Of a DNA stretch of 64,000 bases, positions 1 through 64,000 are shown piece after piece. Position 1 is the first letter of the stretch. Each line of letters starts with the position of its first letter. A program made the position numbers and the translations under genes. Source of the DNA: Nesterenkonia muleiensis (lineage in GTDB: Bacteria; Actinomycetota; Actinomycetes; Actinomycetales; Micrococcaceae); NCBI RefSeq assembly GCF_003600155.1, contig NZ_QWLD01000004.1, forward strand, positions 1 through 64,000, read 5' to 3'. Below the pieces are notes generated by a model that was given only the letters and a program-made list of their open reading frames with translations, searched no databases and was not told the origin of the DNA.

Positions 1-56
1 ACAGCGCCGATGGTACTGCACCCGAAAGAGTGTGGGAGAGTAGGACACCGCCGGAC
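1..56 (+). rRNA. rrf: 5S ribosomal RNA, 3' end only
   Basis: The first bases match the conserved 3' end of actinobacterial 5S rRNA, including the GGGAGAGTAGGACACCGCC segment. The 5' part lies outside the window, so a ribosomal RNA operon ends here. A strong terminator hairpin follows directly. The exact 3' end is uncertain by a few bases. Confidence 0.85.
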
Positions 57-70
57 ACAACATTGAATGA

Positions 71-112
71 CTGAGGCCCGAATCAGGCAATGATGCCTGA
101 TTCGGGCCTCAG
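71..112 (+). terminator. rRNA operon terminator
   Basis: A perfect 19-bp inverted repeat (71-89 with 94-112, loop ATGA) follows the 5S rRNA. Only a weak T-rich tail follows the stem. Its place and strength fit termination of the rRNA operon. Confidence 0.85.
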
Positions 113-203
113 TTGTATGCACAGACGATTCGCAAGCAATACGATTTCACGCTAAAATTGATCTTCGCGTGCTTAGCTAAATTGTGGCTCTAGCACGTGG
201 CCA

Positions 204-280
<77 letters not shown>

Positions 281-306
281 CAAATCGCTGATACTACAGG
301 CACGCA

Positions 307-340
307 GCCCGGCTCCGCATCACGCGGTAGCTGGGTTTTC
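307..340 (+). terminator. probable tRNA-Pro terminator
   Basis: An imperfect hairpin about 27 bases after the tRNA (GCCCGGCT-CCGC, loop, GCGG-T-AGCTGGGT, with two G-U pairs) is followed by TTTT. Its position and T run fit an intrinsic terminator. Confidence 0.55.
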
Positions 341-736
341 TGTTGAACCCACCACTTTTCCACCACAGACGGCTACATCCAGACGCTGCGTCACCGGCGG
401 CTTGCAGTTCCGTGAGCTTCTTTCGGCGAACCCAGCACAGTGCAACCACAAGCGCCCAAGGCGGCTACAGCCCCATCGCTCGATTGTGCGTCTGCGAGGC
501 TGATTCAGACTCCGTCGGGGCAGAATGCGGTCACCTGTATGGGGCTGGGGCTTGCGCGGTATGCGATGCCGGATTGACTGTGTGTTGTGAACAGGTGTGA
601 ACCATAGCGCAGATCCTGCGAGGTGAGCATAGTAAAGTTGCAGCGCTGAACCCGAAGGAGGTCCCAGGAGATGATTCCCTTGTTACTTGAGGAGACGTCT
701 GTGGGATAGTGACGGAACGAGAGAGGAGGCTGCTTG
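341..736. other. gene-free stretch upstream of the toxin-antitoxin locus
   Basis: No convincing coding region is seen on either strand; the open frames here overlap the tRNA or lack recognisable sequence. A GAGAGGAGG ribosome-binding site at 721-729 serves the antitoxin. The promoter of the toxin-antitoxin pair probably lies in the last 100 bases but was not identified. Confidence 0.6.
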
Positions 737-957
737 ATGTCCGAGGCCCTTGATTTCGACCCGAAGACAGACACCCCCTTCGACAAGTTTGGCAATCTGT
801 CCAAGGCAGAGGCGATGCGTCAACTGGCCGCGTCTGACATCAACGAAGAGCTCTACGCAGCTGAGCTTAATGCTGAGTATGATGCCTATGCCGTGGTGAG
901 GCCCAGGGAGTCCCTGCCGAGGAGCTCTACGCCGAGCTTGGCCTTGACGAGGAATGA
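737..957 (+). pseudogene. type II antitoxin, apparently frameshifted
   Basis: The frame opens at ATG 737 behind GAGAGGAGG and encodes an acidic protein starting MSEALDFDPKTD, as expected of an antitoxin paired with a RelE/ParE toxin. Near base 897 the frame slides into a run of basic and proline codons (VVRPRESLPRSS). Shifting by one base there restores an acidic ending, AEELYAELGLDEE, and a stop at 955-957, nine bases before the toxin start. One G missing from a GTGGGT-like run would explain this. It is either a real inactivating mutation or a sequencing error. The family assignment rests on position and composition, not on a motif. Confidence 0.6.
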
Positions 958-966
958 TCCGTTTTC

Positions 967-1248
967 GTGCCTGAATCACCCTCGTGGCGACTGATTCATC
1001 TGCCGAGAGCGCAGAAGAGTCTCCGTAAACGTGATAAGCAGGTTGCTCGAGAAGTACGGCGGCAACTCGACAGGCTCACCACTTTCGAGGATCTCGCTCA
1101 AGGGCTCAAACCGCTGTCTGCGCCGCTGGCGGGTCACATTCTCCTCCGGGTGTTCAAGGACTGGCGTGTGCTCATCCGGTTGCGGCATGGTGAGCTGGTC
1201 ATCGTCGCTGTTGATGTCGACCACCGCTTGGCCGGCGTCTACGACTGA
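967..1248 (+). CDS. RelE/ParE-family toxin
   Basis: This 93-residue basic protein has the size and layout of the RelE/ParE fold: a helical first half rich in Arg and Lys (SLRKRDKQVAREVRRQLDRL) and a beta-rich C-terminal half (LLRVFKDWRVLIRLRHGELV) ending in DVDHRLAGVYD, where such toxins carry a conserved His/Arg and Tyr. RelE members cleave mRNA on the ribosome, while ParE members poison gyrase; sequence alone does not decide between them. The start is GTG with only a distant GAGGA site, fitting translational coupling to the antitoxin. The toxin frame is intact although the antitoxin seems broken. Confidence 0.75.
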   Translation: MPESPSWRLIHLPRAQKSLRKRDKQVAREVRRQLDRLTTFEDLAQGLKPLSAPLAGHILLRVFKDWRVLIRLRHGELVIVAVDVDHRLAGVYD

Positions 1249-1512
1249 GCGTCCAGCACGTACGGTTCTTCCGGAAGAGGCGATGGAGGAAGAACCCACC
1301 CCCATAGGGGGTATCCACTTATCGTCGAAGACAGGTTGAGGGGCAGCCCGGCACCGCATGAGGCGGCAATAGACTTCATGTCTTAAGAGACTGGGTTTCA
1401 CCTCACATGTCCTCAGATCCGAGGAGTGCACCACCACCCAGGTGGCGCCTATCCTGATGTATGTCGCGGTCATCTGAGCCGCCTCATCATTGTTCAACCA
1501 AGGAGGCGACAT

Positions 1513-3069
1513 ATGAGCACTCCGCACGCTGCACAGCGTCATGACGCCCAGCCCCAAGCCCAGGGATTGGCGGACCTGGTCAGTTCCACCCACCGTGCGG
1601 GTGAGGTGTGGGTGAGCAGTCCCTTCGACGGCACCCTGGTCGGCACGCTGCCCGCGTCCAGCGATGAGGATGTGCACAGCGCCGTCGCTGCTGCTCGCGA
1701 CGCCCACCAGGAATGGGCGGCGCGGCCGGTGGCTGAACGCGTTGCGCCGCTCCTTGAATTCCGCGAGCTGGTTCTCCAGCACTCCGAGGAGCTGCTGGAC
1801 CTAGTGCAGCTGGAGACAGGAAAAGCCCGGTCCAGCGCACTGGAAGAGATCGCTGACATCGTCCTCTGGTCCAGCTACCTGGTCCACCACGGGCCCCGCG
1901 CACTGCGCAGTCAACGTCGCTCCTCGGCGTTTCCGCTGCTGACCCGCACCACGGAGCACCACAAGCCCATCGGCGTCGTCGGGGTCATCACGCCATGGAA
2001 CTACCCGCTGACCCTGCCGGTGACAGACTCGCTGCCTGCCCTGCTGGCAGGCAACGCTGTGGTGCTCAAACCCGATGAACAGACCAGCCACACCGCACTG
2101 CGCCTACTGAGCCTGCTGCGCCACGCAGGGATCCCTGAGGACCTGATGCAGATTGTGGTCGGTTCGGGTCCCGAAGCCGGAGCGGCCTTGGTGGACTGCG
2201 CCGACTACCTGATGTTCACCGGCTCCTCCGCCACCGGGGCACGTGTGGCCGCTCGCTGTGCCGAGAGGCTCATCGGCTTCTCCGGAGAGCTGGGCGGAAA
2301 GAACCCGATGCTGATTCTCGACGACGCCGATACCTCCAGAGCAGCGGCCACCGCCGCCCAATCCTGCTTCTCCAACGCCGGACAGCTGTGCGTCAGCATC
2401 GAACGGATCTACATCCACGATTCAGTCTGGGAAGAGTTCACCACCAGGTTCCTGCGAAGAGTCTCCCAGCTCAAACTGGCCCCCGGGCTGACCTGGCAAG
2501 CCGATGTGGGATCGCTGATCAGCGAGCAGCAGCTCAAGGTTGTCGCAGAGCACGTCGAAGACGCTGTGGAGAAGGGCGCCACCGTCCTCACCGGGGGCAA
2601 ACCCCGGCCTGACCTCGGCCCCTTCTTCTACGAGCCCACAGTGCTCACCGACGTGACTGAGCAGATGGCGCTGCACAGCACAGAGACGTTCGGGCCGGTG
2701 GTCAGTCTCTACCGCGTGACCAGCGAAGAAGAGGCCATCGCGGCAGCCAATGACTCCCCCTATGGGCTCAACGCCAGTGTCTTCTCCGCCAAGCGCGGCC
2801 CCGCTGTGGCCCGCCGCCTACAGACCGGCAGCGTGAACATCAACGATGGATACGCTGCCTCTTGGATATCCCTTGACGCCCCCATGGGCGGGATGAAGAG
2901 ATCAGGCGTGGGCCGCCGGCACGGTACACAGGGCATCCTGAAATACACCGAAAGTCAGACCGTCGCCCGGCAACGCTTCGCCTCAGTGGCGCGGCCAGCC
3001 GGAGTGGGGCGCCGGCTCTGGGCGCAGATGATGCTGCGCGGGATCAACGTGCTCAAGCGTCTGCGGTAG
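1513..3069 (+). CDS. aldehyde dehydrogenase, succinate-semialdehyde dehydrogenase type
   Basis: This 518-residue NAD(P)-dependent aldehyde dehydrogenase oxidises an aldehyde to its acid. The motif GELGGKNP carries the general base Glu near residue 259, and GQLC carries the catalytic Cys near residue 293. The stretch GVITPWNYPLT is the usual cofactor-binding region. ATG 1513 was chosen because AGGAGG stands seven bases upstream; an in-frame GTG at 1426 has no such site. It resembles the succinate-semialdehyde dehydrogenase branch, but the true substrate is not shown. An SDR gene follows after 11 bases and probably shares the transcript, so the pair may act on successive alcohol and aldehyde substrates. 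Confidence 0.85.
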   Translation: MSTPHAAQRHDAQPQAQGLADLVSSTHRAGEVWVSSPFDGTLVGTLPASSDEDVHSAVAAARDAHQEWAARPVAERVAPLLEFRELVLQHSEELLDLVQLETGKARSSALEEIADIVLWSSYLVHHGPRALRSQRRSSAFPLLTRTTEHHKPIGVVGVITPWNYPLTLPVTDSLPALLAGNAVVLKPDEQTSHTALRLLSLLRHAGIPEDLMQIVVGSGPEAGAALVDCADYLMFTGSSATGARVAARCAERLIGFSGELGGKNPMLILDDADTSRAAATAAQSCFSNAGQLCVSIERIYIHDSVWEEFTTRFLRRVSQLKLAPGLTWQADVGSLISEQQLKVVAEHVEDAVEKGATVLTGGKPRPDLGPFFYEPTVLTDVTEQMALHSTETFGPVVSLYRVTSEEEAIAAANDSPYGLNASVFSAKRGPAVARRLQTGSVNINDGYAASWISLDAPMGGMKRSGVGRRHGTQGILKYTESQTVARQRFASVARPAGVGRRLWAQMMLRGINVLKRLR

Positions 3070-3080
3070 CATGACTGCCC

Positions 3081-3935
3081 GTGCAGTATGACCTTCAGAA
3101 CAGAAAAGTCCTGGTCACCGGCGGCGCACGCGGTATTGGCCGGCTTCTGGCTCTCGGTGCCGCCCACCGGGGTGCCCGAGTGGCGATTTGGGACATCGAT
3201 GCAGCTGCCGCCGAACGGGTCAGCCGCGAGATTCACCGCACCGGTGCAGCAGCAGAGGCCTTCGGTGTTGATGTCGCCGACCGCACTGCAGTGAAAGCGG
3301 CTGCCCAGAGCACCGGTGAGATCGATGTGCTGATCAACAACGCCGGGGTGGTCACCGGAAAGAAGCTTCTGGAGGCTCAGGAGGATGAGATTGAGCGCAC
3401 TTTTCAGGTCAATGTGCACTCCTTGTACTGGGTGACCAGAGCATTCCTGGGCGGCATGGTGGAACGGGGGCATGGCACGGTGGTCACAGTAGCCAGCGCG
3501 GCAGGGCTGGTGGGAGTGGCCCGGCAGACCGACTACTCGGCGTCGAAATTCGCCGCTTTCGGCTTCGCAGAGTCCCTGCGCGCCGAGCTGGCCAAGGACA
3601 GCACCGGCGTGAACTCGTTAGTGGTCTGTCCCTCCTATACCAGCACCGGTATGTTCGACGGCGTCCGCACCCGCTTCCCGCTGCTGCTGCCGATTCTGCG
3701 CCCGGAGACTGTGGCAAAACGTGCCCTGGACTGCATCGAGAGGGGTGAGTCCCAGCTGGTGATGCCACGGCTGGCCAGAACGATTCCTGTGGCACGCGCC
3801 ATGCCGGTGAGGATCTTCGACAGGACCATGAACTTCTTCGGGGTCAACACCAGCATGGACGGCTTCCGGGGCCGCGCCACTAGACCTGCTGACCGCGCCG
3901 AGCAGCCGGATGGCCTCACCAAGGAGCTCAAGTAG
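3081..3935 (+). CDS. short-chain dehydrogenase/reductase
   Basis: A classical SDR of 284 residues. The N-terminal Rossmann motif is TGGARGIG (about residues 14-21), followed by NNAG and the active-site YSASK. The C-terminal part is longer than in minimal SDRs and basic, as in SDRs that act on lipids or bulky substrates. The start is GTG, 11 bases after the aldehyde dehydrogenase stop, so the two genes are probably co-transcribed. The substrate is unknown. Confidence 0.85.
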   Translation: MQYDLQNRKVLVTGGARGIGRLLALGAAHRGARVAIWDIDAAAAERVSREIHRTGAAAEAFGVDVADRTAVKAAAQSTGEIDVLINNAGVVTGKKLLEAQEDEIERTFQVNVHSLYWVTRAFLGGMVERGHGTVVTVASAAGLVGVARQTDYSASKFAAFGFAESLRAELAKDSTGVNSLVVCPSYTSTGMFDGVRTRFPLLLPILRPETVAKRALDCIERGESQLVMPRLARTIPVARAMPVRIFDRTMNFFGVNTSMDGFRGRATRPADRAEQPDGLTKELK

Positions 3936-4046
3936 TGAGTCCGGCTAGACCGGCTGTCCCGCTGCCCTTTTCTTAGCAGCTCCTTTGTGCTGGTCGAATC
4001 GTATTATGGCGTTGCTGTGTACGGGCGGCTCCGTAGACTTGATGCT

Positions 4047-4784
4047 GTGAGCCCAGTGATCGCCTCGGTACAGCGCCCAGAGCTCTTCGGCGGTGTGCAC
4101 CTGGGTACATTGGTCGTCACGGTGCTTCTGGCTATCCTGGTGATCTGGGCCGGGCGGCGGCTGCGAGGAACTGACGCGGAGGCCGCTCTGAGCCGGAGTG
4201 CAGGCTGGGTTCTTCTTGCCGCCTCCCTGGGGTGGATGATCTGGGGCATGCTCCCGGCCAACTGGGATATTGAGGACTCACTGCCGCTGCACTATTCGGA
4301 TGCTCTGCGGTTCATCACCGCTGTCGCGCTGATCCGTAAGTCACAGTGGGCTGTGGCCGTGTGCTACTACTGGGGGCTGACCCTGAACACCCAGGCCATG
4401 ATCACTCCGCATCCCAGTCAACTCGAGGTGTTCTCCGTGAACTTCGTGTTCTATTGGGGCCTGCACATCGCTGTTTTTCTGGGGCCGCTGTGGCTGGTCT
4501 GGGGATTGGGGCACCGGCCGCAGTGGAAGGACTTCTTCATCGCCTTCACTGCCGCCCTCCTGTGGGCCGGGATGGTGATGGTGGTCAACTCTGTGCTCGG
4601 GACGAACTACGCGTTCCTGAACCGAACGCCTGAGGGCGCTTCACTGCTGGACTTCCTGGGTCCATGGCCCATCTATGTCCTATGGCTGGTCGCGCTCACC
4701 GGAATGGTCTGGGCGCTGATGACCTGGCCCTGGACATCAGCGGTGAGGTCCTCTCCACCTTCCGCCGATAGGGTGGACACGTGA
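4047..4784 (+). CDS. TIGR02206-type integral membrane protein
   Basis: The protein has about six hydrophobic segments and resembles the YwaF/TIGR02206 family of membrane proteins of unknown function. Typical features are the short polar motif LPLHYSDALRF between membrane segments and the repeated WG/FYWGL clusters. GTG 4047 (MSPVIASVQ) is preferred because the first clear membrane segment follows soon after; an upstream frame reaching 3987 is possible. It overlaps the next gene by four bases (GTGA), so the two are translationally coupled. No function can be given. Confidence 0.65.
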   Translation: MSPVIASVQRPELFGGVHLGTLVVTVLLAILVIWAGRRLRGTDAEAALSRSAGWVLLAASLGWMIWGMLPANWDIEDSLPLHYSDALRFITAVALIRKSQWAVAVCYYWGLTLNTQAMITPHPSQLEVFSVNFVFYWGLHIAVFLGPLWLVWGLGHRPQWKDFFIAFTAALLWAGMVMVVNSVLGTNYAFLNRTPEGASLLDFLGPWPIYVLWLVALTGMVWALMTWPWTSAVRSSPPSADRVDT

Positions 4785-5431
4785 CACTAGAAGGCCCCAC
4801 ACCGGGGGGAAGACGGCAGCAGAGGAAGCTCAAGGTCTCTGCGTCCCTTGCCGCGTTCCTCATCGGTTTCGTGATCCTGCTGGTCCTGATGCTGCCCAAC
4901 CCCTGGGCACTGGCGGCAGGCGCCGTCGTCGGCGGTGCCGCTGCCGCAGGCACCTACGGCATGATGTACGGCAGAGAGATCAGCAGCCGGCGCAGATACG
5001 TTGAACTGACCACACAGCAGGAGGCGCTGAAGTCCAGACTGGCTGAGATCGGCACCACAGTGCGGGCCAGGTCGAACCAGTTTCCGCCGGCCACCCACGG
5101 CCAGCTGCGCATGACAGTCCTTGGACTGGAGGAGATCGTTCAGCGCTGGGAGACCCTGGACCGCGCCCCTGAGCAGCAGGATGCGGTCTATCACACCATC
5201 ACCCGCCATCTGCCGCGGACTCTGGAGCTGTTCCTCGGGTTGCCCGACTCGGCCAAGCCCAAGCACGCCGAGGAGTTCAAGGACCAGATCAGCGTGATGG
5301 CTCAGGCGGTGGCGAAGACTCGCGATCAGGTGGTGCAGAAAGACCTCCAAGCCTTGAAAGCCAACCGTGCCCTGCTGGAGGAGGCGCTCACCGATCCTGA
5401 TGAGCGGCTGTTCCGGCAGGAGGGTCTGTAG
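4781..5431 (+). CDS. hypothetical membrane protein with C-terminal coiled coil
   Basis: 216 residues. A basic N terminus is followed by two closely spaced hydrophobic segments (roughly residues 20-60), then a long soluble helical tail rich in Glu, Gln, Leu and Arg that looks coiled-coil (residues 75-210). This layout recalls XpaC-like or toxic-anion-resistance-associated proteins, but the resemblance is weak and no family is claimed. The GTG start overlaps the stop of the preceding TIGR02206-type gene. Confidence 0.55.
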   Translation: MTLEGPTPGGRRQQRKLKVSASLAAFLIGFVILLVLMLPNPWALAAGAVVGGAAAAGTYGMMYGREISSRRRYVELTTQQEALKSRLAEIGTTVRARSNQFPPATHGQLRMTVLGLEEIVQRWETLDRAPEQQDAVYHTITRHLPRTLELFLGLPDSAKPKHAEEFKDQISVMAQAVAKTRDQVVQKDLQALKANRALLEEALTDPDERLFRQEGL

Positions 5432-5566
5432 CTGTAGCCGCGGACCTTTCCCCCAGCAGCTGCGCGGCGATGATGCTCTTGGCTGTGAGTCTCTGGCCCG
5501 GTGATGACGCAGTCTCAGCAGAACAGTTGATACTGTGACGATCACTGCATTCGGAAGGAAGCCTTC

Positions 5567-7069
5567 ATGACCCTCAGCAGCGTTCTCATGGGAGTCTTCA
5601 TCGCCGTCGACCTCATCATCAAAGTCGTCGCCATCGGGGTGGTCCCGGAGAACCGCAAGCCATCCTCCTCAACCGCTTGGCTGCTGATCATCCTCTTCTT
5701 CCCCTTCATCGGGCTGCCGCTTTTTCTGCTCATCGGCAGCCCCTACATCAACAAACGCAGGCAGCGTATCCAAGCACGGGCGAACACCATCCTGGCCACA
5801 GGCGCTGAACAGCTGCCCTCGGCGCCGCCGACGGTTGAGCTCTCCGGTGAGCTGCGCGGTGTGGTGGAGCTGACCCGTTCGCTGACCTCGCTGCCGATGG
5901 TCACCGGGAGCAACCTCGGGGTCGAGATGGACTACCAGAGGTGCTTCGAACGGATGGCCGAGCTGGTGAAGACAGCCGAGGAGACCGTCGAGGTCGAGTT
6001 CTACATTGTCGCCCGGGACTCGACCACCGAGGGATTCTTCCTGGCACTTGCCGCCGCGGTCCGGCGCGGCGTGAAGGTCAGGCTGCTGCTGGATCACATA
6101 GGCTCGCGCAAGTACCCCGGCTTCACAGCGATGCAGAGCTGGATGACTGAGGTGGGGATCGACTGGCACTTCATGCTGCCCTTCCGACCGTTCAGAGGCT
6201 CCTGGAAACGACCCGACCTTCGCAACCACCGAAAACTCCTGGTGGTCGACGGCCGGGTCGCGATGATGGGGTCGGCGAATCTCATCGGCTCCACCTACGG
6301 CTCTGAGAAGAACCACAGGATGGGCAGGCACTGGCACGACATCATGGTCGAGCTCACCGGAGAAATCGTCAGCTCCCTGGAGGCGGTCTTCGCCGTCGAC
6401 TGGTACAGCGAAACCGGCGAAGTCATCAATATCCACGCCTACCGGTTCAGTGAGCACCTACCAGATGAGCGCTTGCTGCCCTCGGCACACGGGCCTGAAC
6501 GCGAGGTGGGCGGGTCGGTCAACGCTCTCCAGCTGATCCCTTCCGGTCCTGGTTTTCGCACCAGTGCCAGCCTGCGCGCCTTCAACTCCCTGATGTACAC
6601 CGCCAAAGAGCGTCTGGCGATCGTCAGCCCCTACTTTGTGCCCGAGGAGTCTCTGCTTGAAGCGATGACCACCGCAGCAATGCGTGGAGTTCAGGTGGAG
6701 CTCTACGTCAGTGAGCAGGCCGATCAGTTCATGGTGGACCGCGCGCAGTCGTCCTATTACCAGGCGCTGCTCGACGCCGGGGTGAAGATCTACATGTACC
6801 CGGCACCGCAGGTGCTCCACACCAAATGCTTCCTCATCGACCAGACCTGCGCAGTGCTGGGCTCATCGAATATGGATATGCGCTCATTCGGCCTGAACTA
6901 CGAGATCAGCCTGCTGGCCACCGGCGGCAACGTCGTGGAGCAGATTCATGGTGTGATCGCCGAGTACCAGCGGCTCAGCACGCTGGTGGACCCCGAAGAG
7001 TGGCCCAAACGCTCCGTGGCCAGGCGCTACTCCGAGTCGGTGATGCGCCTGACCTCGGCCCTGCAGTAG
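5567..7069 (+). CDS. cls: cardiolipin synthase
   Basis: Cardiolipin synthase makes cardiolipin at the cytoplasmic membrane. The 500-residue protein opens with two membrane segments (roughly residues 5-25 and 38-60) and carries two phospholipase D HKD motifs: HNRKLLVVDG near residue 221 and HTKCFLID near residue 418, each followed by the usual GSxN (GSANL and GSSNM). Length and order match bacterial Cls. GGAAGG upstream supports ATG 5567. The gene seems to be monocistronic, with the malate synthase gene convergent downstream. Confidence 0.93.
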   Translation: MTLSSVLMGVFIAVDLIIKVVAIGVVPENRKPSSSTAWLLIILFFPFIGLPLFLLIGSPYINKRRQRIQARANTILATGAEQLPSAPPTVELSGELRGVVELTRSLTSLPMVTGSNLGVEMDYQRCFERMAELVKTAEETVEVEFYIVARDSTTEGFFLALAAAVRRGVKVRLLLDHIGSRKYPGFTAMQSWMTEVGIDWHFMLPFRPFRGSWKRPDLRNHRKLLVVDGRVAMMGSANLIGSTYGSEKNHRMGRHWHDIMVELTGEIVSSLEAVFAVDWYSETGEVINIHAYRFSEHLPDERLLPSAHGPEREVGGSVNALQLIPSGPGFRTSASLRAFNSLMYTAKERLAIVSPYFVPEESLLEAMTTAAMRGVQVELYVSEQADQFMVDRAQSSYYQALLDAGVKIYMYPAPQVLHTKCFLIDQTCAVLGSSNMDMRSFGLNYEISLLATGGNVVEQIHGVIAEYQRLSTLVDPEEWPKRSVARRYSESVMRLTSALQ

Positions 7070-7092
7070 ATACCGGCTTCGTCTGCGGCGAC

Positions 7093-8697
7093 CTACCTGA
7101 GGATCTTGTAGGCAGGTGTGGTCAGGAAGTCCTCGTAGTTCTCGGTGTCGAGGACCAGGTGCCTGATGATGTCCGCCGCCGGCTCGAAGTAGCTGGTGAA
7201 GGTTTCGGCGTCGTCAATCTCTGAGCGCAGCCGCTCCACCTCCTCATCCAGCAGTTTCTGCACCAGATCGGTGGTGACGGTGACACCGGTATCAGCAGTG
7301 ACCGTCTTGTTGTGGATCTGCTGCCACACCTGGGATCGGGAGATCTCGGCGGTCGCGGCATCCTCCATGAGGTTGTGGATGGCCACTGCGCCGTTGCCGG
7401 AGAGCCAGACCGCGGTGTAGTACACCGCCACGTAGAGGTTCATCCGGACACCCTGTTCGGTCACATCGCCCTCGGCGGCACCGACGTTGAGCAGGTCTGC
7501 TGCGGTGACCACGACGTCGTTGCGCTTGCGCTGAATCTGGTTCGGTTCCGAGCCCAGGACTTTGGTGAACTCCTCATCGCAGAGATCCACCAAGTCAGGA
7601 TGGGCCACCCAGGAGCCGTCGAAGCCGTCAGTGGCCTCACGGGACTTATCATCGCGGACCTTCTCGATCGCCTTGGCGGTCACCTCAGGTTCACGGCGGT
7701 TCGGGATGAACGCGGCCATGCCGCCCATGGCGAAGGCCTCGCGCTGGTGGCAGGTCTTGACCAGCAGCTCCGTATAGGCCCGCATGAACGGCTGGGTCAT
7801 GCCCACCTGGGCACGGTCGGGCAGGACGAACTGCGGCCCTGAGGCGCGGAAGTACTTGATGATGCTGAACAGGTAGTCCCAGCGGCCGGCGTTGAGCCCG
7901 GAGGCGTGGTCGCGCAGCTCGTAGAGGATTTCGTCCATCTGGAAGGCGGCGGGAATCGTCTCGATCAGCACGGTAGCTTTCACGGTGCCGTGTGGGATGC
8001 CGAGCTTCTCCTGGGCGAAGGTGAACACGGCGTTCCACAGCCGCGCCTCCAGGTAATGCTCCAGCTTCGGCAGGTAGTAGAACGGCCCGGTGCCCTTCTC
8101 CGCAAGAACCGCTGCGTTGTGGAAGAAGTGCAGGCCGAAGTCGACGAGGGCGCCGACAGCCGGTTTGCCGTCGATCTCGATGTTCTTCTCCGGCAGATGC
8201 CAGCCGCGGGGGCGCACGACGACGACCGGAAGGGTCACGTCCTCGCGCAGTGTGTACTCCTTGCCTTCTGGAGAGGTGAACTGAAGGGTTTCGCGGGCGG
8301 ACTCGTAGAGGTTCTTCTGGCCATCGACCAGGTTTCGCCAGGAGGGGGAGAGGGCGTCCTCAAGGCAGGCCAGCCAGACCTTGGCGCCAGAGTTCAGGGC
8401 GTTGATGGCCATCTTGGCCGGCGCCGGCGGGCCGGTGATCTCCACCCGGCGGTCGGCCAGGCTCGCCGGCTGTTCGGCCACGGTCCAGTCACCATTGCGC
8501 ACTTCGGCGGTCTCGGCGGGAAAGTCCATGGTGCCGGCCTTCGCGGCCTCAGCCTGGGCGGTGCCCCGCTTCTGCAGGAGATCGTCGCGGGTTCCGGCGA
8601 ACCTGGCGTGCAGCTCTTCGATGAAATGCAGTGCTTCGCTGGTGATGATGAGGTCGGTTCCGTCGACGTCATAGGGCTTATTGACAGTGATGCTCAT
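7093..8697 (-). CDS. aceB: malate synthase A
   Basis: Malate synthase condenses glyoxylate with acetyl-CoA to malate, the last step of the glyoxylate bypass. The 534-residue protein carries the signature region around IETIPAAFQMDEILYELR and the DGSWVAHPDLV segment typical of form A. ATG 8697 is chosen because AGGAG lies just upstream; the frame could extend to 8745 but would then cross the regulatory palindrome. The gene diverges from an IclR regulator with a perfect 7-1-7 palindrome between them, so control by that regulator is likely. No isocitrate lyase gene is in the window. Confidence 0.95.
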   Translation of the reverse strand: MSITVNKPYDVDGTDLIITSEALHFIEELHARFAGTRDDLLQKRGTAQAEAAKAGTMDFPAETAEVRNGDWTVAEQPASLADRRVEITGPPAPAKMAINALNSGAKVWLACLEDALSPSWRNLVDGQKNLYESARETLQFTSPEGKEYTLREDVTLPVVVVRPRGWHLPEKNIEIDGKPAVGALVDFGLHFFHNAAVLAEKGTGPFYYLPKLEHYLEARLWNAVFTFAQEKLGIPHGTVKATVLIETIPAAFQMDEILYELRDHASGLNAGRWDYLFSIIKYFRASGPQFVLPDRAQVGMTQPFMRAYTELLVKTCHQREAFAMGGMAAFIPNRREPEVTAKAIEKVRDDKSREATDGFDGSWVAHPDLVDLCDEEFTKVLGSEPNQIQRKRNDVVVTAADLLNVGAAEGDVTEQGVRMNLYVAVYYTAVWLSGNGAVAIHNLMEDAATAEISRSQVWQQIHNKTVTADTGVTVTTDLVQKLLDEEVERLRSEIDDAETFTSYFEPAADIIRHLVLDTENYEDFLTTPAYKILR

Positions 8698-8745
8698 GGC
8701 TGCTCCTAGATGGTCACAGGGAAGTGAGGTGGTGTTCAGCATCAT

Positions 8746-8760
8746 TTCTATGTCATAGAA
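8746..8760. promoter_or_regulatory. palindromic operator between aceB and the IclR gene
   Basis: TTCTATGTCATAGAA is a perfect inverted repeat of 7+1+7 bases. It lies 48 bases from the aceB start and 8 bases before the IclR start. Its size and place fit an IclR-family binding site that controls aceB and the regulator itself. Confidence 0.7.
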
Positions 8761-8768
8761 TCCACACT

Positions 8769-9554
8769 ATGAAAGATGCAGTCCACCATGCGGACTCACT
8801 GCGTGTCGGCAATCCCCAACGGGTTCAAGTGGTTGAGCGCGCTTTCGGGCTGCTGGACGCCTTGGTGAAGTTCGAGGGCAGCGCCACCGCCGGGCAGCTC
8901 AAGGAGGCCTCAGGGTTGGCGGGCCCCACGGTGCACCGGCTGCTGCACACCCTCATTCACCTGGGTCTTGTGCATCAGCTTCCTGACCGGCGCTATGCCC
9001 TGGGCGCGAACCTGGTGCCTCTGGGGGAGGGGGCAACACGTCAGATGGGCGGATTGGCCGTGCCGCAGATGCAGTCGCTGGTGGCAGAGCTTGGCGAAAG
9101 CGTGAACATGGCGGCTATGGAGTCGGAGATGGTGGTCTATATCGCCCAGGCCCCGTCTCCGCACTCCATGCGGATGTTCACCGAAGTCGGGCGCCGGGCC
9201 TATATGCACTCCACCGGTGTGGGGAAGGCAATGCTGGCTACGCTGGACGAAAGACGGGTCAGGGAGGTGCTGGCCTCCACCGGCATGCCGTCGATGACGC
9301 CGAAGACCCTCACCCGGCCGGACGCCCTGGTGGAGCAGCTGCCCACCATCGCCCGGCAGGGTTATGCGCTCGACGACGAGGAACAGGAGCTGGGTGTGCG
9401 GTGCCTGGCCGTGTCCATCCCGCACGGCCCCACCCGGATGGCGCTCTCGGTGTCCGGGCCCACCTCCAGGATGGACGATGGCTTCGTCCGGCATGCTGCG
9501 CCGCTGATGGCGCGTACTGCCGCGGAGATTTCCCGGAAGTTCTCCCGCCGCTGA
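8769..9554 (+). CDS. IclR-family transcriptional regulator
   Basis: A 261-residue regulator with an N-terminal winged helix (VERAFGLLDALVKFE..ATAGQLKEASGL..TVHRLLHTL) and a C-terminal IclR effector domain (NMAAMESEMVVYIAQ, STGVGKAMLA, GVRCLAVSIP). IclR proteins bind small organic acids and control nearby catabolic genes. Its place opposite aceB suggests it senses glyoxylate or a related metabolite, as AllR and IclR do in other bacteria; that is inference. ATG 8769 gives the normal N terminus. The operator at 8746-8760 abuts the start, suggesting autoregulation. Confidence 0.88.
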   Translation: MKDAVHHADSLRVGNPQRVQVVERAFGLLDALVKFEGSATAGQLKEASGLAGPTVHRLLHTLIHLGLVHQLPDRRYALGANLVPLGEGATRQMGGLAVPQMQSLVAELGESVNMAAMESEMVVYIAQAPSPHSMRMFTEVGRRAYMHSTGVGKAMLATLDERRVREVLASTGMPSMTPKTLTRPDALVEQLPTIARQGYALDDEEQELGVRCLAVSIPHGPTRMALSVSGPTSRMDDGFVRHAAPLMARTAAEISRKFSRR

Positions 9555-9568
9555 TCCCTTGCCAAAGC

Positions 9569-9584
9569 GTAAGTTGAAACTTAC
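9569..9584. promoter_or_regulatory. ArsR-type operator
   Basis: GTAAGTT-GA-AACTTAC is a perfect 7-2-7 inverted repeat ending 9 bases before the start of the ArsR-family gene. ArsR-family repressors typically bind such short palindromes over their own promoters. Confidence 0.65.
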
Positions 9585-9593
9585 ACTTTAAGG

Positions 9594-9929
9594 GTGGATG
9601 TCTTTGAAGCGATCAGCGATCCCACCCGACGCCGCATTATCGAGTTGGTGGCGGCAGCTCCACGCGCCGCCGGTGAGATCGCCGGAGAATTCTCCATCTC
9701 CCGCCCAGCGGTCTCTCAGCATCTGGCCGTCTTGACCGCCTGCGGGGTTCTGCGGGTGAAAGCACAGGGGCGGCGGCGGGTCTATTCCCTTGACGACCAG
9801 GCTCTTGCTCAGCCGCACCACTGGCTGGAGGAGCAGCGTGGTCGGTGGAACAGTGCGCTGGATCGGCTGGAAGCTGCGATGGAACTCCAGGACGGCGCCA
9901 ACCAACAGGAGGACGAAACCGATGAATGA
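9594..9929 (+). CDS. ArsR-family transcriptional regulator
   Basis: A 111-residue winged-helix repressor opening VFEAISDPTRRRIIELV, with the recognition region GEFSISRPAVSQHLAVL and a beta wing at RVKAQGRRRVYSL. It lacks the paired Cys metal sites of ArsR/SmtB and matches the subgroup that travels with SRPBCC (AHSA1-like) proteins. The GTG start is used. Its stop overlaps the start of the SRPBCC gene by 8 bases, so the pair is one operon. A perfect palindrome just upstream suggests autorepression. Confidence 0.88.
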   Translation: MDVFEAISDPTRRRIIELVAAAPRAAGEIAGEFSISRPAVSQHLAVLTACGVLRVKAQGRRRVYSLDDQALAQPHHWLEEQRGRWNSALDRLEAAMELQDGANQQEDETDE

Positions 9930-10431
9930 TAGTGACAGCTCACGCGGAACGCTTGGCGTTGGCCCCGACGGATCGTTTCAGATCCAATTCGTTCGCACTC
10001 TGGTTCAGCCGCCAGAACGGGTGTGGCTCTGGCTGACTGTTCCGGAGCTGCTGCAGCAGTGGCTTCCCGGCTGTGAGATCGATGCGCGGGAAGGCGGTGC
10101 GGTGCGATTCGACTTTGGAGAAGAGGGAACCGCCACCGGGGAGGTCCGCAGTCTCTCGGAATCCGGCGCAGACGCTGGGTATCTGCGGCACACCTGGGTG
10201 TGGGAAGGGGTGCCAACTTCTCTGGTGACCTGGACTGTGGAAAAAGAGGGCGACGGCCGAACCCGGCTGTCTCTGCTGCACCAGGAACTGGTCGAAGAGC
10301 CGGCCCGCGAATTCGCCCTTGGCTGGCACATGATCCTGGACTCACTGGACCTAGACCTGCGGGGCCAGTCCACTGATCCTGCCTGGGAGGCGGCGGAGGA
10401 GCTGGCCGGAATCTACCTCGGGGCGGGATAG
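9922..10431 (+). CDS. SRPBCC (AHSA1-like) domain protein
   Basis: The 169-residue protein matches the START-like SRPBCC fold of the AHSA1 group: an N-terminal segment LVQPPERVWLWLTVPELLQQWLPG, beta strands with RFDFGEEGTATGEV, and a C-terminal helix ending in WHMILDSLDLDLRG. These proteins bind hydrophobic ligands. The gene overlaps the ArsR gene, an arrangement common in actinobacteria. The ligand is unknown. Confidence 0.8.
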   Translation: MNDSDSSRGTLGVGPDGSFQIQFVRTLVQPPERVWLWLTVPELLQQWLPGCEIDAREGGAVRFDFGEEGTATGEVRSLSESGADAGYLRHTWVWEGVPTSLVTWTVEKEGDGRTRLSLLHQELVEEPAREFALGWHMILDSLDLDLRGQSTDPAWEAAEELAGIYLGAG

Positions 10432-10548
10432 CCGCACCCTGATCGGGTGCCGTCCCTCGTCATCAATCCCAGCAGGGGACGGTGTCCTCAGAGGCCGGGC
10501 GGGGCTCTTGACGCCCTTAATCAGTGACCGGCGGCATCGCATCCTTCA

Positions 10549-10989
10549 CTAGCGCACCACCGAGCTGAGCAGCAGGCTGGTCTCCGAGTTCATGATGCCC
10601 TTGACCCCGCGTAGGCGGGTCAGCAGCGCGTCGAACTGGCTGAGATCGGCGCAGGAAATCTCCGCCACCAGGTCCCAGGCTCCGTTGGTGGTGTGCAGTG
10701 CGGTGATCTCCGGATAGCCGCGCAGTTCGGCAATGACCTGGCTGGTGGCCCGGCCGAAGAGCTCGATGAGGCTGACGGCCCTGACTTCCCCGACTTCCTG
10801 GGGGTCCCGGATGCGCACGCTGAAGCCCACGATGATTCCCTCAGCGGTGAGCTTGTCGATCCGCTTGGCCACTGTGGCCCGTGAGACTCCAAGACGGTCC
10901 GCCAGGGCTGAGACGGCGGCACGGCCGTCGCGCCGGAGCTCTGAGATGAGCCGCCGGTCAAGGTCAGAGACAGGTTCCATGGTCATCAT
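10549..10989 (-). CDS. Lrp/AsnC-family transcriptional regulator
   Basis: A 146-residue Lrp-type regulator with an N-terminal helix-turn-helix (LDRRLISELRRDGRAAVSALADRLGVSRATVAKRI) and a C-terminal RAM ligand-binding domain (VIAELRGYPEITALHTTNGAWDLVAEI). Three in-frame ATGs (10989, 10986, 10980) compete and no clear ribosome-binding site decides. It diverges from an ornithine cyclodeaminase gene, so it probably senses an amino acid such as arginine, ornithine or proline and controls the ocd-ctlX pair. Confidence 0.88.
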   Translation of the reverse strand: MMTMEPVSDLDRRLISELRRDGRAAVSALADRLGVSRATVAKRIDKLTAEGIIVGFSVRIRDPQEVGEVRAVSLIELFGRATSQVIAELRGYPEITALHTTNGAWDLVAEISCADLSQFDALLTRLRGVKGIMNSETSLLLSSVVR

Positions 10990-11117
10990 GGTAAATCATA
11001 GGTGGCAAAGTGTTCCTACAATGATCATAATTTGTGCGAGATGGGTATTACGGTTGCACATCGATATTCGTATCCTGGTCTCAGACCCTGATGCGCAGAC
11101 ATGATGGAGGCCTCTTC

Positions 11118-12146
11118 GTGACCCAGTTCGTTGATGTGAAGAACATGACTCGGTGGATTCACCGCGACGGCGTGGAGCCGATCATGGCCGGGATGGTTCA
11201 GTACCTGGAGGATGACTTCCTCCGCTGGGAGAAGTTCGACAAGGTCCCCCGGGTCGCCAGCCACACCCCCTTCGGCGTCATTGAGCTGATGCCGACCTCC
11301 GACCATCAGGAGTATGCGTTCAAATACGTCAACGGACATCCCTCCAATCCGGCCCGCGGTTTTCAAACGGTGACAGCCTTCGGGATGCTCGCCGACGTGG
11401 ACAACGGCTACCCCACCTTTCTGGCGGAGATGACGCTGCTCACCGCCCTGCGCACCGCCGCCACCTCAGCCATGGTCGCCAAGCGGCTGGCCCGCCCGGA
11501 CTCCACCGTGATGGCGATGATCGGTGCCGGCTCCCAGGCGGAGTTCCAGGCTCTGGCCTTCCGTGCGGTGCTGGGCATCGATCAGCTGCGGGTCTACGAC
11601 GTCGCTCCCGAGGCGGTGGTCAAGCTGCGCCGCAACCTTGAGCCGCTGGGCTTCGGCATTCTCGCCGCGGACTCCACCGATGAGGCTATCGAGGGCGCGG
11701 ATGTGATCACCACCTGCACCGCGGATAAGGCGCGCAACACCATTCTTCGCAGTGACCAGGTGGGCCCAGGGGTGCATCTGAACGCCGTCGGCGGTGACTG
11801 TCCCGGCAAGACCGAGCTGGAGGCGGCCATTCTGGACCGTGGCAGAGTCTTTGTCGAGTACCCTGAGCAGACCCGGATCGAAGGCGAGATCCAGCAGATG
11901 GCTCCGGACTTCCCCGTGGTGGAGTTCTGGAAAGTGCTGGCAGGCCAAGAGCATGCCCGGTGCAGTGAAGGGGAGATCACCATCTTCGACTCCGTCGGCT
12001 TCGCCATCGCCGACTTCTCCGCGCTGCGCTATCTGCGCGATGCCACCGCCGGCACCGATATGCAGGCCAGGATCGACCTCGTCGCAGATCCGGAGGACCC
12101 CAAGGACCTGTTCTCGCTGATCAACTCGCTGAAACCGGTGGGCTAG
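11118..12146 (+). CDS. ocd: ornithine cyclodeaminase
   Basis: The enzyme converts L-ornithine to L-proline and ammonia using bound NAD. The 342-residue protein has the family's N-terminal dimerisation part with a Lys-containing FKYVNGHPSNP region, the Rossmann motif IGAGSQAEFQ (about residues 138-147), and a conserved NAVGGDCPGKTELE segment. GTG 11118 is preferred because GGAGG stands seven bases upstream; an upstream start at 11034 has none. The ctlX gene begins two bases after the stop. Together they would feed arginine-derived intermediates into proline. Confidence 0.9.
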   Translation: MTQFVDVKNMTRWIHRDGVEPIMAGMVQYLEDDFLRWEKFDKVPRVASHTPFGVIELMPTSDHQEYAFKYVNGHPSNPARGFQTVTAFGMLADVDNGYPTFLAEMTLLTALRTAATSAMVAKRLARPDSTVMAMIGAGSQAEFQALAFRAVLGIDQLRVYDVAPEAVVKLRRNLEPLGFGILAADSTDEAIEGADVITTCTADKARNTILRSDQVGPGVHLNAVGGDCPGKTELEAAILDRGRVFVEYPEQTRIEGEIQQMAPDFPVVEFWKVLAGQEHARCSEGEITIFDSVGFAIADFSALRYLRDATAGTDMQARIDLVADPEDPKDLFSLINSLKPVG

Positions 12147-12148
12147 CG

Positions 12149-13177
12149 ATGACCGCCGAGCTGCTTGCCTCGCCTGCGGCGGCAGGCGCTTTCGGCGTGA
12201 TGGACGCCACCTTGACCGGCCGGGGCAGACCCCGTCAGGGACCGGGCGGGATCCGCCCGCCGGCCCCACCAGCACAGGCACCGGCACATGTCGCGATGGT
12301 GCGGCCGCACCGGTTCACCGTCAACCTCGCCACCGCCGCGGACAATGCGTACCAGCGAGCAGCTGTTGAGACTCCTGACGCCGCCAGGCTTGCCTATGAG
12401 CAGTCCAGCAGACTCGCAGAGGCCCTCGCTGCAGCGGGGGTGGGAGTTTCGCTCTTCGACGACGAGCACGGACTGAGCCCGGACAGCGTGTTTCCGAACA
12501 ACTGGTTCACCACCCACCCTGCTGGACAGGTGGTCCTGTGCCCCATGTACGCTCAGAACCGCCGGCAGGAACGGCGGGGCGACGTCGTCGAGCACCTGCG
12601 GGCGGCGTTCCAGGTCAGTCAGGTGGTCGATCTCAGCGCAGCCGAGGAGGCCGGCCAGTTCCTGGAGGGCACTGGTGCGGTGGTCATCGACCACGCCGGC
12701 GGGCTGGCCTATGGATGCCGTTCGCACCGGCTGTCCCAGGAGCTCTTCCAGCACTACTGCCGGCTGCTCGGCCTGGAACCGGTGCTTTTCGACGCAGCGG
12801 ACGCCGCCGGAAAGCCGGTGTTCCACACCAATATCATGCTCAGCGTGGGGGAGAACGTGGTGTTGATCGGCAGCGAGCTCATCCGTGATCCCGCCCAACG
12901 GGCAGCAGTGCTGGAGCGACTGCGGGAATCGGGGCGCACAGTGGTGGAACTGACCGAGACCCAGATTCGCGGTTTCGCCGGAAATGCGCTGCAGCTGACC
13001 GGCGATGACGGCCCGGTGCTGGCGATGTCCATCACGGCCAGGGCCGTGCTGCGCCCCGATCAGGCGGAGGCGATCAGGCGGAGCTCACAGATCCTCAGCG
13101 CCGATGTCTCCACCATTGAGGCCTCCGGCGGGTCAGTGCGCTGCATGCTCGCCGGCATCCACCTGCCTCCCCGCTGA
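12149..13177 (+). CDS. ctlX: CtlX-type guanidino/citrulline hydrolase
   Basis: A 342-residue protein of the arginine deiminase/amidinotransferase fold, matching the CtlX (citrulline utilisation hydrolase) group. Visible motifs are VFPNNWFTTH, the acidic FLEGTGAVVIDH loop, the FHTNIMLSVG segment with the catalytic His, and a C-terminal Cys in GSVRCMLAGIHLP. The first 45 residues are a low-complexity Pro/Ala extension before VRPHRFTVN, so a start further in (near 12284) is possible. It directly follows ocd and probably shares its transcript. Substrate choice between citrulline and a related guanidino compound cannot be read from sequence. Confidence 0.85.
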   Translation: MTAELLASPAAAGAFGVMDATLTGRGRPRQGPGGIRPPAPPAQAPAHVAMVRPHRFTVNLATAADNAYQRAAVETPDAARLAYEQSSRLAEALAAAGVGVSLFDDEHGLSPDSVFPNNWFTTHPAGQVVLCPMYAQNRRQERRGDVVEHLRAAFQVSQVVDLSAAEEAGQFLEGTGAVVIDHAGGLAYGCRSHRLSQELFQHYCRLLGLEPVLFDAADAAGKPVFHTNIMLSVGENVVLIGSELIRDPAQRAAVLERLRESGRTVVELTETQIRGFAGNALQLTGDDGPVLAMSITARAVLRPDQAEAIRRSSQILSADVSTIEASGGSVRCMLAGIHLPPR

Positions 13178-13304
13178 CCCAGGATCCGCACCTGCAGTGT
13201 GGCCTTGAGGTGCTGACATATCGCAGTTGTGAGACATCGGAGGTGCGATGAGCGTCCGGCAGGCAGGATCATGAGCAGTGCCCGGTGAAGCGTCTCAGCC
13301 GTAC

Positions 13305-14621
13305 TCAGCCGTACCAGGCGGATGCATCCTGGTCGGGGACGGACTCTTCCTGCTCTGCGGGGTGAGCACTCGGGTCCAGCTGTCTGATCACATCGGTCGG
13401 GGGGTTGACCATCAGGATGGCCTCGTCACGGTAACCGCGCAGCTCCTCGTCAATGAAGCTGGGCAGCGCCTCCTCCAGCTGGACGTCCCGGCCCTGGCGA
13501 TCGGAGAGCTGCCAGCGGTAGTCCAGCAGCTGATGCATGATCTCCGCCGGCTCCAGCTTGTCGCGCAGATCACGTGGAATCTTGCTGATAGTGGGTTGGA
13601 AGACGTTCTGGGTCCACATATGTGCGGCCACTGACTCATCGCCGTGCGGATCGGTGGCCGCGCGGTAGGCATCGATCGCGCCCAGCAGCCGGCGCGCCTG
13701 GTTCTCCTGTACGTCCAGCCCGGTCAGCGCCATCAAACGCCGGTGGTGATGCCCGGGGTCGACCACCTTGGGCCGCAGCAGCAGATTTCCCTCTTCGCGT
13801 GCGGAACGGATGTCGTACTCCTCCACATCGAAGCCCAGCTCATTGAGTCTGCGGATACGTTCTTCGATCAGCCAGCGCTGATCAGGATTGAACGTGGTGT
13901 CGCCGGTCAGCTCCTGCCAGAGTCCGCGGTAGGAGTCGATGAACTGGTGGCTGGTGGCCACGGCATCGACGTCCTCGTCCACGAACCCGCCTTCCATGAG
14001 GTCCATCAGCTCCCCGGCGATGTTGACCTGGGCGACGTCGAGATCGTACTCCCGCTGCCCCGCAGAGAGGCTCGGGTGGATCTCCCCGGTCTCCGCATCC
14101 ACCAGATAGGCCTTGAAATGGCCCGCGTCGCGCCGGAAGAGCGTGTTGGACAGGGAGACATCGCCCCAGTAGAAGCCCAGCAGATGCAGCTCCACCATCA
14201 GCAGCGCCTGGGCGTCGATCAGCCGCTGCAGAGTGTCCTTGCGCATCATCTGGTTGAACACCGCCCGGTAGGGCAGGGAGAACCGCAAATGCCGCGTGAC
14301 CAGCGCCGGGGAGAGCGGCTGGCCATCCTCGCCGGCCCGTCCGGTGACCTCCGCCACGGGCTTGACGCAGGGAGCCCCCAGCCGGCCCAACTGGCGAAGC
14401 ATCCGGTATTCGTGCCGGGCGGCCCGCTCCGAGGTCTCCTTGATGGCGATCACTGAGCCGCCCAGATAGGCGAAGCGCACAATATGGCGTGAGATGCCGC
14501 GCGGCAGGGCAGCCAGCACGTCATCGGGCCATTCAACCAGGGGCAGATGCCAGGGAAGGTCCAGCAGTTCTTGGGGAATGGTGCCCGATGCGGTCAGGCT
14601 CAGGCCCGCGGCAGGTCTCAT
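13305..14621 (-). CDS. DUF4032 protein, kinase-like
   Basis: The 438-residue protein belongs to the DUF4032 group of actinobacteria. Its N-terminal half looks like a small-molecule or Ser/Thr kinase fold: a beta-strand Lys (SVIAIKETSERAARHEYRML), a catalytic-loop-like GDVSLSNTLF and a metal-binding-like YLVDAETGE. It starts six bases after the stop of otsB and is the third gene of the otsA-otsB operon, which suggests a job tied to trehalose or its phosphate. No substrate is known; kinase activity is inference from the motifs. Confidence 0.75.
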   Translation of the reverse strand: MRPAAGLSLTASGTIPQELLDLPWHLPLVEWPDDVLAALPRGISRHIVRFAYLGGSVIAIKETSERAARHEYRMLRQLGRLGAPCVKPVAEVTGRAGEDGQPLSPALVTRHLRFSLPYRAVFNQMMRKDTLQRLIDAQALLMVELHLLGFYWGDVSLSNTLFRRDAGHFKAYLVDAETGEIHPSLSAGQREYDLDVAQVNIAGELMDLMEGGFVDEDVDAVATSHQFIDSYRGLWQELTGDTTFNPDQRWLIEERIRRLNELGFDVEEYDIRSAREEGNLLLRPKVVDPGHHHRRLMALTGLDVQENQARRLLGAIDAYRAATDPHGDESVAAHMWTQNVFQPTISKIPRDLRDKLEPAEIMHQLLDYRWQLSDRQGRDVQLEEALPSFIDEELRGYRDEAILMVNPPTDVIRQLDPSAHPAEQEESVPDQDASAWYG

Positions 14622-14627
14622 AGGTCC

Positions 14628-15410
14628 TCAGTGTAGGGGCACCTGCGCCCTGGCGTCAGCGAGTCTGTTGAGCACCTCGGCCAGGGCCTCCGGTTCGGGA
14701 ATCCGATAGTCGGCCTTGGTCTGACCCTCGCCGACCTTGACCCCCAGGTCTCCGGTGCGGAGCACGGCGAAGCCGTGTTCGTCGGTGACGTCATCGCCGG
14801 CGAAGAACACCGCATCAGGTGATGTCAGCTCGCGCAGCTCCTCGATGGCTTCGCCCTTGGTGGACTGCACCACGACTGCTTCCAGGATGCGTTTGCCCTC
14901 TTTGACATGCGCCCCGTCGACCAGGCTCAGTGCGGCGCGTGCCTGGTCCAGTACCTGCTCGCCACGGCTGTGGTCTGTGATGTGACGGACATGGACCGCC
15001 CCGCCAGCCGGTTTGTGCTCCACCCAGGCGCCCTCATGCTCGGAGGCGATGGACTCCAGGACCTCGAGCACCTGGGCGCGAGCGGTCTGCTCGGCGCCGG
15101 TCAGCTCCAAGCCGGGGGAGTCCGGTCCCAGCCAGCGCTCCGCGCCGTGGGAGCCGAACAGCAAGGCGCCCTGAGGCGGACGCGCAAGCGCACGCAGGGT
15201 CTCCAGGGGGCGCCCCGAGACATAGGCCAGGGTCACCCCAGCCTGTTCGGAGAGCCGCTCGATGGCCTGCGCATTGGCCGGAACTGGCCGGGCGGAGGCG
15301 GCATCGGCCACCAACTCGGCCACGCAGCCGTCAAAGTCCAGGCACAGCAGGACAGTGTCCTTGGCCGCGAACTGCTCAACGGCGTCGGCGAGTTCGGGTG
15401 AAAGCGTCAC
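14628..15410 (-). CDS. otsB: trehalose-6-phosphate phosphatase
   Basis: OtsB removes phosphate from trehalose 6-phosphate. The 260-residue HAD-fold protein has the nucleophile motif LDFDGCVAE near residues 24-32, a middle motif VSGRPL, and the Mg-binding GDDVTDE near residue 200. Length matches bacterial OtsB. It lies 23 bases after otsA and six before the DUF4032 gene, all on the same strand, forming a three-gene operon. Confidence 0.93.
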   Translation of the reverse strand: MTLSPELADAVEQFAAKDTVLLCLDFDGCVAELVADAASARPVPANAQAIERLSEQAGVTLAYVSGRPLETLRALARPPQGALLFGSHGAERWLGPDSPGLELTGAEQTARAQVLEVLESIASEHEGAWVEHKPAGGAVHVRHITDHSRGEQVLDQARAALSLVDGAHVKEGKRILEAVVVQSTKGEAIEELRELTSPDAVFFAGDDVTDEHGFAVLRTGDLGVKVGEGQTKADYRIPEPEALAEVLNRLADARAQVPLH

Positions 15411-15433
15411 AGAGAACCTCCCTCATGGCGTGG

Positions 15434-16948
15434 TCACAGTTGTCCCAGTCGGTCAAGGAAATCCTCGGCCCAGCGCTGCACATTATGGGAGACCACCTGG
15501 CGGCGCAGTGAGCGCATCCGCTTGCGCACGTTCTCCCGGTCCAGGGTGGTGGCTTGCACGATGGCGGCCTTGAGCTCGTCGATGTCATGGGGGTTGATCA
15601 GCAGCGCCTGCCGCAGCTGGTCCGCCGCGCCGGTGAACTCGCTGAGCACCAGCACCCCGGTGCCGTCCTTGCGCGCTGCCACATACTCCTTGGCCACCAG
15701 GTTCATCCCGTCGCGCAGCGCGGTCACCAGCATCACGTCTGCGGCCAGGTACAGCGCGACCATCTCCTCTATCGGGTACGAATGGTGCAGGTACCTGATG
15801 GCGGTGTGGCCCATGGTGTCGAACTCGCCGTTGATCCGGCCCACCGCCAGCTCGATCTCATCGCGCAGACGCTGGTAGGACTCCACGCCCTCGCGGGAGG
15901 GTGAGGCGATCTGCACCATAGTGTGTTCTCCGGCCCGGATACGGCCCTCCTGCAGCAGTTCCTCGTAGGCCTTCATGCGGTGCCGGATGCCCTTGGTGTA
16001 GTCCAGCCGGTCCACGCCTAGGAAGATCGTCTCCGGGTTGCCCAGCTCGGCCCGGATCTGCGCGGCCCGGGCGATGATCTTGGGGTCGTTGGACAGCTCC
16101 ACGATCCGCTCGGTGTCGATGGAGATGGGGAACGCCTTGGCCTCCGAGCGGCGGAAGGTGCCCTCTGCAGGCGCTGACAACTGGCGGGATGCGGTGCCGC
16201 GGGCAGGGTCGGCGTGGAAACCTTCGAAAGGTGCTTCGGCGCCGTCGTCCTCCAGAGGAACGTGCACCTGGTCCGACCTGATGTAGTAGCCCAGTCGGTA
16301 CCGCACCGCGCGCTGGAAGTTCCGGGCGTCGGACTCGCGCTGGAAGCCGATCAGGTCCGCCCCCAGCAGTCCCTTCATGACCGAATGGCGCCACGGCAGC
16401 TGGGCGAACAGGCCCGGCGGGGGGAAGGGGATGTGGTTGAAGAAGCCGATCCTGAGGTCCGGGCGAAGCTCGCGCAGCATCTGCGGCACCAGCTGCAGCT
16501 GGTAGTCCTGCACCCACACCGTGGCACCTTGGGCGGCGACTTTGGCGGCTCCCTCGGCGAAGCGCCGGTTGACCTTCTGGTAGGCGTCCCACCAGTGGCG
16601 GTGGAACAGCGGCCTGGCGATCACATCGTGGTACAGCGGCCACAGCGTGCCGTTGGAGAAGCCTTCGTAGTAGTCTTCGACCTCCTGGGCGCTCAGCGCC
16701 ACCGGGTGCAGGTGCATATCGGCGTGGTCGAAGGGCTCCAAGGTCTCATCGGCGGCGCCGTGCCAGCCGACCCAGGCTCCCTCTGAGCTGGACATGATCG
16801 GAGCCAGGGCGGTGACCAGCCCTCCAGGTGAGCGCTGCCAGCCGATGGAGCCGTCATGGTGGGTGATCCGATTGACGGCCAGCCGGTTGGCGACGACGAC
16901 GAAGTCGTACCCGGTCTGATATCCGCCCTTGTCAGCTGTCTCAGTCAT
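15434..16948 (-). CDS. otsA: alpha,alpha-trehalose-phosphate synthase (UDP-forming)
   Basis: OtsA joins glucose from UDP-glucose to glucose 6-phosphate to make trehalose 6-phosphate. The 504-residue GT20 glycosyltransferase has an N-terminal VVVANRLAV, the VWVQDYQLQLVPQMLR region, the IGFFNHIPFPP substrate loop, the GVDRLDYTKGI nucleotide-sugar site and the ALRDGMNLVAKEYVA acidic loop. It is the first gene of otsA-otsB-DUF4032. The DsbA-like gene diverges from it. Confidence 0.95.
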   Translation of the reverse strand: MTETADKGGYQTGYDFVVVANRLAVNRITHHDGSIGWQRSPGGLVTALAPIMSSSEGAWVGWHGAADETLEPFDHADMHLHPVALSAQEVEDYYEGFSNGTLWPLYHDVIARPLFHRHWWDAYQKVNRRFAEGAAKVAAQGATVWVQDYQLQLVPQMLRELRPDLRIGFFNHIPFPPPGLFAQLPWRHSVMKGLLGADLIGFQRESDARNFQRAVRYRLGYYIRSDQVHVPLEDDGAEAPFEGFHADPARGTASRQLSAPAEGTFRRSEAKAFPISIDTERIVELSNDPKIIARAAQIRAELGNPETIFLGVDRLDYTKGIRHRMKAYEELLQEGRIRAGEHTMVQIASPSREGVESYQRLRDEIELAVGRINGEFDTMGHTAIRYLHHSYPIEEMVALYLAADVMLVTALRDGMNLVAKEYVAARKDGTGVLVLSEFTGAADQLRQALLINPHDIDELKAAIVQATTLDRENVRKRMRSLRRQVVSHNVQRWAEDFLDRLGQL

Positions 16949-17113
16949 CGCCGCTGTGCCCCTTTCTCCTTATTGCTCTTACCCTACCGTGAGCAGCACT
17001 CAGGTGTGATGGTTGGCACCTTTCTGGCGGCTGGAGCGGAGGTTCCAGGACTTCGGTTGTACCCTGGTAGCTGTTGTTCATCTCCCTCTACCGCGTTCAA
17101 CGGAGACAAATCT

Positions 17114-18052
17114 ATGGCACGAAACGGCGGCGCAAGCGCACGCGAACAGGCTCGCAGGCTCCAGCAGGAGCAGGAGCGCAAACGGAAGCTCCAATCTTTG
17201 CTGCTGCGCATCGGCGTCGTGGTGGTAGCACTGGCCGTCGTGGTGGGTCTGACGTTCTACGTGGTGACTCGGGAGGACAACGGAAGCTACACCGAAGGTC
17301 CGGCGCCGGCCGCCGCCAACGAGCAGGGCGGCATCGTCCTGACCTCCTCCACCGAGCTGGCCGAGGGCGACGATCTGAGCACAGTGGATTCCGAAGAGAT
17401 CGATGATGCGCTCACCGTCGGCTCTGCCGGTGACCTTCCGCCCGGTGTGGAGCCCCGCGAAGAGGGTGAGCCCCCGCATGTGGTCATCTATACCGATGCC
17501 GGCTGTCCCGGCTGCGGAAGCTTCGAGCAGCAGAACCATCAGATCCTGATGGAATGGCTCGATGCCGGGGCCATCACCCTGGAGTACCGTTCGGTTGACT
17601 ACCAGCTGCCGTATTCGGCGCGCGCTGCCAATGCGTTCTTCTGCATGGCTGAGGAGTACCCCGAGCACTACGGCTCCTTCCTCGGCTCGGTCACCGCAGA
17701 GCGGGCCCAGGGGGCGGAGTACTCCAACGACGAGCTGGCCGCCCGTGCTGAATCAGACTACGGAGTGGACATCTCCCAGTGCATCGCTGACGGGGATTAC
17801 CGGGCCATGGTGAACTACACCACCACATTGGCCTCTGCCAATGGTGTCTCCGGCACCCCGTATGTCTATGTGAACGGTGAGTTCGTCGAGGATCTCGGCG
17901 CCACAGCTCAGGTGATCCTCGCCGCAGTGGAGGAGTATCAGGAAGAGCTCGGTGAGGACCTGGTGGAGTCGCCTGAGGAAGACCTCGAGGATATCGACGA
18001 CGAGGACGCCCCGGAGCAGTCCGACGCCGAGGACGCTGACGACGACGAGTAG
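17114..18052 (+). CDS. DsbA-like membrane-anchored thioredoxin-fold protein
   Basis: 312 residues. A basic N terminus is followed by one membrane segment (roughly residues 35-55) and an outward-facing thioredoxin-like domain with the redox motif CPGC in YTDAGCPGCGSFEQQN (about residues 130-145) and the cis-Pro motif GTPYVYVNG. The C terminus is a long acidic tail of Asp and Glu. Such proteins catalyse disulfide formation or isomerisation in secreted proteins. ATG 17114 is the natural start; the open frame upstream to 16856 runs back into the otsA region. Confidence 0.85.
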   Translation: MARNGGASAREQARRLQQEQERKRKLQSLLLRIGVVVVALAVVVGLTFYVVTREDNGSYTEGPAPAAANEQGGIVLTSSTELAEGDDLSTVDSEEIDDALTVGSAGDLPPGVEPREEGEPPHVVIYTDAGCPGCGSFEQQNHQILMEWLDAGAITLEYRSVDYQLPYSARAANAFFCMAEEYPEHYGSFLGSVTAERAQGAEYSNDELAARAESDYGVDISQCIADGDYRAMVNYTTTLASANGVSGTPYVYVNGEFVEDLGATAQVILAAVEEYQEELGEDLVESPEEDLEDIDDEDAPEQSDAEDADDDE

Positions 18053-18230
18053 CGCGGTGCGGGCAGCCCGCGCCCGGTCCTTGACGTCTGGATTCGGAAT
18101 GAATGTCGAGGCATGGGTGGAGGTTACATCGGGGGCCTCGACCCCCACGCCTGAAGCCGTTGAGTTGGTCAGACAGGTGCGTTCGGCGTTAGACTGATAT
18201 GTCGCGTCGTCGTACCCAAGACGTCCGCAA

Positions 18231-18303
18231 GCCTCCTTAGCTCAGCTGGTAGAGCAGCTGATTTGTAATCAGCAGGTCGTCGGTTCGAACCCGGCAGGGG
18301 GCT
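18231..18303 (+). tRNA. tRNA-Thr (anticodon TGT)
   Basis: The cloverleaf is complete: acceptor GCCTCCT with AGGGGGC, anticodon stem GCTGA/TCAGC with loop TTTGTAA, and T loop TTCGAAC. The anticodon TGT reads ACA. CCA is not encoded; the discriminator is T303. Confidence 0.95.
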
Positions 18304-18460
18304 CTCTGATGCCGAAGCGTGCGGGAATGTTCTCACAGACCCGGGGCGTTCGGCTCTGTGTGGTTCTTCCCGGTGCCATGGGGATTCTCGACCACATTCA
18401 CCACAGCTAGCGCCCAGCGGCATCAAGCACCGTGCCTCCCCTGGGCTGATGGAGGCCCTC

Positions 18461-19975
18461 ATGTTGTCTGATACGGAATCTCAGCCGCTTGCGTTCGAGG
18501 ATCGGCGCATGCCCAGGGCTGACAAGCTCACCATCGGAGCACTGCTGGTGGCGGCTTTCGTGATGATTCTCAACGAGACCATCATGAATGTGGCCCTGAC
18601 TCCGCTGATGCAGCAGTTCCAGGTCTCCGAGCCCACGGTGCAGTGGCTGACCACAGCTTTCATGCTCACCCTGGCCGTGGTCATCCCCACCACCGGCTAC
18701 ATCATCGGCAGGTTCAGCCTGCGTGGTGTCTTCACCGCAGCGATGGGCCTGTTCCTCCTGGGTACCGTATTGTGTGCTGCCGCCCCGGGATTCAGCTTCC
18801 TGGTGGCTGGCCGGGTGGTCCAGGCAGCCGGCACCGCCATCATGCTGCCGCTGCTGATGACCACTGTGCTGACCCTGGTGCCATTGCGCCGCCGCGGGGT
18901 GGTGATGGGGAACATCGCCATCGTCATCTCTGTGGCACCTGCCACCGGGCCTACGTTGTCCGGGTTCATCCTGCACATCGCCGAATGGCGGTGGCTGTTC
19001 CTGACCGTCCTGCCCATCGCGCTCATCGCGCTCGTGCTGGGCCGCCCCCGGCTGAGCACCACGCCGGGGACGGTCGGCAAGGGCCTGAACATCCCCTCCC
19101 TGCTGCTGGCGGTACCCGGCTTCGGCGGCGTGGTCTACGGGATCAGCCAGATCGGCGGCGGCCACGGCACAGAGGATGTGGAGGCCGCTGCTGAGGGTCC
19201 CGGCGTCGATCCTCTCGCCGTCGGGGTGCTGGCGCTGGGTGTGCTCTGTGTGATGGCCTTTGCTCTGCTACAGGTGCGGCTGCAGAAGACCGACTCCGCC
19301 CTGCTGAGCCTCAAGCCCTTCAAGTACTCGATGTTCACCCGCAGCCTGATGATGATGCTGCTGATGATGGTGGCACTGTTCGGTGCGCTCATCCTGCTGC
19401 CGCTGTTCCTGCAGTCTGTCAGGGGTCTGGATACGCTGGCCACTGGCCTGCTGATGCTTCCCGGTGGCCTGCTGATGGCGCTGCTGGCACCGTTCGTGGG
19501 GCGTCTCTACGACCGGGTCGGGCCCAGGCCCCTGGTCGCCCCCGGCGCGGGGATTCTGATCGCAGCGCTGTTCGGCTTGAGCCTGCTCGGTCCGGAGACC
19601 CCGCTGGGGGTGGTGCTGAGCCTCCACCTGGTGCTCTCCGGCGGGCTCGCCCTGCTGTTCACCCCCGCTTTCACCACCGCGATGAATCCGCTTCCGCAGC
19701 CGCTGTACTCCCATGGGTCAGCGGTGCTCAACACCCTGCAGCAGCTGGCGGCCGCTGTGGGCACCGCGGCTCTGGTGGCGGTGGTGGGCATCGGCTCTGC
19801 CGTCGCTGCTTCCCAGGGTGCGGGGCCGGAGGAGGCGGCACTGGAAGGGTTCCGGATTGCCTTCCGGGTCGCTGCCGCACTGAGCATCGGCACTCTGCTG
19901 CTGGGGCTGAGCCTGCGCGCCACCAGCTCCGACGACGACGCCTCGGCGGGTGCGTCCACTCCGGTCGCTCGCTGA
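18461..19975 (+). CDS. MFS drug exporter, DHA2 (EmrB/QacA) type
   Basis: A 504-residue transporter with about 14 hydrophobic segments. The DHA2 markers are the first-helix motif LNETIMNVALTPL, the WLTTAFMLTLAVVIPTTGY region and the motif C-like APATGPTLSGFIL. Such proteins export drugs or metabolites by proton antiport. ATG 18461 is chosen because GGAGG at 18451-18455 stands at normal distance; the upstream ATG 18449 would overlap that site. No regulator gene adjoins it, so the substrate cannot be guessed. Confidence 0.9.
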   Translation: MLSDTESQPLAFEDRRMPRADKLTIGALLVAAFVMILNETIMNVALTPLMQQFQVSEPTVQWLTTAFMLTLAVVIPTTGYIIGRFSLRGVFTAAMGLFLLGTVLCAAAPGFSFLVAGRVVQAAGTAIMLPLLMTTVLTLVPLRRRGVVMGNIAIVISVAPATGPTLSGFILHIAEWRWLFLTVLPIALIALVLGRPRLSTTPGTVGKGLNIPSLLLAVPGFGGVVYGISQIGGGHGTEDVEAAAEGPGVDPLAVGVLALGVLCVMAFALLQVRLQKTDSALLSLKPFKYSMFTRSLMMMLLMMVALFGALILLPLFLQSVRGLDTLATGLLMLPGGLLMALLAPFVGRLYDRVGPRPLVAPGAGILIAALFGLSLLGPETPLGVVLSLHLVLSGGLALLFTPAFTTAMNPLPQPLYSHGSAVLNTLQQLAAAVGTAALVAVVGIGSAVAASQGAGPEEAALEGFRIAFRVAAALSIGTLLLGLSLRATSSDDDASAGASTPVAR

Positions 19976-20076
19976 GTCGGCCGGCCGTTCTGAGGGCGGG
20001 CGTCAGGAGGGATCGGAGGCGGCGGGGTGGTTGAGCCTCTCGGTGGCTCTTAGGTGACATGGGCGTCGTCGCGATG

Positions 20077-20147
20077 GACGAGTGCTGTCATTTCTTGCTG
20101 ATCACCGCAACGTCGCCCCTGTTCCCAAAGCAACAACAGCACTCGTC
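20077..20147. repeat. long-range inverted repeat, possible structured RNA
   Basis: GACGAGTGCTGT (20077-20088) and its exact complement ACAGCACTCGTC (20136-20147) flank 47 bases. On the + strand a 56-codon frame (20059-20229) runs through it and begins MGVVAMDECCHFLL; its two Cys codons fall inside the left arm. It may be a leader RNA, a small-gene remnant or a chance repeat. Confidence 0.4.
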
Positions 20148-20270
20148 GCCGAGGAAGGCTTCTGGGCGAGAAAAGACTGGGCAGGCAGGAGCTGACACGC
20201 GCGGGCCATGCACACATTTCTGTTTATAACCCCGGTTTTGCACTCTGTGGTGCCCAGACTTCGGGAAAAC

Positions 20271-20305
20271 AAAGGGGACCAGCCCGCACCGAGCTGGTCC
20301 CCTTT
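20271..20305. terminator. strong bidirectional terminator-like hairpin
   Basis: AAAGGGGACCAGC and GCTGGTCCCCTTT form a perfect 13-bp stem around a 9-base loop. The A run on one side and T run on the other allow termination in both directions. It insulates the TPP-controlled tenA gene from upstream transcription. Confidence 0.75.
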
Positions 20306-20502
20306 CAGCGAGTTGCTGCTCGCTGTATCGCACCCAAGTGATGTCTACCTTACACATAGCTCGCCTGATTAGGCAATACATGTCTTTCGAAATGCTTGCC
20401 GCGCAGGCTCCTGCTTGGTGCCTTCCGGCCGTGACCTGCGGTGATATGCCCTTGGTGTGAGGCACATCATGGAAAAACCCAGTCTGATAGCGTCGTGTAA
20501 TG

Positions 20503-20595
20503 TCCGAGGGGTGCTCCGGGAGGGGGCTGAGACCGCGCAGAGTCCGCGTGGGACCCTATGAACCTGATCCAGTTCGAACTGGCGTAGGGAAGGGA
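20503..20595 (+). promoter_or_regulatory. TPP riboswitch (THI element)
   Basis: The sequence has the conserved core of the thiamine pyrophosphate riboswitch in order: GAGGGGTGCTCCGG, GGCTGAGA, GGACCC, GAACCTGATCCAGTT and GGCGTAGGGAAGGG. It ends 8 bases before the tenA start and overlaps its ribosome-binding region, so ligand binding probably blocks translation. It marks tenA as a thiamine-salvage gene. Confidence 0.96.
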
Positions 20596-20603
20596 AGTGC
20601 GAC

Positions 20604-21284
20604 ATGACGCTCTTCGAGGAGCTTAAGCATGCTGCGGCAGATGACTGGTCTGACTACACGCACCACGAGTTCGTCCGGCAGCTGGGAAGGGGGAGCCTGG
20701 CCCAGCCGGCCTTCCGTCATTATCTGGTCCAGGACTATCTGTTTCTGCTTCAGTTCGCGCGCGCCTACGCACTGGCCGCCTATAAGGGTCACACCTTCGC
20801 AGATCTGGCCAAGGGCCAGCGGGGGCTCACCGCGATCATCGAAGAGAGTGAGCTGCACGTCAGGCTGTGTGCCGGGTGGGGGATCACTCGGGAGCAGATG
20901 GAGGCAGCACCGGAGCATCCGGCCACTGTCGCCTATACCCGGTACGTGCTCGACGCCGGAATGCGGGGAGATCTTCTGGATCTCCAGGTGGCGCTCGCGC
21001 CCTGCGTGGTGGGGTATGCGGAGATCGGCGCCAGGCTCCAGCCCGCGCTTGAGGCCGACCCTGAGCACCCCTACGCGGAATGGATCGCGGAGTACGCCGG
21101 CGAGGACTCGCAGCAGCTGGCCGCAGAGGCGATCGCAGAGATCGAAGAGCTCGGCGCCCGTTTCCTCTCCCCGGCGCGGTTCCCTGCGCTGGCTGAGACC
21201 TTCGCCACCGCCACCCGCATGGAGACCGCCTTCTGGCAGATGGGCCTGGACCTCGGAGACCCGATTGAATCGAGTGGAGAGTGA
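20604..21284 (+). CDS. tenA: aminopyrimidine aminohydrolase / thiaminase II (TenA)
   Basis: TenA hydrolyses aminopyrimidine breakdown products of thiamine so the pyrimidine can be reused. The 226-residue all-helical protein shows the family motifs: YLVQDYLFLLQFARAYALA near residues 40-60, the catalytic Cys in ALAPCVVGYAEIG near residue 136, and the C-terminal Glu in METAFWQMGL. The TPP riboswitch just upstream confirms the thiamine link. No other thiamine gene adjoins it. Confidence 0.95.
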   Translation: MTLFEELKHAAADDWSDYTHHEFVRQLGRGSLAQPAFRHYLVQDYLFLLQFARAYALAAYKGHTFADLAKGQRGLTAIIEESELHVRLCAGWGITREQMEAAPEHPATVAYTRYVLDAGMRGDLLDLQVALAPCVVGYAEIGARLQPALEADPEHPYAEWIAEYAGEDSQQLAAEAIAEIEELGARFLSPARFPALAETFATATRMETAFWQMGLDLGDPIESSGE

Positions 21285-21387
21285 GCTTGCTCGGACTCTT
21301 CCGAGACCCGACTGAGCTGCGTGAAATGTGCCGCTTGCGGGACTATTTCCGAAGTGACTGAGGGTTGCCCGCTCTGCGGACAGGTGA

Positions 21388-21412
21388 GGCTTTGCCCGCC
21401 GGCGGAACCAGC
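21388..21412. repeat. partial copy of the two-hairpin repeat (tail only)
   Basis: These 25 bases are identical to the last part of the full element (21458-21482), 70 bases downstream. They include TTTGCCCGCCGGCGGAACCA. The sequence before them differs, so only the second-hairpin tail is present. The two copies lie in tandem after tenA. Confidence 0.75.
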
Positions 21413-21415
21413 GGC

Positions 21416-21484
21416 TTCAGGTGTGATGGTCAGCCTGGGCTGACCGAGAGCCGAGCGGGCTTTGCCCGCCGGCGGAACCAGCAC
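21416..21484. repeat. two-hairpin 69-bp repeat, intergenic copy
   Basis: The element contains hairpin 1 (GGTCAGC, loop CTGG, GCTGACC; 21428-21445), the spacer GAGAGCCGA, and hairpin 2 (GCGGGC, TTT, GCCCGC; 21455-21469). A copy of exactly equal length lies at 40382-40450. About 50 of 69 positions agree, and most differences inside the stems are paired so that both stems are kept. Confidence 0.75.
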
Positions 21485-21528
21485 CGCACCAGCAGGAATA
21501 GGCATGGCTGAGACGTGTTGTGCCTGGT

Positions 21529-22218
21529 ATGACTGAGCAGAAGAACATCGTCATCGTCGGCGGGCACGGCAAGATCGCCCTGCTGACTGCGCCCAGGCTG
21601 ATAGACGCCGGATTCGCCGTCGACTCTCTCATCCGCAACCCCGCACATGCCGAAGAAGTCGAGGCCACCGGCGCCGCACCGGTGCTCCTGGACGTCGAGC
21701 AGGCTGAGACGCAGACGCTCGCTGAGGCATTCGCCGGGGCCTGGGCTGTGGTGTTCTCCGCCGGGGCCGGTGGGGGAAACCCGGCCCGGACCAAGGCCGT
21801 GGACCACCTGGCGGCCGTGCGCACCATGGATGCGGCAGCCCAGGCCGGAGTCAGCCGCTATGTGATGGTCTCCTACTCGCGTTCGGAGGTGGACATCCAC
21901 TCGCTGGACCCGGAAAGCTCCTTCTACCCCTATGCCGAGGCCAAGCACCATGCGGATCACTACCTGCGCGGCACTGAGCTGGACTACACCATCCTGGGTC
22001 CTGGCAGGCTGACCGATGAACCTGCCAGCGGGTCGGTCATTCTCACCGATGCGGCAGGCGCTGCCGGTACCAGCGCGCAGGGCGGTGCCGAAGCCACCCG
22101 GACCTCCCGCGGCAACGTCGCCGAGGTGATCCGTCATGTACTGGTCAGTGGTGCCGCCAGCCGGCAGGTCATCAACTTCTTCGACGGGGATGCTCCCATC
22201 TCCGAGGCCATCAGCTGA
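21529..22218 (+). CDS. atypical SDR, NAD(P)-binding protein
   Basis: A 229-residue Rossmann-fold protein of the atypical SDR type that resembles YwnB/YhfK and flavin-reductase-like proteins. The nucleotide motif is VIVGGHGKIA near residues 7-16. A YAEAKHHAD segment and the GPGRLTDEP motif near the middle are typical of this group. These often act as quinone or flavin reductases or have no known activity. ATG 21529 is preferred over GTG 21520. Confidence 0.8.
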   Translation: MTEQKNIVIVGGHGKIALLTAPRLIDAGFAVDSLIRNPAHAEEVEATGAAPVLLDVEQAETQTLAEAFAGAWAVVFSAGAGGGNPARTKAVDHLAAVRTMDAAAQAGVSRYVMVSYSRSEVDIHSLDPESSFYPYAEAKHHADHYLRGTELDYTILGPGRLTDEPASGSVILTDAAGAAGTSAQGGAEATRTSRGNVAEVIRHVLVSGAASRQVINFFDGDAPISEAIS

Positions 22219-22262
22219 ATTGGGCCGCAGCGCCGCCGGGTGCTAAGATTTTGTGGTTCTCA

Positions 22263-22336
22263 GGATCTGTAGCTCAGCTGGTTAGAGCGCACGCTTCACA
22301 CGCGTGAGGTCGATGGTTCGAGTCCATTCAGATCCA
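22263..22336 (+). tRNA. tRNA-Val (anticodon CAC)
   Basis: Acceptor GGATCTG pairs with CAGATCC, the anticodon stem CACGC/GCGTG holds loop TTCACAC, and the T loop is TTCGAGT. Anticodon CAC reads GTG. CCA is not encoded. Confidence 0.95.
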
Positions 22337-22449
22337 CGTACGGGGCAGTCTGCCTCCGACTGCCTGAATCTCAGGCTCATACGTTCTCTTCACCCGGTAG
22401 GTCCGTTTCGGCGGGCCTACCGGTGATTGTCTTGTGTGCGGGAGGATCC

Positions 22450-24426
22450 ATGCCAGAGCGGGAGAGATACTCCGCTGAGTCCGCTCAGCGGAGTCATGAC
22501 GACGACGCCGCCCACCACACTAAGCCCATCGATCCCGTTGTCTCAGGACCGTCCACCGATACCAGCCTGACCCCGGTCGTCCGCCCCTCCGAAACCTCTC
22601 CGGAGCAAGATGAAGGACTCGTCAAAACGCTGACCGGTTCGATCGCCGCCTCCTGGGCCTCCGCTGCCGAGGAAGCCCATCTGGAGTGGCAGGAGTACGA
22701 TGCCGAGGCTGCCGCACGTGCTGCCCAGGAGGCTGAGGCCGAAAGCGCCGAGGTCACGCGGCACGCCTACCGGGATGACTTCTCACTGGCGGAGACCATA
22801 GAGCCTCCGGTCGCCACCTCAGCCATGCCTGTGGTGACACCGCAGACCGGGGCCACCGGGCCCATCAGCCTGCCGATCACTGCCCCCTCGACGCCGCTGC
22901 CGCGGATTGCGCCCTCCGAGCCGATCCGGAGGCGCCCGGCCCTCCGCCCTTCCTGGCTCAAGCCCAAAAAGCGAGCAGGGGGCCGAAGCTCCACGATCTT
23001 CGACCGCAGTGTCTTCGACCGGCGGCTCAACCCGCAGCACGTCTTCACCAAGATCATGCAGACCGAGCGGCCGGTCACCGATCAGCAGTCGATCATCGAC
23101 CGGCTGCGGGGTACTCCCTTCCAGAACACGGTGCAGGGCGATCAGTACGGCGCCGGGAACGAGCTGGAGACCATCAACTTCGTCCTGGACCTCGCCGAAG
23201 CCCTGTTCCGCTACGGTGCTGGTGCCCTGGAAGTCGAGACCTCCATCATCGCGGTCACCGCCGCCTTCGGGATGCGGAACACCGATGCGGACATCACCAA
23301 CCAGTCCATCATCCTCAACTGGGCCCCTGAGGGACAGATCCCCTATTCCCGGGTCCGGGTGGTGCGCTCCTGGTCCTCGAACTTCCAGGCGCTTTCGGCC
23401 GTGCACCGCCTGGTGACAGACATCACCTCTGGAAGGCTCACCCGGGCTGAGGCGGAGGACCAGCTCAAGGAGATCACCCGCCAGCCCAAGCCCTACCCGC
23501 GCTGGATGGTGACGCTGTGCGGAGCACTGTTCGCCAGCTTCTTCGCGGCCTACCTCGGCGCACCGGTGCTCGACGCCGCTGCAGGTTTCGCTGCCACTCT
23601 GGTGGTGCTGTGGGCCACCCGCCAGCTGACTGCATGGCGGGTGCCGGAGTTCTTCGCGCTGGCCTCCGGAGGGTTCATCGCCTCAGCCTTCGCCATGACG
23701 GCCTTCGGGCTGGATGCCGACATCACCCCCTCCATGGTCACCGCCGGCGGACTGATGATCCTGCTGCCCAGTGTGCGCATTGTCAGTGCCCTCCAGGACG
23801 CCATCAACGGATTCCCGATCACCGCAGCCGGCCGCCTGGTCTCCTCGATGATCGCCTTCGCAGGCATGACGGCCGGCATCATGGCCGCCGTCGTCGGTGC
23901 CGAGATGGTCGGAGTGGTCCAGACCGAGCTGGCCCAGGACCTTGACCGCATCTACCCCGCACCGGTGCTGATCGCGCTGGTGTTCGCCGCCTGCAGCGCC
24001 GCAGCGATCGTTGAGCAGACCCGCCCCGTGCTGATTCTGCCCACCGGCGCTGTCGCCGCCCTGGGCTTCTGCGCGCTCTACCTGGGGGAGCTGCTCGGCC
24101 TCGGTGATCGCTTCACCCCGGTGATCGGGGGCCTGGTGGTGGGCGCGCTGGGCCGCGTGGTCGCGCTCCGGTGGGGCGCACCTCAGCTGGTGGTCGCCGT
24201 GCCAGCCATGATGTTCATGCTGCCGGGCCTGATGGTCTTCCGCGGCATGTACCAGATCGCGATCGAAAACACCGCCGGCTCCATGATGGGCGGCATCTTT
24301 GAACTGTTCAATGCGCTGATCATCATCATGGCCATCGCCGCCGGCATTGTGCTCGGTGATGTCATCATGCGGCCCTTCACCTCAGACATGCAGGCCAACG
24401 AGCGCTCAAACACCCGCCGCCGGTAG
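22450..24426 (+). CDS. thrE: threonine/serine exporter family protein (ThrE)
   Basis: The 658-residue protein has both ThrE halves. The N-terminal ThrE domain follows [24 protein letters not shown] and ends before the first membrane helix near residue 360; about ten hydrophobic segments then carry the DUF3815-like second part. ThrE exports threonine and serine in Corynebacterium. About 190 N-terminal residues are acidic, Pro-rich and probably unstructured. ATG 22450 follows GGAGG at 22441. The 3' end overlaps the convergent ung gene by 21 bases. Confidence 0.87.
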
Positions 24427-25104
24427 TCTCCACTCCACCGGAGTCACCCCCAGCCTCTGCAGTGCGGCATTGGTCCGGGAGAACGGCCGGGATCCGAAGA
24501 AGCCGCGACTGGCTGAGAGCGGCGAGGGATGCGGGGAGGTGATCACCTCGGTGTGCGGACCGGAGTTCAGCACCGGCTGCAGCTGCCGCGCCTGGGCGCC
24601 CCACAGGATCGAGACCAGCGGAGTGCCGCGCTCGGCCAGGGCTCGCACCGCGGTCTCGGTGACAGCTTCCCAGCCGATGCCCCGGTGTGAGGCCGGTGCC
24701 CCGGCGGCCACGGTCAGGACCCGGTTGAGCATCAGAACCCCCTGCTGGGCCCAGGCGGTGAGATCACCGTGGCTGCTCGGCGGGATGCCCAGATCGCTGT
24801 GCAGCTCTTGGAAGATATTGATCAGTGACCGCGGCAGCGGCCGGACGTCGGCGGCCACCGCGAAGGACATGCCGATCGGGTGCCCCGGCGTGGGGTAGGG
24901 GTCCTGGCCGATCACCAGCACCTTGACCTGGTCGAACGGCTGCCGGAAGGCGCGAAGAACATTGGCCGGCTCGGGCAGAATGCGTTCGCTGCGTCGCCGT
25001 CCCTTCAGCTCCTCGGCCACTGCGGCGAACTGTGCCTCCGCGGGAGCCAGCGCCCGCTCCCACCCAGGGTCCAAGGGATCGATCAGCTGCTCAAAGGTGC
25101 TCAC
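24406..25104 (-). CDS. ung: uracil-DNA glycosylase
   Basis: Ung removes uracil from DNA in base-excision repair. The 232-residue family 1 protein has the catalytic motif [16 protein letters not shown] near residues 65-80, the LLNRVLTV segment, and the [11 protein letters not shown] leucine-loop motif near the C terminus. GTG 25104 gives the normal N terminus (STFEQLIDP); the frame extends upstream without a better start. It converges on thrE with a 21-base overlap and diverges from the LytR_C gene. Confidence 0.94.
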
Positions 25105-25189
25105 ACCACACCAGGGTAGACCACCCACAGCGGTCCGAAGTGCGCGGATATTCACCGTCACCGGGCGACACGCCCGTAGGATGGGTTCC

Positions 25190-25804
25190 ATGAGCCAGTT
25201 CCCCCATGACGATTTCGATGAGGTTCCGCCCTACCGGCAGGACGAAGTCGGCAAACACCGCGCCCCAGGAGCAGCACCGGCCGGCGGAGCCACCGGGTCC
25301 TCAGGCGTGGCCAAGTGGATCGGTCTGCTGGTGGTCGCGGTGCTGGTGATCGTCGCCGTCGGCTGGTTCGTCACCCGGGACGGCGACGACGGCGCCCCCG
25401 TCGCCGAGGAGGAGAACGGCCAGGAGGAAGCTGATCCGGACGAGGAGAACGGTGACAACGGCGCTGAGGGTGAGAACGGCGAGGACGGGGAGAACGGAGC
25501 CGAAGAAGAGCCCGGGGGCGGGCTCAGCGATGAGCATCCGGTGCGCGCGGTCAACGCCGGGGCCCCGGACGGCTCCGCAGGTCAGCTGACCAGCCAGCTG
25601 CAGGAGCTGGGACTCGATGTGGGCCAGTCCCTCGACTGGAACTTCGCAGAGTGGAGCACCCCTACCACTCCGCAGGTGATCTACCCCGAGGACGAGCAGC
25701 AGGAGTTGGCCGAGGCCATCGCTGCCGAGCTGGGGATCGACACGGTGAGCCAGAACGAGTCCTGGAGCACCATTGTTGTGGTCATCGGCCCTGAGTACGA
25801 GTAG
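25190..25804 (+). CDS. LytR C-terminal domain protein
   Basis: A 204-residue protein with one membrane segment (roughly residues 42-62), a Glu/Asn/Gly-rich acidic linker, and a C-terminal LytR_C domain ([25 protein letters not shown] through [10 protein letters not shown]). The layout puts the LytR_C domain outside the cell. Such proteins are common in actinobacteria and probably relate to cell-wall glycopolymers, but their function is not established. An alternative ATG lies nine bases upstream. Confidence 0.8.
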
Positions 25805-25823
25805 GCCGCAGAGCGTCTTCCTC

Positions 25824-25885
25824 CTTGCACTCTCAGCGTCAGAGTGCTAAAAATTGTTTTAGCACTCTCGTGTCGAGACTGCTAA
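25824..25885. promoter_or_regulatory. two tandem CIRCE operators upstream of groEL
   Basis: The first site (25824-25850) reads CTTGCACTC-N9-GAGTGCTAA, the second (25859-25885) TTAGCACTC-N9-GACTGCTAA. Both fit the HrcA-binding CIRCE consensus with one or two changes each. A promoter-like pair TTGCAC/TAAAAA with 17-base spacing (25825-25853) overlaps the first site, so HrcA would block it. Confidence 0.92.
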
Positions 25886-25961
25886 GACGAACCCATCAGA
25901 TGAGGCTCTTAGAATGCCTGGAGTGACACCCGGGCGTGGGCCGTCCGTCGCGGGCATCTGA

Positions 25962-27668
<1,707 letters not shown>

Positions 27669-27682
27669 CCCCACCCCACTCG

Positions 27683-27723
27683 AGAAGAAACCCGCAGCCA
27701 CCCGGTGGCTGCGGGTTTCTTCT
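27683..27723. terminator. bidirectional terminator between groEL and the WXG100 gene
   Basis: AGAAGAAACCCGCAGCCA and TGGCTGCGGGTTTCTTCT pair in a long perfect stem, with A-rich and T-rich flanks on either side. It lies between convergent genes and can end both transcripts. Confidence 0.92.
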
Positions 27724-27730
27724 CTGCCCG

Positions 27731-28021
27731 TCAGTGGCCGAACATCTTCGCATTGGCCAGTTCAGTGTCTTCATACTGCGTACTGGCTGCGGACATCGCC
27801 TGGCGCACGCTGGCCAGGGACTGCTCCACCTGGGCCTGGGTGGCTCGCCACTGGGTCAGTACGTCCTGGAATGCGCCGGAGGCGGCGCCCTTCCAGGTCT
27901 CCTGGAGCTGACGCAGCTGTCCCTCCATCGAGTTGACATCCGACTGGATGCGGCTCAGGGTCGCCTCCACTGTGCCGGATTTGGCCATCAGGTCGCCGGT
28001 GTCGATCTGGAATACTGCCAT
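27731..28021 (-). CDS. WXG100 family (EsxA-like) protein
   Basis: A 96-residue helical-hairpin protein of the ESAT-6/WXG100 family. The turn motif is WKGAAS near residue 43, flanked by two heptad-rich helices. WXG100 proteins are secreted as dimers by type VII secretion. No EccC-type ATPase or other secretion gene is nearby, and no partner WXG100 gene is seen. ATG 28021 gives the usual N terminus (MAVFQIDTGDL). The terminator at 27683 follows the gene. Confidence 0.88.
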   Translation of the reverse strand: MAVFQIDTGDLMAKSGTVEATLSRIQSDVNSMEGQLRQLQETWKGAASGAFQDVLTQWRATQAQVEQSLASVRQAMSAASTQYEDTELANAKMFGH

Positions 28022-28223
28022 GATGGATCTTCCCTTCCTGTGCTGGGGAGTGCGGGAGGAATGGGGCTCCTCCCGCACCCACGCTAGAAGGTGCCTGCCG
28101 GCCGGAAGGGGGCCGGATGTGTGTCTGTGGACTGGCCGGCGAGCCGGCGGGTCCCGGACCTCATCTGGGGAAAACTCTCCGCCCGGTGTTCCCAGGCTGG
28201 ACTCCTGACGAGGATGCCGCCGG

Positions 28224-29516
28224 TCAAGCCTGCCCCGTGAGCCCCTCCAGCAGCAGAGCGATGTGCAGAGTGGTCAGGGTCTCCCCGTCCAGCCGGCGGC
28301 CCAGAGTCCGTTCCAGCCGGGAGATCCGCGCATAGAGGGTGGGCCGGGAGACGCCCAGTGTCCTGGCCAGCTCAGCCTTGTTGTTGCCGATAGCCAGTGA
28401 GGCAAGCACCAACTGCCGCATCTGCTCCCCCTCTGCGCCGCGGAACGGTGCCAGATGGTGGTCGAGGAACCATGCCGCGTGTGGGCTGTCCGCAAGATGA
28501 ACGAGCAGGCCGGTCAGACCCAGATCCGCCGCTGTCCAGAAACCGCACTGGGAGACCTGCGAGGGGATGCTGCCCATCGGCGAACGCTGCATCAGCTCGG
28601 CGGCCGAGGCGGCAATCCTGGCGGTCGTTCCTAAAGTCTCCGGTGATTCCGGCAGCGCAATGGGCCCGGTCCCCAGGGCCACGGTGTAGCGAGGGATGAT
28701 CTCCTGGTTGCGCCGTCGCACCACCTCCTGCCGGAGTCCGGTGCAGAGCTTCTGCGGAACGCCGTGGGCCAGCAGCACCCAGATCTCCCCGGCGCCGCCG
28801 GATCCGACCAGGGCCGGAAACCGCAGCGAGCTCGCGGAGCTGCGAATCAGCGCTGCCAAGAAGGGGGCCTGCCCGTCGGCGGTGTCCCGGGGCCCGTGGA
28901 CGCCGTGAATGCGGAAGACCATCGGGGTGTACCGCGCTCCGGCGGGCATGCCCAAGGCTTTGGCCCGGTCGAAAATCTCCTCCTGCGGCAGACCTCCGGG
29001 AGAGGCGAGGTCGTCGAAGAGGTTCGTGGTGGCGCTGACGATCGGGTCCCAGGCAGAGGAGGGCGCCTCGGCCAGGCCCAGCTGCCGGGACACCAGCTGC
29101 CGGTGCAGCGCCTCAGTGATCTCCACAAAGCGCACGATGCGCCTGAAGAGCAGCAGCGGTGTCAGCTCGGGGTCTTCGACCGTCTCACGCTCAGCGGCGA
29201 CCTGCTGCAAGGCGCTGCGCAGACGGGGCCGGTCCTGCAGGACTTCGATCGCCAGCGCCGCCGCACCGATTCCGTCGAGATCTGCCATGTAGCCGTGCAG
29301 GGCGGGCACCAGGTCATCGCGGTCCTCGCGCAGGCGGGGAAGGGTGGAAAGCACCAGCTCCCCGCCCTGGAGCATATTGCCCGGAAGCTCCTGCCCGATG
29401 ATATGCACCCAGCGAATAGAGCGGTCCATACGAGCTGAAGGGGTGAGCAGCTCTGGACTTCCCGTGGAGATCGGCTCAAGCTGCAGCGCCTCGTGCAGAG
29501 TCAGCGGATCGGACAT
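28224..29516 (-). CDS. PucR-family transcriptional regulator
   Basis: A 430-residue regulator with an N-terminal PucR domain (roughly residues 1-125, with HIIGQELPGNMLQGGELVLS) and a C-terminal PucR helix-turn-helix (NNKAELARTLGVSRPTLYARISRLERTLG). PucR regulators usually control purine, pyrimidine or amino-acid catabolism. It starts 20 bases after cofD and is probably the last gene of npdG-cofD-pucR. The neighbouring pyrimidine cluster is a plausible target; this is inference. Confidence 0.88.
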   Translation of the reverse strand: MSDPLTLHEALQLEPISTGSPELLTPSARMDRSIRWVHIIGQELPGNMLQGGELVLSTLPRLREDRDDLVPALHGYMADLDGIGAAALAIEVLQDRPRLRSALQQVAAERETVEDPELTPLLLFRRIVRFVEITEALHRQLVSRQLGLAEAPSSAWDPIVSATTNLFDDLASPGGLPQEEIFDRAKALGMPAGARYTPMVFRIHGVHGPRDTADGQAPFLAALIRSSASSLRFPALVGSGGAGEIWVLLAHGVPQKLCTGLRQEVVRRRNQEIIPRYTVALGTGPIALPESPETLGTTARIAASAAELMQRSPMGSIPSQVSQCGFWTAADLGLTGLLVHLADSPHAAWFLDHHLAPFRGAEGEQMRQLVLASLAIGNNKAELARTLGVSRPTLYARISRLERTLGRRLDGETLTTLHIALLLEGLTGQA

Positions 29517-29536
29517 ATCCCTGACTTTACATCCTG

Positions 29537-30574
29537 TCAGGACGCCGAGGGCCTGTGTCCCCGGGGCTCTGCGGCGGCGTGGGCGCTCAGCAGCGCCTGC
29601 TCGGCGAGACGCCGGCTGGCGCCGTCGTCATGCATCCACAGCGGAACCGCGCGTGCGGTGAGTCCCCCGGCCTCCAGCGCTGTCAGTGCGGAGGCGTCCT
29701 CGGTGTCCACCAGCCAGGTGTCCAAGACCCCGCCGCGGCTGCGCGCCCCGAAGCTGAGCCCCACATTCTCCGCGGTGCAGGACTGTCCCAGTGCTGCCAG
29801 ACACTGGGCCGCCATGCCATGGACTGCAGCCCCGCCGATGATCGAGGAGATGCCGACCACCGGTGCGCGGGTCTGCTGCACCGCCTGGCGGATCCCGGCA
29901 ATGCCTGGCACGCCAGGGTGCCCAGCGGCACCCGGAAACCCCAGGACGGTTCCGAGGGAGACCACCGGGTTCGACGGCGCCAGGATCACCAGGTCGGCCT
30001 CGGTGATCGCCTCCACCACGCCTGCTGCCGGAGCCGCCTGCTCCACCCCGCGCTGAACGAATCGCCGAGCAGCGGCTGAAGCCCGGGTCCGCACCCACCA
30101 TTCTTCGAAGTGCATGGTGCCCTCGGCAGTCTCCACCCAGGTCTCCGCCTCATCGTCGGTGGCCGGAAGCAGGCGCGGCCCGGACCGCAGACCCTCCCAA
30201 CGCAGGCACAGCTGCGCGGTCGCCTCGGAGAGGGTCAGACCTTCGCGGAGCAAGGTGGTGCGGGCCAGATGGGTGCCCAGGTCAAGGTCGCCGAGGGTGA
30301 ACCAGGGCCAGCCGACGCCGTAGGCCTTCAGTTCGGCGCCGACCCGCTCGGACTCCCCGGCGCGCCCCCACCCCCGCGCGGTGTCATTGACTCCGGCCAG
30401 GGCGTACATCATCGAGTCCAGGTCGGGGCAGACCCGCACTCCGGTGAGCCACATATCGTCGCCGGTGTTGACGACCACGGTCAGTGAGGCGCGCTCCTCG
30501 GCGAGGGCAGACCGCAGACCGCGGGCGAACTTCGCCCCGCCGACGCCGCCGGCGATCAGCACCACCTGTCTCAT
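29537..30574 (-). CDS. cofD: 2-phospho-L-lactate transferase (CofD/FbiA)
   Basis: CofD joins the activated phospholactyl (or phosphoenolpyruvyl) group to Fo, giving F420-0 or its dehydro form. The 345-residue protein opens with VVLIAGGVGGAKFARGL, the family's glycine-rich start, and contains VVNTGDDMWLTGVRVCPDLDSMMY and the LAPSNPVVSLGTVLGFPG segment. It lies between npdG and the PucR gene with gaps of 29 and 20 bases. Together with cofC and cofE it gives the side-chain half of F420 synthesis; FbiC for Fo is not in the window. Confidence 0.94.
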   Translation of the reverse strand: MRQVVLIAGGVGGAKFARGLRSALAEERASLTVVVNTGDDMWLTGVRVCPDLDSMMYALAGVNDTARGWGRAGESERVGAELKAYGVGWPWFTLGDLDLGTHLARTTLLREGLTLSEATAQLCLRWEGLRSGPRLLPATDDEAETWVETAEGTMHFEEWWVRTRASAAARRFVQRGVEQAAPAAGVVEAITEADLVILAPSNPVVSLGTVLGFPGAAGHPGVPGIAGIRQAVQQTRAPVVGISSIIGGAAVHGMAAQCLAALGQSCTAENVGLSFGARSRGGVLDTWLVDTEDASALTALEAGGLTARAVPLWMHDDGASRRLAEQALLSAHAAAEPRGHRPSAS

Positions 30575-30603
30575 GGGGACACCACTGGTGCAGCCTGGGG
30601 TGC

Positions 30604-31260
30604 TCAGGAGACCCCGGTCAGGGCGATGCTCGAGTTCGTCTTGTACTTCTTGTTCACCGAGATGAGCACAGCGGTGAAGGGCTCCAGGTGCCGGGCCAGG
30701 CGAAGCGGGCCCACATCGATGCCGCGGCCCCCGGTGACCTTGGCCGCCAAGGCGACGACCGTTTCCTTGGCAGCGGTGTCATCGCCGCAGACCAGGACGT
30801 CCTCGTGGCTGAGATCGTGCTCCAGCTTGTGGAGATTGACCGCTGAGAGGTGGTGGAAGGCCCCAGTGACGGTGGAGTCGGGAAGCAGCCGGGCCGCCTC
30901 CTCGGCGGCGCTGCGGTCAGGGATCTCCGCGCCGACTGGGCCCTTCTTGTCGAAGACCAGCGGATTGACACAGCTGATCACCAGTTTTCCGGCCAAGGAC
31001 GGTGCAAGGGAGGCGACGACGTCGTCGTGCCCCTTGTAAGGGACCGCAAGGATGACCGTGCTGGCCCCGGAAGCCGCCTGGTCATTGGCTGCGCCGCTGA
31101 TGCTGCCGGGGAAGGACTGCGTGGTGGTGAGCTCGGCGGCCTGGGCCCGGGCGCGCTCGGCACTGCGTGAGCCGAGGACAACGTCTTCGCCGGCGAGGGC
31201 GAGCCGCAGCCCGATTCCGCTACCCTGGGGGCCAGTTCCACCGATGATGGCAATAGACAA
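30604..31260 (-). CDS. npdG: NADPH-dependent F420 reductase
   Basis: The enzyme passes hydride between NADPH and F420, here most likely to supply F420H2. The 218-residue protein opens LSIAIIGGTGPQGSGIGLRLA, a Rossmann motif with the GTGxxG pattern of this family, followed by VVLGSRSAERA for NADPH. The chosen start is TTG 31260, with AAGGAGAG at good spacing; no ATG or GTG gives the right N terminus. It is the first gene of npdG-cofD-pucR and diverges from the F420-type ABC importer. Confidence 0.92.
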   Translation of the reverse strand: MSIAIIGGTGPQGSGIGLRLALAGEDVVLGSRSAERARAQAAELTTTQSFPGSISGAANDQAASGASTVILAVPYKGHDDVVASLAPSLAGKLVISCVNPLVFDKKGPVGAEIPDRSAAEEAARLLPDSTVTGAFHHLSAVNLHKLEHDLSHEDVLVCGDDTAAKETVVALAAKVTGGRGIDVGPLRLARHLEPFTAVLISVNKKYKTNSSIALTGVS

Positions 31261-31437
31261 CGTCTCTCTCCTTCGAGTGGGGACTTGCGCTGATGGCCGT
31301 ACCAGGTTCGGCTGACCTTCATGAAAAGATATCACCGTTCTGACAGCGTGCTCCGGGGCAAGACCGTGACATCACCGCGCGGCCCCACCCGGTGGGCAGC
31401 AGAAGGACGACGACCCGATCATGGAGAGTGAGCACCG

Positions 31438-32412
31438 ATGAACAGAGCCTCGCGTGTGTCTGCGGCAGCGTCAGTGGCTGCGCTGCTGGGGCTGGTCGGC
31501 TGCTCCTCGCACACGGCCGATCCGGCTGCCGGAACGGATTCACCAATCATCGAGAACTGCGGGTTCGACCTGCCCGCTGAGCCCACTCCGGAGCGGGTGG
31601 TGACCATCAAATCGACCCCGCTGGAGCTGATGCTCGCCCTTGACCTCTCTGAGCTGGTGGTCGGAGCGGCCTTCCTCGACGGGCCGCCGCCGGAGGAGCT
31701 TCTGCCCCGGGACTGGGAGGTGCCGGTGCTCGCCGAGGAACTGCCCGGACGCGAGGCGCTGCTGGCTGCCGAACCCGATGTGGTGTTCGCCGGCTGGGAG
31801 TCGAACCTCAGCGCCGACGGCATCGGCACCCGCGAGGACCTGAGCGATATGGGGCTGCGCAGCTACATCGCTCCGCCGGCCTGCGAATTCGGCCAGGAGG
31901 CCTCCCCGCTGAGGTTCGAGGACATCTTCGAGATGATCACCGAGGTCGGCGTGCTCTTCGCCGCCGAGGACCGGGCGGCAGCGCTGATCGATGAGCAGCG
32001 GACCGCCCTGGAGGGCATTGAGGAGCCTGAGAGCCCGCAGCAGCTGCTGTGGTACTCCTCAGGCGAAGAGACCCCCTTCGTGGGGGGAGGAACCGGGGCC
32101 CCGCAGATGATCATCGAGGCGGCAGGACACACCAACGTGGGCGCGGACCATCCGGAGACCTGGTTCAGCATGCCCTGGGAGTCCTTCGTCGACAGTGACC
32201 CGGACATCATCGTGCTGGTGGACGCTCCCTGGCACACTGCCGCCGATAAGCGGCAGCGGTTGGAGTCCCATGCTGCGGCCCAGCACATGACCGCGGTGCA
32301 GCAGGAGCAGTTCGTCGTCGTCGACTTCGCCACCACAGAGGCCGGGGTGCGCAATATCGAGGCCGTGCAGACTCTCGCTGAGTCGATCCACGTCCTGGTC
32401 GGCGATCAGTGA
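31438..32412 (+). CDS. putative F420-0 ABC transporter, substrate-binding lipoprotein
   Basis: A 324-residue lipoprotein with signal peptide and lipobox LVGCSS near residue 22, then a BtuF/FhuD-type two-lobed binding fold. It belongs to the three-gene cassette long proposed, from its distribution in F420-using actinobacteria that lack the biosynthetic genes, to import F420-0. The genes around it (npdG, cofD, cofC, cofE) strengthen the F420 link. The exact ligand, F420-0 or Fo, is not shown. Its stop overlaps the permease start by four bases. Confidence 0.85.
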   Translation: MNRASRVSAAASVAALLGLVGCSSHTADPAAGTDSPIIENCGFDLPAEPTPERVVTIKSTPLELMLALDLSELVVGAAFLDGPPPEELLPRDWEVPVLAEELPGREALLAAEPDVVFAGWESNLSADGIGTREDLSDMGLRSYIAPPACEFGQEASPLRFEDIFEMITEVGVLFAAEDRAAALIDEQRTALEGIEEPESPQQLLWYSSGEETPFVGGGTGAPQMIIEAAGHTNVGADHPETWFSMPWESFVDSDPDIIVLVDAPWHTAADKRQRLESHAAAQHMTAVQQEQFVVVDFATTEAGVRNIEAVQTLAESIHVLVGDQ

Positions 32413-33455
32413 GCAGCTTCGGCGCCGCCTGGCGGTTACCGCGTGGTGAGACCTCCGAGCGGGGACTGCCGGGGCTTGTGGTCATCACCGTGCTGGCGGT
32501 CGGCCTGGTCGTCTCGCTCATCAGCGCAGTCTCCCTGGGCGCAGTGGATCTGCCGATGAGGGGGATATGGCAGGCGCTGACCACCGATTCTGAGCACTGG
32601 CAGATGCAGGAGACCATCCTGGTCCAGGTGCGGATTCCGCGGGTGCTGACCGCTGCGCTGGTCGGCGCCGGCCTCGCGCTGGCCGGAGCCGTGCTGCAGC
32701 GCACCCTGCGTAACCCGCTGGCTGAGCCCTATCTGCTGGGCATCTCCTCCGGCGCCTCCCTGGGGGCCGTCTCGGTGATTCTGCTGGGGGTGGCGCTGTT
32801 CCTGCCGCTGGCGGCCTTCGCCGGGGGCATCCTGGCCTTGGCGGCCACGCTGGGTCTGGGCAGCGGGCCGGCAGGCATGACCACTGAGCGGGTCATCCTG
32901 GCCGGGGTGGCGGTGACGGCCTTCTTCAGCGCGCTGACCTCGCTGGTCATCTTCCGCTCGCCGGACAGCGACGGATACCGGCAGGTGCTGCACTGGCTGC
33001 TGGGATCACTGGCCAGCTCCACCTGGCAGACTGTGACCATTGCAGGCATCACCGTCCTGATCTTCGGGGGTCTGCTGCTGGCCAGCGCCCGCCTGTTGGG
33101 GCTGTTCCACCTCAGCGACGCCGAGATCGAGGCGCTGGGCATCAACACCCGGCGAGCACGTGGGACCGTGCTGGTGTTCGCCGCGCTGCTGGCCGCTGGA
33201 ATGGTCTCAGTCTCCGGCGCCATCGGCTTCGTGGGCCTGATCGTCCCGCATGTGGCCGGTGCCCTGGTCAAAGGTTCAGAGACGAAGCGGCTGATCGCCT
33301 CGCTGCTGATCGGGGCCCTGCTGCTGATCTGGGCCGATACTTTCTCCAGGACCGTGCTGCTGCCCGAAGAGCTGCCGGTGGGCATCACCACCGCCATCTT
33401 AGGAGCCACCGCCTTCGCAGTGATCATGATTCGCCGGCGGAGGGTCAGCCTATGA
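32409..33455 (+). CDS. putative F420-0 ABC transporter, permease
   Basis: A 348-residue FecCD-family permease with about nine to ten membrane segments. Family motifs include RIPRVLTAALVGAGLALAGAVLQ, RNPLAEPYLLGISSGASLGA and FVGLIVPH. It overlaps both the lipoprotein and ATPase genes by four bases, forming a tight operon. The family is shared with siderophore and cobalamin importers; the F420 assignment rests on the cassette and its neighbours. Confidence 0.87.
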   Translation: MSSFGAAWRLPRGETSERGLPGLVVITVLAVGLVVSLISAVSLGAVDLPMRGIWQALTTDSEHWQMQETILVQVRIPRVLTAALVGAGLALAGAVLQRTLRNPLAEPYLLGISSGASLGAVSVILLGVALFLPLAAFAGGILALAATLGLGSGPAGMTTERVILAGVAVTAFFSALTSLVIFRSPDSDGYRQVLHWLLGSLASSTWQTVTIAGITVLIFGGLLLASARLLGLFHLSDAEIEALGINTRRARGTVLVFAALLAAGMVSVSGAIGFVGLIVPHVAGALVKGSETKRLIASLLIGALLLIWADTFSRTVLLPEELPVGITTAILGATAFAVIMIRRRRVSL

Positions 33456-34243
33456 CGCTGACGGTGACACCGCTGCAACTGAGGCGCAGCCGGGGCTTCA
33501 GCCTCAACAGCCCTGCGATGGACCTTCGGCAGGGCGAGATTCTCAGTGTTCTGGGACCCAACGGGGCCGGCAAGAGTACCTTCCTCCAGCTGCTGGCCGG
33601 ACAGCTGAAGCCAGATCAGGGCAGTGTGATGTGGGAGGAACAGAGCCGGGCCGCACTGGGTCGCAGAGCCTGGGCGAAGCATGTGGCCTTCGTGTCCCAG
33701 GAGGCCAGCGCGCCGCCGGCGCTGCGTCTGGGCCAGTATGTGCGGCTGGGGCGGATTCCCTTCCGCGGGCTCTTCCAGCCCTTCACCGCCGAGGATGACA
33801 CTGCGGTGGCCTCCGCCCTCGATCTCTGCGGCCTGACCGACTACGCAGACGCGTGGATGGAGCAGCTCTCAGGCGGCCAGCGCCAACGTGGACGCATCGC
33901 GCGCGCCCTGGCTCAGGACCCCGGCGTGCTGCTGCTGGATGAGCCGACCAACCACCTTGACCTGGCGGTGATGCGCAATACCGCACATCTGCTGGAGGAC
34001 TTGGCCCGTTCCGGAGTCGCACTGGTGATCAGCGTCCACGATCTCGACTTCGCGGCGGTGCTCTCCGACCGGGCAGCGATCCTCCACCAGGGCCAGGTCC
34101 AGGTGATCGGGCCCACCTCGCAGACACTGACCGCGGACACGATCCGCAGATACTGGGGCGTGGAGGTGACCAGCGTCCAGGACGGACAGAGACGGCGTCA
34201 CGTCCTGCGCTACGGACGTGAGCCAGGTGCCGGCGCAGGCTAG
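33452..34243 (+). CDS. putative F420-0 ABC transporter, ATP-binding protein
   Basis: A 263-residue FecE-type ATPase. Walker A is GPNGAGKST near residues 34-42, the signature is LSGGQRQRGRIARAL, and Walker B is VLLLDEPTNHLD. It is the third gene of the importer cassette and converges on cofC, whose stop lies 19 bases away. Confidence 0.9.
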   Translation: MTLTVTPLQLRRSRGFSLNSPAMDLRQGEILSVLGPNGAGKSTFLQLLAGQLKPDQGSVMWEEQSRAALGRRAWAKHVAFVSQEASAPPALRLGQYVRLGRIPFRGLFQPFTAEDDTAVASALDLCGLTDYADAWMEQLSGGQRQRGRIARALAQDPGVLLLDEPTNHLDLAVMRNTAHLLEDLARSGVALVISVHDLDFAAVLSDRAAILHQGQVQVIGPTSQTLTADTIRRYWGVEVTSVQDGQRRRHVLRYGREPGAGAG

Positions 34244-34261
34244 CTCAGCAACGCCTGGTCC

Positions 34262-34945
34262 TCACCGCTGCGAGGGGCTCACCGTACCGGCCCCGGGGCG
34301 CCGGCCGGTGTGCCGAAGATAACTGAGATAGTGCTCCGCCGTGTCCAGATCATGCCTCAGTCCGCTCTGCTGCGGAAGCTGAATCTCGGTGAAGCCGGAC
34401 TCGGCATGCCGTGCAGCGGAGTCGGGGCCGAAAGCCGCTCGGCGAGGACTCCCGGGCAACAGCGCGATCACAGTGCTGCCACGCCCTGAGCAGTCAGGGA
34501 CGAAAGCATCCTTGCCCAGCCTCTCCACCTCACCAAGGAGCCTGTCGACCTCTGCGGCGCCGAGATACGGCAGATCGGCGTGGATGACCAGTAGCGGTGA
34601 CATCCCGTCCTGAGCCCGGATATGGCACACGGCCTCGGCGACGGCCTCATTGAGGCCACCCACCGGGGACTGCACAAGCGTCTCCACCTGATCCTCGCGG
34701 TGCCTGCCCGCCAGCTCTTCCGAGAGGTCAGCGTCTGAGACCACCAGTATGCGCCCCACAGCGCCGCTGCGCCCCAGCTGGTGCAGCACCGCGGAGGAGA
34801 CGTCACGCATCAGGGTCTCGACCACCTCGTCGGACAGGTGAGTGCGCAGCCGGGACTTCGCTGTGGCGAAGTTGCGGAGCGGGACAATCGCCACCCAGCT
34901 GCCCGGGGCACCGGCCACCAAGCGGTCACTGGCTGCGTGCACCAT
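34262..34945 (-). CDS. cofC: 2-phospho-L-lactate guanylyltransferase (CofC)
   Basis: CofC activates 2-phospholactate (or PEP) with GTP for CofD. The 227-residue protein has the nucleotidyltransferase start WVAIVPLRNFATAKSRL near residues 15-31, then VGRILVVSDAD and the metal-binding VIHADLPYL. ATG 34945 lies inside the end of cofE, a 20-base overlap that indicates translational coupling. The pair cofE-cofC is transcribed away from the pyrimidine cluster. Confidence 0.9.
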   Translation of the reverse strand: MVHAASDRLVAGAPGSWVAIVPLRNFATAKSRLRTHLSDEVVETLMRDVSSAVLHQLGRSGAVGRILVVSDADLSEELAGRHREDQVETLVQSPVGGLNEAVAEAVCHIRAQDGMSPLLVIHADLPYLGAAEVDRLLGEVERLGKDAFVPDCSGRGSTVIALLPGSPRRAAFGPDSAARHAESGFTEIQLPQQSGLRHDLDTAEHYLSYLRHTGRRPGAGTVSPSQR

Positions 34946-35699
34946 CGGCGAACCCCTGACGGTAGGCTTCTTCGGATCCGAGGCGGAAGAGGTCGGTGTC
35001 GGCCTCGCGGAGGATCTCCCGCGCTGAGCGCGGGGTCTGACGGTCGACGTAGTGCCCCAGCCCGCGCAGCACCGCCACCGGGACACCGGAGGCCTTGCCC
35101 TTGACCAGGTCCGCGGCCGCGGCGATCTCATCAGCGATGCACCGCAGGGTGACCGAGAGCGGCTTGCCATCAGTGTCCGTCCCGCCCCGGGCGTCGTCCA
35201 GCGGTGTGATTCCCGCACAGCCGATGGCGATGTCGGTCTGCCCGTGACGCCACGGCCGGCCGACCGTGTCAGTGATCACCACCCCGATATCCGCCCCGGT
35301 CTGGGCATGAACCTCCCGCACCAGCTGCCGGGCCGAAGCGTCGGGGTCCTCCGGCAGCAGCAGAATCCGGTCGCCGGGGACGTTGCTGGCGTCAATTCCG
35401 GCACCAGCGGCCACAATGCCCAGCCTGTTCTCCACGATCAGCGGCTGACCGGTCCCAGGTGCGTGCGCGACCACCCGCACGGTTTCCTGACGCAGTGCCT
35501 CTTCCCGCTCAGCAGCCGGCAGAAAACGGCCTTCGACTTTGGAGACGGCCTTGCTGGTCACCGCCAGAACATCGCCGTCCCGCAGGGGAGCATCCGCGGT
35601 GGCATCCAGAATCTCCTGCCACAGGCAGTGGGCTTCGGTGAGCTCCGGGATGCCCAGCACAGCGGTGATGGACAGCTGAATCGGGAAGGACTGGGGCAC
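34926..35699 (-). CDS. cofE: F420-0:gamma-glutamyl ligase (CofE)
   Basis: CofE adds gamma-linked glutamates to F420-0 with GTP. The 257-residue form has family motifs LRDGDVLAVTSKAVSKVEGR, NRLGIVAAGAGIDASNV, PEDPDASAR, VVITDTVGRPWRHGQTDIAIG and DEIAAAADLVKGKA. This is the ligase alone; the nitroreductase-like domain of FbiB is absent. The start is uncertain: GTG 35699 fits the family's N terminus (PQSFPIQLSITAV), but its ribosome-binding site is weak. It overlaps cofC. Confidence 0.92.
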   Translation of the reverse strand: MPQSFPIQLSITAVLGIPELTEAHCLWQEILDATADAPLRDGDVLAVTSKAVSKVEGRFLPAAEREEALRQETVRVVAHAPGTGQPLIVENRLGIVAAGAGIDASNVPGDRILLLPEDPDASARQLVREVHAQTGADIGVVITDTVGRPWRHGQTDIAIGCAGITPLDDARGGTDTDGKPLSVTLRCIADEIAAAADLVKGKASGVPVAVLRGLGHYVDRQTPRSAREILREADTDLFRLGSEEAYRQGFADGARSQ

Positions 35700-35821
35700 C
35701 AGCTGCTGACACCTGCTTCCTATGGCTGGACTGCGGGCGCTCCACACACCCGCGGGGCAAAAAGATAAACGTCACCATATCCGATGCTGCGGCACCGGTT
35801 GTCAGCCGCCAAGACTTTCTG

Positions 35822-35868
35822 TTGACACACTGGAAAAACAACACAGCATCACGTTGACACAGTGTAAG
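35822..35868. promoter_or_regulatory. promoter/operator region of the pyrimidine operon
   Basis: TTGACACACTGG (35822-35833) and the near-palindrome TTGACACAGTGTAAG (35854-35868) lie about 160 bases before the beta-ureidopropionase start. TTGACACTGTGTAAA at 45499 before mmsA is the same motif. TTGACA also matches a -35 box, so part of the conservation may be promoter sequence. The rest of 35700-36026 holds no gene. Confidence 0.55.
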
Positions 35869-36026
35869 CCTCGTGCCTCTGTCAACTCTGGGATGATCAG
35901 AACACCAGCGAGCCCCCGGCGTGGGTGCGGGCTGTGAGAAATACGGATTTAACAGTGCGCGATTGTCCGGTAACACCTCAGGCGTACAGTCTCGCGACGT
36001 AGGCACCAGCAGAAGGATGTGAGGGC

Positions 36027-36875
36027 ATGGCCACAGTGCGCGTGGCGCTCAGTCAAACCACATGGACAGGTGACAAAGAGTCCATGCTGGACAAGCACGA
36101 GGGGTTCGCCCGGGATGCCGCACAGCAGGGAGCCCAGGCGATCTGCTTCCAGGAGCTCTTCTACGGCCCCTACTTCGGCATCACCGAGGAAGCCAAGTAC
36201 TACCGTTTCGCTGAGCCTGCCGAGGGCCCCACCGTCACCCGCTTCGCCGCTCTGGCCGCGGAGCTGAACACGGTCATGATCCTGCCGATCTACGAAGAGG
36301 AGATGCCCGGGGTCTACTACAACACCGCGGTGGTCATCGACGCTGACGGCTCCCTCGCGGGCAAGTACCGCAAGATGCACATCCCGCACGTGGAGAGCTT
36401 CTATGAGAAGTTCTACTTCCGCCCGGGAAATCTGGGCTGGCCCGTCTTCGACACTGCCATCGGACGGATCGGGGTGACCATCTGCTACGACCGGCACTTC
36501 CCCGAAGGATGGCGGATGCTCGGGCTGGCCGGGGCGCAGATCGTCTTCAACCCCAATGCCTCCAAGCCTGGACTCTCCAACCGGCTGTGGGACCTCGAAC
36601 AGCCCACCGCCGCAGCGGCCAACGGTTACTTCGTGGTGGTCCCCAACCGGGTCGGCAGGGAGGACAATGAGTACGGCGATCTCGCGGTGGACTTCTATGG
36701 CACCAGCTACGTGGCCGACCCGCGTGGCAACTACGTGGGTGAGCGCGGCTCCTCAGAGCATGAGGAACTGCTGGTCCGGGATCTGGACATGGACCTCATC
36801 TACCAAGTACGCGACGACTGGCAGTTCTACCGGGACCGCCGGCCCGACGGCTACGGGGCCATCACCGCACCCTGA
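36027..36875 (+). CDS. nitrilase-superfamily hydrolase, probable beta-ureidopropionase
   Basis: The enzyme probably hydrolyses N-carbamoyl-beta-alanine to beta-alanine, CO2 and ammonia. The 282-residue protein has the nitrilase triad: Glu in ICFQELFYGPYF near residue 44, Lys in KYRKMHIPH near residue 115, and Cys in GVTICYDRHFPEG near residue 154. It is the first gene of the cluster, followed 44 bases later by dihydropyrimidinase, which supports this substrate. N-carbamoyl amino acid hydrolase is the alternative. Confidence 0.88.
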   Translation: MATVRVALSQTTWTGDKESMLDKHEGFARDAAQQGAQAICFQELFYGPYFGITEEAKYYRFAEPAEGPTVTRFAALAAELNTVMILPIYEEEMPGVYYNTAVVIDADGSLAGKYRKMHIPHVESFYEKFYFRPGNLGWPVFDTAIGRIGVTICYDRHFPEGWRMLGLAGAQIVFNPNASKPGLSNRLWDLEQPTAAAANGYFVVVPNRVGREDNEYGDLAVDFYGTSYVADPRGNYVGERGSSEHEELLVRDLDMDLIYQVRDDWQFYRDRRPDGYGAITAP

Positions 36876-36919
36876 CCTCTTGACCATCAGATGCATGACA
36901 TATCTCTCAAGGAGGAGCG

Positions 36920-38347
36920 ATGCCTGACCTGATCATCACCAACGGCACGGTCATCAACGCCACCGGGACCGTCGAAGCCGATGTGGTCGTCGAGGGCGAG
37001 AAGATCGTCGGCCTGCTCAGCCCCGGCACCGCCGAGACCGCCGAGCTGCAGCCGAAGAAGATCATCGACGCCGCCGGCAAATACCTCATTCCCGGCGGCA
37101 TCGACGCCCACACCCATATGCAGATGCCCTTCGGCGGCACCAACGCCTCGGACACCTTCGAGACCGGCACCCGGGCGGCAGCGTGGGGTGGAACCACCAC
37201 CATCGTGGATTTCGCCATCCAGAAGCACGGCGAACGGGTCCAGGACGGTCTGGAGACCTGGCACGGGCTGGCCGCCGGCAACTGTGCCATCGACTACAGC
37301 TTCCACCAGATCATCGGCGAGGTGAACAACGACTCCCTCAAGGCCATGGAGTCCCTAGCCGATGAGGGCGTGACCAGCTACAAGATGTTCATGGCCTACC
37401 CAGGGGTCTTCTACGCAGACGACGCACAGATCCTCCGCGCCATGCAGAAGGCCCGCGACCTGGGGCTGATGACCATGATGCACGCGGAGAACGGCCCCGC
37501 CATCGACGTACTGGCCGAACAGCTGGCAGCCCAGGGCAAGACCGCCCCCTACTACCACGGCATCGCCCGGGCCTGGCAGATGGAGGAGGAGGCCACCCAC
37601 CGGGCCATCATGCTGGCTGACCTCACCGACGCGCCGCTCTACATCGTGCATATGAGCGCCAAGCAGGCCGTCGAGCAGGTGGCCTGGGCCCGCGATAAGG
37701 CCAAGAACGTCTTCGGCGAAACCTGCCCGCAGTACCTCTACCTCTCCCTGGAGAAGCAACTGGGCGCCAGATCTGAGCAGTGGGGTGACTTCGAAGGCGC
37801 CAAGTGGGTCTGCTCCACCCCGCTGCGCAGCGAGGAAGAGGGCCACCTGGAGGCGATGTGGCAGGGGTTGAGGACCAATGACCTGCAGATGGTCTCCACC
37901 GACCACTGCCCGTTCTGCATGAAGGACCAGAAAGAGCTGGGCAAGGACGACTTCCGCGCCATTCCCAACGGCATCGGGTCGGTCGAACACCGGGTCGACC
38001 TGCTCTATCAGGGCGTGGTGGACGGACGGATCAGCCTGCCGCGATGGGTGGAGCTGACATCGACGACGCCGGCGCGGATGTTCGGCATGTACGGCACCAA
38101 AGGCGTCATCCAGCCCGGCGCCGATGCCGACATCGTGGTCTATGACCCCAACGGTCACACCTCCATCGGCGTGGACAAGACCCACCACATGAATATGGAC
38201 TACTCGGCATGGGAGGGCTTCGAGATCGACGGCCATGTCGATGTCACCATCTCCCGGGGCACTGTGCTGGTCGACAACGGTGAATATCTCGGCACCAAGG
38301 GCCACGGCCGGTTCGTCAAGCGCGGCCTCTCGCAGTACCTCGTCTGA
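36920..38347 (+). CDS. hydA: dihydropyrimidinase
   Basis: Dihydropyrimidinase opens the ring of 5,6-dihydrouracil or dihydrothymine. The 475-residue amidohydrolase has the metal-binding GGIDAHTHMQMPFGG near residues 58-72, the carboxylated Lys in SYKMFMAYPG near residue 155, the His in MMHAENG, and the Asp in MVSTDHCPF near residue 320. AGGAGG precedes the ATG. Neighbours on both sides (ureidopropionase and an LLM oxidoreductase) make a pyrimidine role more likely than a general hydantoinase one. Confidence 0.95.
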   Translation: MPDLIITNGTVINATGTVEADVVVEGEKIVGLLSPGTAETAELQPKKIIDAAGKYLIPGGIDAHTHMQMPFGGTNASDTFETGTRAAAWGGTTTIVDFAIQKHGERVQDGLETWHGLAAGNCAIDYSFHQIIGEVNNDSLKAMESLADEGVTSYKMFMAYPGVFYADDAQILRAMQKARDLGLMTMMHAENGPAIDVLAEQLAAQGKTAPYYHGIARAWQMEEEATHRAIMLADLTDAPLYIVHMSAKQAVEQVAWARDKAKNVFGETCPQYLYLSLEKQLGARSEQWGDFEGAKWVCSTPLRSEEEGHLEAMWQGLRTNDLQMVSTDHCPFCMKDQKELGKDDFRAIPNGIGSVEHRVDLLYQGVVDGRISLPRWVELTSTTPARMFGMYGTKGVIQPGADADIVVYDPNGHTSIGVDKTHHMNMDYSAWEGFEIDGHVDVTISRGTVLVDNGEYLGTKGHGRFVKRGLSQYLV

Positions 38348-38393
38348 TATGCCGACCCGCACTGCACCGGGTCCCGATGAAAGGAAACCACCG

Positions 38394-39422
38394 ATGGAAT
38401 TCGGCGTCGTCGCCCAGACCAACCCTCCAGCCGCCCGAACGATCGCCCTGGCGCGCCGGGCGGAGGAGCTCTCGTTCGACAATTTCTGGACTTTTGACTC
38501 ACATATCCTGTGGCAGGAGCCCTATGTCATCTACTCCCAGATCCTCTCGCAGACCACCACGCTCACCGTAGGGCCGATGGTCACCAACCCGGCCACTCGG
38601 GACTGGACGGTGACCGCTTCGGTCTACGCGACTCTTAACGCCCACTTCGGCAATCGCACCGTGTGCGGCATCGGCCGAGGGGACTCCGCGGTGCGCGTCA
38701 AGGGTGATAAGCCGGTGAAGCTGCGGGAGTTCAAAGAATCCATCCAGGTGATCAAGGAGCTGGCCAACTCGCGTCCGGCGCAGATCAACGAGGCCAGTAT
38801 CCAGTTCCCCTGGAGCCGCGGCTCACAGCTGGAGATGTGGGTGGCGGCCTACGGGCCCAAAGCACTGCAGATCGCCGGAGAGGTCGGCGACGGTTTCATC
38901 CTGCAGTGCGGAGATGTGGACATCGCCGAGTGGATGATCGCCAGCGTGCGCACAGCGGCTGAGGAGGCCGGGCGCGACCCTGAGGCGATCAAGTTCTGTG
39001 TGGCTGCACCCTTCTACGTCACCGACGGAACTCAGGAGGACTACCATCACGCCATCGAGCAGTGCCGGTGGTTCGGCGGCATGGTGGGCAACCATGTGGC
39101 TGATATCGTCACCCGCTACGGCACTGACTCCGCTGTGCCCAAGGCGCTGACTGACTACATCGCCGGCCGGCAGGACTATGACTACAACCAGCACGGGCGC
39201 TCCGGCAACGATCATGTGGACTTCGTCCCCGACGAGATCGTCGACCGGTTCTGCATGATCGGTACGGCCGAGGAGCACATCGCCAAGCTGGAGCGGCTCA
39301 AGGCTCTGGGTATGACCCAGTTCGCAGGCTACCTCGGCCATGACAAGGAGGATGCGACGATGGCCAGCTACGGCCAGCAGATCATCCCCGCTCTGCAGGA
39401 CGAGATCCTGGCCCGGTCATGA
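38394..39422 (+). CDS. LLM-class F420-type oxidoreductase (TIGR03842-like)
   Basis: A 342-residue TIM-barrel protein of the luciferase-like monooxygenase superfamily, in the group named F420-dependent and related to methylene-tetrahydromethanopterin reductase (Mer). The start EFGVVAQTNPPAART and the segments NFWTFDSHILWQEPYV and GIGRGDSAVRVKG are characteristic. It lies between dihydropyrimidinase and an ABC importer in one operon, next to F420 biosynthesis genes. No PreT/PreA-type dehydrogenase is present, so it may reduce uracil or thymine with F420H2; this is inference. Homologues are recalled in bacteria without F420, so a flavin cofactor remains possible. Confidence 0.85.
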   Translation: MEFGVVAQTNPPAARTIALARRAEELSFDNFWTFDSHILWQEPYVIYSQILSQTTTLTVGPMVTNPATRDWTVTASVYATLNAHFGNRTVCGIGRGDSAVRVKGDKPVKLREFKESIQVIKELANSRPAQINEASIQFPWSRGSQLEMWVAAYGPKALQIAGEVGDGFILQCGDVDIAEWMIASVRTAAEEAGRDPEAIKFCVAAPFYVTDGTQEDYHHAIEQCRWFGGMVGNHVADIVTRYGTDSAVPKALTDYIAGRQDYDYNQHGRSGNDHVDFVPDEIVDRFCMIGTAEEHIAKLERLKALGMTQFAGYLGHDKEDATMASYGQQIIPALQDEILARS

Positions 39423-39432
39423 AAGCAGCCCT

Positions 39433-40350
39433 ATGACAGCAGCCCCGACCACCGTCAAGCTCAAGGACCGTTCCGGCAGAGCCGGCGCGCTGCGCGTCTG
39501 GGTCTGGGGAGCGGCGGGAATACTCGCCCTGATGGTGCTCTGGGAGGTCTACAAATTCCTGGGCCCGGCCGATGGTGTGGTCGTCTTCGGCACCCGCGTG
39601 CTGCCGCGCACCTCTGACCTGGCCATGCCGCATCTGTGGGAGATGTTCGCCCGGCTGGCCGAGGCAGAGACCGGAGCGCCCACTGCCGATCCGCTCTGGT
39701 ACGCGGTGGGTGCGGCCGCACTGTTCAGCCTGGGCATAGCGGCCGCAGGCTGGGTGGTGGGCGTGGTGGTCGGCGTCGCCTTGGCCCTGGTGATGCTGCG
39801 CTGGAAGTGGGCCGAATGGGGTCTGCTGCCCTGGATCGTGCTGTCCCAGACGGTGCCGATCATCGCCTTCGCCCCGGTGGTGCGCAACTGGGGCATCCAG
39901 CTGGACCCGCCCTTCTTCGCTTGGCAGGACTGGATGTCGGTGGCGCTGATCGCCTCCTGGCTGGCGTTCTTCCCGGTTGCGGTGGGCGTGCTCAAAGGCC
40001 TGCAGTCCCCGGAGACTATGCACACCGAACTGATGCGCAGCTATGCGGTGGGCTGGTGGACCACTCTGCTGCGTCTGCGCACCCCCGCCGCGGTACCGTT
40101 CATGCTGGCGGCGATGCGGCTTGCGGCGGCCAATGCGGTGATCGGTGCGGTCGTCGCCGAAGTCTCCACCGGGCTTCGCGGCGGGATCGGCCGGATCCTC
40201 ATCCAGTGGGCCGGCCAGGCCTCCAACGACCCCGCCAAGGCCTGGGGTCCAGTCTTCGGGGCAGTGGCCCTGGGGCTGGTCGCAGCCGGCTCCGTGGCCC
40301 TGCTGGGCATGACACTGCGGAAATACCGACGACAGGAGGAGGGCTCATGA
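39433..40350 (+). CDS. ABC transporter permease, NMT1/SsuC type
   Basis: A 305-residue permease with about six to seven membrane segments and the BPD inner-membrane domain (residues 110-290, with AVGWWTTLLRLRTPAAVPFMLAAMR as the EAA-like coupling loop). It starts 10 bases after the LLM gene and overlaps the ATPase gene by four bases. With a second permease, an ATPase and an NMT1-type binding protein it forms an importer. Context suggests pyrimidines or their breakdown products as cargo. Confidence 0.88.
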   Translation: MTAAPTTVKLKDRSGRAGALRVWVWGAAGILALMVLWEVYKFLGPADGVVVFGTRVLPRTSDLAMPHLWEMFARLAEAETGAPTADPLWYAVGAAALFSLGIAAAGWVVGVVVGVALALVMLRWKWAEWGLLPWIVLSQTVPIIAFAPVVRNWGIQLDPPFFAWQDWMSVALIASWLAFFPVAVGVLKGLQSPETMHTELMRSYAVGWWTTLLRLRTPAAVPFMLAAMRLAAANAVIGAVVAEVSTGLRGGIGRILIQWAGQASNDPAKAWGPVFGAVALGLVAAGSVALLGMTLRKYRRQEEGS

Positions 40351-41246
40351 CTGACCCAACACCGAACGGTGAATCTTCTGCTTCAGGTGCGAAGGCCGCG
40401 GAAACGCGGCCGAGAGCCGAGCGGGGTTCCCCCGCCGGCGGGACCAACACTGCCGCGGTGGATGCCGCACACGTGGACAAGGTCTTCGCCACCTCATCAG
40501 GGGAGGTCCACGCTCTCTCCGATGTAAGCCTGACGGTTGCCCCCGGGGAATTCGTCTCCCTGATCGGGCCCTCCGGCTGCGGCAAATCCACGCTGATGCG
40601 GCTGATCGCTGACTTGGACTCTCCGAGCACCGGTGAGCTCAGCGTCTTCGGCAAGACCCCGGACCGGGCCCGCCGTGACCAGGACTACGGCATCGCCTTC
40701 CAGAAGGCTGGGCTGCTGCCATGGCGCACGGTGGCTGACAACGTGGGTCTTCCGCTGCAGCTGCACAAGGCCCCGGCCTCCCAGCGCAAGGCCAGAGTCG
40801 CCGAGCTGCTGGAGATGGTGGGCCTCTCCGACTTCTCCGGCCACTACCCTGATCAGCTCTCCGGGGGTATGCAGCAACGAGTGGCCATCGCCCGCGCACT
40901 GGCGGAGAAGCCCCGTATGCTCCTGATGGATGAGCCGTTCGGAGCTCTGGACGAGATGACCCGCGAACGCATGCAGACCGAACTGCTGCGCATCTGTGCC
41001 GAGACCGGGGCCGCGGTGGTCTTCGTGACCCATTCGATCCCGGAGGCGGTCTACCTCTCCGACCGGGTGGTGGTGATGTCCCCCAGGCCGGGCCGGATCG
41101 CCGAGGTCATCGATATGGAGCTCGCCGACTCCTCCCAGCGCAGCGACGCGCTGCGTGAGGACAGCAGCTACTTCGACATGATCACTGCCGTGCGCGAATC
41201 TCTGCACGGCGGCAGCTCCGCCTCTCGGGGAGTGGAGACCCGCTGA
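40347..41246 (+). CDS. ABC transporter ATP-binding protein (SsuB/ThiZ type)
   Basis: A 299-residue ATPase. Walker A is GPSGCGKST near residue 75, the signature is LSGGMQQRVAIARAL, and Walker B is MLLMDEPFGALDE. The first 37 residues are atypical: they are encoded largely by a 69-bp repeat (40382-40450) inserted in frame, giving an Ala/Arg/Gly-rich stretch (SGAKAAETRPRAERGSPAGG) before the normal start of the domain near HVDKVF. It overlaps both permease genes. It powers the importer of this cluster. Confidence 0.9.
   Translation: MTDPTPNGESSASGAKAAETRPRAERGSPAGGTNTAAVDAAHVDKVFATSSGEVHALSDVSLTVAPGEFVSLIGPSGCGKSTLMRLIADLDSPSTGELSVFGKTPDRARRDQDYGIAFQKAGLLPWRTVADNVGLPLQLHKAPASQRKARVAELLEMVGLSDFSGHYPDQLSGGMQQRVAIARALAEKPRMLLMDEPFGALDEMTRERMQTELLRICAETGAAVVFVTHSIPEAVYLSDRVVVMSPRPGRIAEVIDMELADSSQRSDALREDSSYFDMITAVRESLHGGSSASRGVETR
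40382..40450. repeat. two-hairpin 69-bp repeat inside the ABC ATPase gene
   Basis: This copy matches 21416-21484 base for base in length and layout: hairpin 1 (GGCCGCG, loop GAAA, CGCGGCC; 40394-40411), the identical spacer GAGAGCCGA, and hairpin 2 (GCGGGG, TTC, CCCCGC; 40421-40435). Four of seven pairs in hairpin 1 and one of six in hairpin 2 are changed on both sides. Its length is a multiple of three and keeps the ATPase frame open. Confidence 0.75.
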
Positions 41247-42034
41247 TGAGCGCAGAAACGCTGAGCCCCCGGCAGAGGACCATTGGGCGGGTGGGCGCGC
41301 CGGTCCTGGTCGGTGTGCTCGGGCTGCTGCTGTGGCAGCTGATGGTCGGCGTCTTCGGTGTCTCCAGCTATCTGCTGCCGGCGCCCACGGCCATCTTCGC
41401 TGAGGCGAACCGGGCCTCAGCACATATCTGGAACGGTGCGCTGATCACCGGCTGGAACGCTCTTGCGGGCCTGATCGTGGGCACTCTCCTGGGTGTGGTC
41501 TTCGCCGCCTGCGCGGCAGCGTCGAAATCGGTCAATGCGATGGTCAACCCCCTGGTCGCCGCGCTGGCGGTGATCCCCATCGTGGCGCTGGCCCCGATCC
41601 TGAACACCATGTTCGGCTCCACCCAGTTCCCCCGGCAGGCCATCGCCGGCCTGGCCAGCTTCGTTCCGGTCTTCGTCTCCACGCTGCGCGGGCTGCGGCA
41701 GGTCGACCCGGAGCTGCGCGACCTCATGCACACCTACGCGGTGTCCCCGGTGCAGACCTTCTTCACTGTGACCCTGCCCACCGCGGTGCCCTACGTCTTC
41801 ACCGGCGTCAGGCTGGCCTCCTCGCTGGCGGTGATCTCTGCGCTGGTGGCCGAGTACTTCGGCGGGCCTCGCGGCGGACTGGGCGGCATTATCTCCACCG
41901 CCGCGGCGTCGAGCCAGTACCCGCGCGCCTGGGCCTATGTGCTGGCCTCCATCGCCGTGGGCCTGGTGTTCTATCTGACCACCATGCTGCTGGAATGGCT
42001 GGCCAACCGCTCCCGCTCAACGGCCTCCGGCTGA
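41246..42034 (+). CDS. ABC transporter permease, second subunit
   Basis: A 262-residue BPD-type permease with about six membrane segments and the coupling-loop region YAVSPVQTFFTVTLPTAVPYVFTGVRLA. It begins on the last base of the ATPase gene. Two different permeases with one ATPase imply a heterodimeric channel. Confidence 0.88.
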   Translation: MSAETLSPRQRTIGRVGAPVLVGVLGLLLWQLMVGVFGVSSYLLPAPTAIFAEANRASAHIWNGALITGWNALAGLIVGTLLGVVFAACAAASKSVNAMVNPLVAALAVIPIVALAPILNTMFGSTQFPRQAIAGLASFVPVFVSTLRGLRQVDPELRDLMHTYAVSPVQTFFTVTLPTAVPYVFTGVRLASSLAVISALVAEYFGGPRGGLGGIISTAAASSQYPRAWAYVLASIAVGLVFYLTTMLLEWLANRSRSTASG

Positions 42035-42082
42035 GAGACCATACAACCCAACCGCAGCACCGATGAGAAAGAAGGAAGAATC

Positions 42083-43246
42083 ATGAAGCACTCGACAAAG
42101 CGGCATCCCACCCGCAGCGTGGCCCTGAGCACCCTTGCCGCAGGTGCGCTTGCGCTGACAGCGTGCGGAGGCGACAACGGAGATGATGGGGCCGGAGGTG
42201 ACGACGGCGAGCTGCAGCAGATCAGCCTGCAGCTGCAGTGGCTGCCCCAGGGACAGTTCGCCGGCTACTTCGCCGCCGCCGAGCAGGGCTTCTTCGAGGA
42301 GGAGGGCCTGGAGGTGGAGATCATCGAATCCGGCGGTGACATCGTCCCCCAGGACGCGCTGGCCAACGGTGAGGTGGACTACGCCATCGCCTGGGTTCCC
42401 AAAGTCCTGGAGACCATGGAGGCCACCGGCGCTGAACTGGTGAACATCGCCCAGGTCTTCCAGCGCTCGGGAACCCTGCAGGTGGCCTGGGCAGACGATG
42501 ACATCGAAGGTGTCGATGACTTCGAGGGTCAGCGGATCGGATCCTGGGGCTTCGGGAATGAGTGGGAGATCTTCGCCGCCATGGCCGAGTACGGCCTGGA
42601 CTCCTCGACGGTGGACATCATCACCCAGGACTTCAACATGAACGCCTTCCTGGAAGGCGATATTGACGCCGCCCAGGCTATGACCTACAACGAGTACGCC
42701 CAGCTGCTGCAGGCGGAGAACCCGGACACCGGTGAGCTCTACACCGAAGATGACTTCACCGTCATCGAATACGAGGAGACCGGCGGTGCCATGCTGCAGG
42801 ATGCCATCTGGGCAGACGGTGAGCGGCTGGCCGAGGATGCTGACTACGAGGAGACCACCGTGGCCTTCCTGCGTGCGGTGGCCCGCGGCTGGGCCTGGGC
42901 CGCTGAGAACCCCGAGGAGGCGGCAGAGACCGTCCTCGACGCCGGCTCCGGCTGGGACTTCGACCATGAGCTGTGGATGGTCAACGAGACCAACCGGCTC
43001 ATCTGGCCCGCCCCGGACGGTTTCGCAATGATCGATGAAGCAGCATGGGGAGACACGGTGGCTGCCGCGCTGGAGGCGGTCAACGAGCAGGGCGATTCAC
43101 CGATTACCGAGGAACCCAGCGATGAGGCCTGGTCCAATGAGTACATTGAAGCCGCGCTCGCCGACTTGGAGGATGAGGACCTGGATCTGACCGGCGAGAG
43201 CTGGGCGCCGATCGAGGTTTCCTTCGAGAGCGACGGCGGCTCCTAG
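42083..43246 (+). CDS. ABC transporter substrate-binding lipoprotein, NMT1/THI5-like
   Basis: A 387-residue lipoprotein with signal peptide and lipobox LTACGG near residue 30. The mature part opens ISLQLQWLPQGQFAGYFAAAEQGFFEEEGLEVE, the NMT1/THI5-like start found in ThiY and RibY, which bind pyrimidine or flavin-like ligands. The protein is strongly acidic, perhaps an adaptation to salt. It is the last gene of the operon starting at 36027. A pyrimidine-type cargo fits both the family and the operon, but is not proven. Confidence 0.88.
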   Translation: MKHSTKRHPTRSVALSTLAAGALALTACGGDNGDDGAGGDDGELQQISLQLQWLPQGQFAGYFAAAEQGFFEEEGLEVEIIESGGDIVPQDALANGEVDYAIAWVPKVLETMEATGAELVNIAQVFQRSGTLQVAWADDDIEGVDDFEGQRIGSWGFGNEWEIFAAMAEYGLDSSTVDIITQDFNMNAFLEGDIDAAQAMTYNEYAQLLQAENPDTGELYTEDDFTVIEYEETGGAMLQDAIWADGERLAEDADYEETTVAFLRAVARGWAWAAENPEEAAETVLDAGSGWDFDHELWMVNETNRLIWPAPDGFAMIDEAAWGDTVAAALEAVNEQGDSPITEEPSDEAWSNEYIEAALADLEDEDLDLTGESWAPIEVSFESDGGS

Positions 43247-43459
43247 CGATGGCGGGTGCCGGGATCGGTGGCCGGGGCCGGGTTCGCTTGATGGCCCGGT
43301 GCTAGTCACCTCCCCCGCCACCACTTCTGCCTGCCGCATCCGACGCCTGTTGTCCTATCACACGACTATGAGTGTATGAAGGCGCAACAGCTGTATGACG
43401 GTGCGGAACAGAAGGAGGCAGAGCTCATTCGCCTACGCCCATGATCAGTATTGGAGGAT

Positions 43460-45502
43460 ATGAAGCACTACGACGTCGTCGAGATGAGCATCGCCGAGAT
43501 GCTCGCCGCGCTGGACTCCGGGGAGGTGACCAGCACGGATCTGGTCTGTGCCTACCTGAACCGGATCGGCTACTACGACCGCACCGGATGGTGTCTGAAC
43601 GCGGTGCCGATCATCAACCCTGGTTGTCTGGCTGAGGCCGAGGAGTCGGATGCGCGACGCCGCCGGGGTGAGCCGGTGCGCCCGCTGGAGGGTGTTCCGT
43701 TCACGGTTAAAGACAGCTACATGGTCGAGGGTCTGACCGTGGCGTCGGGATCGGTGGCGCTGAAAGATCTGATAGCCGGTCACGACGCCGCCACGGTCCA
43801 GCTGCTGCGCAATGCCGGTGCGGTGCTCATCGGCAAGACCAACATGCCGCCGATGGCTGCCGGCGGCATCCAGCCCGGTGTGTACGACTACGCCCGCAGC
43901 CCCTATCGCCCGGACTACCTCACCGCAGCCTACGGCTCCGGGTCCTCGAGCGGGTCAGGCACCGGCACCACCGCCAGCTTCAGCGCCTTCGGGATGGGGG
44001 AGGAGACCGTCTCCTCGGGCCGCTCGCCGGCGTCGAACAACTCACTGGTGGCCTATACGCCCTCCCGCGGACTCATCTCCATCCGGGGAAACTGGCCGCT
44101 GCGGCCCAGCTGCGACGTCGTCGTACCCCACACCCGGACGGTGGAGGACCTGCTGCATCTGCTGGATGTGCTGGTGGTGGAGGATCCGGAGACCGAGGGG
44201 GACTTCTGGCGCCAGCAGAATGCGGTCACGCTGCCGGCTCCAGCCTCGGTGCGGCCGGAGACGTTTCTCAGGGAGCGGCCGCGCCGGCTCGAGGGTGTCC
44301 GCCTGGGGGTGCCGAAGATGTATGTGGGCGAGGATCCGCACGCAGCCGTGCCTCCGGTGTGCCGGGAGACGGTCGCGATGCTGTGGGCCGCCGCCGAACG
44401 TCAGTTCGAAGCACTCGGCGCTGAGATTCTCCACGTGGACTTCCCGGTGGTCTCCCACTATGAGGAGGACCGGCCGGAGGCGGAGTCATTGGTGGAGCGG
44501 GGGATGATGCCCGCCAACTGGCGAACTCTGGAGTCCGGGGCGGTGGCAGCCTTTGTCCTGGATCAGTTCCTGCGGCTCAACGGTGATCCGAACCTCAGCA
44601 GCTGGGCAGACATCGACGGTGATGCGGTCTTCCCCGCCGAGGACGCACCGGTCCATGTATGGGTGGAGCGTGCCCGCGGCGGCTTCGACTGGCAGCGTAT
44701 GGCGGAGTACGTCAAGGTCGGGCTGCCGGAGAGCCTTGACGAGTTCGACGGCCTGGACCGGCTGCTCACCGGATTGGAGGAGGCCCGTACCCGGGACTTC
44801 GAGGACTGGATGGCCGATCAGGGCCTGGACGCAGTGATCTTCCCGGCGGCAGGGGATGTGGGGCGCGATGACCTGTTCAGCCGGCCGGAGTCGATGGCTG
44901 AGGCCACCCGCAACGGTGTGGTCTACTCCAACGGAAACCGGGTGATCCGGCACCTGGGCATCCCCACGGTGACGGTGCCGATGGGCACGATGGCCGACCT
45001 GCAGATGCCGGTGGGGCTGACCATCGCCGGGGCCGCCTATGCTGATGACCGCCTGCTGGACTACGCCTGGGCCTATGAGCAGGCCGCTGCGGCCCGGGTG
45101 GCCCCGTATCTGACGCCCACCCTTCCCAGCAACCGGATTCCGGCTGAGGTCACCGGCCGAGCTGAGGCTGCTGCTGAAAGCAGCGGCTCTGCGGGTTTCA
45201 CGCTGAGCTGCGAAGTGTCCGCGGAGGTCTCCGAGACCCATTGGATCATCACGGCCACCGTTGAGACCTCTGTGGCGGAGGCGGAGGTCCAGGCCTGGGC
45301 AGACGGTCATATCCTGCTGCCGGTCAAGGGCCGGTCCGGGGCCTTCTCCGGGAAAGTCTCCACCTCGCGCAAGCGGCTGGATGACCAGATCATGGTGCTG
45401 GTCAAGGCTGTTGTCGGCGGACGCTCCGCTGCTGTGCTGAGGTTCATCCCCCTGCCGCAGCCGCGGCAGTCCAGGAGCGCACCGTCCCCGAGAGCTGCTT
45501 GA
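43460..45502 (+). CDS. amidase-signature enzyme with C-terminal extension
   Basis: The 680-residue protein has the amidase signature triad: Lys in PFTVKDSYM near residue 90, the first Ser in GSGSSSGSGTG near residue 165, and the nucleophile region GEETVSSGRSPASNN near residue 185. The family's usual length is 450-600 residues; a beta-rich extension of about 90 residues (from SCEVSAEVSETHW) follows residue 580. The start is uncertain: GGAGG is only two bases before ATG 43460; the TTG at 43451 and ATG 43484 are alternatives. It lies between importer and mmsA; substrate unknown, perhaps a ureido or amide intermediate. Confidence 0.8.
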   Translation: MKHYDVVEMSIAEMLAALDSGEVTSTDLVCAYLNRIGYYDRTGWCLNAVPIINPGCLAEAEESDARRRRGEPVRPLEGVPFTVKDSYMVEGLTVASGSVALKDLIAGHDAATVQLLRNAGAVLIGKTNMPPMAAGGIQPGVYDYARSPYRPDYLTAAYGSGSSSGSGTGTTASFSAFGMGEETVSSGRSPASNNSLVAYTPSRGLISIRGNWPLRPSCDVVVPHTRTVEDLLHLLDVLVVEDPETEGDFWRQQNAVTLPAPASVRPETFLRERPRRLEGVRLGVPKMYVGEDPHAAVPPVCRETVAMLWAAAERQFEALGAEILHVDFPVVSHYEEDRPEAESLVERGMMPANWRTLESGAVAAFVLDQFLRLNGDPNLSSWADIDGDAVFPAEDAPVHVWVERARGGFDWQRMAEYVKVGLPESLDEFDGLDRLLTGLEEARTRDFEDWMADQGLDAVIFPAAGDVGRDDLFSRPESMAEATRNGVVYSNGNRVIRHLGIPTVTVPMGTMADLQMPVGLTIAGAAYADDRLLDYAWAYEQAAAARVAPYLTPTLPSNRIPAEVTGRAEAAAESSGSAGFTLSCEVSAEVSETHWIITATVETSVAEAEVQAWADGHILLPVKGRSGAFSGKVSTSRKRLDDQIMVLVKAVVGGRSAAVLRFIPLPQPRQSRSAPSPRAA

Positions 45503-45513
45503 CACTGTGTAAA
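45499..45513. promoter_or_regulatory. shared near-palindrome upstream of mmsA
   Basis: TTGACACTGTGTAAA overlaps the amidase stop codon and lies 69 bases before the mmsA start. It matches TTGACACAGTGTAAG at 35854-35868 in 13 of 15 bases. The arms TTGACAC and GTGTAAA are complementary at six of seven positions, fitting a dimeric regulator. Confidence 0.55.
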
Positions 45514-45581
45514 AAAACTGATCTGGCAAGTCGACACTCTGCTACTGCGCCCACCGGCGTCTCAGAGGTGATCATTGAACT

Positions 45582-47066
45582 ATGGCTACAACATCCCATC
45601 TGATCAACGGTCGCAACGTCTTCCCCTCCGGTGTCCGGACCACCGAGGTCGAGAATCCCGCAAACGGCGAGGTGGTCGCCGAGATCCCGCTGGCCTCCCC
45701 CGCCGAGGTGGACCAGGCCGTCGCCGCAGCGAAGGATGCCTTCCAGTCCTGGCGGAGCACCTCGCTGTCCCGCAGGGTCCAGATCCTCTTCCGCTACCGA
45801 GAACTGCTCAACGCCCGGAAGGACGAGCTGGCTGCCATCATTTCCCGGGAGCACGGCAAAGTGCACTCCGATGCCCTGGGCGAGGTGACTCGCGGACTCG
45901 AGGTGGTCGAATTCGCCTGCGGAATCCCGCATCTGCTGAAGGGTTCGTTCACTCAGAACGCCTCCACCAGTGTTGACGTCCACTCCGCCCGGCATCCGTT
46001 GGGCCCGGTGGCGGTGATTACTCCTTTCAACTTCCCGGCCATGGTGCCGATGTGGTTCACCCCGATCGCGGTGGCCACCGGCAATACCGTGGTCATCAAA
46101 CCCAGTGAGAAGGACCCCAGTGCGGTGAACTGGCAGGTTGAGCTGTGGAAGGAAGCTGGACTGCCTGACGGTGTGGTCAACGTCCTGCACGGTGACAAAG
46201 TGGCCGTCGACGGGCTGCTGAACCATCCCGACATCCAGTCGGTCTCCTTTGTGGGCTCCACTCCGGTGGCCAAGTACGTCTATGAGACCGGCACGGCTGC
46301 CGGCAAGCGCGTCCAGGCCCTGGGCGGGGCCAAGAACCACATGGTGGTGCTGCCCGATGCCAACCTGGACCGGGCGGCTGACAGTGCCGTCTCCGCCGGA
46401 TATGGCTCCGCCGGCGAGCGCTGCATGGCCATCTCAGTCACCGTGGCTGTCGGTGACATCGCCGATGAACTGGTCGAGAAGATCGCCGAGCGCACCCGCG
46501 GACTGAGCCTCAAGGGCGAGGATCCGGATATGGGTCCGCTGATCTCGAAGGCGCACCGTGACAAGGTGCGCGGTTACGTTGACGGTGCTGAGGCCGAAGG
46601 GGCCTCCTTGGTGGTGGACGGGCGCACCTGGGAAGAGTCTGATCAGCCCGGGGCTGCTTTCCTGGGGCCGACACTGCTGGACAACGTCACTCCCGAGATG
46701 AAGGCCTACCAGGAGGAGATCTTCGGCCCGGTGCTCTGTGTGGTGCGCGTAGAGACCTACCAGGAGGCGCTGGAGCTGATCAATGCCAACCCCTACGGCA
46801 ACGGCACCGCCATCTTCACCCGCGACGGTGCTGCCGCCCGGCGCTTCGAAATGGATGTCCAGGTGGGTATGATCGGGGTCAACGTGCCGATCCCGGTGCC
46901 GATGGCCTATTACTCATTCGGCGGTTGGAAGAACTCCCTGTTCGGCGACAGCCACGCCCACGGCACCGAAGGTGTGCACTTCTTCACCCGGGGCAAGGCC
47001 GTCACCACCCGGTGGGGCGACCCGGCAGAGGGCGGACTGGAGCTCGGCTTCCCCCAGAACGACTGA
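45582..47066 (+). CDS. mmsA: CoA-acylating methylmalonate/malonate-semialdehyde dehydrogenase
   Basis: MmsA oxidises malonate semialdehyde (from uracil) to acetyl-CoA and methylmalonate semialdehyde (from thymine) to propionyl-CoA. The 494-residue aldehyde dehydrogenase has the catalytic Cys in GSAGERCMAIS near residue 285 and the family's GAKNHMVVLPDAN in place of the usual GGKxP motif with Glu. The last part reads NVPIPVPMAYYSFGGWKNS, typical of MmsA. It begins a two-gene unit with the aminotransferase that makes its substrate. Confidence 0.94.
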   Translation: MATTSHLINGRNVFPSGVRTTEVENPANGEVVAEIPLASPAEVDQAVAAAKDAFQSWRSTSLSRRVQILFRYRELLNARKDELAAIISREHGKVHSDALGEVTRGLEVVEFACGIPHLLKGSFTQNASTSVDVHSARHPLGPVAVITPFNFPAMVPMWFTPIAVATGNTVVIKPSEKDPSAVNWQVELWKEAGLPDGVVNVLHGDKVAVDGLLNHPDIQSVSFVGSTPVAKYVYETGTAAGKRVQALGGAKNHMVVLPDANLDRAADSAVSAGYGSAGERCMAISVTVAVGDIADELVEKIAERTRGLSLKGEDPDMGPLISKAHRDKVRGYVDGAEAEGASLVVDGRTWEESDQPGAAFLGPTLLDNVTPEMKAYQEEIFGPVLCVVRVETYQEALELINANPYGNGTAIFTRDGAAARRFEMDVQVGMIGVNVPIPVPMAYYSFGGWKNSLFGDSHAHGTEGVHFFTRGKAVTTRWGDPAEGGLELGFPQND

Positions 47067-47109
47067 CCCGGGTGCCACGAACAGCTCAACGACGAGGAAA
47101 CGAGTAATC

Positions 47110-48501
47110 ATGATTGAGACTGCACACCGCCTTGCGGTCGCAGACCCCCAGATCTCCCCAGAACAGATCGAGGCGGGACGCCGGGCCTATGAGCTGGACC
47201 GCAAGCACGTCTTCCATTCCTGGAGCGCGCAGCAGGCGCTCGACCCGATGACGGTTCTGGACGCCGAAGGCTCCTGGATCTGGGACGGGGAGGGCAAGAA
47301 GCTGCTGGACTTCACCTCACAGCTGATCTTCACCAATATCGGGCATAAGCACCCCAAGGTGGTCGCTGCCATCAAGCGGCAGGCGGAGACGCTGTGCACC
47401 GTTGCACCGCAGCACGCCAATGAGGCTCGCTCGGAGGCCGCACGGCTGATCACGGGGATGCTCCCTGCTGACATCAACCACGTGTTCTTCACCAATGGCG
47501 GTGCTGATGCCAATGAGCACGCGGTGCGCATGGCCCGGCTGCACACCGGACGGCGCAAAGTGCTCTCGGCCTACCGCTCCTACCACGGCGGAACCCAGCT
47601 GGCGATCAATCTGACCGGAGACCCCAGGCGGCTTCCCTCGGACCAGGCCAGTGACGGCGTGGTCCACTTCCTGCCGGCCTACACCTACCAGTCCTATTTC
47701 GGTTCGGCGGATGAGAAGCAGGAATCCGAGCGCGCGCTGAACCATCTGCGCGATGTAGTGCTGCTGGAGGGCCGGGACAAGGTGGCCGCCATTGTCCTGG
47801 AGGCGATTCCAGGCACCGCCGGGATCTACCTGCCGCCCCCGGGCTATCTCCAGGGTGTACGGGAGCTCTGTGATGAGCACGGCATCGTGCTGATCATGGA
47901 TGAGGTGATGGCCGGCTTCGGCCGGGCGGGACGGTGGTTCGCCCATCAGCACTACGGCATCGAGCCCGATATCGTGACCTTCGCCAAGGGGGTGAACTCC
48001 GGCTATGTCCCGATGGGCGGGGTTGCGATGGATGATGCCATCTACTCCACTTTCGCCGAAACGGCCTACCCGGGTGGCCTGACCTACTCGGGGCACCCGT
48101 TGGCGGCCGCCGCGGCGGTGGCGACCATCGGGGCGATGCGGGAAGAGTCCATGGTGGAGCATGCCCAGCGCCTGGGCGATGAGGTCATCGGCCCGCGTCT
48201 GGAGGATCTGAAGGACAACCACCGGTCAGTGGGCGACGTCCGTGGAGTCGGCGTGTTCTGGGCCATTGAGCTGGTCCAGAACCGTGAGACCCGGGAACCG
48301 CTGGCCCCCTACGGGCAGACCGCACCGGTGATGAACCAGATAGTCGCTGAGTGCAAGCAGCACGGCGTCCTGCCGTTCCTCAACATGAACCGGATCCATA
48401 TCTGTCCGCCGCTGAACATCTCTGAGGAGGATCTGCTCTTCGGGATCGATGTAATCGACCAGGCGCTGAGCCTGGCGGACGGGGTCATCGCCGGAGACTG
48501 A
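47110..48501 (+). CDS. class III (omega) aminotransferase, probable beta-alanine:pyruvate type
   Basis: A 463-residue PLP enzyme that probably moves the amino group of beta-alanine or 3-aminoisobutyrate to an oxo acid. Motifs are FFTNGGADANEHAVRMAR near residue 120, the acid DEVMAGFGRAGRWF, and the PLP Lys in VTFAKGVNSGYVPMGG near residue 290. ATG 47110 is the natural start. It follows mmsA by 43 bases and completes the pathway from dihydropyrimidine to the semialdehyde. Confidence 0.92.
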   Translation: MIETAHRLAVADPQISPEQIEAGRRAYELDRKHVFHSWSAQQALDPMTVLDAEGSWIWDGEGKKLLDFTSQLIFTNIGHKHPKVVAAIKRQAETLCTVAPQHANEARSEAARLITGMLPADINHVFFTNGGADANEHAVRMARLHTGRRKVLSAYRSYHGGTQLAINLTGDPRRLPSDQASDGVVHFLPAYTYQSYFGSADEKQESERALNHLRDVVLLEGRDKVAAIVLEAIPGTAGIYLPPPGYLQGVRELCDEHGIVLIMDEVMAGFGRAGRWFAHQHYGIEPDIVTFAKGVNSGYVPMGGVAMDDAIYSTFAETAYPGGLTYSGHPLAAAAAVATIGAMREESMVEHAQRLGDEVIGPRLEDLKDNHRSVGDVRGVGVFWAIELVQNRETREPLAPYGQTAPVMNQIVAECKQHGVLPFLNMNRIHICPPLNISEEDLLFGIDVIDQALSLADGVIAGD

Positions 48502-48509
48502 CCCCGCTC

Positions 48510-50093
48510 TCAGTCATCGCGCGCGCCCCGTGCCGCCGCGCGGAACTGCTCGATCTCCTCCTCGGTGAGGTCCACCTCGTGCTCATCATCGGGGCAGGGG
48601 TTCTGATCGGTCGGCAGCCGCAGCGTCATCGTCGCTCCGCCGCCGCGGGTCTCTGAATGCCGCACGCTGCCGCCGTGCTGTGCGGCGATCGCTGCGCAGA
48701 TTGCCAGGCCCAGGCCGGTCCCGCCGGTCTCCCGCTGCCTGGAGTTGTCGGCCCGGTAGAAGCGTTGGAAGATCTTCTGGACATCCTCGGGCTCGATGCC
48801 CTCTCCGTGGTCGCGGACCTCCAGCACCGATTCACCGGTGCCGCTATCGGAATCCTCCGCGCCGACTGCCAGTTCAATGGGCGTGCCCTCGGGGGTGTAC
48901 CGCAGGGCATTGGTCACCAGATTCGTCACAATCTGCCGGATCCTGCCCTCATCACCGATGACCGGCGCCGGCGAGGGGCTCGCGCCGTTGAGCCCGATGA
49001 CCCTCACCTCCCGGTCCGGAGCGTTGACCGTCAAGTCCATGACTGCTTCATGGGCGATGATGTTCAGGTCCAGGGGCTTGCGCTCCAGGGCGCGCTGCTC
49101 ATCCAGTCTGGCCAGGGTGAGCATATCGTCGACCAGGTGCCCCAACCGGGTGGCCTCCGACTCGATCCTGCCCATGGCGGCGCCCACCGCCTCAGGATTG
49201 TCATTGAGGCCGCCCTGCCGGTAGAGCTCGGAGAAGCCGCGGATGGTGACCAAGGGAGTGCGGAGCTCATGCGAGGCGTCTTGGATGAACCGGCGCATCT
49301 TCTCCTCGGAGGCCTCCTTCTGGGCGAAGGCCCGTTCAATATGCTCAAGCATGATGTTCAGCGCTGCGGCCAGGTGCCCGATCTCCGTCTCCGGCGGTGC
49401 AGTGGTCCGCACGCGCTGGGAGAAGTCACCTTCGGCAATCGCGGCTGCGGTCTTCTCCACCCGCAGCAGGGGCCTGAATGCCCTGGTGGTCAATGAGTAG
49501 GCGATGATCGATGCCCCCAGGGTGGCCAGCAGTCCGATGGTGGCCACCAGGAAGCTGGCTCGTTCCACGGAGGTCTCCAGACTCTCCAGCGGAAGGGCGA
49601 TGACGACCGTCTCTTCTTGGTGCATCAGCGGGTGCGCCTGCACGCGGAAGCCTCGGGAACCCTCCTGGGTGCCTTCGGCGTTGAATGACTCATGGCCCAG
49701 ATCTGCGGCCTGCTGCGGACTCAGCTGAGGGATCTGCGGCAGATCGGCAGTCTCGCTGCTGGTGGGGCGCAGGGACATCCCGGGGATCGGCTGCCCCTCC
49801 TCATCCAGCATCCAGCCGTAGAACCGGAAGATCGACCGGTGCTCGGACCACGAGGGGCCGGATTCGGGTTCCTCCGCGCTCTCCAAGAGGTCGTAGAAAT
49901 AGTCTGACAGTGCCTGGGCGTTGCTGCTGAGGTCATCATCCATATTCCGCAGCAGCTCCTGCCGGTACAGCGAGGCGGAGGCGAAAGTGGTCACCAGCAG
50001 CGTCAACAGCAGCAGCCCGGAGGTCAGGGTGACCAGCTGCGTGCGCAGGGAGTTGCCTCGCCACGCCCGGGCGATCGCAGAGAACAGACGCAT
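48510..50093 (-). CDS. HAMP-domain sensor histidine kinase
   Basis: A 527-residue membrane kinase. A first membrane segment (near residues 20-42), an outside domain of about 140 residues, a second segment (near 180-205), HAMP, then the H-box ASHELRTPLVTIRGF, the N-box NLVTNALRYTPEGTP and the G-boxes RDHGEGI and GGTGLGLA. It lies 56 bases after its response regulator. The pair resembles MprAB/TrcSR-type envelope systems; the signal is unknown. Confidence 0.93.
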   Translation of the reverse strand: MRLFSAIARAWRGNSLRTQLVTLTSGLLLLTLLVTTFASASLYRQELLRNMDDDLSSNAQALSDYFYDLLESAEEPESGPSWSEHRSIFRFYGWMLDEEGQPIPGMSLRPTSSETADLPQIPQLSPQQAADLGHESFNAEGTQEGSRGFRVQAHPLMHQEETVVIALPLESLETSVERASFLVATIGLLATLGASIIAYSLTTRAFRPLLRVEKTAAAIAEGDFSQRVRTTAPPETEIGHLAAALNIMLEHIERAFAQKEASEEKMRRFIQDASHELRTPLVTIRGFSELYRQGGLNDNPEAVGAAMGRIESEATRLGHLVDDMLTLARLDEQRALERKPLDLNIIAHEAVMDLTVNAPDREVRVIGLNGASPSPAPVIGDEGRIRQIVTNLVTNALRYTPEGTPIELAVGAEDSDSGTGESVLEVRDHGEGIEPEDVQKIFQRFYRADNSRQRETGGTGLGLAICAAIAAQHGGSVRHSETRGGGATMTLRLPTDQNPCPDDEHEVDLTEEEIEQFRAAARGARDD

Positions 50094-50149
50094 GAGGTGA
50101 ATTCTATGCTGTGACCCTTATCGGGGCACCGGCCACCGAAGGATGTCTC

Positions 50150-50890
50150 TCAGGCGGAGGCGGCGGCTCCCTGTGTGCGCTGCCTCCGCTCCCAGGTCTG
50201 CAGCACGTACCCCACCCCGCGCTTGGTCTGGATTGCGGGGGCGCCCTCCGCACCGGAATCGATCTTCCGGCGCAGATAGGAGATATAAGACTCCACGATC
50301 GAGGCGTCGCCGTTGAAGTTGTACTCCCAGACATGGTCGAGAATCTGCTGTTTGGACAGTACCCGGTTGGGGTTCATCATCAGGTAGCGCAGCAGCTTGA
50401 ACTCGGTCGGGGATAGTTCAACGACCTCGCCGTCGCGGCGGACCTCATGGGCATCGTCGTCCAACTCGAGGGTGTCGATGGTGATCACCGCATCCTCATC
50501 CTCGTAGGGGGCGGTCCGGCGCAGTACGGCTTTGATCCGGGCCACCACCTCATCCAACGAGAAGGGCTTGGTGACGTAGTCATCCCCGCCCACCGTCAGG
50601 CCGGTGATCTTGTCATCGGTGTCATCGCGGGCGGTGAGGAACAGCACGGGGAAGTGTTTGCCAGAGGCGCGCAGCCGCCGGGTGACGGTGAAGCCGTCCA
50701 TATCGGGCAGCATCACGTCCATCACTGCTAGGTCGGGCTGGAACTCCTCTGCAGTGTCCAGGGCCTCGCGCCCATTGGCTGCCGCGGCCACGTCAAAGCC
50801 GGCAAAACGCAGGCTGGTGGCGAGCAGTTCACGGATGTTGGGCTCGTCATCAACGACGAGCAGCTTGGCTTCTGGGGTCTTATCAGTCAC
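50150..50890 (-). CDS. OmpR-family response regulator
   Basis: A 246-residue regulator with an N-terminal receiver (phosphoacceptor Asp in LAVMDVMLPDMDG near residue 57, Lys in YVTKPFSLDE near residue 107) and a C-terminal winged helix (SPTEFKLLRYLMMNPNRVLSKQQILDHVWEYNFNGDASIVESYISYLRRKID). It is the first gene of the two-gene unit with the histidine kinase. Confidence 0.95.
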   Translation of the reverse strand: MTDKTPEAKLLVVDDEPNIRELLATSLRFAGFDVAAAANGREALDTAEEFQPDLAVMDVMLPDMDGFTVTRRLRASGKHFPVLFLTARDDTDDKITGLTVGGDDYVTKPFSLDEVVARIKAVLRRTAPYEDEDAVITIDTLELDDDAHEVRRDGEVVELSPTEFKLLRYLMMNPNRVLSKQQILDHVWEYNFNGDASIVESYISYLRRKIDSGAEGAPAIQTKRGVGYVLQTWERRQRTQGAAASA

Positions 50891-50972
50891 ATGTGCCAGT
50901 GTCCCTTCGGTTCCTGGAAAGTCACTGTAAGGACGCTGTAGATTGGGTTGGTGCAGCTGGTGGAACGTGAAG

Positions 50973-51203
50973 CTAGCTCATCGGCTGGCGCCGTCGTCCC
51001 AGGCTCAGCAGAAGGTGCAGGCACATCAGGGCGAAGCCCGCAGGGAAGCCCCAGAGAGTAGCCCAGTACAGGCTCTGATGGGGGATGATGTCGGCGAAGT
51101 AGAGGCCCAGGATGACCAGCAGGGCGATAAAGCTGACGGCAGTGATCACCACACCGAGAATCAATGATGCTCGGGCGGCAGGACCGGTGGTGGAAACGGG
51201 CAT
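50973..51203 (-). CDS. small two-helix membrane protein
   Basis: A 76-residue protein with two membrane segments (roughly residues 12-35 and 42-68) and a basic C terminus (GRRRQPMS). No family is recognised. It sits alone between the two-component system and the divergent cold-shock gene. Confidence 0.6.
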   Translation of the reverse strand: MPVSTTGPAARASLILGVVITAVSFIALLVILGLYFADIIPHQSLYWATLWGFPAGFALMCLHLLLSLGRRRQPMS

Positions 51204-51347
51204 GGTCAGATTCTAGCGCTGTTGGTTTCGCGCTGGCGCACACGCTCTTCTCCATCGCCCCGCCGGGCATGCTGGGGCTGGCCATCACCCCTGAAGTCTG
51301 TGATTTCGCGGTACCCTGGTATCTGCTCAGAAGGAGGTAAAACAGAC

Positions 51348-51731
51348 GTGCCCACTGGAAAAGTGAAGTGGTTCGACGCCGACAAGGGCTTCGGGTTTGT
51401 GGCCGGCGATGACGGCCAGGAGGTGTATCTGCACTCCTCGGCGCTGCCCTCCAGCGTCGATGCGCTGAAATCTGGCACCCGCCTGGAGTACGGCATTGCC
51501 GATGGCCGGCGCGGAAAGCAGGCGCTGAGCGTCAGAGTCATCAACGCGGCACCTTCGGTGGCGCGGGCCAACCGAAAACCGGCCGAAGAGATGGGCGAGC
51601 TGGTCCAGGACTTGGTGACGTTGTTGGACAACACCACCGGGCAGCTGCGCAAAGGGCATTACCCCAAGCCTGAGCAGTCCAAGAAGATCGCTGCACTGAT
51701 GCGCCGTGTGGCCGAGGACTTCGACGCCTGA
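51348..51731 (+). CDS. cold-shock domain protein with C-terminal extension
   Basis: A 127-residue protein. The first 65 residues are a cold-shock domain with RNP1 KGFGFVAGD and an RNP2-like VYLHSSALP; the rest is a helical extension seen in actinobacterial Csp proteins. GTG 51348 follows AAGGAGGT. It binds single-stranded RNA or DNA. The DUF3027 gene follows after two bases, an arrangement common in related genomes. Confidence 0.9.
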   Translation: MPTGKVKWFDADKGFGFVAGDDGQEVYLHSSALPSSVDALKSGTRLEYGIADGRRGKQALSVRVINAAPSVARANRKPAEEMGELVQDLVTLLDNTTGQLRKGHYPKPEQSKKIAALMRRVAEDFDA

Positions 51732-51733
51732 TC

Positions 51734-53184
<1,451 letters not shown>

Positions 53185-53311
53185 TCAGCTGGTGGTCGGT
53201 ACGCATGTGCGCACCTCATATAAGGAATCATGTGGTGGAAACAGGCTGCGCGGATATGCTTGATTGAACACACCGCCCAGCGGTGAATACAGTACCAAGG
53301 AGCCCCTGACG

Positions 53312-54037
53312 TTGACTGATCTCATTGACACCACCGAGATGTATCTGCGGACGATCCTCGACCTCGAGGAGGAGGGAATCGTGCCGCTCAGGGCCAGGAT
53401 TGCCGAACGGCTGGAGCATTCAGGCCCCACTGTCTCCCAGACGGTGGCGCGCATGGAGCGTGATGGCCTGCTCCGGCTGACCGAATCCCGGCAGCTGGAG
53501 CTCACCGGGTCAGGCAGGGAGTTGGCGGTGCAGGTCATGCGCAAGCATCGGCTGGCTGAGCGGCTGCTCTCTGATGTGATCGGCCTGGAGTGGCCCTACA
53601 TCCACGAAGAGGCATGCCGCTGGGAACATGTGATGAGCGAGCGTGTGGAACGCCGCCTGGTGGAGATTCTGGATGATCCGGTGGAGTCTCCCTACGGCAA
53701 CCCCATCCCGGGCTTGGAGCAGCTCGGGGTCAAGACCAGCGCCTATCCCGCATTGCTGGCGCGGACCACGCTGCGCCAGGCCGCTGAGGAGTATCAGGAC
53801 GGCACAGGCGCCCGCTGGTGGACCGTCCAGCGCCTGGCCGAATCCATCCAAGTGGAGCCCGAAGTGCTCGATCAGCTTCGCGACGTCGGACTGTGCCCCG
53901 GGGCTGCGGTAGAGGTCTCGGGCCTGAGCGAGGCCTATGCGCTGCTGATGGTCGACGATGAGCAGGGGCGGCTTGAGGTGGAGCTGCCCCTGGAGGTCGC
54001 CCAGCATATCTTCGTCAAGCAGACCTCAGCGGGATAG
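53312..54037 (+). CDS. DtxR-family metal-dependent regulator
   Basis: A 241-residue regulator with the full DtxR layout: helix-turn-helix (LIDTTEMYLRTILDLEEEGIVPLRARIAERLEHSGPTVSQTVARME), a metal-binding and dimerisation domain (LIGLEW-like VIGLEWPYIHEEACRWEHVMS) and a C-terminal SH3-like FeoA domain. The expected site residues Met10-like, Cys in EEACRWEH and the downstream His are present, which fits the iron-sensing DtxR/IdeR type. TTG 53312 has AAGGAG nine bases upstream. It represses iron-uptake genes, none of which adjoin it. Confidence 0.9.
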   Translation: MTDLIDTTEMYLRTILDLEEEGIVPLRARIAERLEHSGPTVSQTVARMERDGLLRLTESRQLELTGSGRELAVQVMRKHRLAERLLSDVIGLEWPYIHEEACRWEHVMSERVERRLVEILDDPVESPYGNPIPGLEQLGVKTSAYPALLARTTLRQAAEEYQDGTGARWWTVQRLAESIQVEPEVLDQLRDVGLCPGAAVEVSGLSEAYALLMVDDEQGRLEVELPLEVAQHIFVKQTSAG

Positions 54038-54120
54038 CCCACAGCGCGGTGTCTCAGGTGTGGCACTGTGATGATTTCGTGACACACGAGGCGTGCTGGT
54101 CGCCGGTGACGACGCTCACC

Positions 54121-54158
54121 GTGACCTTAGCGTGACATTTATATCAATCTGTTATAAA
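54121..54158 (+). promoter_or_regulatory. promoter of the first NlpC/P60 gene with paired GTGAC repeats
   Basis: GTGACC (54121-54126) and GTGACA (54132-54137) are direct repeats 11 bases apart, and TATAAA (54153-54158) lies 21 bases after the second. The identical arrangement precedes the second NlpC/P60 gene. The repeats suit an OmpR-type regulator such as MtrA. Confidence 0.65.
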
Positions 54159-54284
54159 GTCGTTCGCGTGCTCGGGGCAGACGTCCGAGATGCCTCGAAA
54201 ACTCCCGGCTGGCGCCAACCCTGCAAGCTGGCCGGAAGTAAGTTCGCAAAACTACCGCACTCTGCAGGGAAAGGTTTTATACAC

Positions 54285-55160
54285 GTGACAGACAACAACA
54301 CCTTCGTCTCGCGCCGTGAGCGCCGCGCCCACAAGGGCAGCAACGCCGGTGCAGCCGGCCGCACCACAGCAGCTGTACTGGCCTCGGCCGGTCTGGTGAT
54401 CGGCACCGGCGTGGCGGCGAATGCGACCGACGCCTCCACCGAGGGCCGCGCCGCCAGCACCGTTGAGGTTTCCGCGGCTTCGTTGACCGTTGAGCGTGCC
54501 AGTGTCCAGACGGCTTCTGTGGTGAGCGCGCCCGCTGAGGTCTCGCTGAGCTTCGAGCGCCCGTCCTTCTCTTCGCAGTCCGCCTCGGAGCCCGAGCCGC
54601 AGCCTGAGCCTGAGACACAGGCAGAGCCCGCCTCCTCCCAGGAGGATGCGAGCGAGCAGCAGAGCCAGTCAGAGCCGGCACAGCAGCAGGCCGCCTCGCC
54701 GCAGGGCGAGCAGGCCGAGGAGTCCCAGCAGCAGAGCTCCGGATCGACCAGCGAATCCTCCCAGGAGTCCAGCAGTTCAGAGTCCAGCTCCTCCGAGGAG
54801 TCAGCGCCGGCCTCAGGCGGCCGCGGCTCAGTGGTCTCCGCCGCATACTCCACCCTCGGGACGCCCCACGTGATGGGCGGCACCACACCTGGTTCCGGCA
54901 TCGACTGCTCCGGCATGATCCAGTACGCCTACGCACAGGCCGGAATCAGCGTGCCCCGCACCACCCACGCCATGGCGAGCCTGCCCCGGGTCTCGAGCCC
55001 GCAGCCCGGTGACATCGTGCTCTCCAACGGAAACTCCCACGGCGGCATCTACATCGGCAACGGCCAGGTCATCTCCACGACCGCCAGCCAGGGTGTCCGA
55101 GTCCACGGGCTCCACGACGGGTGGCACAACGTCACCAGCTACCACCGTCCGGGCGGCTGA
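54285..55160 (+). CDS. NlpC/P60 peptidoglycan hydrolase
   Basis: 291 residues. A basic N terminus (SRRERRAHKG) and hydrophobic segment (near residues 28-48) form a secretion signal; a long Gln/Glu/Ser-rich linker leads to an NlpC/P60 domain (about residues 180-291) with the catalytic Cys in GIDCSGMIQYAYAQ and a His in NSHGGIYIGNG. Such enzymes cleave the peptide stems of peptidoglycan. GTG 54285 is chosen because its N terminus aligns with the paralogue; GTG 54168, just after the -10 box, is in frame too. Confidence 0.87.
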   Translation: MTDNNTFVSRRERRAHKGSNAGAAGRTTAAVLASAGLVIGTGVAANATDASTEGRAASTVEVSAASLTVERASVQTASVVSAPAEVSLSFERPSFSSQSASEPEPQPEPETQAEPASSQEDASEQQSQSEPAQQQAASPQGEQAEESQQQSSGSTSESSQESSSSESSSSEESAPASGGRGSVVSAAYSTLGTPHVMGGTTPGSGIDCSGMIQYAYAQAGISVPRTTHAMASLPRVSSPQPGDIVLSNGNSHGGIYIGNGQVISTTASQGVRVHGLHDGWHNVTSYHRPGG

Positions 55161-55182
55161 TCACCAGAGAATCATCTCCACT

Positions 55183-55221
55183 CTGTGGGGTGCGGCTCTT
55201 CAGTGGAGCTGCGCCCCACAG
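55183..55221 (+). terminator. terminator of the first NlpC/P60 gene
   Basis: CTGTGGGGTGCGGCTC and GAGCTGCGCCCCACAG pair in a 16-bp stem with two G-U pairs. It lies about 20 bases after the stop codon and is followed by GTGTTTAAA. Confidence 0.85.
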
Positions 55222-55295
55222 GTGTTTAAACACTGTGCTCAGAGGAGTTTTCCCAGTGTGCGCCCAGCCCTCGCAGGGCGCCGATCGCGGTACTC

Positions 55296-55333
55296 GTGAT
55301 CTAAACGTGACATTGAGACTGTTCTGTTATAAA
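55296..55333 (+). promoter_or_regulatory. promoter of the second NlpC/P60 gene with paired GTGA repeats
   Basis: GTGATC (55296-55301) and GTGACA (55307-55312) are 11 bases apart, and TATAAA (55328-55333) is 21 bases after the second, exactly as before the first gene. The GTG start codon at 55343 follows the -10 box by nine bases, so the mRNA is probably leaderless. Confidence 0.7.
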
Positions 55334-55342
55334 GTCATCTCC

Positions 55343-56164
55343 GTGATTAACCCAGAGACCTCCATCCAGACCCGGCGGGAGCGCCGTATGGCCGCCGAGG
55401 CTCATGCCCGCCACACCGCCAAGAACCGTGCCGCCAAGACTGGACGCAAGGTCGGCGTCGTGCTCGGCACCTCGGGCCTGCTGCTGACCACGTCCGTGGC
55501 GGCAATGGCTGATGATGCTCAGTCCGACGGCCGTGCGCAGGCCACGCTGGCCGTGGGTGCTGCTGGCGGGGCAGAGCTCGCCTCATCCGTTCAGGCCACC
55601 ACAGTGTCGGCCTCAGCCGACGTGGAGCTCGCCTTTGACCGGCCGGCAGTCACCTCCGATCCTGCAGCAGAGCCTGAGCCGGTGGCCGCCACAGACACCG
55701 AGGTCCAGGCCGCCACGTCTACCGACGCAGCCTCTGCCGCCACCGGCGACGCCACCGCCACAGGGGTCACTGAGGCTGCCAGCTCAGCCGAGGCTCCGGC
55801 CCCGGTTGCCAGCGGTTCGGTGATCAACGCCGCCTACTCGGCCATCGGCACCCCCTATCAGTGGGCAGGCGCCACCCGGGCGGGCATGGATTGCTCCGGC
55901 TTCATCAACTGGGCCTACTCCCAAGCGGGGCGCCCGCTTCCCGGCGGCGCCCGCAGCACACACGGAATGCTTGCTACCCTGCCCCGCGTCTCCACGCCGC
56001 AACCCGGTGACATTGTGATCTCGACCGGCATCCGCAGCCAGTACCACGCAGGCATCTATGTCGGAAATGGCCAGATGGTCGGTTCTCTGGCAGCCTCCGG
56101 CGTCACCACCCACGGCTACCACGAAGGCTGGCACAACGTAGTGGCGATCCTCAGGCCCTCCTGA
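55343..56164 (+). CDS. NlpC/P60 peptidoglycan hydrolase, paralogue
   Basis: A 273-residue relative of the preceding gene with the same order: RRERRMAAEA start, hydrophobic signal segment (near residues 35-55), an Ala/Glu/Thr-rich linker, and an NlpC/P60 domain with the catalytic Cys in GMDCSGFINWAYSQ and a His in QYHAGIYVGNG. GTG 55343 has no ribosome-binding site and sits just after the -10 box, which suggests a leaderless message. The two genes probably arose by tandem duplication of the domain and promoter. Confidence 0.87.
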   Translation: MINPETSIQTRRERRMAAEAHARHTAKNRAAKTGRKVGVVLGTSGLLLTTSVAAMADDAQSDGRAQATLAVGAAGGAELASSVQATTVSASADVELAFDRPAVTSDPAAEPEPVAATDTEVQAATSTDAASAATGDATATGVTEAASSAEAPAPVASGSVINAAYSAIGTPYQWAGATRAGMDCSGFINWAYSQAGRPLPGGARSTHGMLATLPRVSTPQPGDIVISTGIRSQYHAGIYVGNGQMVGSLAASGVTTHGYHEGWHNVVAILRPS

Positions 56165-56187
56165 GGACGCCATACGATCAAGGTCTC

Positions 56188-56230
56188 CAGCTGTGGGGTG
56201 CGACGCGGTCCGTGTCGCACCCCACAGCTG
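56188..56230 (+). terminator. terminator of the second NlpC/P60 gene
   Basis: A perfect 17-bp stem (CAGCTGTGGGGTGCGAC with its complement) and a 9-base loop lie 24 bases after the stop codon, followed by TTTCT. Confidence 0.9.
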
Positions 56231-56339
56231 TTTCTGCGCCCAGGCTGCCGCCGCAACGGCGCTTCCGGGGTTTATAGTGATTCGGGAAGCATATGCCTCA
56301 TAGAAGTCAACATACGCTGAGAAGACCCTAGGAAACGTC

Positions 56340-56870
56340 ATGCGCACCTTGGTGCTCAACGCAGGCTACGAGCCGCTGAGCGTGGTGACCTCCCGCCGCG
56401 CCGCCGTGCTGGTGATGCGTGGAAAAGCGAGCGTCCTTGCCGAGGACTCCCACCCCATCGTGTCCCCCTCGGCCCTGGTTCCGCGCCCTGCAGTCATTCT
56501 TCTTCACCAGTACGTGCGGATCGTACGACGCCGCCCTTCGGCTCCTTCACGGCGCGGCATCCTCCGCCGCGACCGCCGTCAGTGCGGATACTGCGGCAAA
56601 CCTGCGGCCACAGTGGACCACGTGATCCCCAAGTCCCGCAGCGGTGACTCCAGCTGGGAGAATCTGGTGGCCTGCTGCGGTCCGTGCAATGTTCGTAAGG
56701 GGGACAAGACCCTCGAACAGCTTGGCTGGGCGCTGCTCATCACGCCCAGGACCCCATCCCATCACCTGTGGCTGCCCGCTGAGGTCGATGCCCCACGGGA
56801 TGCCTGGATGCCTTTCCTCGACCCGGCAGCAGTGCCCCACCAGACCCGCAGCGCGGCTGCGGCAGCCTGA
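56340..56870 (+). CDS. HNH endonuclease, actinobacterial type
   Basis: A 176-residue protein with a conserved N terminus (MRTLVLNAGYEPLSVVTSRRAAVLVMRGKA) and a C-terminal HNH domain. Cys pairs in QCGYCGKP and CCGPCN bind zinc, and the HNH residues lie in TVDHVIPKSRSG, WENLVACC and KGDKTL (residues 85-125). Such stand-alone HNH proteins are widespread in actinobacteria with no settled role. Confidence 0.9.
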   Translation: MRTLVLNAGYEPLSVVTSRRAAVLVMRGKASVLAEDSHPIVSPSALVPRPAVILLHQYVRIVRRRPSAPSRRGILRRDRRQCGYCGKPAATVDHVIPKSRSGDSSWENLVACCGPCNVRKGDKTLEQLGWALLITPRTPSHHLWLPAEVDAPRDAWMPFLDPAAVPHQTRSAAAAA

Positions 56871-57089
56871 ATCCTTGAACTCCCAGGACCCGGAGAGAGT
56901 TCCGCACACCGCCGGGCTGAAAAGAGCGGTATTGGACGTGATTGGCCAGTAGCGTAAGCTGAAGACATTGATCGTCATTGCTTTACCCCAGTGGCCTCAA
57001 GAAAACTCTGCGCCAGCCTGGCCTGGCAGGCGCAGAACCCGCACCGTGAATGTATCGGTGCATTAAAAGAAACACAGTTAGGAACACAC

Positions 57090-57299
57090 ATGGCCACTGG
57101 CACCGTCAAATGGTTCAACGCCGAGAAGGGCTACGGCTTCATCGCCCCGTCCGACGGCTCGGACGACGTCTTCGTCCACTACAGCGCTATCGATCCCGGT
57201 AGCGGCGGATTCAAGACCCTCGAGGAGAACCAGCAGGTTCAGTTCGAGACTGCTTCCGGCCCCAAAGGTCTGCAGGCAGAGAACGTCAGCCCTGCCTGA
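57090..57299 (+). CDS. cspA: cold-shock protein CspA family
   Basis: A 69-residue single-domain cold-shock protein with RNP1 KGYGFIAP and RNP2 VFVHYSAI, which binds and melts structured RNA. GTAAGCTGA-like promoter sequence near 56955 implies a leader of over 100 bases, as is usual for cold-inducible csp genes. A terminator follows the stop by 17 bases, so the gene is monocistronic. Confidence 0.96.
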
Positions 57300-57315
57300 C
57301 ATCAACTCTTCCTAA

Positions 57316-57361
57316 GGAACGGCCCTCAGGTTCGCCATCACGGCGGCCTGGGGGCCGTTCC
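57316..57361 (+). terminator. terminator of cspA
   Basis: GGAACGGCCCTCAGG and CCTGGGGGCCGTTCC pair in a 15-bp stem with one G-U pair around a 16-base loop. Confidence 0.85.
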
Positions 57362-57444
57362 CGTTAAATCCGCGACGCAGCCGGGGTGGGTGTGCGGCCC
57401 AGGGCAGAGCCAGCTGGGCGTAAACTGCTGGTCGGGAGGACGCT

Positions 57445-58134
57445 TTGGCTACTGGACTGACCCGCAGGCAGCTCTGTCTGGCTTGCGGAATCACCGCATC
57501 GGCCGGATTCGTGGACGGCATCGGCTTCATCCACCTGGGCGGGTACTTCGTCTCCTTCATGAGCGGCAACTCGACCAGAGCCGGGGCTGATCTCGCCGAA
57601 GGCGATCTGCTGGGCTGGGGCAAAGCCGTGGGACTGGTGGCCGCATTCGTCTTCGGGGTCATCCTCGCCTCGCTCGTCACCTCAGCACGGACCATGGCGA
57701 GAGCACCCTCCCGCGCCATCACTCCGCAGCTGCGGGCCATTTGGCTCTCGGTGGCGCTGCTGGCCCTTGCTGCGGTCTGCGGCACCGTCCCTGCAGCCGG
57801 CCCGCAGGGCGCAGAGGCGGCCGTGGCCCCGCTGATCGCCGCCGCGATGGGGGCAGTGAACTCCACCTTTACCCGTGGCGGGGAGGTGTCGGTGGGTCTG
57901 ACCTATATGACCGGGGCCCTGGTGAAGGCGGGCCAGCTCTTCGCCGCCCGGCTGCGAGGCGTACCTGAGACCGGATGGCTGCGCTACGCAGCTCTGTGGC
58001 TGGCCATCGCCGTCGGCTCCGCAGCCGGAGCAACGAGCTACCTGGCGGCCGGGCTGCCGGTCCTCTGGGCGGCTGTGGCGCTTCTGGGCTTCTGCGCGGC
58101 CCTGGTGTGGTGGCGTCGTCGTTCCCGGACTTGA
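57445..58134 (+). CDS. DUF1275 (YoaK-like) membrane protein
   Basis: A 229-residue protein with about six membrane segments and the DUF1275 motifs: FVDGIGFIHLGGYFVSFMSGNSTRAG near residues 22-47 and FTRGGEVSVGLTYMTGALVKAGQ near residue 155. The family's function is not established. TTG 57445 follows GGGAGGA. A hypothetical membrane protein lies downstream on the same strand. Confidence 0.87.
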   Translation: MATGLTRRQLCLACGITASAGFVDGIGFIHLGGYFVSFMSGNSTRAGADLAEGDLLGWGKAVGLVAAFVFGVILASLVTSARTMARAPSRAITPQLRAIWLSVALLALAAVCGTVPAAGPQGAEAAVAPLIAAAMGAVNSTFTRGGEVSVGLTYMTGALVKAGQLFAARLRGVPETGWLRYAALWLAIAVGSAAGATSYLAAGLPVLWAAVALLGFCAALVWWRRRSRT

Positions 58135-58176
58135 CTATCCTGGTGTTGAACGGAATCGACGGAACGGAGCAATGTG

Positions 58177-58947
58177 ATGCGGATACGTCAGGGCCCGGAG
58201 CAGAACAGCGTGGAACTGCGCAGCGGCACCGCCACCGGAGCACGGACGGCACTCGGCCTGGGGTTGGGCATCGGGGGCTTCCTGTTCAGCATGACGATCG
58301 CCTCAAACATCTTTGTGGCCCATCGCGCCTCTGAGCACATGCCCACCCCGTGGTGGGTCCTTATCCTGCCGGTGGTCTTCCTGGCCTTCGGCATCTCCTA
58401 CGCAGGCAGTGGCAAGCGGGTCCGCACCCTCCTGCGTCGTTACGGTGAGAGCCGTACGCTGGTCAGCAGCTGGTTCGGCCTGAAGAAGGAGGAGACCACC
58501 TTCGACGCCGCCCACGGCCACCATCTCTCTCTGCACACCGATGAGCGAATCAGCCGGAACAAGAATGGCACCACCCGTTACAGGGTCTCCACGCTGGCGC
58601 TGGTGACACGCGACGGTGCGGAGGTCATCATCGGCAAGCAGGAGCGCAGCGGCCTGGGCGGAGCCCAGCCGCTGTTAGAGCAGGCAGCGGAGATCTCCCT
58701 GTTCCTGGGACTGCCGCTGGAGCGCACCGGCTTCGGTGCACCGATCGGCTATGGCCCCCAGCCACCCGGAGGGGTCGCCGGCCCACCGCCGGGCTATGGG
58801 CCACCGCCGGGCTACGGCCCGCCCGGTGGGATGGCCGACCCTCCGCAGATGGGGGGCCACCAGCCGCCAGGCGCGCCGAGCCCCGGCGGACAGAACCCTG
58901 GCGACGGTGGTGGGTTGCCGGGCTGGACCCGTGGTCAGGACCGGTAG
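58177..58947 (+). CDS. hypothetical membrane protein with Pro/Gly-rich tail
   Basis: A 256-residue protein with two membrane segments (roughly residues 25-47 and 57-75), a beta-rich cytoplasmic domain, and a Pro/Gly/Tyr-rich tail with repeats such as PPPGYGPPPGYGPPGG. No family is recognised. GTG 58174 directly upstream is an alternative start. Confidence 0.6.
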   Translation: MRIRQGPEQNSVELRSGTATGARTALGLGLGIGGFLFSMTIASNIFVAHRASEHMPTPWWVLILPVVFLAFGISYAGSGKRVRTLLRRYGESRTLVSSWFGLKKEETTFDAAHGHHLSLHTDERISRNKNGTTRYRVSTLALVTRDGAEVIIGKQERSGLGGAQPLLEQAAEISLFLGLPLERTGFGAPIGYGPQPPGGVAGPPPGYGPPPGYGPPGGMADPPQMGGHQPPGAPSPGGQNPGDGGGLPGWTRGQDR

Positions 58948-58972
58948 GCGCCGTCGTGCTCCGCTTTTCTGC

Positions 58973-59836
58973 TCAGCTGGTCGCGATGAGGCTGATGCCG
59001 AGCACCACGACTGCAGCGCCGAGAATCCTGCGCGCCGGGTCTTTCTCCTTGAACAGCCACCAGGCCAGCAGTGCTCCCACCACGATCGAGGACTCCCGGG
59101 CCGGGGCCACCAGGGCGACTGAGGCCATCGTCATCGCGTAGAGAACCAAGATGTAGGCCAGCGGCGAGAGCAGGGCGATGATCACCGCCGGACGCCGGTC
59201 CGCGTTCCAGGTGGGGGTGACCTTTTCCCTTTTGCGCAGTACCCAGGGCAGCATCAGCGCGGCTTGGAAGAGTCCGCCGAGGCCGAAGTAGATGATGGGG
59301 TCGATGCCCAAGGTGTTGACGCTGAAGTGATCCCAGAGGGTGTAGGCGGCGATCATGGCGCCGGTGGCCCCGCCGTAGAACAGGCCGGTGGCCAGACCGG
59401 AGGAGCGCTGGAAGAGTCTGCGGCCGGTGACGATCAGGATTCCGCTGATGATCACCACGCCGCCGAGCAGTGCCAGGGGTGCCGGACGTTCCCCCAGGAA
59501 GCTGACGGCCACCACGATGGTCAGCACCGGCCCGACGCCGCGGGCCACCGGATAGACCACGCCTAAGTCGGCCTTGCGGTACCCGGTCTGTAGGAGCATC
59601 GCGTAGCCGATGTGCAGCAGCGCGGTGACCACGCAGGCCCCCAGCAGCTCCCATCCGTAGCTGGCCCCGCTGACCAGCATGTGGATGAGGCCCACCGGCA
59701 GGGTGATGAGGCAGCTCAGTGAGTAGTACATCCACACGAACACTGTGGTGTCCCCACGGGAGGTCTTGGCCGCCAGGTTCCACACCGCGTGGAAGACCGC
59801 GGCCGCCAGGACCATGGACAGGGCTGTGGTGCTCAT
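58973..59836 (-). CDS. EamA/DMT-family transporter
   Basis: A 287-residue transporter with ten membrane segments in two EamA repeats; PVARGVGPVLTIVVAVSFLGERPAPLALLGGVVIISGI marks the end of the first. The family exports small metabolites. Its ATG overlaps the stop of the RpiR-type regulator gene by four bases, so the two form an operon and the cargo may be a phosphosugar-related compound. Confidence 0.85.
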   Translation of the reverse strand: MSTTALSMVLAAAVFHAVWNLAAKTSRGDTTVFVWMYYSLSCLITLPVGLIHMLVSGASYGWELLGACVVTALLHIGYAMLLQTGYRKADLGVVYPVARGVGPVLTIVVAVSFLGERPAPLALLGGVVIISGILIVTGRRLFQRSSGLATGLFYGGATGAMIAAYTLWDHFSVNTLGIDPIIYFGLGGLFQAALMLPWVLRKREKVTPTWNADRRPAVIIALLSPLAYILVLYAMTMASVALVAPARESSIVVGALLAWWLFKEKDPARRILGAAVVVLGISLIATS

Positions 59837-60645
59837 GCGTTCAGTCCCAGAGCCACCGCCGAGCACAGAAGGTCGACGACGGCCAGGTGGGCGATGCGGC
59901 TGGAGGATTCGACCAGCTGCTCGGTACCTGTGCTGCCGATGGCTATCAGCGGCAGATCGGCGGTCCGGGCCAGGGGTGAGCCGGAGAAGCTGGTGACGCC
60001 GATCACGGAGGCCCCGGCGGCTTGGGCGACATCGACGACGTCGAGGGTCTGGCGAGTCACTCCGGAGTGGCTGACGGCGATGAGCACATCCTTCGGTTGC
60101 AGCAGGCCCGCCAGGACCACCGAGGAGTAGTTGTCGGCGGAGTGCTGGACCGTCAGACCGCCCATGGTGAGCCGGTAGGCGGCATCGGTGGCCACTGGCA
60201 GCGAGGTGCCGGATGCGGCCAGGAGCACCCGCCCGGCGCTCCGGAGCTGCTGTGCTGCGGCTGCCAGAGTGGATGGGCTGATGGTGTCTTGGGCGGCGCG
60301 CAGGCTCTCTGCGTGACTGGCGAGGATCACATCGGTGAGGTCTTTGGCGGTGCGGACTTCGGCCAGCGCCTTCGGGGTAGTGACCGGCGAGCCGCTGCCC
60401 AGTGCTGCGGCCAGGGCCTGCTTCAGCGCAGGCAGGCCGGAGAATCCCGCCGAGCGTGCGGCGCGCACAGCGGTGGCCGCGGAGACCCCCGAGCGCTCGG
60501 CGATCTCAGCGGCGGTGGCGTTGAGGACGAACTGCGGATCAGCGATCACCAGATTCACCACCCGGGCATGCCCCTCCTTGAGCCCGGGCGCCAGTGACCG
60601 CAGCCGTGCCCTGAGTGAGACCAGACTCTCTCTGGATGAAACCAT
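59833..60645 (-). CDS. MurR/RpiR-family transcriptional regulator
   Basis: A 270-residue regulator with an N-terminal RpiR helix-turn-helix (LNATAAEIAERSGVSAATAVRAARSAGFSGLPALKQAL) and a C-terminal SIS sugar-phosphate domain (LLAASGTSLPVATDAAYRL, VLIAVSHSGVTRQTLDVVDVAQAAGASVIGVT). It likely senses a phosphosugar and controls the coupled EamA transporter. A dyad-symmetric site begins one base before its start codon. Confidence 0.9.
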   Translation of the reverse strand: MVSSRESLVSLRARLRSLAPGLKEGHARVVNLVIADPQFVLNATAAEIAERSGVSAATAVRAARSAGFSGLPALKQALAAALGSGSPVTTPKALAEVRTAKDLTDVILASHAESLRAAQDTISPSTLAAAAQQLRSAGRVLLAASGTSLPVATDAAYRLTMGGLTVQHSADNYSSVVLAGLLQPKDVLIAVSHSGVTRQTLDVVDVAQAAGASVIGVTSFSGSPLARTADLPLIAIGSTGTEQLVESSSRIAHLAVVDLLCSAVALGLNA

Positions 60646-60673
60646 ATTTCACATGATATCAATTGATTGAAAT
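60646..60673. promoter_or_regulatory. probable RpiR-type operator
   Basis: ATTTCA (60646-60651) and TGAAAT (60668-60673) are inverted around a TGATATCA palindrome (60654-60661), immediately upstream of the regulator start. RpiR regulators typically bind such AT-rich inverted repeats. Confidence 0.5.
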
Positions 60674-60873
60674 AGCATTGCAATGGTCGTGATGGTGCTG
60701 CTCTGGCCGAGCAGGATCCCAGCGCCGATGGGGGAGGGTTGATGATGATGTTCGCCGGTGGTGTGCCCGCCAACACTACTCGTCGGTCCACAGGTGCGCC
60801 GCTCATCACGAAGTGCTCAGCGCTGGGTCTCAGGCTTTGGGATAATCGTCACGGGAGACAATGGGGGAATGCG

Positions 60874-61458
60874 ATGACCGAGCGAACTGAGCCCCGGGAG
60901 CCGGTGAGTAACTACGTGGAAGCACTGCGCCGAGGGGTGCCGTTCCGTGATGAGCAGGGCGCGCTGCATTACCCCACGGTGCGCAGCCGACCTCAGCCGG
61001 GCTTCACCCTTGATCCGGTGCACAGGTTTCTGCTGACCGGCAGTTTAGTGGTCTCCATCGGCTACACCCTCTGGATGGTGGCACGGATCCCCTCGATGCC
61101 GGAACAGGTTCCGATGCACTTCTCAGCCGATGGTTCAGTCAACCGGTACGGCTCCCCCTGGGAGATGCTGATCCTCGCCTGCTTATCGCTTGCGGTGATC
61201 GTCGGCTGCGTTGTTCTCACCCGATACCCCCGGATCTACAACTACGGAATTGGCAAAGTCACCGAAGAGAACATCCAGGCCCACTACAAGAACGCCGTGC
61301 AGATGATGGTCTGGCTGGCGTTCAGTCTGGCAGTGCTCCACTTCACCATGCTTGGCAGTATTGCCGGGGACTGGCCAGCCAGTCCGGCAATCTGGTTCGG
61401 CATGGCCCTCATGTTCGGATCAGCGGCTTTCTTCATCCTGCGAATGTTGAAGATCTGA
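60874..61458 (+). CDS. DUF1648 membrane protein
   Basis: A 194-residue protein with four membrane segments. The DUF1648 motif MPEQVPMHFSADGSVNRYGSPWEM lies near residues 75-98 between the first two. The family is linked in Gram-positive bacteria to immunity or envelope functions, but its role is unsettled. The gene stands alone, with tRNA-Arg downstream on the other strand. Confidence 0.82.
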   Translation: MTERTEPREPVSNYVEALRRGVPFRDEQGALHYPTVRSRPQPGFTLDPVHRFLLTGSLVVSIGYTLWMVARIPSMPEQVPMHFSADGSVNRYGSPWEMLILACLSLAVIVGCVVLTRYPRIYNYGIGKVTEENIQAHYKNAVQMMVWLAFSLAVLHFTMLGSIAGDWPASPAIWFGMALMFGSAAFFILRMLKI

Positions 61459-61512
61459 TCCATCAGTCTTTATCGCCGGGCGGGCGCGTCGCTGGTTCGA
61501 ACAATGACGCTC

Positions 61513-61588
61513 TGGTGCCCCCGGCGCGATTCGAACGCGCGACACCCGCTTTAGGAGAGCGGTGCTCTATCCCCTGAGCTACGGAGGC
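61513..61588 (-). tRNA. tRNA-Arg (anticodon CCT)
   Basis: Read on the minus strand, acceptor GCCTCCG pairs with CGGGGGC, the anticodon stem CCGCT/AGCGG holds loop CTCCTAA, and the T loop is TTCGAAT. The anticodon CCT reads AGG. CCA is encoded (61513-61515). Confidence 0.95.
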
Positions 61589-61628
61589 GGGGGTGCCTGA
61601 ATCCAGCACCACACTATGGTAGCGGTTA

Positions 61629-62261
61629 TCAGCCTTGCGGTTTGTCCCGCCTGCCGGTCACCACAACATCACGCACGACGACGCCGACCACAGTGACTGA
61701 CAGGAGTACCAGCAGAACCCAGCTGATCTGGGTGAGGACCGAGGCCAGGGTCACCAGAGTCGGCTCCGGCGGATCGTGGCCCAGGACCGCGTCGACCAGG
61801 AAGTTCCCGGTGATGTCCACGGCGGCGAACCCGGCGGCTGCGGCCACCACCGCCCATCGCCACACTCCCCGGGCCAGCAGTCCCAGTGCGGCCCAGGTCG
61901 CCAGGAAGAAGACCACCGGGAAGATGATGCCCGCCGTTTTGTGCAGGAAGTTCAGTTGTCCTGCGGCATCGTCCTCGAAGGCTGCCTGCAGAGCCAGGAT
62001 GTCGGCGGCGTCGTACCCGGTGATCCGTGCCCCCGGCATCGAGAGGCCGTCGGCGAAGTAGGTCAGCTGGGGCATGGCATAGGCATGCAGGTACAGCCCC
62101 ATGAACAGCGCCACACCCAGCAGGGCGTACACCAGAATCCGGGGTGAGCCCTGCTCCTGGGGTGCGGGCCTGGCCTTCTTTTCAGCCGGCTGCTTCGGCA
62201 CATTGCCGCGGTCTGTGTGCTGCTGCGGGTTCCCACGAGTCTTCTTCCGCCGCTTGGACAT
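61629..62261 (-). CDS. hypothetical membrane protein
   Basis: A 210-residue protein with a basic, Pro/Gln-rich N terminus (SKRRKKTRGNPQQH) and about four membrane segments. Between the first two lies an outside loop of about 60 residues (YAMPQLTYFADGLSMPGARITGYDAADI). No family is recognised. ATG 62261 is preferred over the upstream start at 62324. Confidence 0.6.
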   Translation of the reverse strand: MSKRRKKTRGNPQQHTDRGNVPKQPAEKKARPAPQEQGSPRILVYALLGVALFMGLYLHAYAMPQLTYFADGLSMPGARITGYDAADILALQAAFEDDAAGQLNFLHKTAGIIFPVVFFLATWAALGLLARGVWRWAVVAAAAGFAAVDITGNFLVDAVLGHDPPEPTLVTLASVLTQISWVLLVLLSVTVVGVVVRDVVVTGRRDKPQG

Positions 62262-62535
62262 AGTTCCATCTTCCCAGAGTCGGATGCGTGCCCCTGACGC
62301 GGGGAGTCCGTCATCTTTTCCCAACGCCGGTTAAACACTTCCCCAACGAATCCTCACCGTTTTCCCTCCATGATCTAGCGCCAGAGCTATCTTTTTGGCC
62401 GGTGCCCCACCGCAGGGCTGCTCCCTAGAGTGACTGTGATGTTCATCGAGGGGCCATGAACGAATCACGTTCTGAGGCCCGGCTCCACCTTGCTGATCCG
62501 GGAGGATCCGGCCTGCACCGACGAAGGGGAATCGC

Positions 62536-64000
62536 GTGAGGCAACACAACTCGCTCGTTCACAGTCCACTGCGCCACCGCGCCGACCACCGACGTTCTCC
62601 AGCGCGGCTCTTCGCCGCGGTGCTGACAGTTGGCTTGGTCAGCCTCAGCGGACCAGCTGCGTCCGCCGCGGCAGACGTGTCCGGCTCCCCGGAGCCTGTC
62701 GAGTCTGAGAGCTCTCCGGTCGCCTCCCCGACTGGAGAGCCAACCACCAGCACTGAAGAAACGGCTGAGCCGACAGAAGATCCAGCTGAGGAGCCGGGCC
62801 CTACGGAGACTGCGGCCGAGGAGTCGGGTTCGCCCAGTCCTACGGAGACCGAGGCCGAGGAGTCGGATTCGCCGATCCCTACCGAGACCGGTGATACGGC
62901 GCGGGACCCCTCTGAGTCCGAAACCCCGGTCGAACCTGAGGAGTCTGAGGATTCTGCTCAGGAGCGTACTGAGGATTCCGAGGAGGATGAGGACCTGGCC
63001 ACTCCGATGGAGGTCCCGGAGCCGGAAGACACGGAGGCGATCATTAACGTCAACGTCGGCGGTGACCGCTCAGGAGACACCAGTGTGGGCAACTTGGCCG
63101 GGGTGACCCTTCGCCTCCATGACGGCGGCAGCGGCGGACCAGGCGACCCGGTCGAAGAAGAGTGGGCCACGTGTGAGTCTGATGCAGACGGCGACTGCTC
63201 CTTCGTGATCCCGGAGACCCAATCGGGATCGGTATTTCCTCCTACGAGTTCCGGAGAAAACCGAGACCGCCGGTTCTGGGTGGTTGCTGAGTCCGCTCCT
63301 GACGGCTGGCAATTGAACCAGGGACTGGTCACTGGTGGAGCGAACAATCAGTCCGTGACGAGCTACGCGTTCCGCACTGGGTACAGCACAATACTCGGTT
63401 CAAACAGGGGTGTTCGGGCCGGAAATACCTATCAGTCTGGCGAGGACTTCATGTCCGGCTCCGGCAGTACCGCCTCAGGGGGAGTCTGGCAGAGCTCCCG
63501 GGCCAATCCGGAACTGCCTGAAACCTGTGAAGCCGGACTGAATGTGGCCCTGGTGCTCGACCTCTCCGGCTCAGTGTCCAACGTAGGAGCCCTGGGAGAC
63601 CTCAAGGAGGCTTCCAAAGAGATGACGGAAGCCTTGGCTGGGACCGGATCCTCCCTGGCACTCTACACGTTCGCCACCACCGCACCGCGCAACAACGGGT
63701 CAACGGGCCGGAACTATGACCTGATGCCGATCGATGAGGGGAACAACCTCCAGACCATCAAGGACCGTATTGACGCCTACCAGGCCGGGGGAGGCACGAA
63801 CTGGGACCGCGGCATCTATCAGGCCGCCCAGTCCAGCGCGAACTATGACCTGGCCGTTGTGGTGACTGACGGCCTGCCCACCTTCTACGGGCCGGGCCAG
63901 AATCCCTCGGGGCCGGGCAACAGCACGCGTCTGATTGAAGCGGAGCAGGCCATCTTCTCCGCGAACGCCCTGAAGAGCCAGGGGACCCGTACGCTGGCCG
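62536..64000 (+). CDS. large VWA-domain surface protein, C-terminal part outside the window
   Basis: The frame opens at GTG 62536, with GGAGGATCC some 30 bases upstream and no better start seen, and stays open to the window edge (488 codons). A signal peptide (LFAAVLTVGLVSLSGPAASAAA) is followed by a Ser/Glu/Pro/Thr-rich stretch, a SpaA-like beta-domain (VGNLAGVTLRLHDGG), then a von Willebrand A domain with the metal site DLSGSVS near residue 345 and GGGTNWDRGI downstream. This order is typical of pilus-tip adhesins of Gram-positive bacteria. A sortase signal, if present, lies beyond the edge. Confidence 0.82.
   Translation, partial: MRQHNSLVHSPLRHRADHRRSPARLFAAVLTVGLVSLSGPAASAAADVSGSPEPVESESSPVASPTGEPTTSTEETAEPTEDPAEEPGPTETAAEESGSPSPTETEAEESDSPIPTETGDTARDPSESETPVEPEESEDSAQERTEDSEEDEDLATPMEVPEPEDTEAIINVNVGGDRSGDTSVGNLAGVTLRLHDGGSGGPGDPVEEEWATCESDADGDCSFVIPETQSGSVFPPTSSGENRDRRFWVVAESAPDGWQLNQGLVTGGANNQSVTSYAFRTGYSTILGSNRGVRAGNTYQSGEDFMSGSGSTASGGVWQSSRANPELPETCEAGLNVALVLDLSGSVSNVGALGDLKEASKEMTEALAGTGSSLALYTFATTAPRNNGSTGRNYDLMPIDEGNNLQTIKDRIDAYQAGGGTNWDRGIYQAAQSSANYDLAVVVTDGLPTFYGPGQNPSGPGNSTRLIEAEQAIFSANALKSQGTRTLA

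Follow-up and report, generated by a model that had tools for sequence, protein, structure and literature searches.

In the genome of Nesterenkonia muleiensis, the LLM-class oxidoreductase gene at positions 38394-39422 of the 64,000-nucleotide stretch analyzed here (the window) very probably encodes an F420H2-dependent uracil/thymine reductase, which would be a non-homologous replacement of dihydropyrimidine dehydrogenase (PydA, PreTA). The first-pass annotation of this DNA had proposed such a replacement, and several largely independent lines of genomic evidence now favor it. In the proposed route, NpdG would recharge F420 to F420H2 with NADPH, for which a neighboring PntAB transhydrogenase is the likely source at a small number of loci, those of Leisingera and Halomonas among them; with F420H2 as the donor, the TIM-barrel LLM protein would then deliver a hydride to C6 of uracil or thymine, and an acid residue would protonate C5, a mechanism modeled by analogy on that of dihydropyrimidine dehydrogenase. 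The resulting dihydrouracil or dihydrothymine would be opened and trimmed by HydA and ureidopropionase, and an aminotransferase and MmsA would carry the beta-amino acid to acyl-CoA.

PydA/PreTA (EC 1.3.1.1/1.3.1.2, including the ferredoxin-dependent PydAc) catalyze what is proposed to be the same reaction at the same place in the pathway, beside hydA and ureidopropionase, as described in the accessible part of PMC7332683. However, PydA/PreTA are FMN/FAD/Fe-S enzymes, whereas the LLM protein has another fold and another predicted cofactor, being a single 342-aa chain that would use F420 and has no FAD or Fe-S domains.

The pyrimidine gene set of the window and its first step

The LLM gene (plus strand, intact from its ATG to its TGA) is the third in a row of genes separated by gaps of 44, 46, 10, -4, -1 and 48 bp and running from a CN-hydrolase to a substrate-binding protein, which on account of this spacing apparently form one operon. 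The CN-hydrolase (36027-36875, plus strand; Pfam CN_hydrolase) is a probable beta-ureidopropionase, its best solved matches being Drosophila CG3027, an N-carbamoylputrescine amidohydrolase and beta-ureidopropionases; it passed no NCBIfam equivalog cut-off, and its best model, N-carbamoylputrescine amidase, was far below threshold (245 of 410 bits). The second gene (36920-38347, plus strand) encodes a dihydropyrimidinase (hydA; TIGR02033, 545 bits against a cut-off of 393), with the dihydropyrimidinase 3sfw as its best solved match. Downstream of the LLM gene, on the same strand, lie the components of a proposed pyrimidine importer of the ABC type: a first permease (39433-40350), assigned by weak matches to SaoP/SsuC-type permeases and by operon spacing; an ATPase (40347-41246) and a second permease (41246-42034), both assigned by profile matches; and an NMT1/THI5-like substrate-binding protein (42083-43246; PF09084), whose four solved matches are an ABC binding protein with unnamed ligand, the methylpyrimidine-binding protein 3ix1 and two THI5 proteins, including 4h65.

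A second unit on the plus strand starts with a 683-aa amidase (43451-45502; PRK06565, 696 bits against 575), which has no assigned pyrimidine role and had gone unmentioned in the first-pass annotation. It is followed by the (methyl)malonate-semialdehyde dehydrogenase MmsA (45582-47066; TIGR01722, 687 bits against 448.5) and a class-III omega-aminotransferase (47110-48501; PF00202; PRK06062, 737 bits), whose nearest solved protein is a taurine:2-oxoglutarate aminotransferase and which would act on beta-alanine or beta-aminoisobutyrate. The dihydropyrimidinase, ureidopropionase, aminotransferase and semialdehyde dehydrogenase of the reductive pyrimidine pathway are therefore present together in the window, the ureidopropionase identity and the aminotransferase substrate being probable assignments drawn from similarity and not from an equivalog cut-off. 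Apart from the amidase, the composition of both units had been described from the letters and open reading frames, and the profile matches, solved-protein matches and gaps confirmed it.

Reduction of uracil or thymine had been named as the one step without a gene, in agreement with a search of the whole genome (98.2% complete, 57 contigs), where neither PreA (best score 29.5 bits, 335 needed) nor RutA (TIGR03612; best 120.9 of 498.3 bits) was detected over cut-off. Candidates for the later steps are present in both units, and in the first operon no oxidoreductase other than the LLM protein is available for the initial step. The protein itself does not belong to the PreA-type dihydropyrimidine dehydrogenases, which consist of an FMN barrel and an Fe-S domain; its Pfam match is Bac_luciferase.

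Regarding regulation, the region that separates cofE from the divergently oriented pyrimidine operon (35748-36026, unstranded) contains a 15-nt repeat, GTTGACACACTGGAA/GTTGACACAGTGTAA, with a partial inverted copy; the direct repeat GTTGACACACTGGAA, within 35821-35886 and with a spacing of 32 bp, is operator-like. A common operator upstream of the operon in relatives was considered and rejected, as just short, partly shared words were found. A PucR-type gene (28224-29516, minus strand; PF07905) may encode a regulator, and a PucR-like gene with 31% identity to it is also found in cluster L055 of genome G023.

Family membership and relation to F420 enzymes

The assignment of the LLM protein to the F420 group, already made in the first-pass annotation, holds: by the curated cut-off and over the full model length it is a member of NCBIfam TIGR03842 (F420_CPS_4043; 547 bits against 295.45, model positions 1-329 of 329), and the only one over cut-off in this genome. 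NCBIfam names the family 'LLM class F420-dependent oxidoreductase', without a function, and an account of the function of a TIGR03842 enzyme was not found among the papers listed from the open-licence full-text literature, although subscription papers may hold one.

The six best PDB sequence matches of the protein are F420-dependent Mer (top score 183 bits), and the 11 best comprise Mer, hydroxymycolic acid dehydrogenase, Adf and Fgd, all identified as F420 enzymes by the names of the molecules or the titles of the entries. An AlphaFold2 model (pLDDT 92.7) gave a concordant picture, with the Mer-F420 complex 1z69 as the best fold match, F420-dependent Mer in all of the eight best, F420 enzymes at ranks 1-14 and a luciferase only at rank 15. 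Thus, by sequence and by fold, the protein is closer to the F420-dependent LLM reductases (LLHT) than to the FMN members. Its closest solved relative, the F420-dependent methylene-H4MPT reductase Mer, is likewise an F420H2-dependent reductase, but it acts on a different substrate, and Glu6, the residue mutated in 8qq8 according to the title of that entry, is not kept. Alignment of TIGR03842 members, which reports on conservation only, identified residues that are invariant in 60 of 60 members and absent from the Mer rows (W40, R95, S98, W140, Y153, W226, F227, N233, H234, Y262, Y264 and H267), and these are candidates for the pyrimidine site.

It is unlikely that the protein is instead an FMN-dependent reductase or a RutA-like ring-opening monooxygenase with F420 genes nearby by coincidence. 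The fold is indeed common to FMN monooxygenases, and searches of the window genome for an FO synthase gave no match (see below), but the best matches, both in sequence and in fold, are F420 enzymes. RutA belongs to the same LLM superfamily and acts on uracil, for which reason it had been cited as a sign that the fold can bind pyrimidines. This argument proved weak, as the LLM protein is absent among the 12 matches of the RutA model in the genome (E<=0.001) and its closest structures are those of F420-dependent Mer, and on the same grounds we discarded a RutA-like role. In addition, RutA opens the ring with FMN in an O2-dependent manner, and such a route would have no need of HydA.

Open frames of 817-868 aa had also suggested a hydA-LLM gene fusion. 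Ten loci were inspected, four of which (L013, L019, L022, L041) carried such a long frame, and no second enzyme was present in the LLM frame, so the fusion was dismissed.

Distribution and gene neighborhoods

The co-occurrence of the LLM gene with the two gene sets was analyzed in 396 Actinomycetota genomes. TIGR03842 was found over cut-off in 79 of them, CofD in 214 at E<=1e-20 (202 over cut-off), dihydropyrimidinase in 114, and PreA in only two, both lacking the LLM gene; in one of these (G208), PreA adjoins hydA and a Zn-hydrolase. Dihydropyrimidinase was present in 72 of the 79 genomes with the LLM gene compared to 42 of the 317 without it (p 2e-40), and CofD in 73 of 79 compared to 141 of 317 (Fisher p 5e-16), p-values that overstate the association because related genomes are not independent. 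In 58 of the 79 genomes hydA lies within 8 kb of the LLM gene on the same contig. No hydA was shown in seven of the 79, and in 12 of the 72 genomes having both genes hydA lies more than 15 kb from the LLM gene or on another contig, which contig breaks explain in some cases but not in G237. Regarding the six genomes with the LLM gene in which CofD was not found, five are 81-91% complete and split into 190 to 580 contigs, and in G119, which consists of 220 contigs, the LLM gene is partial; two of the six nevertheless have CofH over cut-off.

Named genomes were scanned as well and yielded at least 592 relatives, of which the best 80, led by a Leisingera query, were selected; consequently, this set leans to Proteobacteria and is not random. 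Proteins from the window, from Leisingera and from Paracoccus served as tblastn queries to search the neighborhoods (E 1e-8, 35% coverage), with some loci ending at contig ends. Among these best 80 of at least 592 loci, a dihydropyrimidinase was detected in 37, a ureidopropionase-type gene in 44 and either of them in 48, whereas any cof or npdG gene was detected in 53 and a pyrimidine or F420 gene in 72; the complete set of cofG, cofH, cofD, cofC, cofE and npdG was present in 32, npdG was directly upstream of the LLM gene in 42, and the 32 loci without a pyrimidine gene nearby were made up of 24 with F420 genes only and 8 with neither kind. Largely independently of the Actinomycetota pattern, the LLM gene of many Alpha- and Gammaproteobacteria comes after cofG-cofH-cofD-cofC-cofE-npdG, and hydA, a gene of the ureidopropionase type or one for a RutR-like regulator is often close by. 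On Leisingera plasmids, cofG-H-D-C-E-npdG-LLM faces pntA-pntB-aminotransferase-Zn-hydrolase-hydA-NCS1 permease, and in Paracoccus denitrificans (locus L070) the F420 genes and the LLM gene are beside hydA and a ureidopropionase-type hydrolase gene. Among the loci inspected, 14 of the 17 from Chloroflexota include hydA, with the gene order CN-hydrolase-LLM-hydA in 11 of the 14, and one of the 17 has an F420 gene; the two from Acidobacteriota have no hydA. In a tree of 60 members, rooted by midpoint only, hydA linkage appears on both sides of the deepest split, and the full set of F420 genes is confined to loci of Proteobacteria. Linkage to hydA and linkage to F420 genes are two largely separate lines, and the direct precedence of npdG in 42 of the best 80 of at least 592 loci further argues against coincidental F420 neighbors of a flavin enzyme.

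In favor of a flavin enzyme, CofD was not found in 8 of 40 named genomes with the LLM gene: six Devosia-type genomes (five from Devosia or Pelagibacterium and one from another member of the Hyphomicrobiales), Demequina, and the draft Chloroflexi MAG G431. However, the LLM gene is immediately preceded by cofE and an F420-0-type importer in all six Devosia-type genomes, in which neither CofD nor CofH was detected, the order being cofE, importer, TIGR03842 (loci L107, L108, L110, L113, L115 and L130; about 4.9-11.0 kb). The L108 importer was recognized by family models (score/cut-off 431/392 for the binding protein, 436.6/437.35 for the permease and 337/372 for the ATPase), and the other five importers have 55-78% identity to it in tblastn. 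An fgd gene is found upstream of the LLM gene in five of the six loci (in L108, TIGR03554, 510 bits against 420), and no hydA was seen near the LLM gene in the six. As Demequina also has the importer and CofE in its LLM locus, seven of the eight exceptions are predicted F420 salvagers, and G431 is the one case left unexplained. The flavin-only role that the first-pass annotation had kept as a caveat is weakened by these findings, and the CofD-less genomes were rejected as support for it.

The same annotation had proposed to examine whether LLM homologues accompany hydA and F420 genes but not preTA. The first part is borne out in the 396 Actinomycetota genomes; strict exclusivity fails, as PreA was over cut-off in 5 of the 40 named genomes with the LLM gene and RutA in 1 of them. 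In three Rhodobacterales genomes, two of Leisingera and one of Limimaricola, the PreA locus consists of PreA, a RutR-like regulator, a Zn-hydrolase, hydA and an NMT1-type importer homologous to that of the window, including homologues of the binding protein 42083-43246 adjoining the PreA-hydA cluster, so that PreA has in these genomes the same partners that the LLM gene has elsewhere, a gene swap. In the PreA loci of Devosia psychrophila and Geminicoccaceae, hydA was not seen in the stretch inspected.

Relatives of the Leisingera RutR-like regulator are present in 29 of the best 80 of at least 592 loci. This protein has RutR as its best solved match, but it is called RutR-like only because it scores below both RutR cut-offs (TIGR03613 and PRK15008, 198 of 368 and 175 of 230 bits, respectively). 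By a by-eye count on an alignment, it retains W77, W167 and Q171 of RutR but not K95, all of which we take to be uracil-binding residues.

These data bear on whether the cluster might reduce another cyclic ureide or pyrimidine (hydantoin, thiamin pyrimidine or yanthine) instead of uracil or thymine, to which we give little credence. HydA-type enzymes do accept hydantoins, and the binding protein 42083-43246 resembles a methylpyrimidine-binding protein. Moreover, a putative F420-dependent LLM enzyme of Chloroflexota has been proposed as a yanthine reductase, replacing the YgfK/UacX reductase in reductive uric acid degradation (PMC12507026, as far as its accessible text describes); compared by that description, it differs from our protein in belonging to a purine pathway, and it is a proposal only. 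However, a ureidopropionase-type hydrolase, an omega-aminotransferase and MmsA jointly suit uracil and thymine, and both the presence of the same importer family beside PreA-hydA and the RutR-like regulator point in the same direction. Finally, it is very unlikely that the LLM protein runs in reverse, as an Fgd-like F420-reducing dehydrogenase feeding F420H2 to another uracil reductase: its relatives Fgd and Adf do reduce F420, but npdG beside the LLM gene already makes F420H2, the Devosia-type loci have an upstream fgd gene of their own (L108, with relatives in five of the six loci), and among the genes searched for no other candidate reductase recurs.

With respect to uracil reduction by a putative F420/FMN oxidoreductase, SSGG-03002/NpsU of mureidomycin biosynthesis is supported genetically as reducing the C5-C6 bond of uracil (PMC10714638, in the part available). 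Compared by this description, it differs from the LLM protein in being an antibiotic-tailoring enzyme, and no in vitro activity was found for it in that source.

Cofactor supply and wider use of F420

The F420 genes reported in the first-pass annotation within 10 kb of the LLM gene are all on the minus strand at 29537-35747, within 9 kb of it: cofE, F420-0:L-glutamate ligase (34926-35747; TIGR01916, 226 bits against 180.65), a cofC-like guanylyltransferase gene (34262-34957; TIGR03552, 93.6 bits, under the cut-off of 105), npdG, NADPH:F420 reductase (30604-31335; TIGR01915, 198 bits against 149.8), and cofD (29537-30574; TIGR01819, 287 bits against 257.45). Beyond that earlier description, a FecBCD-type ABC importer related to putative F420-0 transporters, with a proposed role in FO/F420-0 uptake, is encoded on the plus strand (31438-34243), between the minus-strand cofE/cofC-like and npdG/cofD pairs. 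Its best models are TIGR03868, TIGR03869 and TIGR03873, all scoring below cut-off (347/392, 334/437 and 217/372 bits, respectively), and its proteins have 43, 44 and 38% identity to the Devosia importer.

No FO synthase (CofH/FbiC) was detected in the Nesterenkonia muleiensis genome with a Leisingera CofH query or the CofH model at E<=1e-15, although the same search recovered it in six other Actinomycetota (448-539 bits) and, with scores of about 250 bits, in two genomes from the order of the window organism, G316 and G343. Since an FO synthase is not recognizable and an F420-0-type importer is present, the organism may salvage deazaflavin by uptake of FO or F420-0, and as cofC and cofD are kept, import of FO would be the simpler reading. 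The LLM gene and CofD without a CofH match are also found in the relatives G225 (one contig) and G268 and in Cellulomonas phragmiteti (G434). In G225 and Cellulomonas phragmiteti the importer lies close to the cluster, and in the 20 kb inspected of G268 it was not seen. Two further genomes of the same order that lack the LLM gene (G062 and G085) have CofD, no CofH match and no importer within 20 kb around cofD, a pattern which implies either that FO salvage is wider than the LLM cluster or that the CofH model misses some FO synthases. Separately, in the Chloroflexi MAGs G426 and G428, CofD, cofE, cofC and npdG are grouped and an LLM-hydA cluster is present, with no CofH match at E<=1e-15, for which FO import or MAG gaps are possible explanations.

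If the LLM enzyme is indeed a pyrimidine reductase, a widespread family that NCBIfam names only by number would gain a function, and the missing first step of pyrimidine catabolism would be supplied in organisms without PydA. That the LLM gene is paired with hydA in many bacteria may be the reason why some of these produce or take up F420. It is conceivable, though we lean slightly against it, that F420-dependent pyrimidine reduction is a major and unrecognized use of F420, with Rhodobacterales, marine Gammaproteobacteria, Chloroflexota and many Actinomycetota making or importing the cofactor chiefly for uracil/thymine breakdown, and the window organism and Devosia depending on FO or F420-0 released by their neighbors, in which case pyrimidine use would be a cofactor cross-feeding trait. 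In its accessible sections, a 2021 review (PMC8498797) presents the reason for F420 in Proteobacteria and Chloroflexi as an unanswered question, and the F420 enzymes of non-actinobacterial bacteria as not studied by then; the proposed function would be a partial answer to that question.

The LLM gene accounts for only part of proteobacterial F420. Among the 50 of 62 plasmid records with CofH-like matches that were listed, ten of Leisingera, one of Paracoccus and one of Rhodococcus are also among the 13 plasmid records with the LLM gene, and those of Sinorhizobium, Sphingobium and Paraburkholderia are not. An accessory fbi (F420) operon and pntAB have been tied to nodulation competitiveness in Sinorhizobium meliloti strains (PMC8407117, in its accessible part), and as Sinorhizobium is absent from the plasmid LLM records, this operon probably represents another use of F420.

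Two further observations concern the F420-LLM clusters. Genes for pntAB, detected in 8 of the best 80 of at least 592 loci, were seen inside such clusters in L092, L093, L094, L096, L098, L103, L067 and L069 and on the Leisingera plasmids L044 and L170, which suggests a dedicated NADPH supply for NpdG. In addition, tandem TIGR03842-like genes adjoin cof genes in two loci where hydA was not seen in the vicinity, as two copies in L122 (10001-11904) and as three in L128 (3733-6873); the three copies in L128 imply that members of the family need not all have one substrate, and other substrates are possible for the tandem genes of both loci.
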